53,366 nt of DNA from Saccoglossus kowalevskii (Eukaryota; Hemichordata; Enteropneusta; Harrimaniidae). The notes under the pieces are model-generated. The model was not told where the DNA came from. It did no database searches and saw nothing but the letters and a program-made list of their open reading frames with translations. Of the stretch, positions 1-53,366 are shown in pieces (the first letter of the stretch is position 1; each line of letters begins with the position of its first letter). The DNA lies in NCBI RefSeq assembly GCF_000003605.2, contig NW_003107109.1, positions 4,124-57,489 on the forward strand. Direction: 5' to 3'. The translations under genes and the position numbers were made by a program.

Positions 1-939
1 TCATCTGATACAAAACTGCGTTTTACGTGTTCAGGTAACTGGATGAATGTTGCAATCTAACAATATAAAAAAAGAACACGTACACGTGAATGATGCCTGG
101 GATATCTTCTGACCTATGCCATGCTCGTGTATTTGCGAACACTATAAATCAACGATGTGATAGGATGTTTTACTGCGATCTCGCCAGTCCTTCTCATTTT
201 AGGTTTAGTTACTAATTGGAAGAATGATATAATCAACCCACTTGTCTGGCAATATTAATCAAAGCTCTATAAAAAAAAGAATCAGCAGATTTTTAATTAA
301 AACTCGTGATTTATCATTACAAAATTAATATTGTTTGTATTTTTTGTGGGTTTTTTTCGGAATCATTGTAGTTGCAGTAAGAAAATACCAACGGCCAATT
401 TCCTATACAAAGTAATCGAGCATTATGATGAATGTGGTGTTATTATTATTATTTGGCATAATGTGCAACACAAGTACAATACAGTACTGACAGTGATAAG
501 TAGGTTAGCCGGAAACGTTTATGAATTTTAAACTATTTCCTTCTTGTTACTAAGATTCGTGTAAAGCGGATTATGATGCCGTATAGTAGGATGTGATGTG
601 CAAACAAACAAATTATGAATGTATTTTACACGCGTTGTGTACGTCGCTTTGAGTCCCGTGTCAAACAGAACGCGCAGCGACGATCGTCTTTTAAATGTAT
701 AATTTGTCAATATTCGAAATGTTGTAATAGTTGTTCATCCGTCTTAGATTTCGAAGAATTTTTATTCGTGCGTTAGGTAGAGAGAATATGCCGTCTTATG
801 TGTTTGCGTTTTGCGCGCGTGCGCTCGCACGGTGACTGGATCGCATAAACCGGTCATTTGCACGGAAAGATAAAAGTAGCGGCGGTGTTCGCTGCTGTTA
901 TATTCGTATATACATGTTTGGGTTCATTGCTTTCATTAA

Positions 940-1101
940 AGCGGGAGGGTCGTTACCTGCGCACGCGCGGGAATTGAGTCCCAAACGATTATAACAACGT
1001 ACTCTAATAACGCAAAGGCTCATGTTTGTAGACGCTTGTTTTTAAACAATGACACTATGCTATGGCTATCTGACGCATGCGCAGGTGACGACACCCCCGC
1101 T
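940..1101 (+). mobile_element. piggyBac-like MITE, family A copy 1 (TTAA flanks)
   Basis: 162 bp non-coding element flanked by TTAA on both sides (936-939 and 1102-1105). Terminal inverted repeats start AGCGGGAGGGTCGTTACC and end in its complement; the 24 bp arms agree at 21 positions. The TTAA duplication is typical of piggyBac-type elements. A diverged copy lies at 45737-45901. Confidence 0.8.
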
Positions 1102-1211
1102 TTAAACATCTCGTGGGTAACGTTGTCACGACAATTCGGGAGCTAGCGCTGAACAGTGAGGAACATTTGTTATCAGAAAATCGCATGTTGGTAGGCACAA
1201 ATGTAAACACA

Positions 1212-1219
1212 TGACGTCA
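1212..1219. promoter_or_regulatory. Perfect CRE palindrome
   Basis: TGACGTCA, the full CREB/ATF site, flanked within 40 bp by two forkhead-type motifs in opposite orientation. It lies 1.7 kb upstream of the GlyR-like start codon. Motif evidence only. Confidence 0.3.
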
Positions 1220-2673
1220 CAGAGTAACGGTCTACATGCCTATATTTGTTTACGTTTTCCCCAATCAGCATGTGCCTGTCCAATAATGCATGGTATGTAC
1301 TAATCATCAGTAGATCACGATCCGCTAACTCAGCATTGCTTGGACGTCGTTTTATTAACTACGACGCGTAACATCAGCACACAACTCTAGTTTTATATTT
1401 TAGGTAGGATGCGCACTGACTGGTTTTTGCCAACCTTAGTGGCAAAACATTGCTTTACTTTTACAATTAACCACATAACAAGGCAGTCTGTTGTCGCTCT
1501 AATCATTAAATATGTATAAGGCAATCTCAATTAAGCCGAGTCGATAATTCGATTAATTGCATGATACAGGTTGTCAAACGTAGCTTGTGCATTAAGCAAC
1601 AATTATCGTTTAAAATTATTTGTCTTTCAATTTAGAAAATGAACTTCAACCAAAATTGCAATTTATTATCATTGCCTTGAAATAAATGACTGATTAATAC
1701 CCAGAATTAGTGAAAAAAGTGCACTAATAACATAGATTTAATAATTGAAATGATGACCTGAAGAAAATTAATTAAATGATGAAGCATAACTATGTACATT
1801 GTGTAATATGATTCCTATCTGTTTAGTTATTTCTTGCACGCTATCCCACAATGCAGCATACGCTGATTGCCTTTATGTGCATTTAAAAAAAACGCGTTGC
1901 TTCACACCGCAGTACATCTCGTCTATCTATGCGTACGCTTTGTTCGCGGGAATTCATATTATTATATTACTAGTATATATCCTCGCAATTTTACGCAATA
2001 TGCAGCACATAAATGCGCTAGTTGTTTCTACTAGTTAATGATGAAACCTCTCTCCTGGCGAACATTGCTTGTAAATCGCTAACGATATATACATGAAGTT
2101 AGTTGTTTATTGGGGGAAGCACTTACACTTGCAATAGCTCAGTCTGTATTCACGATTGCATTAAACTCACGAATGTACGTGTCTCGGAGGACTTTGATTC
2201 AAATTTGAATATGAAAATAAAATCGTGTATTGATTATTTCTATCTAGCACGGACCAACAATGGATTAGTCATTAACTGTGACGTTACTCAAAAATAACGT
2301 CCATGCGTTCATACGTCAACACTCTGACACAATCACCTTGACAGTTGAATGAGCGCCGCACTGTCGTCAACATTAATGCGACTATTGAATACGTCACGTT
2401 ATTTTTATACAACTTCAAGTTCAGTCAACTCAAGTGTCAATATGATTATTATTAGGTATAGTTGAGTCAATGTCTAATGCTAAATATACACTAAGTAAAA
2501 TACTAGCTGTCTTCCTGAGTATACATGGAGACGGCCAATTTTCAAACCCCAATTTTAAATACACATATTTTTAAACATTACAGTTCTTGCTGAAATATTT
2601 CAAAAATCTGTCAAAGTCAAGGATGGTCATCTATGGCGAATGTATGTCTATTCTATGTAGCTTGTTCTGTCTA

Positions 2674-2719
2674 TGACGTCGATCACGTGACCGTATGCAA
2701 ATCACAGTTATCGTATAAG
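2674..2719 (+). promoter_or_regulatory. Candidate proximal promoter of the GLRA-like gene
   Basis: Within 46 bp there are TGACGTC (2674-2680), the E-box CACGTG (2684-2689), the POU octamer ATGCAAAT (2695-2702) and a TATA-like TATAAG (2714-2719). The block sits about 175-220 bp upstream of the ATG at 2893, leaving room for a 5' UTR of about 150 nt. The transcription start cannot be set from sequence. Confidence 0.4.
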
Positions 2720-2892
2720 CAGGTAGACTAGAGAGTAATTGCGGTGTGGTGGTGACTGTCTACTACTGTCTCCACTACTTCATTCTATCTCAGTCCGGCG
2801 TTACGGTCGTCAGTGCAAGTGCGTGTTTGCTCGCGTGCGGCTTGTCACTGCGGTCATTGTTAGTCTGCCGTTGGGACTGTTAGCACGAAGAG

Positions 2893-2969
2893 ATGGGACC
2901 GTGCGTGCAATTGTTTATCATACTGGCCAACTGCTTAGTGTTGTTCGTTGCCTCCATACAGTCTGCAGC
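2893..2969 (+). CDS. GLRA: GLRA-like exon 1: signal peptide
   Basis: ATG at 2893 has a purine at -3 and G at +4. The exon encodes a short start followed by a hydrophobic core ([16 protein letters not shown]) and ends in small residues suited to signal peptidase cleavage near residue 25. It ends in phase 2 at a GTGAGT donor (2970). The split codon is completed by exon 2 as Ala26. A longer open frame on the same strand (2739-3032) overlaps it but is in another frame and has no family similarity. Confidence 0.85.
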
Positions 2970-5900
2970 GTGAGTATATGTGCCATTGTTCATCTGAACA
3001 AAACAGAGTGGTATCGATTTGGAATGTTATGATTGTAGTAATGTGCTTTGAGTGCAGACTTGTGTACTTCGTTAGCGACGTGACGAAGAGCACTGAGTTT
3101 GTATTCTTCACTGTCACCGCAATGACAACATCGCCATTTACTCGACACCGCGAGTTGCGCACTGTGTATAATTGCCTCAGAGTAGTATAAAATAACAACG
3201 ACTCTTCTACGTCCCGGTAGAATGGTGTTTCAATTCAAGTTACGTTTCGGGGTGTTTGTGGTTCCTCTTTATCAAACTGCAACCATGATAAGTGATGACA
3301 GGTTTGATATTACCATTCGCCACACACTAATACAATAACTGCTTTTCGTGTAATTGATTTCCCTTGATTAGCTTAACAGTGTTGTTTCTTGATATGAATC
3401 ACAGTTGTCTTTTTCAAATTCACTTCGTGCACATCTGCTTGTTGTATTTACTGCCTGTGGAAAGCGACATGGTCGTGAGCTGTATAATAGTAGCGATCAG
3501 TTATTTGAAATTGTAGCCATGACGCTTCGACTGGACTACATTTTGCATAACAATTGTCAATGTTCACCCACTAATTCATTGAATATAATGTTATTTTATT
3601 AGGAACATGACGCAAGATGAAAGAAAACAAAGCGAATTCCTGGATAATCTATTCCGAAACTACGATTTGAGAATTCGCCCGAATTTCAACGGTAAGTTTA
3701 TTTCTTTTATGACCTGTTGCGTGGTCCCATGCAAATCAAATACACCCCTGATTTTATTTAATGGTTTCATTCGATATTATTGTACCGTGATCGATATGAT
3801 ATCACCATGGCAACAGCGCCTCAGTAATTGAATTTTGGATAGCGCGGTATTCAGTATCGGTACGAAACAACTAGTCACTTCACTCGCCAACGTTATATGA
3901 ATGCACTGTGTTCAATACATGTTTCAAATAGACATTGCGCCTCACTTCTAGTTCAAATCGTCCACAAACAGGCGAAGGCACTAAAACTGTACAGACCGAA
4001 ATCCAACTGTTAATCGATCAAAAGATACCATGATGATGTTAATGAACCCTGTTCTGCGGCGGGCGGAAGATGTTATTTATCCTAGTAACAAAATACGTTC
4101 TGTGTATTATGTTATTATTGTAGGCCTAGACTCGTAAAGTCATAATTCGATGTAATAGTGACAATCTGTCACTTTGTCAATCACCAAGTACAATTGTCAA
4201 ATAGCGTTGTTAGCTCAAGCTGCAATTAAGCAATTACCCCCGAGGACGTCATCTCACGAAAATAAGTCATTAAACAACGCTTTTATTCTATCACAAATTA
4301 TAATTAGTAATGTTCACTTCGGCACCGGCAGTCGAACGTTTAAATATTTAGTTTCGTTACTGCGAACAAAATATACAGCCTGATGACCGGCTGTAATGTT
4401 ACGCGCAGGTCTAATTGTCACTGTATTATAGGGAATAATGTCGTTTCTGAATGCGTTAGACATTCCAGTGTGCCAGCTAAGTGACACATTGTGCTCAGTT
4501 ACTATATATAGTTTTAGATAAATTATTAATTTCAATTTTCAAAAATATTTTCCGAAGGGTCAAATATCGCGACAATTTTTACAAATCATCCAATCGACAG
4601 TGTGTCCATAAATTCATTGTTATCGTAAATCTTTACCCAGTAAGATTGATACTGTTAAAATAAACAAGCTTTATCGGCCCCAGGGCGAAACATTACGCGG
4701 TATTATGCTGTCTGTCGGCGGTACATGTATTGCGAAGCTGACGTTTCCCCCCACTGGAATCTACCTTCACCTGTTCATGTGTAGATAATTGTGATATAAT
4801 ATTATTTATCATACTTTATACACAGTCAATCCTTGAAATATACTACCTTACCTTTATTATAATGACGTTATAATATTTTTCATAAATTGCGGATAGAGTA
4901 GTGTACAGTTGTTGATAAGAATGATTTAACACCGATGTTGGCGTTTGCGTAGTATTTGTGCCAACTTTTATCAAGGTCGCCAACACTTTCGTGGTTCGTT
5001 TGTATCGTTCTATTATCCCTTCCAAAATTACTTTCACTTTAATGTCCACGTTACACAATTTGGCGATCACCAGACATTTTAAAAGCTGCAGCGATTTACT
5101 TACTGAGATAAAACGCAATAAAATATCATGTTACCAGTGAAATGAACAAGCAAATATATCTCACATGAAGCCATGTGATGAAATAAATTTAAACACTATA
5201 CGTCGATCATACAACGTAAATCCTTAAAGCCGAGTAGAAAATCTTTGCCCTCGGGAAGGAAATTGACAACAGGGTGACTGGTAAGAAAATAATGCAATCG
5301 CCTTCGTGGCCAGTCTTCAGTATTATATTATAATCTTGTAATGCATCTGAATTAAATGTTAATAAGAATACTCGGATAATAAGATGTATTAAACTATCTA
5401 GTAAATACCACGTCCGTCGTTGCTTATCAAGTGTGTCACAGCAAAATGCCTTTCCTATTTCAATTACATTTTCATTTGTAATTACCTACTTGCATTTGCA
5501 ATATTGCAACCTTTGGGCTGCACGCCGCAGCTTGTTATTAAACATTGACCCGTCATACAGACATGTGACTGCCGACAAGCCTAATAACCTCGAACAATAA
5601 TGTACTAACTTGAAAACCAACACATGTTTAAACATTCATCTGGGCAAAAATGATTTTGGGAGTGATCATATGAATAAAATAAATCGTGCGATCTGGCAGA
5701 TTATTCTAAAAAAAAAAAAAAAAAACTTCACAACATTTCAATGATAAGAATCCATGATTTGCCTTCTATCAAACTAATCTCTTGATTGGTGTCACCATTG
5801 CTTTATTTCAAGCAAGTGTACTCTGAAACCTCTGATATTTCATTATTTTTTTGCTGCGTTGAGATTTAGGAACTACCAATAAAACACGTTTCTGGAATGA

Positions 5901-8900
5901 TTAAATGTAATTTTGCTCAGTCCTATCATAGAAGCAGCATACATTATTTATTTTGATTGCCTTGTCTGTTTACCTGGTGTGTGTGTGTGTGTCAATGTGT
6001 AATGTCGGTTAGCAATATTAGCTTCCGCGTGAACAATCCGTGATGCGTGCGGCGCATGAAAATATTAGAGACGTTCGGACAGTTGCTAAGAAAACGTCTA
6101 ACGTAAATTTAATGAGTGACATGGTTAGCATTACGTGGGTCGCTAGATACCACTGTATCATTCCTGTTCAGTTATGGACGGCAACGTTTGATCATTCGTT
6201 GTTGATAGATATTTAATTTAAAGTGGTATAAAAATGTGGATAATAAAAATATATAGAATATTTTGTTTTACATTACAACAAATTTGCAGTTTCTAAAACG
6301 ACTTGTTATTATAAGTCAATTGTATGTTGATGTGATTCTTGTGTCAGGAAATTGAAAATCGTACTTTAATTCAATAATTAATTAATTGGAGTAATTGCAG
6401 TACTAATTCTTGATTTTAATAATTAAAACATTTATTGGTTTTCACGTAGACTGTGATATGCCAATCATTACGTGAGACACGTGAAATCTCAAGGATGTGA
6501 ACTAGGGATATATACAATCGATTACATTCACTCTGTATCAGCTGGACAGCCACCCATTATAGCGTAATCTTTTAAGCTCGGATGATTTCAACAGAAAAGT
6601 ATTTGAGAAATCCACGCGAAAGATACCCACAATGTTATATCCTTGCTCTCCTCATAATGTACCGAGTTTGTGCGTGCAGTTAAGCTTAACAATTTCTATC
6701 GAGAGAATACTCACTTCAGTTGAATTCAAATGACATGTTTTTGTCTGAAAGGCACACTAATGATGAGTTGAATAGATATATTATGATGATCAATAAACAC
6801 AGAACTAAGCTTTGACTACAATTACAATTTTACGCAGTATTGGAAAAATATTACATATATATTAGTGTGGACACATTGAGAGAAATGCCATATAATACCT
6901 AATTCACACGGAAAACCATGCATTTTCTTTATTCATTTTCTAGATGGCATACTCAGGTATATGGCATACGCCGGGATAATAGGATAATTTCTCAACCAAT
7001 CAAATCTTTAATGACTCAATTTATTTCGCCAATACACATGATATTGAATGATGTAGTTTATTCTGTGGCTATAGTATATACCTTATGCATAGAGCTATGT
7101 GGTTTGTGTAATTACACAAAACCTGTGTCGTTTCTTTTCACTTCATTTGCGTGTATTTGTGGCATCAACTCCGGTTGCATTTTTCTAAGAATTCTGTAAC
7201 AATATGGCAAAATGAACACGAATTAATAGTTAATAAAGGCCAAAAATGAAAGGAAAATATGCAAATGAAGTAGGCGCTTCTCAAATTGTTTCCCAATCAG
7301 CAACGATTGTGGCCATTCTGTATAACTGTGTTCGAAGAGACGTTGTATAACTGGTGAATTGAGGTGATATACTCACATTATATCATGTTGCACTAACCAC
7401 AGACAATTGAATCAAAGTAACTGGGTACTATGAAATGCAATCATTTAAATTACTGTTTAGAAGAGGCCAAGGGCAAAATGATGTGCTATTGTGTTTACAA
7501 GCGTTATATATTATAATTTTATGCACAATTATGTACTACGCATGTTAGTTCGTTACGTATTTTTGTCAGTAACCTAGAGTGCCTTGTTCTGTTTTAGGCT
7601 TAGGCCTGAATACACATTTAGGAATGGAGAGCGTCATAAATTCGCATTTGAATAGGAAAATAATACTAAGTGTAATACCGCCGTTTTCAAAGTCAGTTAA
7701 CTATCTACCAACAATAAACGCATATGTTCGACAGTAAAAATGGGTAAAATGTATAAAACAACGAGTTTCTGCAAACACCAAATACAATCCGCATGGCTTG
7801 CGTTAAACACAAAATACAGAAACGAGTGGTCTCGTATCACACACATCAGTAATTTAGTATTGACATTTATCAATTTAAACTCAAACGCATTGCCAACGTT
7901 TGGACGTAGCTATTGGGGCATAACGGTTGGCTGAATTGCAGGTGTCTATGTTCAAAGATTGATGGAAAAGAAGCGGTCCAGAGTGTGGACAAGATAACAG
8001 TTGTGATTACACTTCTCTCAGTGAATGGTCCGCAGGATGGTTATGGTTGACTGGCTGCGCCTGGTGCGCTGATTTGCGGTTGTCATTAGAAAGGATTATG
8101 CATATTGTTTAACGAAGACATGAACGCTAAATAATAATATATGAAAAATAATATTAATTACGGTTGAAAAAACCTTGACCAATCACGGCGCCTAAGATGA
8201 TGGATAAAGCACGTGCAGAATATTTAGTATATGTCGCGTGCATGGCGGTAAATATTTTGAAGGCAACCCGCAAAAACGCGTTGGTCTAGTTGGCGTTACC
8301 TATAACACGTAATTATTTCATTTTAGGCAGTATTATATTTTGCAGTATTTTCTCATTAAATAACATTTAATCGGATTGTACATATTATATTGGAAAATAT
8401 TTTGCAATGAACAAACACATGTGTGCCGAGAAACCAAACATACGTATTTAATTCTCTTAAAATAAAACAATATTGCCGAGTTGAAATCATCTGTTTAGAA
8501 TAAGAACCGTAATTTGTTTGTCGGGGGACATAAATATTTCATACGCTTAATTTAAAACAAGCAATGTTGTTGATCATAAATGATTATTAATTTTATTACG
8601 TTTATTAAATTACTTTAACAACGTTTTTGGAAAGTGTTAAATTGGTCTGGAAAAAATGGCGGTTTAAATAGTAGACATAATAATGAATTGTTACGTGGTC
8701 ATCAACAGTTCTGAACAGTTGTTTGAACAGCACAGTTCGAACAGTAATAAATAATAAACAGTTTAGGTCGCTCAGTAAATATAATGTTCATACATGACAA
8801 TACAAGTAAACGTTAGTGGTATAATGTAGTCGGGTAGATATACATTTCTCCACACGATACGTATTCCTCCAGAACCTCTACATTTCACCAAATCATGCAA

Positions 8901-11900
8901 GTCGCAAAAACAAACATACGTTTTAAAATAAGACAGTTTTGCCGAGTTAAAAGTGTTTGTTTAGAATAAAGGACATGCTTTGATTGTCACAAAATGTATA
9001 CCAGATTAGTTGACATACGTAATAACTGCTACACTCGATTACGTTAAAGTGTGGAATAAAATTAAAACATAAATACTCGGAAATTTGAACAAAACTACAG
9101 CTACTGAACGTTTTTTACAGTTATTAGTCTGTAATGAATCTGTTTGGCACTCATCTTTCTCTTTTATTCGAAATCCCAATTTGATTTCGTTTGTTCTCGT
9201 GTATTTTGAGTTAACTTTGACTGTTTGAGTTATCGTGGTTGAGATAATAACTGCACTTCCAGTAACTTAAAAGAATACAGTAACTGTATTTAGAACTGCG
9301 CATGCTACTTAATGTCCGTCTGTTCTCTGATTAGTCTTTACGTACACCACGCACGCTATGCGCTATACGCAATGTGGCAGCAACGTGAAAAACGTATATG
9401 TAGCCATGACAACAGTATCGCTTTAATATAATGGTACATATATTTACATTTGTGTATCTAATGTTTGTTCACGTAATATCATAATGACATGTGTCATACA
9501 CGTGGCTTATATAATTATTTATTATTTTATCAATTATTTGTAATTGTGTAATATTGTCAAACTATACAATGTGAAATTGAAAATGATCCAAATGACTACT
9601 GACACACAGCTACACGCAATACACAAATATTCTCAAGGGAAGGGAGTTAAGACCCTGACTAGACGTGCGCGACGGCCGAGTGAGTTTAATATCACGACTA
9701 TATCAGGCCCTGGGATTCTCACATTATTTGTGTTTATTTGAGAAGGACAACGTAATGCAAAGCTGTGTAATGCAAAGCAGAACACTCAAAACATTCGTAT
9801 TGAAGATCAATATACAATCAATGAGGTTTCATCAATGTTATTGTGTAGCGTTCGTAAGACACAAACTTCTCACAAATAATATTAATATTCTAAACACCAA
9901 GACATGATGATACTAAAGAGTGTCATCTTCTGAGTTCGAAGACGAGGAACAACATTCAACCACTCATTAATTCGCAGAATAAATTTTGAAGCAAGACGAT
10001 CAATAACGAGTACACCAACTTGCTCTTTAATCGCCAAATAAAATGCGGTATACATGTTATTTCCTTACTGAGAAAAGAAGACGTGTTCCAATAACGCTCA
10101 GGATTTGCTAATAACACCTGCGTCCGCATTCATGCGTCATGATTGACCGTGAACCTGGCATGGGCTCAGATGCGATCAAGTTTTCTTTCCAGACCAGTGA
10201 CTAGCATAACCTGGCTGTGAACAGTGTTCATGTGTACTTTTAAACGTGGAATAATTTATCTTATTATACATCTGTCACCATAACGCCATAAGTTACAGCG
10301 TTATTTTCATCCGAATTCCAAATATGGAACGATTACGCGCGTAAGCGTCCTCTAATAATAAAAACAAACATGGCAGTCCCCAAAGTTTGACCGGACCCAA
10401 TACAAAGAAGTTCGCTCAATCTGTTCTAATTTATTTGTATTTCGGCATTCTCATGATGTAACTTTGGGAGGACAAGATTTATAATACAATAAGGTTATTA
10501 CGAGGATACCGAAAAAGTATGCACTCGGACAATACACGGTCGCATTTTATTTTATTTTAATATGATATACTAGTGAATCGTAGCTTGAGGAATGTCCAGA
10601 CGACAATTCTGCAATGAAGTTTTCCCCGAACTTTATATTATATTGCATACGATATTATAACCAAATATTCCTACTATATTTGCATATTATACAATTAAAT
10701 ACTACATTTAGCATTTCTTGTTGGCGGATATAATATTGCATATTTTGTATTGTAGATTGAATTGTATAATTGTTTGTCTATCGCATATTTATTATTTCCG
10801 CGTTGAAATTCCATTATGCAGACACTAAATGCTATGTATATATCCCGTTCACTGAAGCATACCTTACTTCAATCTCCTGAGACGAAACATTCCTTTGTTA
10901 TTGTTAGTATCCCATCTTGAATTATATTCTCAATTCGTCGCAATCTTTCGCTTTAACCGTCGCAACTAACCAATTGGAATTACATACAAAATACAATACA
11001 GGAAGCAGATATCACACAAATAATACTGAAATCGACGATGCTGCATCATCCACGGGAATTCCTTGTTAAACACGCTTAATATTCTGTGTTCCCCATGTCA
11101 ACATCAAGGGCGGCTGGTCACATATGTGATATATTCATTGATTATTTGCCAATATTCTTTTATTAAAGGTTAAATTCAGTTTAATCATATACGTGGTGTA
11201 ATCTAAAAAGAATGTCTACGCTCGCTATTTCAGACAGTGCAATTATTTTTCTATACCTGTAAAAGAGCGTGATATTAATTAAATAAGCTAATAAATTTCT
11301 TTTTAATTCAATTTTTAGCTAAGTTGATGAAGTCCACAATGTGAATTATTTATATGCGCAGTGTATATATTAAATTCAAACAAACTACGTCCGTTCTGAT
11401 TATTCAAGATGTAATTCCAGTTGTAAAATATGTATGTATCTTGTCCAAACACCTCCCCGTTCCACCGCGGTGAATGCGTTAAAGGACAACGACTGGGAAT
11501 GAATGATTCGCATTACAACGATTCTAAATTATTTCAGTATTGTTATTACTTTATAAATTCAATATCACTGATGCGTACGCGTGTATTTACCGGTGACTGG
11601 TACTTGCGAATATTCGTCGTCTGCGCATGCGTTCATGTCGCGACAGTTATCGCTATTTTGTTTGAAGTTGCGAGAATTCAGTGTGTACTAGTATACTGAT
11701 TTATCATTTAGATCAATGGGCAATCATTTTTTCTCTTTTAAAAATAACATAAATAGAACATTCAAACAGTACGGGAAAAACAATAACTGTGACACATTTT
11801 CTATAAATGAGATCATTCGTGATTCAGTGTGGAGTTCCATTCCATGAAATAACTTTCGATTAGCATGGGTACTTATGAAAACAGAGTAATCGCTTTGACG

Positions 11901-14900
11901 TTACTATAACAGTTAACTACAGAGTCATTTTAAATTATGACGTAGTGCAATACATATTGTCACTATAGATTGTTAAGACCTGTTCTACTATAATAAAAAA
12001 TCCATAGATGTTTTTTTTTTTTTACTATTTGCCCTTTTGTAAGTAATTAAAGGGAGAGCACACTTCGCATAATCATTGAAAAGTCTGTATGGTTAAATAT
12101 TCAATGCAGCCGTGGCCAGTTCACAAACTGCCTCTGGCAAAATAAGTTTGTCAAGAGGTTTCAAAATATTAAGCCGTCATTTCACCTTCTTGGGGTTACT
12201 GGTTACCATGGGACCAAGCGCACAAATAAATTTCATGGTATTCAGGGGCGACTCGCATTATGAAAATGAATGTTACTAGAGATTATTATATAGACCAGTT
12301 CGAAAACAGATGCAAGCTTTTTAAGGGACACGTTCAAATAAATTATATAAACATGTTGTTGCAACGTCCCCGTACTGCCAGAGTTTTTACTTTCTCTGCA
12401 TGTGGTAATAATTTAGTAAGCTTAAAGCCAAACCTACCAACGATAAACAGTTTTGCACTGTACGAACTTTAGCGTTCAGTGACGGAATTATATTTCCAAC
12501 ACGCGCTATACGACGAACGTGACGCCAATAACCCGAAACGCGCTCCGTGTCACAGACGTAGTGTATCCCCACATAATTTGACATTCAAACGTTGTAATCC
12601 GGGGTGACGATACGTTTCAGAACAAACACATGATGCGGCTTTTATCGGGATAGTAAATTACATTGTTTTTCGGAGCTAGGTGTAATGACATTTATTTGGT
12701 CTGAGTATTTTGTACTCATTGCCCAGTAGAGGCTTTGTAAATATCTGCACCGAACGTCGTAAATATATATCATAACGGGTGGATGCGTTGAAAGCTCCTT
12801 AGTATACATGTCCCAGCGGAGACGAACAGAAGTGTGCAATAAATCACGGCATATTATCCCACTAACAAAATACGTTTTGGGATTTTTTCTACGATCAGTG
12901 ATTCGATTGACTTGCAAGACGACGGTTATTCAAACTGCATGATAACTATTTAGTACTATTTACGTGCTTGATGTTTAAATGTATATCTGGATAAATCAAT
13001 TCCTGATTGTGTCATTTGAGACGTTTTTTGGGAGAAATAACTATTATATATCTATCTTTGTAATAAATCAAGAACAATTCGTGAAGAGATTCTTTTAAGT
13101 TGACATGAGTCCGCGTCTTATCATTTTGGAAGATTGATTGATTCAAGCATATACCATACTGGCTAATTGTGTTTTCATGTTAGTGAAGGGGAGCACATAT
13201 TGTTTTGCTTCAAAATACATTTTTCATGCTCTCCACATTATATGCACGACAGATGTTAGTCATCGTAACACATACTGAATATATCATTGTCCTGCTGTTA
13301 AATAATTGAGTGTGTTTCAGAATAACGAATGCAAAAATATTGCATTTAAAAATGCCGATCAACCACAGAAAAAATAATATTTTGCGTTCTACGACGAGTT
13401 AACATCTTACGTATATTTAAAATCTGCGTTGTGACTAATAATATACAATATATCATTTGCGCGTATATCCCTGAAATTTTCATTTGATTCCCTCCCGATC
13501 AGTCTACGTTACGCATTCACGAGTTATCCTTTCTTACAAGTATCTAGAGCTTTCTGAGATAGTTCCTAGATTTAAACAAACATATGCAGCCATGTGAAAC
13601 GTATTACACTGATGTGTGATCAATTTCTCATCACCGCAACAAACTCTTGGGTTATGCGCGGAAAACTGAAAAATAACGCACTGACATTTGATATTATATC
13701 TAGTCGCCACAAGCGACAAGTGAAAATATCATAACGAGTAATAGAGCGTGGTGTTTTCCGGGAATAGCTTCTTTCTAATACGTCGAACTGCTTTTCTGAC
13801 AACTTTGAGGCTTTAATGAGCACGAGTACTGGACCGAATATAGGTGCTTTATTCCATGGGCGAGGCAACTGCGACAGTATTGTTATGCTAAATTAGCTAA
13901 ATATTTAGAGGGTATTGCAAGACAATCTCCGTGATATCGGGTGCCGGGTGTTTATACAAGTTATATTGGTTTTTAGACAGTCAATTGCGGTTAATGATTG
14001 GATAGACTGAAAGTTATAATATAACGCTCCAAGTTTAAACTGTCAAATTTTCTGTTCGACAGCTATTTTTTTAGTTGACCGTGAAACGCTAGCTAAAAAT
14101 TGACAAGTAAACAATATGTATAATTATCGTTGGTCATAGAAAGTTATGTGTACGGCACGGGGACACACATGGTAGATTTGTTAACGTCCGCAGTGATAGC
14201 CAAAAAAATGTCGTCGTCAATATGAGGGTCATCTATTACTGTAGAATTAAGGGGACCGCGTGTTTATGAATATATAATTAACTCAATTGTTTTTGCTGTT
14301 GTTGGTGTTTAAAATATGGTCATTTAATTTGATGAACATCGTTGTTATTCTTTTGGATTGTAAATATGATTTAAAAGACCTCCGCTGCACTGTACAATTG
14401 AATGAGGCTGGTAAATTACGTTTCCAATTGTATTGATGTGCTGGGCACAGCGATTGAATCTTGGAAATGAATCGGTAATCGAGAGAAAGAGAGAGATTGT
14501 ACTTCCCGTGCCGCGTCGACGCGTCGCACGAACATCGCAATATCATTTACATGTACTTGGTTTATCGATGTATATGTATTAGACTGACTAGTATTTCTCA
14601 TCAGCAAGTGTTTTGTCATAATTAGTGTTGTGTCCACCATCATTCAAATACTTGTATTGATTTTCCTTCCTACGTTAGTTAAAGACTGCGGCAGTCTCTC
14701 AGTCTCTCTCTTCGATGGCCGGGCATTTGTTGCCACTTGTATTGAGTATTTGCACAGATACGACACAGGCCTTACTTGAGCAATAATTCGTCACAAAGTT
14801 TCCATAGAAATAGCAATGTATTTTATTTTGAAACGTATATTTAAAATACCGAAATGTCCTTGCGTTAAAGCGCGGGANNNNNNNNNNNNNNNNNNNNNNN

Positions 14901-17900
14901 NNNNNNNNNNNNNNNNNNNNNNNNNNNNNNNNNNNNNNNNNNNNNNNNNNNNNNNNNNNNNNNNNNNNNNNNNNNNNNNNNNNNNNNNNNNNNNNNNNNN
15001 NNNNNNNNNNNNNNNNNNNNNNNNNNNNNNNNNNNNNNNNNNNNNNNNNNNNNNNNNNNNNNNNNNNNNNNNNNNNNNNNNNNNNNNNNNNNNNNNNNNN
15101 NNNNNNNNNNNNNNNNNNNNNNNNNNNNNNNNNNNNNNNNNNNNNNNNNNNNNNNNNNNNNNNNNNNNNNNNNNNNNTGCACAACAGTCAAAGTCGCCAT
15201 TTTTGTTTATATGAGACCCCATATATCTCGCACATGCGCAGCGCGACGACTACCGCGCTTTAACGTTCGCTTGAGTTCCCTGCAGTGTTTCGAAAAAAAA
15301 CACAGTAAAAATATAGAAAATAGCAATGTCACGTGATTTCATGGTCGACGATCTATATTTTGACGCATGTAGAGCAAACCTGCAGGCATTACAGTTCCGT
15401 TCATGATACTATTTATTATTGGTAAAGGTGATATTTCTAAAAGGTGTTAATTATTTCTATTACGTAATGTTATTGACTTAACATTTCCGCTATTCAAGAT
15501 ATCATCACTGTATGTCTCAGTATTTCGTCACGTTACTTGCAGCATCTAGAATCCCCATTTTACATTAATCGTAGATCAGGCGATTGGCTTAACAGATGCA
15601 GCCTGTTCACAGAACCAATATAACTGTTTTGTAGTATACATGGCATGCCAGTCACGGTTTTTTCTGTGTGTACAGTTTTATCGATTTCTCTTACACACGA
15701 ATCATGCATCGAATCCGCTTATTCCAGAAAAATGCTTTCAGTCAATTTTAAACAGGGCGAGAACATTACCGATGCCATTTCCAACATGTCAAGCCCACAA
15801 ATGATGTAAAGGTTAATTACATACTGTTTTCCAAGTAAAGCATCATACGCTCATCAGAAAATGTGAATGAATAAAATATTGATTTCACTCTTGACGTTGT
15901 GATGTGTAATAAACGAGACATTGCGCACACATAGACATTGCGCACACATATACATTGTACACACATAGACATTGTACACACATAGAGTTTCAGCGAAGAC
16001 GAAGACGAGGTTGATAATAAGCACAGAGGGTCACTAAAACTGTTTGTCCACCGCAGTTATAGGGAGAGCGTATGTATTATTAGTACAGCGATAAATGTGA
16101 AATCAGAAACTCACACACTCCATTGCAGAATGCATGTTTGTACACAAATCTTGTTGAAAGAGTTCAAGGGTAGTGATTGACATGTATTGGGATCTTGAGC
16201 GCATTTACTTGCATGGTCATATAAACCTTTAATATCAGCAATTAGTTTAGGCTTACCATATATCTACTTTTGCAAACTTACCCGGCAGCCTTTGCGCTTC
16301 TCCAGGGGCAGTCTGTAATACGCCAATTCGGTTCACATCAGAACACTGAACTGAGCTGCAAACAGCTTGATTTTAGTCTTTTGTCGACACTATTCCCTTT
16401 CAGAAAATACAAAATACATTATATTTCGATATACCGTCAAAATACACAACAGTGCTATGCAGCAGCAAAAAGTAATGATTCGAGAGACGAATTGCGCAAG
16501 CGTAGATAAAATCCATCAACGTGCGCAGTCCGGGTGCGCAGGCGAACTCGCACCAAGCTCGATAAAAAATCAAGCGAAATCGTTACACAATCATACCCCC
16601 TCCCCAATAAGGTAGTTTAATGATGACATCAATCGTGGCAAACTAGTCCTTCAATAAATATCTTGTCCGCTTGACAAATTAAAGACGTAAATCTCGAACG
16701 AAAGTTTTCAAATGGGGGTCAAATTAAGGTCATGAGCTATAATAATATATTAAAGAGGCATCTTTTATGACAAAAAAGTATACCAGCTACAAGACAAGAT
16801 CATATGTATTAGAATGGTTTTATGTTTTAACGCAATTTCGGCATGTATTTGAGTCACATAGTCATGCATCCATCTTGAAATAGTAATCCAGTAATGACAC
16901 GTGACAGTGTGCCTATGTCCGTCTTCGTATTCAGTATTCAGAGACGATATCGCAAATTTGATCTGTCCTGGGAGAGAGAATAGATTTCGGTTCGATTCAA
17001 CCTCATGGGAGTAGCTATACGAATGTCAGAGATGCTGGTGTGCATAATTTAGTGAAGCTACAAATTATGTTACGTACATCGTGTGATAGAAAGGGAATGG
17101 TAATTTAAAGGAGCACACTGACATGCGACCCCAGCTAAGATGAGGAAGCCCTTCTAGTAGTAATTGGAAATATAATTGTACATATGGTTCTGAATGCAAA
17201 TGTTTGATAAACGTCATTTGTTGTGTTTCTGTAAGAGCATCGACACAACTAACATTAAATCATATGATGTCGTGCTGTGTTGTTCTTTTTATATGATTTG
17301 TCACTGAATGCGACAACCAATAAACAAACCATGGCAAAAAACGTTGGCACACAAGTTGCATCGTACGCAATAAAATATAATGTATAAAATCACGCAGTAT
17401 ACAACGTCGTAAAACGCCGATCTCCCTGGGGCACATGATGGTTACACAAGAAAGCCGTAGTAAAATACACCTACATTGCAGTATTCACTAGCTTGCTAAG
17501 CACCAATCAACCGCCGCGTGTCTTCATTACAGGGGACCAAACAATTTTGTAGAAGTGCTCTCGTTATAAAACCAACGCGGATTGGTCATATGTTTCCACG
17601 ACGTTCACTCATGAATATGCGAATCATAGCTTCCAAATTTAGACATTGTTGCTGTATTTTTAGTTTGGCTGAGATGCAGCGGAAAACACCATGGCAGGCT
17701 AGGATGGTATTACACTATAAATTATTACCTCACGTAATATAGTACAACCCATTACATCACGTAATATAGTATAACATATTACATCACGTAAATAGTGTAC
17801 TATTTACTACAACATGGTACATTACGTAATATAGTACAACCTATTACATTACGTAATACAATGGAATGTATTGCATCGTGTAATATAAGATAATGTACAA

Positions 17901-20900
17901 CTAAAATAATTACATCACGCAATAAAGTTTACACGACACATCCACAAATACGGTTTATTCAAAGGCAGCAAGCAGCCTTCATAGGGGGTGCCAGCCATTA
18001 ATTTTTCATTTATTGCATTTTTATTCTGATATTATATACGGGTAAACACAACAAATTTTAGAAGAAATATTATAATGGACTTTTTTGGAAGTATTCTTTA
18101 TTATTTGGATTGAACTGCAACTGCAAAATGTTTTTCATGTTATAGATTTTTTAGTATTTTAGTGAATTTATCAGCTGCATTTCTCAAATTCGGCATTATT
18201 ACTTTATTATTGTGTAATAACTGTTCTGATAATTGTACTTTTTTTTTCTAAACTTCTAGTTCTAACAATATTTTGCTACTAATAATATAATATGAGTAAT
18301 CCATCAAAACCATGACAATATTATATATTTCCTGAACAAAATACGCTAACCAACCAACCAACCAAACACAAGATAAATATGTTAATTTACCACATAGGTA
18401 ACACATAATTTATAAGTAATTAATATTATTAAAATAACATTACCCGGTACATGTCACGACACGATTACGCAAAGAAACTATGCAAAATACGAATATTCCA
18501 TTTGTTTAGATATATAGTGTCCTCAATGGTTTTATGTGTTCTGTGAAATTACAAAGTGTGCCGACGTATATGAATATACTTCCATTGTATGCTTTTCTCC
18601 ACGCATCTAAAATCAATATAAAATAGGACGTCCTGTAGTTGTTGTTGTTTTTACAGACATAGCGTCAACAGTGTTCAATTAGTGTGAAATTTGAAACGTG
18701 TACTCCCACGGGAAAACGGTTTGAAATCAAACAACATTGCATTTATATTTCACTTCCGGCAATCGATTAAGATCACACCGAGGCACTCCAATTCTTTAGA
18801 AACATTGTGACGTCAGACACTTGGCCTATATTACACAAAACAAAGTATTCATGCGAGACTAATGTGATACTTATAGAACTCTGCTAGATATGTGTACCAC
18901 ATGTATTACGTCATCACTTATATACTCCCGCTCCTTTTGTCAACACTTTTGACACGTTTCTCTGTTTTAGAAACAAAATATGATTTAAGCCAATTATCAC
19001 GATATCACAATAAGAATAGTGTGAATAAATATCGCCGATAAATTATTATGCTAACTCCTCGGCTGTTGGGCACATCAACGAGTACAAACTGAGACATTAC
19101 CAAGCTTTAACTTGGTATTTTTAGGTGATTGGAAGGTATCGAAGGAGTCACCGTCAGTAATTAGTGCAAGTCGCGCCCAGGTCATACTTGTAATTCTCAT
19201 TAAAACAACGTATTGGATTATTGGAAAATCAATGTTTATCAACACAAATTCGCATAAGCAGCCCTTAACGTGTTCGCCAAGCATCAGAGAGATTGTGGGT
19301 CTGGTTGTCCCGGCTGGTGTTTCTATCCTCAATGCACGAACACAGTCACACCATCCCTGTCGCAACGGGTAGCGAATTGCAGTGAAGTCATTCCACAGAT
19401 CTCTATATTCTTGGCCTGTTGGTCTATAAATAAATGAATATTAAGTAAACCTGCTACCACGATAACACTAATGTTCATATATTTCGGTAAGTGGGATAGA
19501 TGAACAATGGTGTCGAACAATGGCGGTATTTACTTCAAGGTGTCGTTATGCTAATGTAATCGCATTATGCCACTAAAACATTAGACTTGCGTGGGATGGA
19601 GAAAACCCCGTGTGATTTTACGTAATAGTAGAGTATACAGGGTGATACATTCAAATCCAAATTAATGTATTTAAATTGGCATTTTGTTTCGTGGAAGAAC
19701 ACACATTGATAGATTGTTTGCTACATTATTGATCAATTTCATAAATGTAACACGTTATTATCATGTTAGTGTAATCGATATTATCTTGGATGATATTTCA
19801 AAGCTTAATGACGTGTCAAAACTACGTAGAAATGCGCACAGATTATGTAATTGATTATACGGGTAATAATTTGATGCGAGGATACTATTGAGTCATATAT
19901 CATTTTAGTTTTTACTTCGTAATAATTGTATTTACGAATAGTATAGTTGGTGTTACTTTTATGACAAACAGGTTTCATAACTGAGATGTGTTCGGTCATA
20001 AATTTGAACTTTATTAATATTATCTACAGCATAATGCTAATTTGACTGACAATTTAGTTTCCTAACATGTAGTTACCTTAACATGTTACCTTTTGTATCT
20101 GTGTTTGTTTTCGATATTATATGTTTACTTCATCTTAGTTGTCACGTGTTACTCGATTGATTTCGCATTACACTACCTGACGTTGTTTCTATGTATTCAA
20201 CAACATTCATTATATTTAGACTATAATGTGCAAACCGCGTTACAGTAATTCTGACTCTCAGAAAAAAATACCTCTGTCTTTACACCCGACGTTTCACCTT
20301 TGAAATTCAATCTGTGTGTTCACAAAAATCATCCTTGATCAAAGTAAAATCCCCATGTGATTGGGTAATTACTGAACCATGACATTATTTTCCAGGTCCA
20401 AATGGAAATGTCATGTTCCGTGCAATTATATTTCTTGCAGTGTTGTATTTTTTTTGCTCGCTCCATCTGTCAAAATTGATAAGCAGTTGTCAAGTCGCTG
20501 ATGGTTGCGTCTTTGTTTCAATAATGTTTTCTTTGTGGTGGAGTAATCTAAGCACAGAGCGTCGTGAGAACTGCCAATTCAAACACTCATGCATTTCATT
20601 TGTGTCATTTGGTCGGATATTGTCGTAAACTTGTGAAAGTATGAAAATAAAATAGCAGAACTTGAAATTATGGGATTGGTCTAAGTGACTATCGGTGTCT
20701 AATGTGTGTGCCAGAATACTTTCTTATCAGGAGTTATCGTTCTGTTCTTTGCATTATGCAAATTAGATCTGTCGATTACACGTTGTAAATGACATGCATG
20801 ATAACAATGTGATGGCAATGTCAAGTTCAATCACAGACTATAAATTGCTTATAGTCACGAGTTGTCAACATAATGCCAATAAACGAAAATTTTATTTGTT

Positions 20901-23900
20901 AGGCGGTTACTAGAATGCATATGACTGGAGCGTGTGGGGGTTACAATGGAAAAAAACCAAATAAAATGGACACAGGTGCATTAATAATGTATTAAGCTTC
21001 ATATTGTTTGTATCCGTAGGACCCCCTGTGGAGGTAATAACGGATATGTTTGTTTCAAGTATGGACTCTGTACAGGAAACTACTATGGTAAGTACCACAT
21101 GTGTGGTAATGTATTTCTATTATAGCTACGTATAATGACCTCATTTAGTGTCTTGCTTTTCCTCAACGACAACCAGCGGTATTTGGGATCATTTAATGTC
21201 TTGCTTTTCCTCAACGACAACCAGCGGTATTTGGGATCATTTAGTGTCTTGCTTTTCCTCAACGACAACCAGCGGTATTTGGGATCATTTAGTGTCTTGC
21301 TTATCCTCAACGACAACCAGCGGTATTTGGGATCATTTAGTGTCTTGCTTTTCCTCAACGACAACCAGCGGTATTTGGGATCATTTAGTGTCTTGCTTTT
21401 CCTCAACGACAACCAGCGGTATTTGGGATCATTTAGTGTCTTGCTTTTCCTCAACGACAACCAGCGGTATTTGGGATCATTTAGTGTCTTGCTTTTCCTC
21501 AACGACAACCAGCGGTATTTGGGATCATTTAGTGTCTTGCTTTTCCTCAACGACAACCAGCGGTATTTGGGATCACATTGAGTTTACAATAGCCTTCAGG
21601 TGACAGCCCTGACTTTTTTAGGTCAAACCATGTTAGTACGTTCACGGTCAAACCAATGTCGAATTGCGTTGATGTATTTAGTACAGGAAATGTGACGGCA
21701 GCATTCACAATGTTTACGATGGACTCAACATCTGTATTCGTACACACTTTTAAAGTCGTAGAAAAGTTGTTTGAAATAACACGTAAATCACTATATACTA
21801 ACTTCAGTCACCTGTGTTCCAACATACATATGTATATAGATGTATTTTAATCTCCTTTAGAAATCAGATAAAATAACAAATACCACATTACGATGGTTGA
21901 ATTTTATAAAGTTTCGAAATTGTTATCTAAACTAGATACCTTAATCACCATGACAACTAAGGCGATGTCGGTCTCTTGAGAATTACCTTCAACGGGTGTT
22001 TTTTTATCGTGTATTTTAACTAATCATGTTGGAAGAAAAAAAAACGATGGTGATAGTTGATACCAAACAAAGATAAGGCTCCGATGTAATTATTATTCGT
22101 ACACTTTTACCATTAGCAATAATCTATAAAATGTGCCATTTGCTTTTATATAAATGTATTTTACATCATTAACGTTTGTGACGTTTATCGCAAGAATCCA
22201 GGAGTAGAGTTGCTGTAAGTTATATCGTCTATTTCAGTTGTCAGATGAGCATGAATCAAATGCTTTGTGTCATTATAATAATACTCAAAATATACTCAAC
22301 AGAAGTTACTTGAGGATATTCCGTCACCATTTACTAGTTTGTGACGAGACTATGTGACGAGTTGAATCATCATCGATCGGATAAATATAGACAAGTATAC
22401 TTTACTAGACACAGAATAACAAATGGGAAAAACGGGACAAGAATTTCCGAAATACTTATTGCTAACAAAAAAACTTTTATAATGGGCAAAGTTTACGTTT
22501 AAAAAAATGACACGAATTTTCAATTAATATTAAACGCATGTTTCAAAATTACTTATTTCTACAATCTGTCTGTTATTTGGGACATGTTTATAAGGCATTG
22601 CCAACATTTCGCTCACGTGCAGATATATCACAGATGCATTAACGTATATGTTCCCTCACAGGTTACCTTTAATATAATGTATTGAAATTAGCATAGACCC
22701 ACTGCCACATTTATGTTGTAAACATTCTTACATGTCTATGCGCCCTGCTTTCTCTGCTATCGAGGTAACGTTGTCCTTAATACGTTAAATGACATTATTT
22801 TTCATATATATGTTGTCTTGTCCGTATAGAAGAAAAAACAACTATAGGTGTGAGCACCCTTCTATAATGGACAGACGTGTGAACAAACAATTATATCTCA
22901 TATTAGCATAGTTGTGAGTCCTTCCTCGTGGGAAAGAGTTAAATGAGAACTGATCTCATCCGTCAATACAGGCAAACATACATGACGTGTATGCTGTAGT
23001 TGTGCGTAAACACGAACTATCACACGGTTTTTCCAAACCATATTAAAATGGATAATTTGTTCATGTAAATACGCACGTAAATACTTCTACATTAATCAAA
23101 AATATTCGTGACTTTTTATAAAGTACTGGCCTACAACTGTGAACTCGCCGCACTATTAATACTATAGCAATATTATTTTATTTACTTGTAAAACCGTGGA
23201 CTTTGCATTATACGGCGCTTAATAATATTTCAAAACCTATTACGGGCTACTGACGAAAGTATCTTACGGACGTGTTTCTGCCCAATTAGCCATATTTACA
23301 ATAAAGACTTATTAAAGCAATACACTTCCATGTCAGAGGGTTAGTTCGAACCCTGCCCTCGTCAAATTATTAACTTGTCCGAAATGTGAAACGTGAGAAC
23401 AATTTACAGCCTATATACAACAATATAAAGTGAAAATAACCGCTTCTTACGTATCATTTTTCACATTGCGTTGTTACGGTCCTGTGTATAGTATGCCATT
23501 CCTAACCACACTAACCACGAAGCGAGCATTTCTGTGGTTAGGACTTGTAATTATCATCTAAGTAATCACGTTTTCAATTCCAATTATTTTCTATCTCGCT
23601 CACCACAGATTGTAAATTCAAATCTAAATGTAAATCAAACTTGACAGGCCAAAGAGGATAAAGAAGATAAATATTCTTAGGTCAACCAGAAGACTTCATT
23701 CATAATGCAATGTAATTCTTTTTATATATGGATGTAGGGTTGTAGGCGCTCGGAGCCCTAAAATTATAATTTAGCTTTTTTCTATAGATAGCTGTCACTA
23801 CAGATTGTAACTGAACACGTGTAATGACTGTTTATGTGTTTTTTAAATGGACATTGTCTACGTTGTGGTTCTTCAGTTGGGGAGAGATTTATCTGCCAGA

Positions 23901-26900
23901 GTTTTAAGCCTGTTGGAGTTGCAATTATGTGTTTCTCAAGGCATTTGTGTCCATATTTGTTTAAATTTTGTTTTGTTTTCGGCCAATGATGCCGAAAGTG
24001 TTATAACACTTGCATGAACATACCGATAACTGTTTTGTAAAATATTGTTAATAATTAATTATATGAACATTCAGGCATTACTTTTTAGGTAAGAAAAATG
24101 TCTTTTTGAACGTTTCACATTAATTTAGGCGTTTTTTAGTATGACCTACTTGTGGTAGAACTTCGAAATGTTACCAATGTGAACGTAAGGATATTTTCAG
24201 AGCTGTCCACAAACTGCATCTATACCTTGAAAGAATTGGGGTAAACAAAACGATTGCCAATAAAATGCCAAGTGTTCTAAGCACGATCCACCTCGGGCGT
24301 GGTTGGACAACGTATCATATCAACTGTCTGATTTCAATCGTCTTTACTGTTCGAAGGGAAGTCCCAAGCTTGTTCCATTTGAATAAAGCCACGTCACTGC
24401 AATCCATTATTCATATACTGAATTTTGAAGGATCACATTCATAGATAATGCAAAGCCAATACTAACACGTGCACACAGTAGGATACCACGGAATGGCGCA
24501 ATCAAAATGTGAATATACTAACAAGAGTACACCTACGACGGTCGTTCAATATGTAATGCCCCTGACCCAGGCATAGAACGAGATTAATGAAACTTGGCAC
24601 AGTTATTAGTTTTTTTTCTACATAAGAACCACCCAGAGATATGCATTTCTTCCATCGTTTGATGCAGCTCTGGACACCGTTTTTGTAGAACACCCCAGGT
24701 TGGTCCTCCAACCACGTCGTAACTTCAGAAATCAAGGCTGCATCATCTGGGAAACGCTCTTCTTTTAAAAACAACTTCATGGTCAGGAAGAGATGAATGT
24801 CAGAGGGTGCAAGGCCAGGAGAGTAAGGGAGATGGGGGGGGTGCATAGCCACAGGCCCGTGATTCTGATCTGGCGACATGCGAGTTGTGGACCAGAGCGT
24901 GGTCCTGTAGGAAGAGGATACCTTTAGCTGATCTTGCCCCGCCTCTTGATTTTGATAGCTTCTCTTAATTTCATCAAAAGTGAAGCGTAACAGGCTCCTG
25001 TAATTGTGGTATCCTTTGCCAGGAAATCCGTCATCACTACTCCGTCCTGGGATTTGGTCTTTGGATCATAGTAATGAACCCAAGTTTCATCATGTGTAAT
25101 CAGTCTTTTGAAAAACTTTGACTCATCTTCTTGGCAAATTCATGATCGAGCACTCGACGCGTTCTTGCTTCTGGAAAGGTGTGAGCAACTGAGAATCCAT
25201 CTTGCCGACACCGTATGCATATGCAAATGGTCATGAATGATAGTTTCCCCAGAGCCTGTACTGATCTTGACCTCTTGGGCTATTTGGCAAACAGTAATGC
25301 ATCGATCTTCCAAAATGGCTGCCTCAACTTGACGGACCATGTTTGATGCCTCATCAATGGCAGAAGAGGGACAACCAGGTCTGGGAGCTGTTTCCACAGA
25401 CTTCCGCCATGTTTGAATTCACGATGCCAGCGTTTTACAGGGTCATATGATGGGGCATCATCACATATTTTTTGTTCATTTCATCAAAAGTCTCATTTGG
25501 TATGCGTCCTTTCAAATACAAAAAACGGATCACTGCGCGACACTCAACTGGCTCCATTTCACGCCAGACTCAGTTCAAACACCTGTAAATCAGGAACCAC
25601 AATTAGTTCGGTGCTGTTTATTGCAACATAACCCATAGAGATGTACATCATTACACATGCAAATTTTCATCTAAATCAGACAACTGAAAGTGGGTCAGGG
25701 GCATTACTTATTGAACGTCCCTCGTAACAATAACGGATTTCTCGGGATTCTGGAAGATGAAATTGTACCAAGGGTAATTTACAAACACGTGTACACTGAA
25801 GGATTTCACGAAATTCAGAAGGGGACTATAAATAATGGAGTATACTATTACGTGTACACTTAACACACTATTATAGTGCCGAAAAACTACATGAATACAG
25901 CTACTAATAAAATGTACCNNNNNNNNNNNNNNNNNNNNNNNNNNNNNNNNNNNNNNNNNNNNNNNNNNNNNNNNNNNNNNNNNNNNNNNNNNNNNNNNNN
26001 NNNNNNNNNNNNNNNNNNNNNNNNNNNNNNNNNNNNNNNNNNNNNNNNNNNNNNNNNNNNNNNNNNNNNNNNNNNNNNNNNNNNNNNNNNNNNNNNNNNN
26101 NNNNNNNNNNNNNNNNNNNNNNNNNNNNNNNNNNNNNNNNNNNNNNNNNNNNNNNNNNNNNNNNNNNNNNNNNNNNCACCGCTCTTTCAGGATTCTAAAT
26201 AGTCTGTCCATTGGGAATTTCTTTTATGTAACCACTGGTACCGCACCGAACTGCATAATGTTTGTTTACTTGAAAGATTTTTAATATGAAATCACACACA
26301 ATGAATTGAATTGGATGTTGTCTTGCAAGGTTTAAGTGTTCTATTGTGTATGACTTATATAGTGTAACTTATGTTAAATACAGGTGTGTGGAATGGATTC
26401 CTGTGAACATCGTACACCTCTGAATTTGGCCTTTTGAAGATTTTGCTTAACGGTTGCATTGTCTATTTGGCTGTCGAAAAGACGCTATAACGATCCACCA
26501 GACTGTATCTCACCTAAAGCTTACCCGTTGTTACCCGTAATGCAGAGCAGCAAAAAATGTCACTGTGAATAAGTCCCGCTATTTCGATCACCCCAACTGA
26601 ACCGACTGGAATTCATCGAAGTCCGAGAGTTTTTATTTTCAATGTACGCATAGTGAGCGAACTGAACTTGTTCAGTATATAGAATATAAATACCTGGACC
26701 TCGTCAGGTTACATGGAAAATTTGAACGACACATGCGACTATAATTTAATTTACCAATTTGTGGCAAATCCAATATTTCGTAAATGCATTGTTTATTAAA
26801 TATAATTATCTTTCAGGTAAGCATTTTAATGCAGCACAAATATATGCGCCTTTGGAACGTTTCGATTTGTTGAATCATCACCCTCTGAACCAAGAATATT

Positions 26901-29900
26901 GACCCACTAGTACTGTAACCCCACTTGACAATCAGGAGGCATACGACCTATGGTTTCATTATATATATATTATCTATGTTGTAGAGTTACACAATGGACA
27001 TCTTCATGAGACAGCAATGGAACGATCCCAGACTGTCATTCACCGAGTACAATCACAGTGTATCGGTGCATACGCAGCTTTTGAATCGGATGTGGTTCCC
27101 TGATCTCTTCTTCCCAAACGAGAAAAGAGCCTACCAGCATGACGTCACCACAGACAACAAACTTTTACGATTGTTTCCCAACGGCGATATTTTATACAGT
27201 GTAAGGTACGTGACGTCACACTTTGTCGTGCTTTTCACATGGACATATAATGTGTGAAAATTTAGCAGAATTTGTTTAGTTTATAATTTATAAAAGAAAT
27301 TTGAAAGAAATAAAGTCAAAAATCACATGCATAGTTTCACCATTACGTCATTTTTGGTAACATTCGCTAACTAGTTCTCGGATATTAATAGAATAGAAGT
27401 TCGGACATTTTAACAAAGATTTTGTAGTTTGTCACAAAGCTCCATAAATGACGCTATAATGCAAACCTCACAAAATCCATTATCGAAACGTCCATGTCTA
27501 TGTAATAGACCTGGTGTCAGCCTTTTCAGTAATCAATGAACATAAAACGAAGGAAAAACATAGATATAAGCAGTTTATTTTATGATAATTTCCAATATTT
27601 CCAGCTGTCACCAGATGAATAAATATAAGTGCATACCCATTGGTTCTTGTAATTGTTTTACGGGCTTCAAGTTACGAGCCTGAATGTGCCTCTCTTAAAT
27701 GCAGGTGACAGTTAAAGCGGTCACGTTTACGACTCAGAATAGTTTAGATTATAGGTGGAGGCGATGCAACTCGATAAACCCCATCTGCAGTGGTACTTTG
27801 CTTGGTATTAATTGTACTTAGTGGACAAGTGTGATCAGTAATAAAATAAAAGACAAAAAATAACGCTAAAACTTTACCAATACATTCCGCTCCGATTTCC
27901 GTTATTGCAATTGATACGGCTAATCTAATTTACAGTTTATTATGTAGAGAATGAAAACCTAGTGAGTGACTCAGTCCCAACCGTCTCCAGGGAATCCTGC
28001 ATGTTTATCTCAGAGAACGATTTGATTTGCCTCCGTTTTTTAAATCTAGTATGGCCTTGATAAGTAATCCTGCAACTGCGAGGTCGATAACGTGACCTAC
28101 TAATAGAATATATTAGGATCAAAACAAGTAATTTCGGTATTCGGGGCCTATGACGTCACATAGTATGTCGATAAATAGAATACATACCTCAGTCACAAAT
28201 ACAGCAATGTGAATCGCGAAGTTTATTGATTATATTATGAAAATAAAGGCCAATTTTATTAATTTCTTGGGCAAACTGATTGCCAGTTTATAATAAATAA
28301 GTTTATCATGAAAATACTATTCCTATCATTTTCAATAAAGAAGTGTGATGCTTTGAATCACGGGGAAAGACAAACATTAGAAAGAGCATATGGAGTTAAT
28401 TAGTGCACGGGGTATTTTCTGGTGTCCAACCGGGCCATTCCTCCCCGTATATGGGGCGGTCGACCGAGTGCTTTGTTATTCACTCGCATTACCCACAATG
28501 CAACGTCCCTGTCCAGATCTCAATGGCATGTACTAGTCAAGTACCATGATATTTCGTATTAGTAAGATAAGGTAATTGCCAATCTGCAGCTGAATACGGG
28601 GCTGATGGCCTGGACATCGAAACATCAATATCGTTCCCTGCAATTACTACTGTATCAAAAGTACAATATGTCAGTGTGTACATGGCAAATTTAATAAATC
28701 GACAGACATTTCAATTACAAAGACAACATACAAGTATGCTATATGGTTTGTAGCCGCGTGTTACGATGTATTAAATGCATATTAAATACAATTTTTAATA
28801 GAGTTCGCTTTACGGTTATTAAACAAAAATAACTCTAATTACTAATAACTCGATATTGATTAATAGACAGACATGGCAATACATGACTTGTTTAGATTAA
28901 GGTTCATTTCGACCCAATTTATTATTCTTCAACTTAAAGTTCATGTCACTTATTCCGAACCTATTGCAATACATATTATTTTTTTTTATTTCGCTTGGGA
29001 ACATACGGCAACCATGAAATATTACTATTATTAGACTTATAAGCATATTGCCGGTATATATCTTGATATATATGGTTTTAATGCTTTACGTTTACAAGCA
29101 TTAACATTATGTGTTACTTCTTACGCTGATTACTGTTTCCATCTCTCAAAGTATGTGTTACTTCTTACATTGACCACTGTTTTCATCTCTCACTGTATGT
29201 GTTGCTTCTTGTGATGACCACTGTTTCCACCTCTCTCTATGTGTGTTAATTCTTACGCTGACCACTGATTCCATCTTTCACTGTATGTGTTACTTCTTAT
29301 GCTGCCCATGGTTTCTATGTTTCTCTGTATGTGTTACTTTATACGCTCACCACCGTATTATTTATTGTATAGGTTACTTCTTACACTGACGTGTATGATG
29401 TCGCTACAAAAATTTCCGATGGATCGTCAACAATGTGCAGTACAGTGCGAAAGCTGTGAGTATATATGCGAGTAGGTTCTTGTAACTCATACTTGATTTC
29501 GATGACACGCGTGACCAGCGACAACTTTAGAGCAAAGTGATTATCTATTTTGAGCTAGAGTAAAAACCTAGTCGGGCGAAAACGGATGAATAATCTATAA
29601 ACATATTTTTTTCAGATGGATTTACTACAAAAGATTTATTATTCAAATGGCGGGACGTTGAGCCTATTCAAAGGGATTCAAACCTTCAATTGCCACAGTT
29701 TGACATCGTTGGTACACGAACACTACTCTGCACAAAACAATATAACACAGGTAATTAGTTTCTGATAGTAATTTGTTACTAATTCTTTCTTTTAGTTATG
29801 AATTTGTTACGGTGCAATGTGTTATAATTATATATGAATTTGCTATTTTTTTCCCAGTAAACCGGAAATTCGGATAACTGTTGCATTTTTTTCTCAACAT

Positions 29901-32900
29901 ACCTCAGGTAACTACACATGCGTGGAAGGCCGATTTATCATGACTCGACAGATGGGATACTATATGATACAAACATATATACCCAGTATGCTTATCGTTA
30001 TACTATCGTGGGTGTCATTCTGGATCAGTGCCGAATCATCACCAGCTAGAGTCGCCTTGGGCATCACTACCGTGCTCACCATGACAACGCAGAGCTCAGG
30101 CGCCAACGAGACGTTGCCCAAAGTGTCGTATGTGAAGGCAATAGATATATGGATGGCCGTGTGTTTGTTATTCGTATTCGCCGCCTTAGTGGAATTTGCT
30201 GCTGCTAATTATAAGTCTCGCAAGAAAATAGGAAAAGCCGATCGACAGAAACGGCAAAAAGAAAACAAGGTGAGACAAACTACTTCTGTCTGGAGACAAA
30301 TTTTGTATGGGTCCATAAAATTCGATATGAGTTTACTCGTATTCCGCGTTTTCGAATCTTTTATATATCAAGTTTGAACTATTTTTAGCCGTTTTTCCAT
30401 ACGTTGACCATGCGCTGTATTATTAATCAGGTCACAATTGTATATTTATTAGCTGTATAAATTAACTTCGGGTGCGAACGCCTGAATCTTCCCAGGCCAT
30501 CACTGCGCATGATCACGGCACAAGACGCGCACCAATAAGTGCATAAAGAAAAATCGTGTAAACAATTGTTCGACGCCATCTTTGTTACTTATAGTCGCGT
30601 GCGTTGTGTTGACAGTAGGGCAATTTCATTGGCGAATTTTATTTAGCCCGATAAGACACAATTCAAAAAGAATTGATATGTCAATGAAACAACTCCCAAT
30701 GCTAAACAATATATTAATAAAAGATATCCATATTGCATCTATAAAGATAACGCCCCATCCCAAACGTCTCGTCAGTGTTTAATTGATGGACGCGGGAGCA
30801 CCCAGTTACACTCACAGTAGTGCCACGTAGATAATATGTCGCAAAACTGACGTAACGTTGAGATGTGTGAACTGAGGAAATCGCGTTTTTAGTTCACGCG
30901 CGTGGTGAATGGGATTCAAGATGACGGCACGCACGATTCGTGTTTCGCCGTGTGTCAAAATGACTCGAAATATTATTTGAAATTGAAATATTTTCAGTAC
31001 GTTGTCAAATTATCTTATCAATGAACAAGGTTCCGATAATGTTTTATTATGAATGAACTGTTTCTCATAATTTGTGAAATAACAAACAAAATGGCGCTGC
31101 CAACTGACCGGAAGTGCACCATTTTCAAACTATTAGGATACTTATATCTCTTTCATACTCTTCCATATATACACATGTTATCTATCGAGCTCGCTGCGAC
31201 TGCTTCGTTCGCAAATAATATGTAGCAGGCAATGCCTGGCGAGCGAGCTCAGCCGAGTAGTTTATTGCTGTACTAAAAATAGAACTGACGTAACCATAGA
31301 AGGTCGAAGCGTGTGAACTGCGGAAGTCGGGTTATTAGCTCTCGCGCGTGTTGAGTGGAATTCAAGATGGCAATACGCACGATTTGTTCGTCGCCGCTGA
31401 TCAAAATGACCCCAAATATTATTCAAAGCTGAAATAGTTGTTCAGTCCGTTGACAGAAATTGATTGCATTTTTATTGAACAACATTCTGAAAATGTTTTA
31501 TCAAAAATGAGCTGTTTTCGCTCAATTTGTGAAAAAAAGAAACATAATGGCGGCGCCCAATTTACAAACTGTTAGGGTATAGAGGGTATATACTCTTCTA
31601 TATGTTCGCTAAAGGGCTCGCGTCGCTGCGCTTGCTATGAAATATACAATCAATGTTAATACAGTTAAGGGAGTCTATCAATTTCATCAACTCTCGCATT
31701 TATTTATAAACCGCACGACATTTCAAATGACCACGTTGTCACATTACATACTGACCGTCGTATGTATCTAAATAACGATGGACTAACATAAGCCACAATT
31801 ATCTTGCATATTGTCAGAATAATTATAACTAACGACAGACAGGGTTCGTGCAATGAAATTTCAAATGGTCTAAATATGTATATATGTAATTGTGACTCAC
31901 ATGGAGGTAATCTTGGCGATTATATTAACAACTTGAAACGCTTTTGCATCATCACCCGGAATCCAAGTTCGTTGCTAAACAAGAATGAAATTCGAGGTCA
32001 CTTATTCTCAAACTGAAATTTCACAATGAATATGATTTTTGATTATGCAAATATCATGCACATAAATTGGTTTATACCATTGATGAGACTTTTGCTGTTT
32101 CTCATTGTGCATAAGCATATTCTTGTTTTATTTTTATTTTTAACTCAAAATTGTCCTACGCAAAACAGAAAAGTATATGCCCGCTGTTATCGTTTATTTT
32201 GCAAACCAGGAACAATATCTGTCTTTTCTTTGTGGCTTTGCTTGTTTTCAATTAGTGCCCCAAAATTTAAACGTTATGTCAATATTTCCTCTGGTATTTT
32301 CTATATTCAGGTCAAATTTCTCGGTGGTTGTCATGCTTCCCCCAAACATGAGATCATATGTTATTTTTTGGGATTTGTTAGAGGCATTTGTGAAAGGATT
32401 TACAAATAGGTTAATAATACATCTGAAAATCTGTATTAAAGTTTTGCACGTAGAGCCAAAATCTTGATAATTTCCATACATATTTTCTCCCAATGAAAAA
32501 CCTAACCGTTTTTTCAGTAGTTTGCTTGGGGACGTCTTGAACATCCATCATATCAATCAAGTGAAAATAAACTTGATGAGCGTTAAATATTAACAAAAAT
32601 CTAGCAAAGTTTCAGCATGTAGCTAAATGCATAAAGTCGAATGATTTCTGAGTAAACGCAACGGGACGCTTCTCTACCCTATCACTGGCGTGAATAGAAA
32701 AACATATGTTGAATACATTTTACGTATATTCTTGCCCGTGACATACTCTAATTTGTTGACATTTTTATTATATGTTTCAATTTTTAAATGTAATTCAAGG
32801 TCATGTTTGAGCCTATTGTGTGATGATAGGAAAAAAATGAGCTACGAAATTCATTTTATGCTTAAAGGGCGGTAGTCGTTGCGTCGCGCATGTGCAACAT

Positions 32901-33530
32901 TTGTGTTGATAAACATTGATTTTCCCACAATCCAATGCGCTCTTCTATTGGAAGTCATAAGTATGAGGTTTGACCTGGGCGCGACTTGTACTAATTACCG
33001 TCAGTGACTCCTTCGATAACTTCCAATGACCTAACAAATACCTCATTCAAACTTAACATATCAATTTGTGCACGTTGATTTGCGCAACAGACAAATTCGC
33101 CATCTTTGTTTATATGAGACCCACATATCTCGCGCATGCGTGGCACGACGACTACCGCCCTTTAACTATAATAACTAGCTATAGTATATTGATACTGCAA
33201 TGCAATCTTTAGCATATCATAGTTTTAATGACTTTCTCATTTCATTTTCAGCTGAGCAACGAAAACAGCGAGAACAGTACTTTACTGGAGATGAAACCAA
33301 TACAGACTTACATCAAAACAGATTTTAAATCTATGCCATCGACGGTTACCAGTGGCGCGCAGCTGTCGGACACCGAGGTGAAGGTGGTTCTTCACAAACC
33401 ACCAGAAACAGACTGGGCACAGTACATCGATTACGTTTCGCGTGTAGCCTTTCCTGTGGCGTTTCTTCTGTTCAACATAGTCTACTGGACCATGTACATG
33501 ACATGGTACTTTAATCCAGACGATGATTAA
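2893..33530 (+). CDS. GLRA: Glycine receptor alpha-like Cys-loop chloride channel subunit, 8 coding exons, 437 aa
   Basis: Pentameric ligand-gated anion channel subunit of the plasma membrane. Eight exons with GT-AG borders join in one frame (77+89+68+221+83+135+362+279 nt) to 437 codons plus stop. Order: signal peptide (residues 1-25); ligand-binding domain with YDLRIRPNF (46-54), [16 protein letters not shown] (75-90), Cys-loop C159/C173 with 13 residues between, second disulfide C218/C229 typical of GlyR; TM1 about 242-264; TM2 with the anion-channel P-A-R motif (270-272) and [16 protein letters not shown]3 about 300-326; basic M3-M4 loop; TM4 about 407-430. Alignment to human alpha1 is from memory. 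The alpha1 residues F63, R65, G160, K200, Y202 and T204 are kept; F159, Y161, F207 and R271 are not. No obvious gephyrin-binding motif is seen in the loop. An orthologue of GLRA1-4 before their split is likely; an individual vertebrate paralogue cannot be assigned. Confidence 0.95.
2970..3602 (+). other. Intron 1 of the GLRA-like gene
   Basis: 633 bp, GTGAGT...TTAG. The overlapping open frames inside it (2935-3198 minus, 2948-3190 plus) are short and unsupported. Confidence 0.85.
3603..3691 (+). CDS. GLRA: GLRA-like exon 2: N-terminus of ligand-binding domain
   Basis: Acceptor TTATTTTATTAG, donor GTAAGT. The exon encodes residues 26-56, including [17 protein letters not shown], which matches the family signature FLDxLxxxYDxRIRPNF. 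An N-M-T glycosylation sequon lies at residue 27, just after the predicted signal cleavage. Entry phase 2 and exit phase 1 fit exons 1 and 3. Confidence 0.95.
8430..8988 (+). repeat. Diverged direct repeat pair, about 480 bp apart
   Basis: 8430-8523 and 8906-8988 share AAACATACG, an AAAATAARACA stretch, TTGCCGAGTT, GTTTAGAATAA and TTTGATTGTC/TTTGTTTGTC in the same order, with small insertions. This looks like two old copies of one unknown interspersed repeat. Confidence 0.5.
14868..15260. mobile_element. TTAA MITE family B, interrupted by an assembly gap
   Basis: The left edge reads TTAAAGCGCGG and the right edge CCGCGCTTTAA, so both ends keep TTAA. The right 80 bp (about 15180-15260) are close to the right end of the element at 32862-33168 (shared TTTGTTTATATGAGACCC, then GACGACTACCGC). 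The centre is replaced by 300 Ns, so length and content are unknown. Confidence 0.65.
14878..15177. other. Assembly gap (300 N)
   Basis: Run of 300 Ns. Open frames reported across it are artefacts. Confidence 1.
15920..15986 (+). repeat. 18 bp tandem repeat, about 4 copies
   Basis: Units of the form ACATTGCGCACACATAG and ACATTGTACACACATAG repeat in tandem. Confidence 0.7.
17725..17890 (+). repeat. Degenerate ~28-30 bp tandem repeat with TTAC..ACGTAA core
   Basis: About six units of ATTACATCACGTAATATAG plus a short linker (AGTACAACCT). Each unit carries a near-palindromic TTACATCACGTAA or TTACATTACGTAA core. The copies differ by several bases, so the array is not recent. Confidence 0.65.
19063..19274 (-). 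mobile_element. TTAA MITE family B, truncated copy in reverse orientation
   Basis: The + strand here matches the reverse complement of 32870-33075 over about 200 bp (shared AAAATCAATGTTTATCAACA, CAAGTCGCGCCCAGGTCA, ATCGAAGGAGTCAC). One end stops at a CCCTTAA-type terminus near 19272. The opposite terminal repeat is missing. Confidence 0.7.
21020..21087 (+). CDS. GLRA: GLRA-like exon 3 (68 bp)
   Basis: Acceptor ATCCGTAG, donor GTAAGT. It encodes the end of Gly56 and [18 protein letters not shown] then ETTM (57-78), matching GPPVxVxxxIFxxSxxSxxETTM of GlyR alpha. The length of 68 bp equals exon 3 of vertebrate GLRA genes. The glycosylation site that human alpha1 has here (N38) is replaced by Glu60. 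No second, alternative exon 3 (as in GLRA2 exons 3A/3B) was found in the flanking introns. Confidence 0.93.
21144..21575 (+). repeat. Minisatellite, nine 48 bp units, nearly identical
   Basis: Exactly nine 48 bp units (432 bp) beginning TTTAGTGTCTTGC and ending TATTTGGGATCA. I count only two single-base differences among all copies (in units 2 and 4), so the array expanded or was homogenised recently. Because 48 is a multiple of 3 and the unit has no stop in several frames, long repetitive open frames arise on both strands. These are artefacts, not a gene. Confidence 0.95.
24536..25724 (-). mobile_element. Decayed mariner (Tc1/mariner) DNA transposon with both TIRs
   Basis: 1189 bp element flanked by TA (24534-24535 and 25725-25726). 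About 34 bp terminal inverted repeats share CGTTCAATA and GTAATGCCCCTGACCCA with two internal mismatches. The minus strand encodes a mariner transposase in pieces. It is inserted in intron 3, antisense to the GlyR-like gene. The length is slightly below the usual ~1.3 kb. Confidence 0.93.
24600..25557 (-). pseudogene. Broken mariner transposase
   Basis: Starting at the minus-strand ATG at 25557 ([17 protein letters not shown]), the reading runs through [75 protein letters not shown] and [15 protein letters not shown] to [14 protein letters not shown]. All three acidic catalytic positions of a DD34D enzyme are recognisable (THDET, LQDHA, APSDI). The frame changes near KYVMM/DDAPSY, before ETAPRPG, and after KRRGKIS. 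About 30 residues are missing between DPKTKSQ and DGVVMTDF, near 25045. It cannot be active. Confidence 0.9.
25919..26176. other. Assembly gap (258 N)
   Basis: Run of 258 Ns in intron 3, 0.2 kb past the mariner. Confidence 1.
26985..27205 (+). CDS. GLRA: GLRA-like exon 4: loops D, A and E region
   Basis: Encodes residues 79-152: [17 protein letters not shown], then [11 protein letters not shown] and [19 protein letters not shown]85 and R87 correspond to alpha1 F63 and R65 on the complementary face of the binding site. The exon is 221 bp against 224 in vertebrates; the missing residue lies in the variable stretch after NEY/TEY. Of the two zinc-site histidines of alpha1 (H107, H109) only the second is kept (H130). 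Phase 0 fixes the acceptor at 26983-26984 rather than the AG two bases later. Donor GTACGT. Confidence 0.95.
27206..29372 (+). other. Intron 4 of the GLRA-like gene (2.2 kb)
   Basis: GTACGT...TTGTATAG. The donor is followed at once by a perfect CRE (27211-27218). The rest is AT-rich without genes, up to the 44 bp tandem repeat (29110-29372). A ZNF143/Staf-like motif TACCCACAATGCAACG lies at 28490-28505. Confidence 0.85.
29110..29372 (+). repeat. Minisatellite, six 44 bp units abutting exon 5
   Basis: Units start at 29110, 29154, 29198, 29242, 29286 and 29330, each 44 bp (last spacing 40). Consensus begins TGTGTTACTTCTTACGCTGA and ends in a pyrimidine-rich TTTCCATCTCTCACTGTA. The next unit would start at 29370, and is the exon 5 acceptor and exon start itself (TAGGTTACTTCTTACACTGAC). 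The units are moderately diverged. Confidence 0.85.
29373..29455 (+). CDS. GLRA: GLRA-like exon 5: Cys-loop
   Basis: 83 bp, the same length as vertebrate GLRA exon 5. It encodes [18 protein letters not shown] and then [10 protein letters not shown] (152-179), with the invariant F-P-M-D of the Cys-loop between C159 and C173. An extra cysteine, C177, stands where GlyR alpha has Leu (IMQLES). Acceptor TTGTATAG, donor GTGAGT, exit phase 1 (the Tyr180 codon is split). The first 19 bases are nearly identical to the tandem repeat just upstream. Confidence 0.95.
29456..29615 (+). other. Intron 5 of the GLRA-like gene (160 bp)
   Basis: GTGAGT...TTTTTTTCAG; short, nothing else seen. Confidence 0.9.
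29616..29750 (+). CDS. GLRA: GLRA-like exon 6: loop B end to loop C start
   Basis: Acceptor with a T-rich tract and CAG; donor GTAATT. It encodes Y180[11 protein letters not shown] through CTKQYNT (218-224). It is 135 bp, one codon shorter than the vertebrate exon, in the variable strand after the loop B region. C218, K220, Y222 and T224 match alpha1 C198, K200, Y202 and T204. Human alpha1 has F-G-Y where this exon begins with Y-G-F. Confidence 0.95.
29751..29907 (+). other. Intron 6 of the GLRA-like gene (157 bp)
   Basis: GTAATT...ACCTCAG; short, nothing else seen. Confidence 0.9.
29908..30269 (+). CDS. GLRA: GLRA-like exon 7: loop C end, TM1-TM3 (fused vertebrate exons 7+8)
   Basis: Encodes residues 225-345: [10 protein letters not shown] closes the second disulfide (C229); [19 protein letters not shown] is pre-TM1/TM1; [20 protein letters not shown] is TM2 with Ala at the 2' position as in alpha2/alpha3; [20 protein letters not shown] is the TM2-TM3 loop and TM3; it ends in a lysine/arginine-rich stretch (327-345). 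At 362 bp it equals vertebrate exons 7 and 8 joined, less one codon. Acceptor CCTCAG, donor GTGAGA, exit phase 0. Confidence 0.96.
30841..31636 (+). repeat. Diverged tandem duplication, ~370 bp units
   Basis: 30841-31205 and 31279-31636 align over their whole length with many substitutions (shared ACTGACGTAAC, GTGTGAACTG, ATTCAAGATG, GCACGA, AATATTATT, AAAATGTTTTAT-like, ATGGCG, CTCGC...CGCTGCG). No coding frame is kept in both copies. They could be two copies of one unknown element or a local duplication. Confidence 0.65.
32862..33168. mobile_element. TTAA MITE family B, copy with both ends
   Basis: Starts TTAAAGGGCGGTAGTCGTTG and ends CGACGACTACCGCCCTTTAA, about 307 bp, TTAA on each side, with short imperfect terminal repeats followed by GC-rich GCGCATG motifs. 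It is non-coding. Related copies lie at 14868-15260 and, reversed, at 19063-19274. It lies 83 bp upstream of the last GlyR-like exon. Confidence 0.8.
33252..33530 (+). CDS. GLRA: GLRA-like exon 8: M3-M4 loop, TM4, C-terminus
   Basis: Acceptor TTTCATTTTCAG in phase 0. It encodes residues 346-437: a polar, Ser/Thr/Glu-rich intracellular loop, then [20 protein letters not shown] and [14 protein letters not shown] (TM4, matching the IDKISRxxFPxxFLxFNxxYW signature), a short acidic tail and TAA. The whole M3-M4 loop is about 80 residues. Confidence 0.94.
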   Translation: MSNENSENSTLLEMKPIQTYIKTDFKSMPSTVTSGAQLSDTEVKVVLHKPPETDWAQYIDYVSRVAFPVAFLLFNIVYWTMYMTWYFNPDDD

Positions 33531-34100
33531 AAGTAATTACAGATATCCTGCGCAAGTCGATCTCTAAGTGGATGTTTGCACATGCTAGGGTATAAATTGA
33601 CACTGGATTAGATAGAGCCACGTTATGTCACACACAAAATTCAATTTATTGAGACGTACACTCACACTGCTCTATAAATAGATCGTAAATTGGATGTTAT
33701 GATACATGGTAACAACCAGATACATGTATTCTATTAATGTTCTTAATTGACTGAATTCTTTTTAAAGAAATAATAACTCACATAATTTTCTGCATACCCT
33801 TGCCAGACACATTTGGTGTAGAAGTGACTGTGAATTAGTTAAATTGTTTTACTTTAATGTCGTATGTTTTTGTGTTTGTTTGTTTGTTTTGTTTTTTTTG
33901 TTGTTGTTTTTTTTTTTTTGTGATACACTAATGCGGCAACAGCAATATAAATCAATGTATTTATATGAGGAAAATTAAAACTGAGCTAAGCAGTAAAATG
34001 TGTAGGTAATTAGCATAAATGTTCCCATGCATAAATTACATAATAAATGAAAAGCTACATAGTTTTACCAATGAAAATGCAACTTACTAGTGTTCAATGT
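33531..34100 (+). other. Probable 3' UTR with low-complexity T/G stretch
   Basis: Follows the TAA of the GlyR-like gene. A T/G-rich run (about 33868-33922) precedes the first clear AATAAA at 34042-34047, about 510 nt after the stop. Confidence 0.5.
34042..34047 (+). terminator. Candidate poly(A) signal of the GLRA-like gene
   Basis: AATAAA, the first canonical hexamer downstream of the stop codon. Later hexamers exist (for example near 35518). Confidence 0.4.
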
Positions 34101-37100
34101 ATATTTCAAATGCTTTGGAAAGATCGATACCAAGGCCCAAGCCATCTAACTATGAGTTTGTTTCATTTGGTGGAATAATATTAACACTTATTTCTGGAAC
34201 TGATTTTCCAGTTTCTCATCTGAAACTGGACAAGAAAAGATTGTGTTGTTTATCGCTTTATGAAACTATTTGGACAATATGATCTCCGTAAACAATAACT
34301 CGTAACTATTAAAGTGTTCCCAGCGTGGTTTATCATGAACACACATGTTAGTGTAGTAAACGAATACTCACAAACTGATATGTGATGCACAGTAGTGATT
34401 GTGCATCTTTTTCCCTCAGCGACTGTAGTAGACATTAGTCAAACACTGTCTGTATTGATATTTAGCGTCTGGGTTTCCGTAATATCGCTTTACATCTTAA
34501 GATATCGCAAAACCAAACACAGCAATTGCGGATTTATATACTCTAGTTACTGAAATAGAATTGCTACTAAGGAGAATGTAAGATTCCGCGTTAATAATAC
34601 GCAGATACTAGCGTTATTTCTCTTCTAATTTACGAGTATAATATTGGTACATCGGGGAAGACGAAGATGAAGTTTCACGCTAATAGTATGCTCTTGGCAA
34701 AGAAAAAAGAAAGATATGAGGTTATTATCAATCATAGCTCTCTGTTGAATTGATTATCTATTTCGTTTGGACTATAATAATCTTTTATTAATATTATTTA
34801 CTGCTTAACTGTATTTATGCCTGAAAAGATATCACTATATGGAAATTTCCAAAAAAATAGGTCACTATAGAGTACAACACTATCCATAACATAGTTGAAT
34901 ACAACAAATAATGTCCAGGGGACCAAGATCAGTATATGAGGGGCGGTAGGTTGTGAATTGTTGATTGATTTCGCGATCTTTCTGACTCTTTCAATTTTAC
35001 GAGGAATAAAGCTTCCATTTAGGTTTCAAACTGTAATGAAGTATATGTATCACGTGACTGACTCATTGCCGCGTGTTTTGCAGTGTGTAACTCATGTTGC
35101 CGTGAGCAGGAACAATAGTATAACAGTTCGAATTAAGTTAATATCCATGTCAAACTAATTAATGTATGCATATACCTCACACCTGATGTCATTGCATAGT
35201 GTGTTTTAAATGTTTCTACGGTTTTTCGGTTTTAAGTTCAGATGAATCTAAATTCAAAAGAAATTGCACATCTGAAAAAAGGGTCAGGGATAGGGCACGA
35301 CATGTTGAAAAATGGCAAGTTACGTATTATGTATATGTCACTTTAGGTTTGCCTGTTTTTATTGACGTAAGAAGCTCAGTATGAATATATCCACATCTAC
35401 CTCGTTTACCTGTCACAAAGAACAACAACTTACAGCAGAATGTGCTAATTACATGTTAGTTACCAATCTTAATCAAATGATTCTTAGACATTGTGGAACA
35501 CTTATGAAGCAAACTGAATAAAGCAATAAGTTTCTCGATTAATTTCATGTATTGAACATGTCCTAGACCGCAGATAGACTATTTCACAGTACTCGTGTTG
35601 TAATCATCGTCAAATTGTATGTGTAAATGTGTCCAAATGTTTCGTATATATATGAAAACTGAATTAAATACTTTTTATCAAATACAATGGTCAATGTTAT
35701 ATATTTGCCCGTACACCGTGCTGTTGATATAACAAGGCAGGTCAGACTGGTATCAACATTGGTTTCGTGTTTTAATCTGTCTTGTATGGAGCGAGCTGTA
35801 ACCCTGTTACTGTGGCAATGTACTCAACTTCCTATTGTCACATTTATATTCGCTGCACTGCGCACATTTATGAAATAACCATAGTTATGCAACGCCTATA
35901 TCGTTATATTTCCTTTTTGAATATGGATACACAAATGTCTATACAAAAGCCTTAAATAAGGAATAAATAATAACCCATCGCGTATATAGTACGGCTTAAA
36001 TGTTGAATATAATATTAAGAGGGCGCTAGCGACGCTGTTGTCCTTTGTAATGACATATAGCGCACTCGTCCAACTGTCACTCGCTTTCGGAAATGTTGCC
36101 AATTTGTAAAAAAAAAAAATGAAATGTAACAATAGTAATACAATCGAGGCTATAGTATAATCTTGCCCAGTACTCGGTGAGATACATATGAGGAGTGTAC
36201 CGCGGTAAGTACTTATAGCGCCCTCTTCCGTGCAAACGCTGTCGTAGACCACATGGGAGCCATGCATATGTCGTGTGTTGACATTTTAATAACCTCTATT
36301 AAGATGGGGAAATATATATCTTTGAAATTCTAATAGTTCCGTGCAGTATACCCCGCGTCCCTGTTCTGGCACATATAAGAGATGTGATTGAACGTATGTG
36401 ATACTTCGTATAGCTACATAAATGTATATTTATATATAAGTATCACAAGTTTCAAATGTTTCGTTCCAATATAATGTATTTAGTAGTTGTATAGAGAACA
36501 TTATAATATAAGAACAGGAAATCTTAAGGCTACACGAATTTGCATGTATGCATGTAATTTATCTGGGTTTGTTAGAAAGGTATCTTTCGGGGTCGATAAT
36601 GTCATTGGTTGTTTGTTGTGTATTATATAAATCGATAATTAGAATATTGTACATTTCAGTTGAATATGTAGTTACTGTAACTTATATTTAATATATCATC
36701 TCAGGATAATGTCAGTTTTATTTAAAATTATACTAATTTACGATTAAATTTAATTCTACATTTGTATTTATGATAAGTTGGTGTGTATTTTATTTTGTAA
36801 ATTTAAGTTTCTCATGAAATCATTTAACACAACAGAACTAAATAATTACTATATACTTGAAAGACACTAAACATTGTATGATAACTTATTTATGTAGTAT
36901 CGTATTTAGGCCGACAAGAACGTACTATTTAGTTCATTTTAGTATGTCGTTCATTCATTTACTCACTTCATAATCTGTTTGACAAGTTGACATGTGGAAA
37001 TAACACGTGTGGTATCTATTTTGTATATTATATAAATGATAGTGTATACATGTTTTTATCGTATCGTTATTGATATTATTGAAGACGTAATTAATAAATT

Positions 37101-37881
37101 ACGAATAACTTGTTCTCTGTATCTTTTATCACAAGACTTTTGAAATAATTGTTGCGAGACATAACACAAATCAACATCAGCAGTGTATACAAACAAAACC
37201 GTTATTGACTGATAATATGGAAGTTTTTTGTGTAGATAAATAAACATACCCATATTGATATTCCAGAACGATTACAATAAGGCGATTCAGAAATGATAAT
37301 GCACGATCACAAATATCACAATTTCGAATTTTGTTGGCGGTGATGATGCAGAACGGTTTCTCGTGTACAATGCAATATTAACGTGATATTACCATAGTTT
37401 ATTTTGATGACTTATTCAGAATACTAGTAGTATACAAATCGGTTTTACGGTGTGTTTTTTTCTTCTAATTTTCAAAGTAATTTCATAGATATATATTTCA
37501 AAATTTCTAAGTTGCTAAAATTTGTACTTAATTCTTTTTTGTAACACTTCAGGTGTATTTCATTAAACAATGGTATCTCAATTAATTTGAACGTTCTTCC
37601 ATTGTACACAGTTTTAGTTTGTTATAAACCAAAGTGAGTTGCTTTCCTCGGTGATCGTATTGCCAGAACAAACATATTGGTTATCACCAAACAGAATATG
37701 TCGTTCTGTGTTCTAGTTGTCGTCGAGAATGTATAATTATTCATTTAATATTTACTTTTTTTACAATTAATGTATTCAACTGTTATTAAACATAATTCAA
37801 TAATGACGATGCTTCACATTTTTTGTTCGTTATACTATTTCTACAAGACTGACAAGATCGATTATTTGCATTCTGGTTGAA
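34101..37881. other. Intergenic AT-rich DNA
   Basis: No supported gene. The only structure seen is the inverted-repeat segment at 36018-36226. Open frames here have no recognisable similarity. Confidence 0.5.
36018..36226. repeat. Segment bounded by AGAGGGCGCTA inverted repeats
   Basis: A perfect 11 bp inverted repeat (36018-36028 and 36216-36226) bounds 209 bp of non-coding DNA. It may be a small foldback/MITE, but no target-site duplication is clear. Confidence 0.4.
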
Positions 37882-38429
37882 NNNNNNNNNNNNNNNNNNN
37901 NNNNNNNNNNNNNNNNNNNNNNNNNNNNNNNNNNNNNNNNNNNNNNNNNNNNNNNNNNNNNNNNNNNNNNNNNNNNNNNNNNNNNNNNNNNNNNNNNNNN
38001 NNNNNNNNNNNNNNNNNNNNNNNNNNNNNNNNNNNNNNNNNNNNNNNNNNNNNNNNNNNNNNNNNNNNNNNNNNNNNNNNNNNNNNNNNNNNNNNNNNNN
38101 NNNNNNNNNNNNNNNNNNNNNNNNNNNNNNNNNNNNNNNNNNNNNNNNNNNNNNNNNNNNNNNNNNNNNNNNNNNNNNNNNNNNNNNNNNNNNNNNNNNN
38201 NNNNNNNNNNNNNNNNNNNNNNNNNNNNNNNNNNNNNNNNNNNNNNNNNNNNNNNNNNNNNNNNNNNNNNNNNNNNNNNNNNNNNNNNNNNNNNNNNNNN
38301 NNNNNNNNNNNNNNNNNNNNNNNNNNNNNNNNNNNNNNNNNNNNNNNNNNNNNNNNNNNNNNNNNNNNNNNNNNNNNNNNNNNNNNNNNNNNNNNNNNNN
38401 NNNNNNNNNNNNNNNNNNNNNNNNNNNNN
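37882..38429. other. Assembly gap (548 N)
   Basis: Run of 548 Ns directly next to a GT-rich minisatellite, so the array probably extends into it. Long open frames through the gap are artefacts. Confidence 1.
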
Positions 38430-38820
38430 ATCGTGTGTGTGTGTGTTGCATGAAATCTGTACATGTATCGTGTGTGTGTGTTGCATGAAATCTGTACATG
38501 TATCGTGTGTGTGTGTGTATGTTGTATGAAATCTGTACATGTATCGTGTGTGTGTGTGTTGTATGAAATCTGTACATGTATCGTGTGTGTGTGTTGTATG
38601 AAATCTGTACATGTATCGTGTGTGTGTGTTGCATGAAATCTGTACATGTATCGTGTATGTGTGTTGCATAAAATCTGTACATGTATCGTGTGTGCGTATG
38701 TTGCATGAAATCTGTACATGTATCGTGTATGTGTGTTGTATGAAATCTGTACATGTATCGTGTGTGTGTATGTTGTATGGAATCTGTACATGTATCGTGT
38801 GTGTGTGACATGGAACCTGT
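38430..38820 (+). repeat. GT-rich minisatellite, ~34-43 bp units, about 11 copies
   Basis: Each unit has GAAATCTGTACATGTATCGTG followed by a GT run of variable length and TTGCAT or TTGTAT. Length differences between units are mainly in the GT run. The left side is cut by the assembly gap. Confidence 0.9.
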
Positions 38821-38829
38821 ACATCTACC

Positions 38830-41800
38830 GTTTTTGAAAATGTATATGATATGAGAGATGTACCTTGTATAGAAGTATATAAAATGTTTAGACAATTTCT
38901 ATAGACTTCTCTCAAAATCATTCAAATATTTCATTCACAATTTTTTCCTCTTACGTTGTACGCACATTCATGCCTATAATTAATACCCGACTCTATTTGG
39001 AATCTAGTCTTAATACGGTGCTCCAATACCCACAATGCAAATGGGAATTTGGGCATGAATTGTAAACAAAATAATTCAAATTTACAGCACTAGAGGGCGG
39101 TATTATCCATCCATGGTATAAACCTTAATTGTTCAACGCGTATTATCGTTTATTGCTTTCTAAAAAAAAAAGTTAACAAACACAAAAAAGCACTATGTTT
39201 ACACCAAAACCAAAATATGTTTATATAATGTTTACTCATTGAGGTGGATGTGGTTTCATTCACGACGTTTCTTTATTGTTGTTGGTAACGTCAATGTTTT
39301 TAACGTAATATGACGTTATATGACGTAACGTTATTCGATGCTAAGCTCATTAACGTATGTGACGTTTGGTATGCGATGATCATTTTCTAACCTAATGCAA
39401 AGTGAAAGCTAGCGTAAGTTTTGTTTGATTTATAGCCCAGATATGGCGATTCCGGAGGTAGTCAATCACGAAGTAAAATCATTGGAAATTTTTATCCTTC
39501 AACAATTTCTTGAAAAATGCCCATATGGGATTGTACATTACAAATTACCGACCGTGGACTCTAGATTCTTTAAAATCGGCGTCATTCAAGTCTTGAAAAT
39601 TCAAAAATCTATTAAAATGATCTGTCTTTGACTGAGTCAAACACTTGAAATCACGAGGGTGGCTGGGAGCGTGTTATCATTTTTTTCGCAGTGTCTTGCC
39701 TGTACATTTTTATTTTCCTTGAATTTTGAGAACAATAGATCTTGTATCACTTTGCATGCATTGTTTTCTCGGTGTAGCTTGCAATATTTTTTGACATCAC
39801 CTTCAAATACTTGAGTCATAAGTAAATGTACTTGAATTTCTTGCTGTCTTCAAGAATTTCCCATTTCACAAGTTGACCTCATGACCAATTTAGAATCATA
39901 CAAGAACAAAAGTTAAATCCCGACCCAAATGTGATGTAAAAGCTAATTATCGCATTCAAAAGCATTCTAATTAAATTTCACAACTCATGTATGATAGACA
40001 ACAACTAACTAAAAACAATATTCACCCTAACACAATACAATTTACAAAATGGACTCGATGTTTTTGAAGTACACGTTTATTCTTTCATGTCGAAGTTAAA
40101 ATATGTTTAACAAAGGTCACCCTATCTCATGAAATGGCAGTGGATTATAGTGTATCGTTTGAAGTTTGTTAATATGGCCGCGTCATTTTAATGTCACTAC
40201 CAAGCCTATACGCAAACAAACGCATAGTCTGAAGTTGCATAGTCAAGTCTCAACTCTTGTAAGAAAACACAACATCAACGCTTTACAGCTATCATACATA
40301 CAACACAATTCTTAACAAGTTGTGATCCCTTGCTGTAATTCCAGAAATTGTAAATAATATATTGTCTATTTCTCTGGTAAACAGAAAGTTCATATCAGTT
40401 TTGCCGAAAGAGGGCGCATTAGATTTAATTATTGGGCCCTCTATCGATCGACATGAACACCGTTCAATGATATTGATTACGATTATTCTTATACAAGAAA
40501 AAGTAGACCAGGTTGTTGTCATTTTATAAATTGTTATTTTAACAAGAGTAGCATACATGAAGCAGATTGCGGAAAGAATAAATTTACATTACTGACTATT
40601 TGATTTTCATTCTTCGAGTATTGGATATTACTTTGAATAAAACTTAACAAACACACGATTGATATACAGCTTTCATGCCACACACACACGAAAACGGTAA
40701 TATGTGTACTGATATTACCTAAAGTACTCATTTGAGATACATGGCCGAATGCACTTTTTATTCTCAGTTGAAATTATACTAAATATCTTTTTTAATTGTG
40801 TAAATTGCAGCAATCCACTCCAGTTACTTGTTCAAATTAGGCATCATACCACTATGACGATATATGCGTTTCTGACGAATGTTGATTTGAAGTGAGCTGC
40901 TATGGTTATCTGCATTATATCAGGTGCAGCCAACGAGCAAATTTGTCAAAACCATGACTAGTTATTTTTTATCATTATATAAACTTGTTATAAACATTTT
41001 GGACCTCTATCAAAATTTGGAGGGGAGGGTTCAAGCTGTTCGTATCCCCCTCCCACACTGGCATGAAAAAAATGCCCTCCCATCAACTACTGGTCCCCAC
41101 TACCCCTTCCCCACATGTTACAGTCCCCATTACCCCTGTCCCTATTGGTTCTAAGTTCCCATTTCCCCTCCCGCAAAAAAAGGCAAATCTGTTGCCCGCT
41201 CCCCCACATGGAAGTTGTTTAAATTTCCTTCTCCCCACCATTGGTTTGTCCATTCACCTAAAAAACGAGCTCAATGGTTTGTCGAATTACTATGCTCCCC
41301 ATACACTTTTTAGACAAAATGTAAGAGAGATGCAAAGTGCGCCCTCTAGAGGTAGTGAGACAAAATAGCCATGTTGCAATCGACAAGGCGAGGGGCGAAC
41401 ATTCAACATCTGGAGTGACAGGAGTCACTTTTTTTTCTCACAAATGAATGCAAAAACAAAACAAACAAAAAAAGATAGAACAAATGTTATTTGACATCGT
41501 AAGCTCATTGCTATTTAAATTTGGAACTTGTTGACAGAACGCACACTGGTGTGAATTCAATTCGAATGTCTGTACCTCTGACATGCAAGCCAGTGTTATA
41601 ACTACCCACTTACTGGACCTCCAGTGACAAACCATTTCAAAATCCATCAAAACAGACGGCTATCTGATTGGTAGAACAGCCAGTTGACGACACTAAAATA
41701 TTCACACACAGCACATGAGAAGTAACACAAGCATAAATTCTATTTATCTGCAACATTCAAACATACACAAAGTACAGTATTCCGAGTGCAAAGATCATAT

Positions 41801-42595
41801 GGATTCAAATCATTTGTGGGCGGAAATAATTTTGAATTGGTTTGTCACTGGTAAAGTATTATTGGTAACACTGCCCGAATTGCTGAAAATCATTTATTTT
41901 TTGTCATGACTGTACAGGGAATTATGAATACAAGATAAATCAACCAAATCACAGGATTTAGTCATCAATAAAATATGTCTAGAGTTGGAAAAATATGCAA
42001 TTTAGCTAATTTACATTTACTAATCATCCACTATAATTTGGAATGAGATTACGTCAATGTACTTCCTTAGAAAATTTGGTCCAAATCAGTTTGTGAGATA
42101 ATTTCAATTTAATAAAGGCTTGCATTGTACTTCACACACAGGAGCCAACAAGAGATGGACAAACAAGTTATAACTCATAATACAAACAAATCATTTTATT
42201 TTATTCTTTTCCATTCTAAATATAGTAAATTGGGTAAAAGATAATGTTATTTTGTAAAAAGTCCATTACTAGTGTAAAATCTGTATTAGAAGCCGCATCC
42301 CTAATAGAAGTCGCACCCATTCTTTTTGAATGATTTGGAACCAAAAAATCATATTTTGAATTTACATACATTTATCTTCAGTTAACATTTATAATGTATC
42401 TAGGTTTGAGCAGTAAGTGGATGGGTGTTTACACATCTCATCTTATTACATTAATAAGGTATAAATCCTCAAGAATACCACAATTAACTATAACACTATT
42501 GACTATCTTGCAGAGTTCAGTAGAAGCAAATCAAATTCCCTGTATTACAAGAATATTTGTTCACAATAACAATAGCACATATTCTTATGTGCTTA
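38830..42595. other. Intergenic DNA with CTCF-like and ZNF143-like motifs and a C-rich stretch
   Basis: No supported gene. It contains a ZNF143/Staf-like motif (39027-39040), CTCF-like motifs (39077-39090 plus; 41339-41352 minus), and a C-rich, low-complexity stretch (about 41045-41235) that produces an artefactual proline-rich frame. Confidence 0.5.
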
Positions 42596-43440
42596 ACATT
42601 TTTGACAAAGTAGATCTATGGTCCTATTACAGTAATTTCTCTATTAGTAGCACATGTCCTTACATTTTTGACAAAGTAGATCCTATTACAGTAATTCCTC
42701 TATTAGTAGCACATGTGCTTACATTTTTGACAAAGTAGATTCTATTACAGTAATTCCTCTATTAGTAGCACATGTGCTTACATTTTTGACAAAGTAGATC
42801 TATGGTCCTATTACAGTAATTCCTCTATTAGTAGCACATGTTCTAACATTTTTGACAACGTAGATCCATGGTCCTATCACAGTAATTCCTCTATTAGTAG
42901 CACATGTCCTTACATTTTTGACAAAGTAGATCCTATTACAGTAATTCCTCTATTAGTAGCACATGTGCTTACATTTTTGACAAAGTAGATTCTATTACAG
43001 TAATTCCTCTATTAGTAGCACATGTGCTTACATTTTTGACAAAGTAGATCTATGGTCCTATTACAGTAATTCCTCTATTAGTGGCACATGTGCTTACATT
43101 TTTGACAAAGTAGATCTATGGTACTATTACAGTAATTCCTCTATTAGTAGCACATGTTCTAACATTTTTGACAACGTAGATCCATGGTCCTATCACAGTA
43201 ATTCCTCTATTAGTAGCACATGTGCTTACATTTTTGACAAAGTAGATCCTATTACAGTAATTCCTCTATTAGTAGCACATGTGCTTACATTTTTGACAAT
43301 GTAGATCTATGGTCCTATTACAGTAATTCCTCTATTAGTGGCACATGTGCTTACATTTTTGACAAAGTAGATCTATGGTACTATTACAGTAATTCCTCTA
43401 TTAGTAGCACATGTGCTTACATTTTTGACAAAGTAGGTCT
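42596..43440 (+). repeat. Minisatellite of mixed 59 and 66 bp units with higher-order pattern
   Basis: About 14 units starting ACATTTTTGACAAAGTAGAT. Two length classes differ by the 7 bp CTATGGT. Unit starts: 42596, 42662, 42721, 42780, 42846, 42912, 42971, 43030, 43096, 43162, 43228, 43287, 43353, 43419. Lengths run 66,59,59,66,66,59... with marker variants (CAACGTAGATCCATGG) recurring, so blocks of several units were duplicated together. A frame read through it (42394-42738) is an artefact. Confidence 0.92.
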
Positions 43441-43963
43441 ATAGTAAGATTGCAGTATTTCCTTTTTAAACATGTACTTGAATAAATGCACCACTAATAT
43501 GATGTGGCATACAAAAAAGAAATTACAAAGTAGGTTGCTGATGTTGCAATGTTCCATGTAGTATTTCATAAGTAAATTGTCTGCGAAACGTGGATACATC
43601 AGCCTATGAAATAAAGAAAATATTTGGTGAATAGTGGTAACATATGATTATATGCAGTTTAAAACAAACAAGTGTAGCGCCCTCGCCCGGCAATGTGTAC
43701 CATTCGTTGGTAGCCAAAAACAAAAATAGTGCATTGTTTTTAAATTGACTTGTGTGTGTTTTATCATAATCTGTCGATGTGCTTAAGAAATCTCGGGGTA
43801 TTATTATGTCATACGTTGTCCACGCGCTAAAGACAGGGTGGGCCATTATGTCATTGTGATTTCGAGCACCAAAAACATGTCTGGGTATTACGTGACTTCA
43901 TAAAGAAAGCTGTTATATACACACTTATAGTGCTATAACATAATAGGGCAAAGTTCACAAATT

Positions 43964-46118
43964 TTGGATTACCCATCATTCAACTTTGTTAAATAAACAT
44001 GGCGTCCATCTAACCACACAGTAGTATTGTTGTCTAGTTGTCTTTACTATTTACTATTTGTTTGAAACATTTCCACATTGAGGAAATCGTATCACAGTAG
44101 CTGCGATAACTGCGATAACTATGAACAACTGTGTTGTTTAGCATCAGTCGTCAGAACTATCAGTCTAACAGTAAATTGACTAAAATACCTGCGCGGCAGC
44201 TTGTTAATGTGAAGGATCATTTCGCTACTAAATGGGAGCATTTCAAGTCATCGTGGCAATATTACGTCAATGTTAATGGGTTGAAAGATAGAGATAAAAC
44301 CTATTCAGGTAGGTGTTTTATAAAGTATTATGGGACTTGATTGTAGGAAAATACGTCGTCTGAACCTCGAAAACAAGATCTTCAGTGAACTCTGAAAAAT
44401 GAGATGAATATTTCATATGCTCCAAAAGCATCTTTCGTTTGAGAGCGTGAAGTTTTGTTACGCTAATCATACGGAATACGTGTCTTCGGATCAATATGTC
44501 GTGCGATTACATCAGTTAGAAGAAACCTACGAATTAGACAATCTTATTGAAAGTTACTTGAGTGATAGACTTGTTATGGATACACGTATGATACGTACAC
44601 CAGAGTAGATTACTGAGAGAACGACATGTGTCAGATTTGAGGAGATACATTGAGTCTCTCCGTGCAAACGAGTTGTCAATATACAGATAAGAGATAACGC
44701 GATTGATACTATGAACACAATACATGCAGAACCGTAACTGAAATAACAAGACAACAAACATGAGAACGGACAATTCAGAAAGAAATATACAGCCAATACA
44801 TGCAAGATATAAATCCAAATATCCAGCATATTGTAAAACAATAAATTACTTTATACTACTGCACAAGACAGAGATATCATGACAAGAATGTTCTCTAATA
44901 ATTATTGCTGAACCGATCACATAAAAGCGATTTGAGACAGCGGCAGGTGCCATGTATGAATCAGCTATGCTCAAGCAATGGGTTAAATCCAGTGACTGTG
45001 AAACTCTCTGCTATTGCTGAAATTCCACATAACTGCACTACAAAGTTTGTTGATAAATTACTTGACAGGATTCATGCCAAATTTTTTAAGGTATGTGAGC
45101 CGCTTTATTAGAATACAAAGAAAGATGTAGAATTTATTAGCGTAAACTACTTTTACTAATTTATTTCATAATTCATGACTTATAATGTAATAACACAATA
45201 TTACAATCAAATCTGCATAATAAAATTAACTTATTGAAGGTCATCGGTTGTCATCAAAGAGATTTTTTGCTAAAAGTTCTAATAGTTCATACGGCAGAAT
45301 TCAGAGCTATTTGTGACACAAATTACAGCCTACAAAATCTAAAGCGCCACAGAGAAAAGGTTCACCGTGGCTAAAGTCAGTCCACGCTTATGTCTAGTTG
45401 AAAAGGTGATGGTCTTCTTTATAGATGAAATCGCAAATGTATTCTGTCAGATCCATTCCAAGTAGCGAACAATCGTGAATGATGTTATCAGAGATAATTT
45501 GACACTGGGAACATAACAGAGCCTACTCAATCAAATGCAGCATTCATATCATACATAAATACCTCCCGTGACTAGCACTGATGTTACTGCTCCGTATCAC
45601 ACACCTGTAAAACTACATGTTTTTACAAGAAGTCAAAGAATCAGTGTCCCTCCTGTCAAACTTAAAATAATGTTATGAACTGATATGAACTGTGTTTACA
45701 GAAGCAGTGTTTAGAACTAGTTTCAGTGTGCCTAAAAGCGGGAGGGTCGTCACCTGCGCACGCGCGGGGATTGAGTCCTGAGCGATGATAACAACACACG
45801 CTAAACGCAAAGGCTTATGGGTAAACCTTTGTTTGTAAACAATGACACGCTGTGGTCATCGGACGCATGCGCAGCCGACGACTCTCCTGCTTCAACGTTC
45901 ACTTTAATGTTTGTTGCTGCTAGACATTTTCTCAGAAATAGAGTATTGTAATTTGGAGAAAGGGAAATGTTGATATATAGATGTACGCTTGTAATGTTAT
46001 ACCATACTAGATCAGATATTATAGACTACCCATAATGCACCGTGGTTGAATAAATATGGCGTCCGTCTAGGTACACAGTACTATTGTTGTCAAGTCGTCT
46101 TTACTGGATTACTACATT
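43964..46118 (+). mobile_element. Fossil Ty3/gypsy-like LTR retrotransposon, gag region only
   Basis: Between 44131 and about 45000 the + strand resembles a Ty3/gypsy-type Gag: WEHFKSSWQYYVNVNGL near 44230-44285, then a stretch about 44420-44690 similar to the C-terminal capsid part, and a weak cysteine-containing region near 44940. Direct repeats of about 95 bp (43964-44058 and 46022-46118, sharing ATGGCGTCC and TATTGTTGTC) may be LTR remnants. No protease, reverse transcriptase or integrase is seen. It is old and clearly broken in several places; a MITE (45737-45901) sits within the interval. Confidence 0.55.
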
Positions 46119-46756
46119 AACTAGGCACAACTTTCATTAATTGTAGTCAAACTCGATTACTGCAGTAATGTGTATACTTGTGTTTGAAGATATATATTCT
46201 CACGGGTTTTCGATCGGCAATTCAAAATATGCTGGTAAATCAAATATTAATGCCATAACTCTCAATAGGTTTCATTACATACATCGGATTAGTCTAAACT
46301 AGGTTATCATTGATTCCCGAATGAAACACACAACTTAAGGTTTTTATGCGCGTATTCGTCATTTATACGAGTGCGGGAGATTCCTTTGAAGATCTAGCAT
46401 ATATACGAGTTATTAGATGTCATCATTGATTACGATATCAGATATACATCGCCATTCTTGCTCATATTATATTAATATTACCTTTTTGCTTTAATTTAAG
46501 GCATGGTGCATACAATTATGTGTAGGTCACTTTCTAAATGTGCCGTGACTACAAATTCCGAAAGGTCAACACTCGTACACTGCACACACGTACTACTAAT
46601 TTATTTCATAATTCATGACTTATAATGACTTCATAATGCAATAACACAATCGAATCTACAGAATAAGATTAACTTAGCCGTTGGTGGTTTTCGGTTGTCA
46701 TCAAAGAGGTTCTTTGCTGAAAGTTCTAGTAGTTCAAGCGGCACAATTCAGAGCAT
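45145..46756 (+). repeat. Direct repeat pair, ~165 bp units 1.44 kb apart
   Basis: 45145-45309 and 46585-46756 share ACTAATTTATTTCATAATTC, TGACTTATAATG, GGTTGTCATCAAAGAG, AAAGTTCTA and AATTCAGAGC in order, with small indels. With the 43964/46022 pair this gives the order A-gag-B-A'-B', suggesting a tandem duplication or two insertions of one element. Confidence 0.6.
45737..45901 (+). mobile_element. piggyBac-like MITE, family A copy 2
   Basis: About 165 bp, roughly 80% like 940-1101 by eye. Begins AGCGGGAGGGTCGTCACCTG and ends with the matching inverted repeat, now eroded (CTCTCCTGCTT). The flanking TTAA has decayed to CTAA/TCAA. It is inserted in the region of the fossil retroelement. Confidence 0.75.
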
Positions 46757-46759
46757 ATA

Positions 46760-48050
46760 TTTGTGCAAAAGTTGGAGCTATTTGTTATTATTCCCAGTTG
46801 CTGCTAACGTCGATTTCTCTGGGTTTATACTTGATATCTGCTACGGTGTGTGTAATGTATTATTATTATTCTGCTATACAGTTCGCGACACACGTAATGA
46901 ATGTGGCAATGACAATTGAAGCATTCCGTTAATTTCCTCATGGATTGTCGTATGCAAATCTTTCCAAAGTTTAGAAATCACTTTAATCCCTGAAACAGAA
47001 CAATATGAGTTCGCAGTAAATCATAAGTGGTGTCTAGGCGTAGTCTTGGAATAGTTACGGCAAGGGTGTGGTAGTATCATGTGACATCTTGTTAGTTGGA
47101 ACACGATGCATGTCATTGGCTTTTGAGTTATGTGACGTTTTAAAGCTATATGTTGAATATTCATAAGTTGATCATTATGCGGCTCTTGAATTTACGAGCT
47201 TACGAATTATTTGAGAAAATGAATACACATTCTCAAAGTTCCTTGCTTACGTATGCATACATTTACTGCATTACATATTGCGTGATAAATGTTCTAGAAC
47301 TTTTATAACATATTTCATTCAATTGAAAATCCCGGCACTTTGAAATAACTACATGATTTTATATACGTGTCGTTCTACGTCATTGAAGCTAGCGTTCATG
47401 TCATAAGTTCTGCAAAGAATGTACCATTTGACTGAGTTTCAGTTTTTCAGAATTATACTATTTTTTTTTTTTATTGTGGTTAAAAAAATATCATGACAAG
47501 AATACAATAAGAAATCTAAGTAACACTATCCCAATGATTCTCCTGTGTACTGAAACACATCATCGCTTCCCCAGGAATTAACGAAGCACCTAGTGTCAAC
47601 GTGACCACAGGGACTTGACGATCTAGATATTGTTGATAAGAACTATCATAAAAAACATACATGTCATATAATTTTTACGACTTAGATATCTATATTTTGA
47701 TGAATTATTTCTTAGAACTAATAAACAAGCACCCCTCCCCCATGACTGCCGCTATCAGGATTTCGGTCGGACCAGTGTACAGTGGAAGCAAAATATTGAA
47801 AGTAATAATGAAAGTTAAATAAATCGGCTTTTGGTTCGTTAAACGTCGCCATCAGCAGTTTTCCGTGACATTGTCGTTTTGATGACCCAGACTTTTTTTA
47901 AATTTAGGTCAAGTTCAATATTGAAGCGATCACAATATATAATGATAATACACAATCACAGAAATTTGTTATTGCCGATTTGGGCGTCTAAATTCTTAAT
48001 CTCGTATTATTATACGTAATAACCATAACGGCCAATCAGATTCGTGCATC
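46760..48050. other. Intergenic AT-rich DNA
   Basis: No supported gene, repeat array or RNA seen. The frame at 46681-46932 overlaps the repeat copy and is not supported. Confidence 0.4.
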
Positions 48051-48051
48051 A

Positions 48052-48103
48052 GAGGTAGACATATTCCTGTGTCTACCTGCTGACATATTCGTATGTCTAC
48101 CTC
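48052..48103. repeat. 12 bp perfect inverted repeat
   Basis: GAGGTAGACATA (48052-48063) and its complement TATGTCTACCTC (48092-48103), with further GTCTACC and GACATATTC repeats inside, so the segment can fold in more than one way. Confidence 0.5.
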
Positions 48104-48239
48104 GATCCGGGTAACTTTTACCTGATTTACGCCAATAACTTGTCATGGGGAGAACGATATGCGGCAATATTCATGAATTGATTAGTTTACCAGGTTTCCG
48201 TTCACTATTTGATTATCTTATTGGAGAGACAACTAGGAT

Positions 48240-49900
48240 TTTGTATCGATTTTGCGTGATTTTTAGTCGCGCATGCCTTGAGTTTCGCCAGCGCGCTCAG
48301 CTACGTGCTTTGAGACATTCGATCTGCGATTGCGCAGTTCGTCTACCTAAAGAATGTTCATCCCAACAGCGGTGGACATACGGTTTTATAGACTTTTGGA
48401 GCTTCGGGTCGCTGAAACTGTCCATTCCTATAACTTGCGCCCTCTGGTGACGGGACGCTACTGTGACGTCAACATGACGTATATGTGTAAATATTAAATA
48501 AAAAGGGGCAATAAAAGTCAAATGAATTGATGATTTAATGCTTATGTGAAAACTTATGTGATTTTCCCAGTGTTATCTCTGAATGTTTTCGACGTGTAAT
48601 TTGTACAATCTCAAAGCGCAGATTTAGGCTGAGGGGTCGTAAACGAACTTTTGAAAAGACCGTAACATAAAATCCAACAACTAGGCTTGTACGTGGGATT
48701 TTAAGTTATATCATTCCTAATATATCTTTTCGCTCAGCTTGGAAAATACTCGTGACATATTGATGTGGTTCTTACGTCAATCGTATTTTTCCCGAGATTT
48801 TCCCTAGCTGATTGAAGACAAATATTGGGGATTATATTATAGAATTGTCAATACTAGGAAATTGTATGGATATGAATACAATGTTGCTTTCGGAAACGAA
48901 TAAATCAGAAGATATTCAGGAGAAAAAGAGATTGTGAGGCAACAAGTATTTAATACTAACATCGGCATCAAATAAAATTGTTCATAGCAAATAATAAAAG
49001 GTTTTCAACAGTGAAATCAGACAATTTTCTAAGGACGTCGTCGTCTGCTCTGTAGGCCAATGCGCACTCGGTCGTCGCGTTTCATCTAGCACGTGCACTT
49101 CTAGATTCCGCGACTGATGCCGCTGTCATATATTGTGACCACCCGACTGGGTCTCCCGATCGTGTTGATAAATCAAGATTAGCCTGGGGTTGATTTATCA
49201 AAGCAATATGGATAAACGAAGTGGGAGTATGTCTACAGAGCGGAGGACAGAGAGGTGAATTTGTTCTGCTTTTCGTAGTGAGTAGTACTGTACTGTTACC
49301 TTATTTGCGAAACGAGATCGACGAAAGCCTGACGTGACTTCTATTTCCTCAGTGGCGACTCTACGGTAAATGTCACTGTCCGGGATCACAGTTTGCATAA
49401 GTATCCGTGTTCTCAGGTGTGTTTTTTTTATTTATACAGTCACATTAAAATCGCTATTGTTTCTCCTTCTAGGATGGCTACTACCACAGGGGCTTTTTAA
49501 CTGACGGCGAATTCCTTCGCACTTCGTGTTCGCACTACAGGGAATTCGCCGTCAGTTGACAAGTCCCTGTGCCTCATCGACCCTGCAGGTCGGCGATCTC
49601 TCTTACTGAGACAGCGCTTCATGTGACAACATAGCGCCATGTGCTTAACACCCACTAGCTTTAGCAATGTTCGTTCGCTCACTGCCCCTTTCGTTTGGAC
49701 TGAAAGTACTTGTTAATAAACGGCCTCGCGTAGCATTTGAAAATAACTATTACGCAGAAAGAACAGTTGCTAATAGCATCTCCCATGATGATTTCATAAC
49801 ACTCATGGCCCATGTGCATTCTGGCATACACGACCCGCGGCGGCGGCGATCTGAGTGAGAATATACGTAGCGTAGTGCGAGGCCGCGTGTACTCATTTCA
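48240..49900. other. GC- and CpG-richer block, possible promoter region
   Basis: More CpG-rich than its surroundings. It includes NRF1-like GCGCATGC/TTGCGCAG (about 48268-48335), a CTCF-like motif (48437-48450 minus), a CRE (48464-48471), a CCAAT box near 49058, a TTGATAAATCAA inverted pair (49165-49201) and a long hairpin (49485-49571). A minus-strand open segment (49300-49398) ending at an AAG|GTAACA donor could be a first exon, but I found no convincing partner. Confidence 0.35.
49485..49571 (+). ncRNA. Long hairpin, pre-miRNA-sized, candidate small RNA precursor
   Basis: Two 31 nt arms (49485-49515 and 49541-49571) pair at 30 of 31 positions on the + strand (28 Watson-Crick, two G-U, one mismatch) around a 25 nt loop, 87 nt in all. 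The inner 17 bp (AACTGACGGCGAATTCC and complement) are perfect. Size and shape suit a microRNA precursor, but a foldback transposon remnant is also possible. I do not recognise either arm as a known microRNA. Confidence 0.4.
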
Positions 49901-51018
49901 ACGTTACTGCACCCCACGCATAAGCTATTCTTTCACTCGCAATGTGAGTGATTTAAAATACAATACTATTTGACGAACTAAAATTAGTTTCATTTCTTAG
50001 TTTGTCATATGAGATTGTGAACAGAAATTTCAAGAAAGACGTTTCAAATTAGGCAAATTCAGAGGCCTGTGACTGTCACGAAAATGTTCACTGTTGAATG
50101 TTCAAGCATTTCTGCTTTTTAGTGACAGCAAATCCACTATTACTCAATCACACTTTGTACTCCATGTATTTGCAGGGTTCACGCCTCGGTCGCAAATATA
50201 TGTCGCACAAAGTTAGCTTTTGTCCATTATGCTTTGGTGGGTAGTTCATTATTGTTGAAATAATTGAAGGTTATTCGCGGTTAATACTGAATATAACGCG
50301 TGGTAATGTGGACAAGCGAATGTTAATTATTCTGCAGTTTCTGGCAAGAACTGAGTATTTTTTGTGTGTGTGTGATAAATTCGGAAACAACTTCGAATGC
50401 ACTGTAACAAGGATATTCATAATAGCCAAGTTGCTACAGTCTGTTGTTGATAGACTGTATCTAAAGTAAACTTCACTTTATTTAGCTGATCCCAACCATC
50501 CCATTAGCGTTTTGTTCTTTGCCAAAAACTAGTGAAATACCTCATGTAGGAACACCAGTTTCGACGTTAAAATCAACAATGATGACGCGACACTGCAAAC
50601 TGTTCGACACTGGTACTTTTTAAATTTGCGGAAAAGAGATGATGTCATTTTGGTGGATTCTGGGTTGCGGTTTGCGTGCTGTTGTTATTTTTTACTCAAA
50701 AATGTTATACTTGTTTTGGAGTTGCGTTTTTCGTACCGTTGTTTTTGACTCCAAAATATCACACAGGCCAAAACATATTAACATGGAGTCGAATAATTTT
50801 TTTTTTATCATATACCACCAATACAATAGGACACCGTGATTAGCACGGTTGCCCATATTTTGTTTTGAACTTCATACACCCGTCGTGATTTTTTTTGTAT
50901 CCTTCCATTCTCGCACTACATATAAAGTCACATAGAATATGATGGGATCGTAACAAGATATGACGTGTTAGAATTAGAAATATCTCCCTACGGCATACAC
51001 TAACTTACTAACGCCTTG
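49901..51018. other. Intergenic DNA
   Basis: Nothing supported. Small open frames such as 50639-50839 look random. Confidence 0.4.
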
Positions 51019-51024
51019 TTTATT
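51019..51024 (-). terminator. Candidate poly(A) signal for the minus-strand two-exon gene
   Basis: AATAAA on the minus strand about 185 nt after the TGA of the candidate gene. Confidence 0.35.
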
Positions 51025-51208
51025 TTTTTTAAAGGAAATCAAGCATCAGTGTTACGTGATAATTAACTCAATTTGACTTGCAAATGTATGCATTACCCTT
51101 TAACAAAAACACAGCCCTCAGGGCCATTGTATACACTGTCGTTTGTTAAATCTCTTGTATCCTCTAGTGAGTTGTAAAACAAACACCGTCGCCTTCTCGT
51201 GCTGGCAT

Positions 51209-52970
51209 TCAATGTAATTGTGTGAATATCTGATACAAAGAATGTAATTTCCCATTTTGGGAAGAAAGAATTGCATCACTTAGCGGAGATAAAGCAATCT
51301 TATTATCCCTGTCAATGTTTGTACTAGTGACAAGTATGGTCATTGTGTCTTTGACGTACGCTGTTCTCATTTGCCAAAACCATTCCCCATTTATCAAATC
51401 CTAAATGAGATAATAAAATGAAAAAAAAAAATACTTTTACTCGGGACTCGTCTATCTAATAAGTGAGTAGACAGGCAGCGTTATGGTATTAGGAACTCCC
51501 TAAATTAGAGAAGATGGGCAAGGTTATAATATTAGGAACTCCTTAAGTTAGAATGAAATTGTAAAATTCCCTAAACACCGTACGGGGGTTTTCATTTGGT
51601 ATATCTGCTCATTAATCCGTCGATTACTTCGCTGTCATTACCGCTGTCATTATTTCCTCTTTTAATCCATTTCCCAATCGGGAATCGGTGACGGTTTACG
51701 TTTTTTTTTTTCTTTCCTTTTTTGTATAGCACTTAGCTGACAGAAACCAAAGCATCGAAACTAAAAACGACGGAAACAGTCCTGTGTGTATGTTGCAACC
51801 TCATTTGACGGAGGTCGCTCGGCGAATATAAAATGCGTATAACGTAGTTTTATTTTCTAGATAAGACCGCGAAGCGTCAAGGTCCATTAACCCATACAAT
51901 ATAAATTTATGCATCATGTGATCATTTTAATTATTTTGACGTTATTTTTGTTTTCATTGGGGAATTACGAAAAGGAATTTCTAAATATGGCCTTCACGAT
52001 TATGGGTTTATACTAGATGTGTTCTATGTCTCATTTTAGACAATGTTTGAGTGAGAGATATAGAATGTACGTTACATTAGAATGAAAATACAACCATACA
52101 ATGCGAAGCACATAGCTGCGTAAGCAGACAGTCACGTCTCAGCCAAATTGTATAACCGGTTTAATAATAAATGACGTCTCCCACACTACAATATCAGTTA
52201 TCGAATTCTCGCTAATCTTTTCCAGTCCTTCTGCATTTCTCGATCCGATAAAAACCACGAGGGACGTACGATAAAGACATATGTTTTGATCCGACTTACT
52301 GTATGTCGCCGAGAGTTGGTGTACTGATGCGTGCGTGTTTTTGATAAAATCAACGACCGTTCAATAGGAATTATTAGAATTCCAGTTATGTTAGTTGCCA
52401 ACCATTAAAACAAATGTTCAGATTTCTATTATTTTTTTAATACGGTTCTATTTTATGCTGTCATTCAAGATATCTATCGATCAAAACCCGGGTTAAACAT
52501 TTCATTCGTTTACATGATATGAAGGCATTATTGTTGTTTTCAAATGTGCCGGTACATATGGTCGTCACAAATAATTATAGAAAATCTGACAAACGCAATT
52601 TATAAGTGAACATAAGGCTTTAAAATATATTTATAATGGAAATTGTTCTAGAAGGTTTTGTTACTGCGTCAGGATAACTAAATTGTGTTTATTTTGATAT
52701 TGGAACAATCAGTCAACATTAAAAAAAAAGTAATAATTTAAAATTTAAATTTTGTATTATGACGAGCAATGGACAATTTACCTCTTCATGCGCAATACCA
52801 TGAATAACATAGAGTTTACTTTGAGTTAATTGCATCGCTGTCGCAATAAATGTCCCTGTACTGCACATCGCTAATAAAGTTACAACATATTGAATTGGAT
52901 TTACGTACATGTCAATTACAATAGAAACTACCATCAGAAAATATGCGAGGAGAAAGCTAGAACGATCCAT
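51209..52970 (-). CDS. Candidate two-exon gene, 126 aa protein with two hydrophobic segments
   Basis: Not recognised. Exon 1 runs from the ATG at 52970 to 52782 (63 codons), ending GAAGAG|GTAAAT. Exon 2 runs 51400 to 51209 (63 codons plus TGA) after an acceptor with a T-rich tract (TTATTATCTCATTTAG). Both joins are phase 0. An in-frame TAG 27 nt upstream of the ATG supports this start, and AATAAA follows the stop by about 185 nt. Residues 5-23 (SFLLAYFLMVVSIVIDMYV) and 28-48 (YVVTLLAMCSTGTFIATAMQ) are hydrophobic. The rest is polar, with GEWFWQMRTAYVKDT early in exon 2. It may be a small membrane protein. The exon 1 part alone, or both, could still be chance. Convergent with the GlyR-like gene, 17 kb away. 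Confidence 0.45.
51401..52781 (-). other. Intron of the candidate minus-strand gene
   Basis: 1381 bp, GTAAAT...CATTTAG. A minus-strand frame at 52198-52401 lies within it and could hide an extra exon; no clear paired splice sites keep phase 0. Confidence 0.4.
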
Positions 52971-53015
52971 AAACCGGCCTCCGCCTCGATCTCTCTATTT
53001 CTACTTTGCGCCGCG

Positions 53016-53366
53016 TTTATGATATTGTTTTGGCCCATACCTCTGCATTGAATCGTGTATATAACCACAGTCCCTCTATCTATGATAGAGGGACTGTGGT
53101 ATAACATTGTTTTGGCCTACACCTCTGTATTGCCTCGTTTGTATAACATTGTTTTGGCCCACACCTCTGTATTGCCTCGTTTGTATAAACATTGTTTTGG
53201 CCCACACCTCTGTATTACCTTGTTTGTATAACATTGTTTTGGCCCTCACCTCTGTATTGCCTCGTTTGTATAAACATTGGTTTGGCCCACACCTCTGTAT
53301 TGCCTTGTTTGTATAACATTGGTTTGGCCCTCACCTCTGTATTGCCTCGTTTGAGCAATGTTTGTT
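53016..53366 (+). repeat. Minisatellite of 42-43 bp units, cut by the window end
   Basis: Units of the form AACATTGTTTTGGCCCACAC then CTCTGTATTGCCTCGTTTGT start at about 53016 (diverged), 53103, 53145, 53187, 53230, 53272 and 53315. A 37 bp hairpin (53064-53100) interrupts the array after the first unit. The frame at 53107-53316 is an artefact. Confidence 0.9.
53064..53100. repeat. Perfect 17 bp hairpin with 3 nt loop
   Basis: ACCACAGTCCCTCTATC, loop TAT, and the exact complement. It stands inside the 42 bp minisatellite and is not part of the repeat unit. Confidence 0.85.

Follow-up and report, generated by a model that had tools for sequence, protein, structure and literature searches.

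Gene structure

The window (the whole stretch of DNA analysed, 53,366 nucleotides of Saccoglossus kowalevskii contig NW_003107109.1) holds one + strand gene at 2893..33530, with eight coding exons and a predicted product of 437 amino acids. In the predicted model, GT/AG borders are present at 7/7 introns and the eight exons form a single open frame. The features are as follows.

2893..2969, + strand: exon 1, with the start codon and a signal-peptide-like stretch (predicted solely from open frame, start codon, hydrophobic stretch and GT donor)
3603..3691, + strand: exon 2 (tblastn with GLRA1, splice sites)
21020..21087, + strand: exon 3, 68 bp (tblastn with GLRA1, splice sites, gene model)
26985..27205, + strand: exon 4, loops D, A and E (alignment and gene model)
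29373..29455, + strand: exon 5, 83 bp, from the Cys-loop through E178-S179 to the first base of the Y180 codon
29456..29615, + strand: phase-1 intron splitting the Y180 codon (same phase in 23/23 readable donors)
29616..29750, + strand: exon 6, rest of Y180, G181 and F182 (loop B), start of loop C
29908..30269, + strand: exon 7, end of loop C, TM1 to TM3, PARV pore motif
33252..33530, + strand: exon 8, with the intracellular loop, TM4 and the stop codon

Exons 1 to 3 lie far upstream of the remaining exons. Residues F85, R87, L148 and S150 of exon 4 correspond to human F63, R65, L127 and S129, and the codon of R152 (human R131) is begun in exon 4 and completed by exon 5. Exon 6 encodes Y222 and T224 (human Y202 and T204), and exon 7 encodes Y227 (human F207) and N291, placed at human R271. 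TM1 to TM3 are held in one exon, unlike the layout of vertebrate GlyR alpha genes.

A 44-bp tandem array (29108..29353, + strand) lies in the intron just upstream of exon 5, which begins at 29373 and opens with 18 bases that match the array unit. Five more copies of these 18 bases, with 1 to 4 mismatches, were found at 29113, 29157, 29245, 29289 and 29333; both strands of the window were searched without finding any others, and 3 shuffles gave none. It looks as if the array either arose from coding sequence or expanded into it. Minisatellites with units of 48, 35, 66 and 42/85 bp are located at 21141-21575, 38435-38807, 42587-43463 and 53099-53353, respectively, the 48-bp one beginning 53 bases past exon 3. 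A broken mariner-like transposase remnant was recognized by eye on the minus strand within intron 3 (24502-25570), and a Pfam scan of one piece of it gave no match.

Outside the window, the mitochondrial contig of this genome (17,037 bases) has a COX1 with 7 in-frame TGA, in which ATA and AAA occur at conserved Ile and Lys positions. PMC2697986 assigns ATA to Ile in echinoderms and hemichordates, and AAA to Asn in echinoderms and to Lys in Saccoglossus; the code read here fits a hemichordate of the Saccoglossus kind.

Identity of the predicted protein

Both Neur_chan_LBD and Neur_chan_memb were detected in the predicted product by Pfam. The best PDB matches were GlyR alpha3 (381 bits), alpha2 (378), zebrafish alpha1 (373) and alpha1 7mlu (368), and the next were GlyR beta (285), GABA-A beta (272) and GluCl (260). 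The Cys-loop has two Cys with 13 residues between them, a second Cys pair is present in loop C (C218...C229), and M2 begins with a PAR motif (PARV pore), which at this place marks the anion-selective branch.

Identity to the GlyR alphas (human alpha1 8dn2, alpha2 9y7p and alpha3 9bp0) is 58.9 to 63.7%; the lower value is that for human alpha1 (219 aligned residues) and the higher that for alpha3 (245). The window protein has in common with them the double-Cys loop C, the PARV pore and 10/13 pocket positions, and differs from them by F159Y, Y161F and F207Y, by Asn at R271 and by a Glu that replaces the Asn of G-P-P-V-N-V (numbering of human alpha1). GlyR beta (7mly) also has Tyr at 207, but its loop B is F-G-Y and its identity is lower (51.8%). 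GABA-A beta2 and rho1 are like the window protein in having Tyr at 159 and 207, and unlike it in having Tyr at 161 and a loop C that has an Arg but lacks the Cys pair; nor are GABA subunits its best match. C. elegans GluCl alpha (3rhw) likewise has Tyr at 159 and 207 and, aligned by eye, Asn at the R271 place, but Ala at Glu157 and Tyr at 161. The window protein is most likely a GlyR alpha-type subunit of a pentameric Cys-loop chloride channel; the GlyR-like identity put forward in the first-pass annotation agrees with the PDB scores and with the tree below.

Loop B at the exon 5/6 junction

Exon 5 ends at 29455 with TGC GAA AGC T/gtgagt and exon 6 starts at 29616 with tttttttcag/AT GGA TTT ACT, so that the predicted splice of exons 5 and 6 reads C-E-S-Y180-G181-F182-T-T. 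Among the 25 genes entered, the exon 5 donor is T/GT[AG]AGT in all 23 with a readable donor (the window gene and 22 paralogs), and the junction codon therefore consists of this T and the two bases with which the following exon opens; TAT or TAC was read as Tyr and TTT as Phe. The first-pass reading of this junction as C-E-S-Y180-G-F182-T-T, in its own numbering, is borne out by the predicted splice and the full model, and the E-S-F-G-Y it gave for human alpha1 by the sequence of that subunit. GlyR beta has the same E-S-F-G-Y. Loop B of the window protein, E-S-Y-G-F-T, departs from the E-S-F-G-Y-T that a passage of PMC4686643 gives for all GlyR subunits.

The paralog C4571 of the same genome keeps E-S-Y-G-F-T-T-K, and its Y, G and F codons are all synonymously different from those of the window gene. 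A comparison of 174 codons found no difference between the two genes in 67, a synonymous difference in 78 and a residue replacement in 29 (dN is 0.12, and NG86 gave no value for dS); the proteins are 83% identical over 173 columns and their clade has support of 100/99. Since C4571 keeps Y-G-F through synonymous codon differences, it is very unlikely that the motif stems from a base-calling error or a recent polymorphism, and one would naturally infer purifying selection on it. A sequencing or splice-reading artefact was rejected on the C4571 codons and the 23/23 donors in one phase.

Loop B motifs across the family

At least 134 exon matches to the GlyR-like family were found in the 572-Mb genome, and at least 41 to the TM1-M2 exon, the latter a hand count in which partial matches are included and long matches of 20-31% identity are excluded. 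The GlyR-like genes form a large clustered expansion (contigs C346, C451, C2442, C2750, C693, C4609 and C4668). Loop B was read at 24 of the roughly 41 loci. Among the 25 genes entered, C2343 had no loop B match and C451d no readable junction; in C346c, which lacks exon 5, the first base of the junction codon was assumed to be T, and C4609b was added later to the motif count and is absent from the tree.

Among the subunits of this genome, Y-G-F was found in 3/24 motifs (window, C4571 and C2750b). The other motifs with Tyr at 159 were Y-G-Y (6), Y-A-Y (4), Y-S-Y (2) and Y-Q-Y (1), and those with Phe at 159 were F-G-Y (3), F-S-Y (2), F-R-Y (1), F-Q-Y (1) and F-G-F (1). Tyr is present at 159 in 16/24 motifs and Phe at 161 in 4/24; GABA-A beta2 (E-S-Y-G-Y), rho1 (E-S-Y-A-Y) and C. 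elegans GluCl (A-S-Y-A-Y) also have Tyr at 159. F161 is therefore the rare part of Y-G-F, and Y159 is common and not peculiar to the window gene. With three carriers, Y-G-F as a unique oddity is ruled out. An evolutionary two-residue swap was rejected as the simplest history, Tyr being the commoner state at 159, and a single change at 161 may therefore suffice; either the Phe of GlyR alpha or Tyr may have been the ancestral state at 159.

The tree, of 30 rows (23 genes of this genome and 7 references), was built without the loop B state columns; the exon 4 part is missing from 4/7 reference rows and 8/23 gene rows. It is weak, with 9/27 inner branches starred and a midpoint split of 75/89. On this tree Phe at 161 takes a minimum of 3 changes and the state at 159 a minimum of 7, the GlyR alphas are the nearest references by path to the window gene, and C2750b, also Y-G-F, is placed apart from it.

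Other pocket and loop changes

Thirteen pocket positions were compared with human alpha1 (63, 65, 127, 129, 131, 157 to 161, 202, 204 and 207). Ten are identical (63, 65, 127, 129, 131, 157, 158, 160, 202 and 204), and the differences are three aromatic positions, F159Y, Y161F and F207Y. Position 207 is described in part of PMC4006026 as the C2 aromatic, where GlyR beta has Tyr.

The M2-M3 loop reads S-G-A-N-E-T-L-P-K, versus S-G-S-R-A-S-L-P-K in human alpha1, and Asn (N291) takes the place of R271, as also in rho1 and GluCl when aligned by eye. Human R271 is a hyperekplexia site, where disease changes make taurine and beta-alanine less effective agonists of alpha1. N291 forms the sequon N-E-T (30105-30113). 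Loop C reads N-Y-T-C-V, versus S-Y-P-R-L in beta2; a glycosylation sequon N-Y-T begins there at N226 (29910-29918; positions 206-208), and N-x-[ST] starts the loop C exon in 11/25 genes.

Relation to the 1993 exchange

Schmieden, Kuhse and Betz (Science 1993) reportedly exchanged F159 and Y161 in mammalian alpha1 and changed its ligand selectivity. The first-pass annotation held that the window gene carries this double exchange naturally. Y180 and F182 do stand at the positions reportedly exchanged; what is not supported is the implication of two departures from a glycine-type norm, Tyr at 159 being widespread (16/24) and only F161 rare. The natural protein is not equal to the 1993 double mutant, because of the third pocket change F207Y and the Asn at R271. 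That mutant is said to have had neither of the two, and its pharmacology cannot, on that account, simply be carried over.

PMC6130310 cites the 1993 study on which residues make the receptor prefer glycine to beta-alanine, GABA and D-serine. No report of a natural Y-G-F was found in the open-access literature searched, which is no proof of absence. Saccoglossus glycine-receptor papers within the same open-access scope, judged by titles and abstract starts, gave nothing on Y-G-F, and searches of open-access literature for F159Y with Y161F, for a hemichordate glycine receptor with taurine and for 159/161 with beta-alanine found nothing.

Proposed ligand profile and alternatives

In the mechanism proposed here, R65, S129 and T204 would hold the agonist carboxylate and the amine would sit in an aromatic box of 159, 202, 207 and 63. 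Tyr at 159 would keep the ring and add a hydroxyl; with hydroxyls gained at 159 and 207 and lost at 161, the amine end of the pocket would be reshaped, and the longer omega-amino acids beta-alanine and taurine could therefore become better agonists than at vertebrate alpha1. Glycine would still gate the channel, and GABA would be at best a weak or partial agonist. The gene, the motif, the kept contacts and the conservation are read from the sequence, and the steps of assembly, ligand and efficacy are extrapolated. We put at about even the chances that the receptor would be such a glycine-gated chloride channel, with responses to beta-alanine and taurine stronger than those of vertebrate alpha1 and GABA at best weak or partial; its GABA response is uncertain. 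Vertebrate GlyRs already respond to beta-alanine and taurine, so the difference from them could be merely quantitative. Tyr at 159 may also say little about ligand, since it is found in 16/24 motifs of the family, and the subunit may work only in heteromers.

Passages of PMC4006026 and PMC9462852 describe the carboxylate contacts and the aromatic box for the amine. The loop B Phe (PheB) makes a cation-pi contact with the amine of glycine, beta-alanine and taurine according to part of PMC6130964, weaker with beta-alanine and taurine than with glycine in an excerpt of PMC4686643, and TyrB makes one with GABA in rho receptors in the relevant section of PMC4006026. A GABA response would not be unique, because PMC7995613 reports GABA to be highly efficacious at a GlyR construct from zebrafish.

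The motif could instead reflect ordinary drift in a hemichordate GlyR-like family that has greatly expanded, in a plain glycine receptor whose 161 hydroxyl is compensated at 207. This reading, possible if doubtful, draws on Tyr at 159 in 16/24 motifs with at least 7 state changes there on the tree, on the 10/13 pocket positions shared with human alpha1, and on a count of hydroxyls: exactly two Tyr among 159, 161 and 207 are found in 15/17 genes (shuffle frequency 0.00015) and in 9/11 clades (0.009). A hand calculation on the column frequencies puts the chance expectation at about 45%. The 17 are the genes with Tyr or Phe at all three positions; 6/23 genes with neither at 207 are left out (C1000, C2728, C451a, C451b, C451c and C3285), and the clades were collapsed by hand on a weak tree, C2750a and C2750c being counted apart. 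The exceptions are C2750c (no Tyr) and C4609 (one). The pattern was noticed post hoc in the same data used for the counts; C4609b, read after it was noticed, fits. Outside the family, GlyR alpha has one Tyr at these positions, and GABA-A beta2, rho1 and GluCl have three. The count hints that a Tyr at 207 may make up for the hydroxyl missing at 161. Against drift, C4571 keeps Y-G-F despite 78/174 synonymous codon differences, and the exchange is reported to change selectivity in human alpha1. The same count might also be read as a tuning code of two hydroxyls over 159/161/207 (Y-Y-F, F-Y-Y, Y-F-Y), in which the Y-F-Y type (window, C4571 and C2750b), apparently reached twice independently, would mark receptors for beta-alanine, taurine or GABA and not glycine; we think this unlikely.

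A GABA receptor is an improbable identity for the subunit. Its tyrosines at 159 and 207 resemble those of beta2 (E-S-Y-G-Y with TGSY) and rho1 (E-S-Y-A-Y with TGWY), and the by-eye Asn at R271 is shared with rho1, but GluCl has Tyr at both positions too and the pair therefore does not specify GABA. The PDB scores and the tree favour GlyR alpha, and loop C keeps the GlyR form C-T-K-x-Y-N-T-G-x-x-T-C without the GABA-type arginine: unlike in beta2 and rho1, no Arg follows the 207 Tyr, and part of PMC4338433 holds this loop C arginine to be needed for high-affinity GABA binding. A non-binding accessory subunit or pseudogenised copy is hardly probable, given the open frame over 8 exons, the 10/13 pocket positions unchanged and the dN of 0.12 against C4571 (dS not computable). 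In its favour is the Glu where GLRA1 has the Asn of G-P-P-V-N-V, presumably the Asn of assembly domain one. PMC6130310 calls an Asn of this domain essential for oligomerisation.

The first-pass observation is true, and its first reading was overstated. Y-G-F is kept in two diverged sister genes, and a third carrier groups elsewhere on a weakly supported tree. A residue pair that was reportedly engineered in 1993 to alter the selectivity of the glycine receptor thus occurs naturally.
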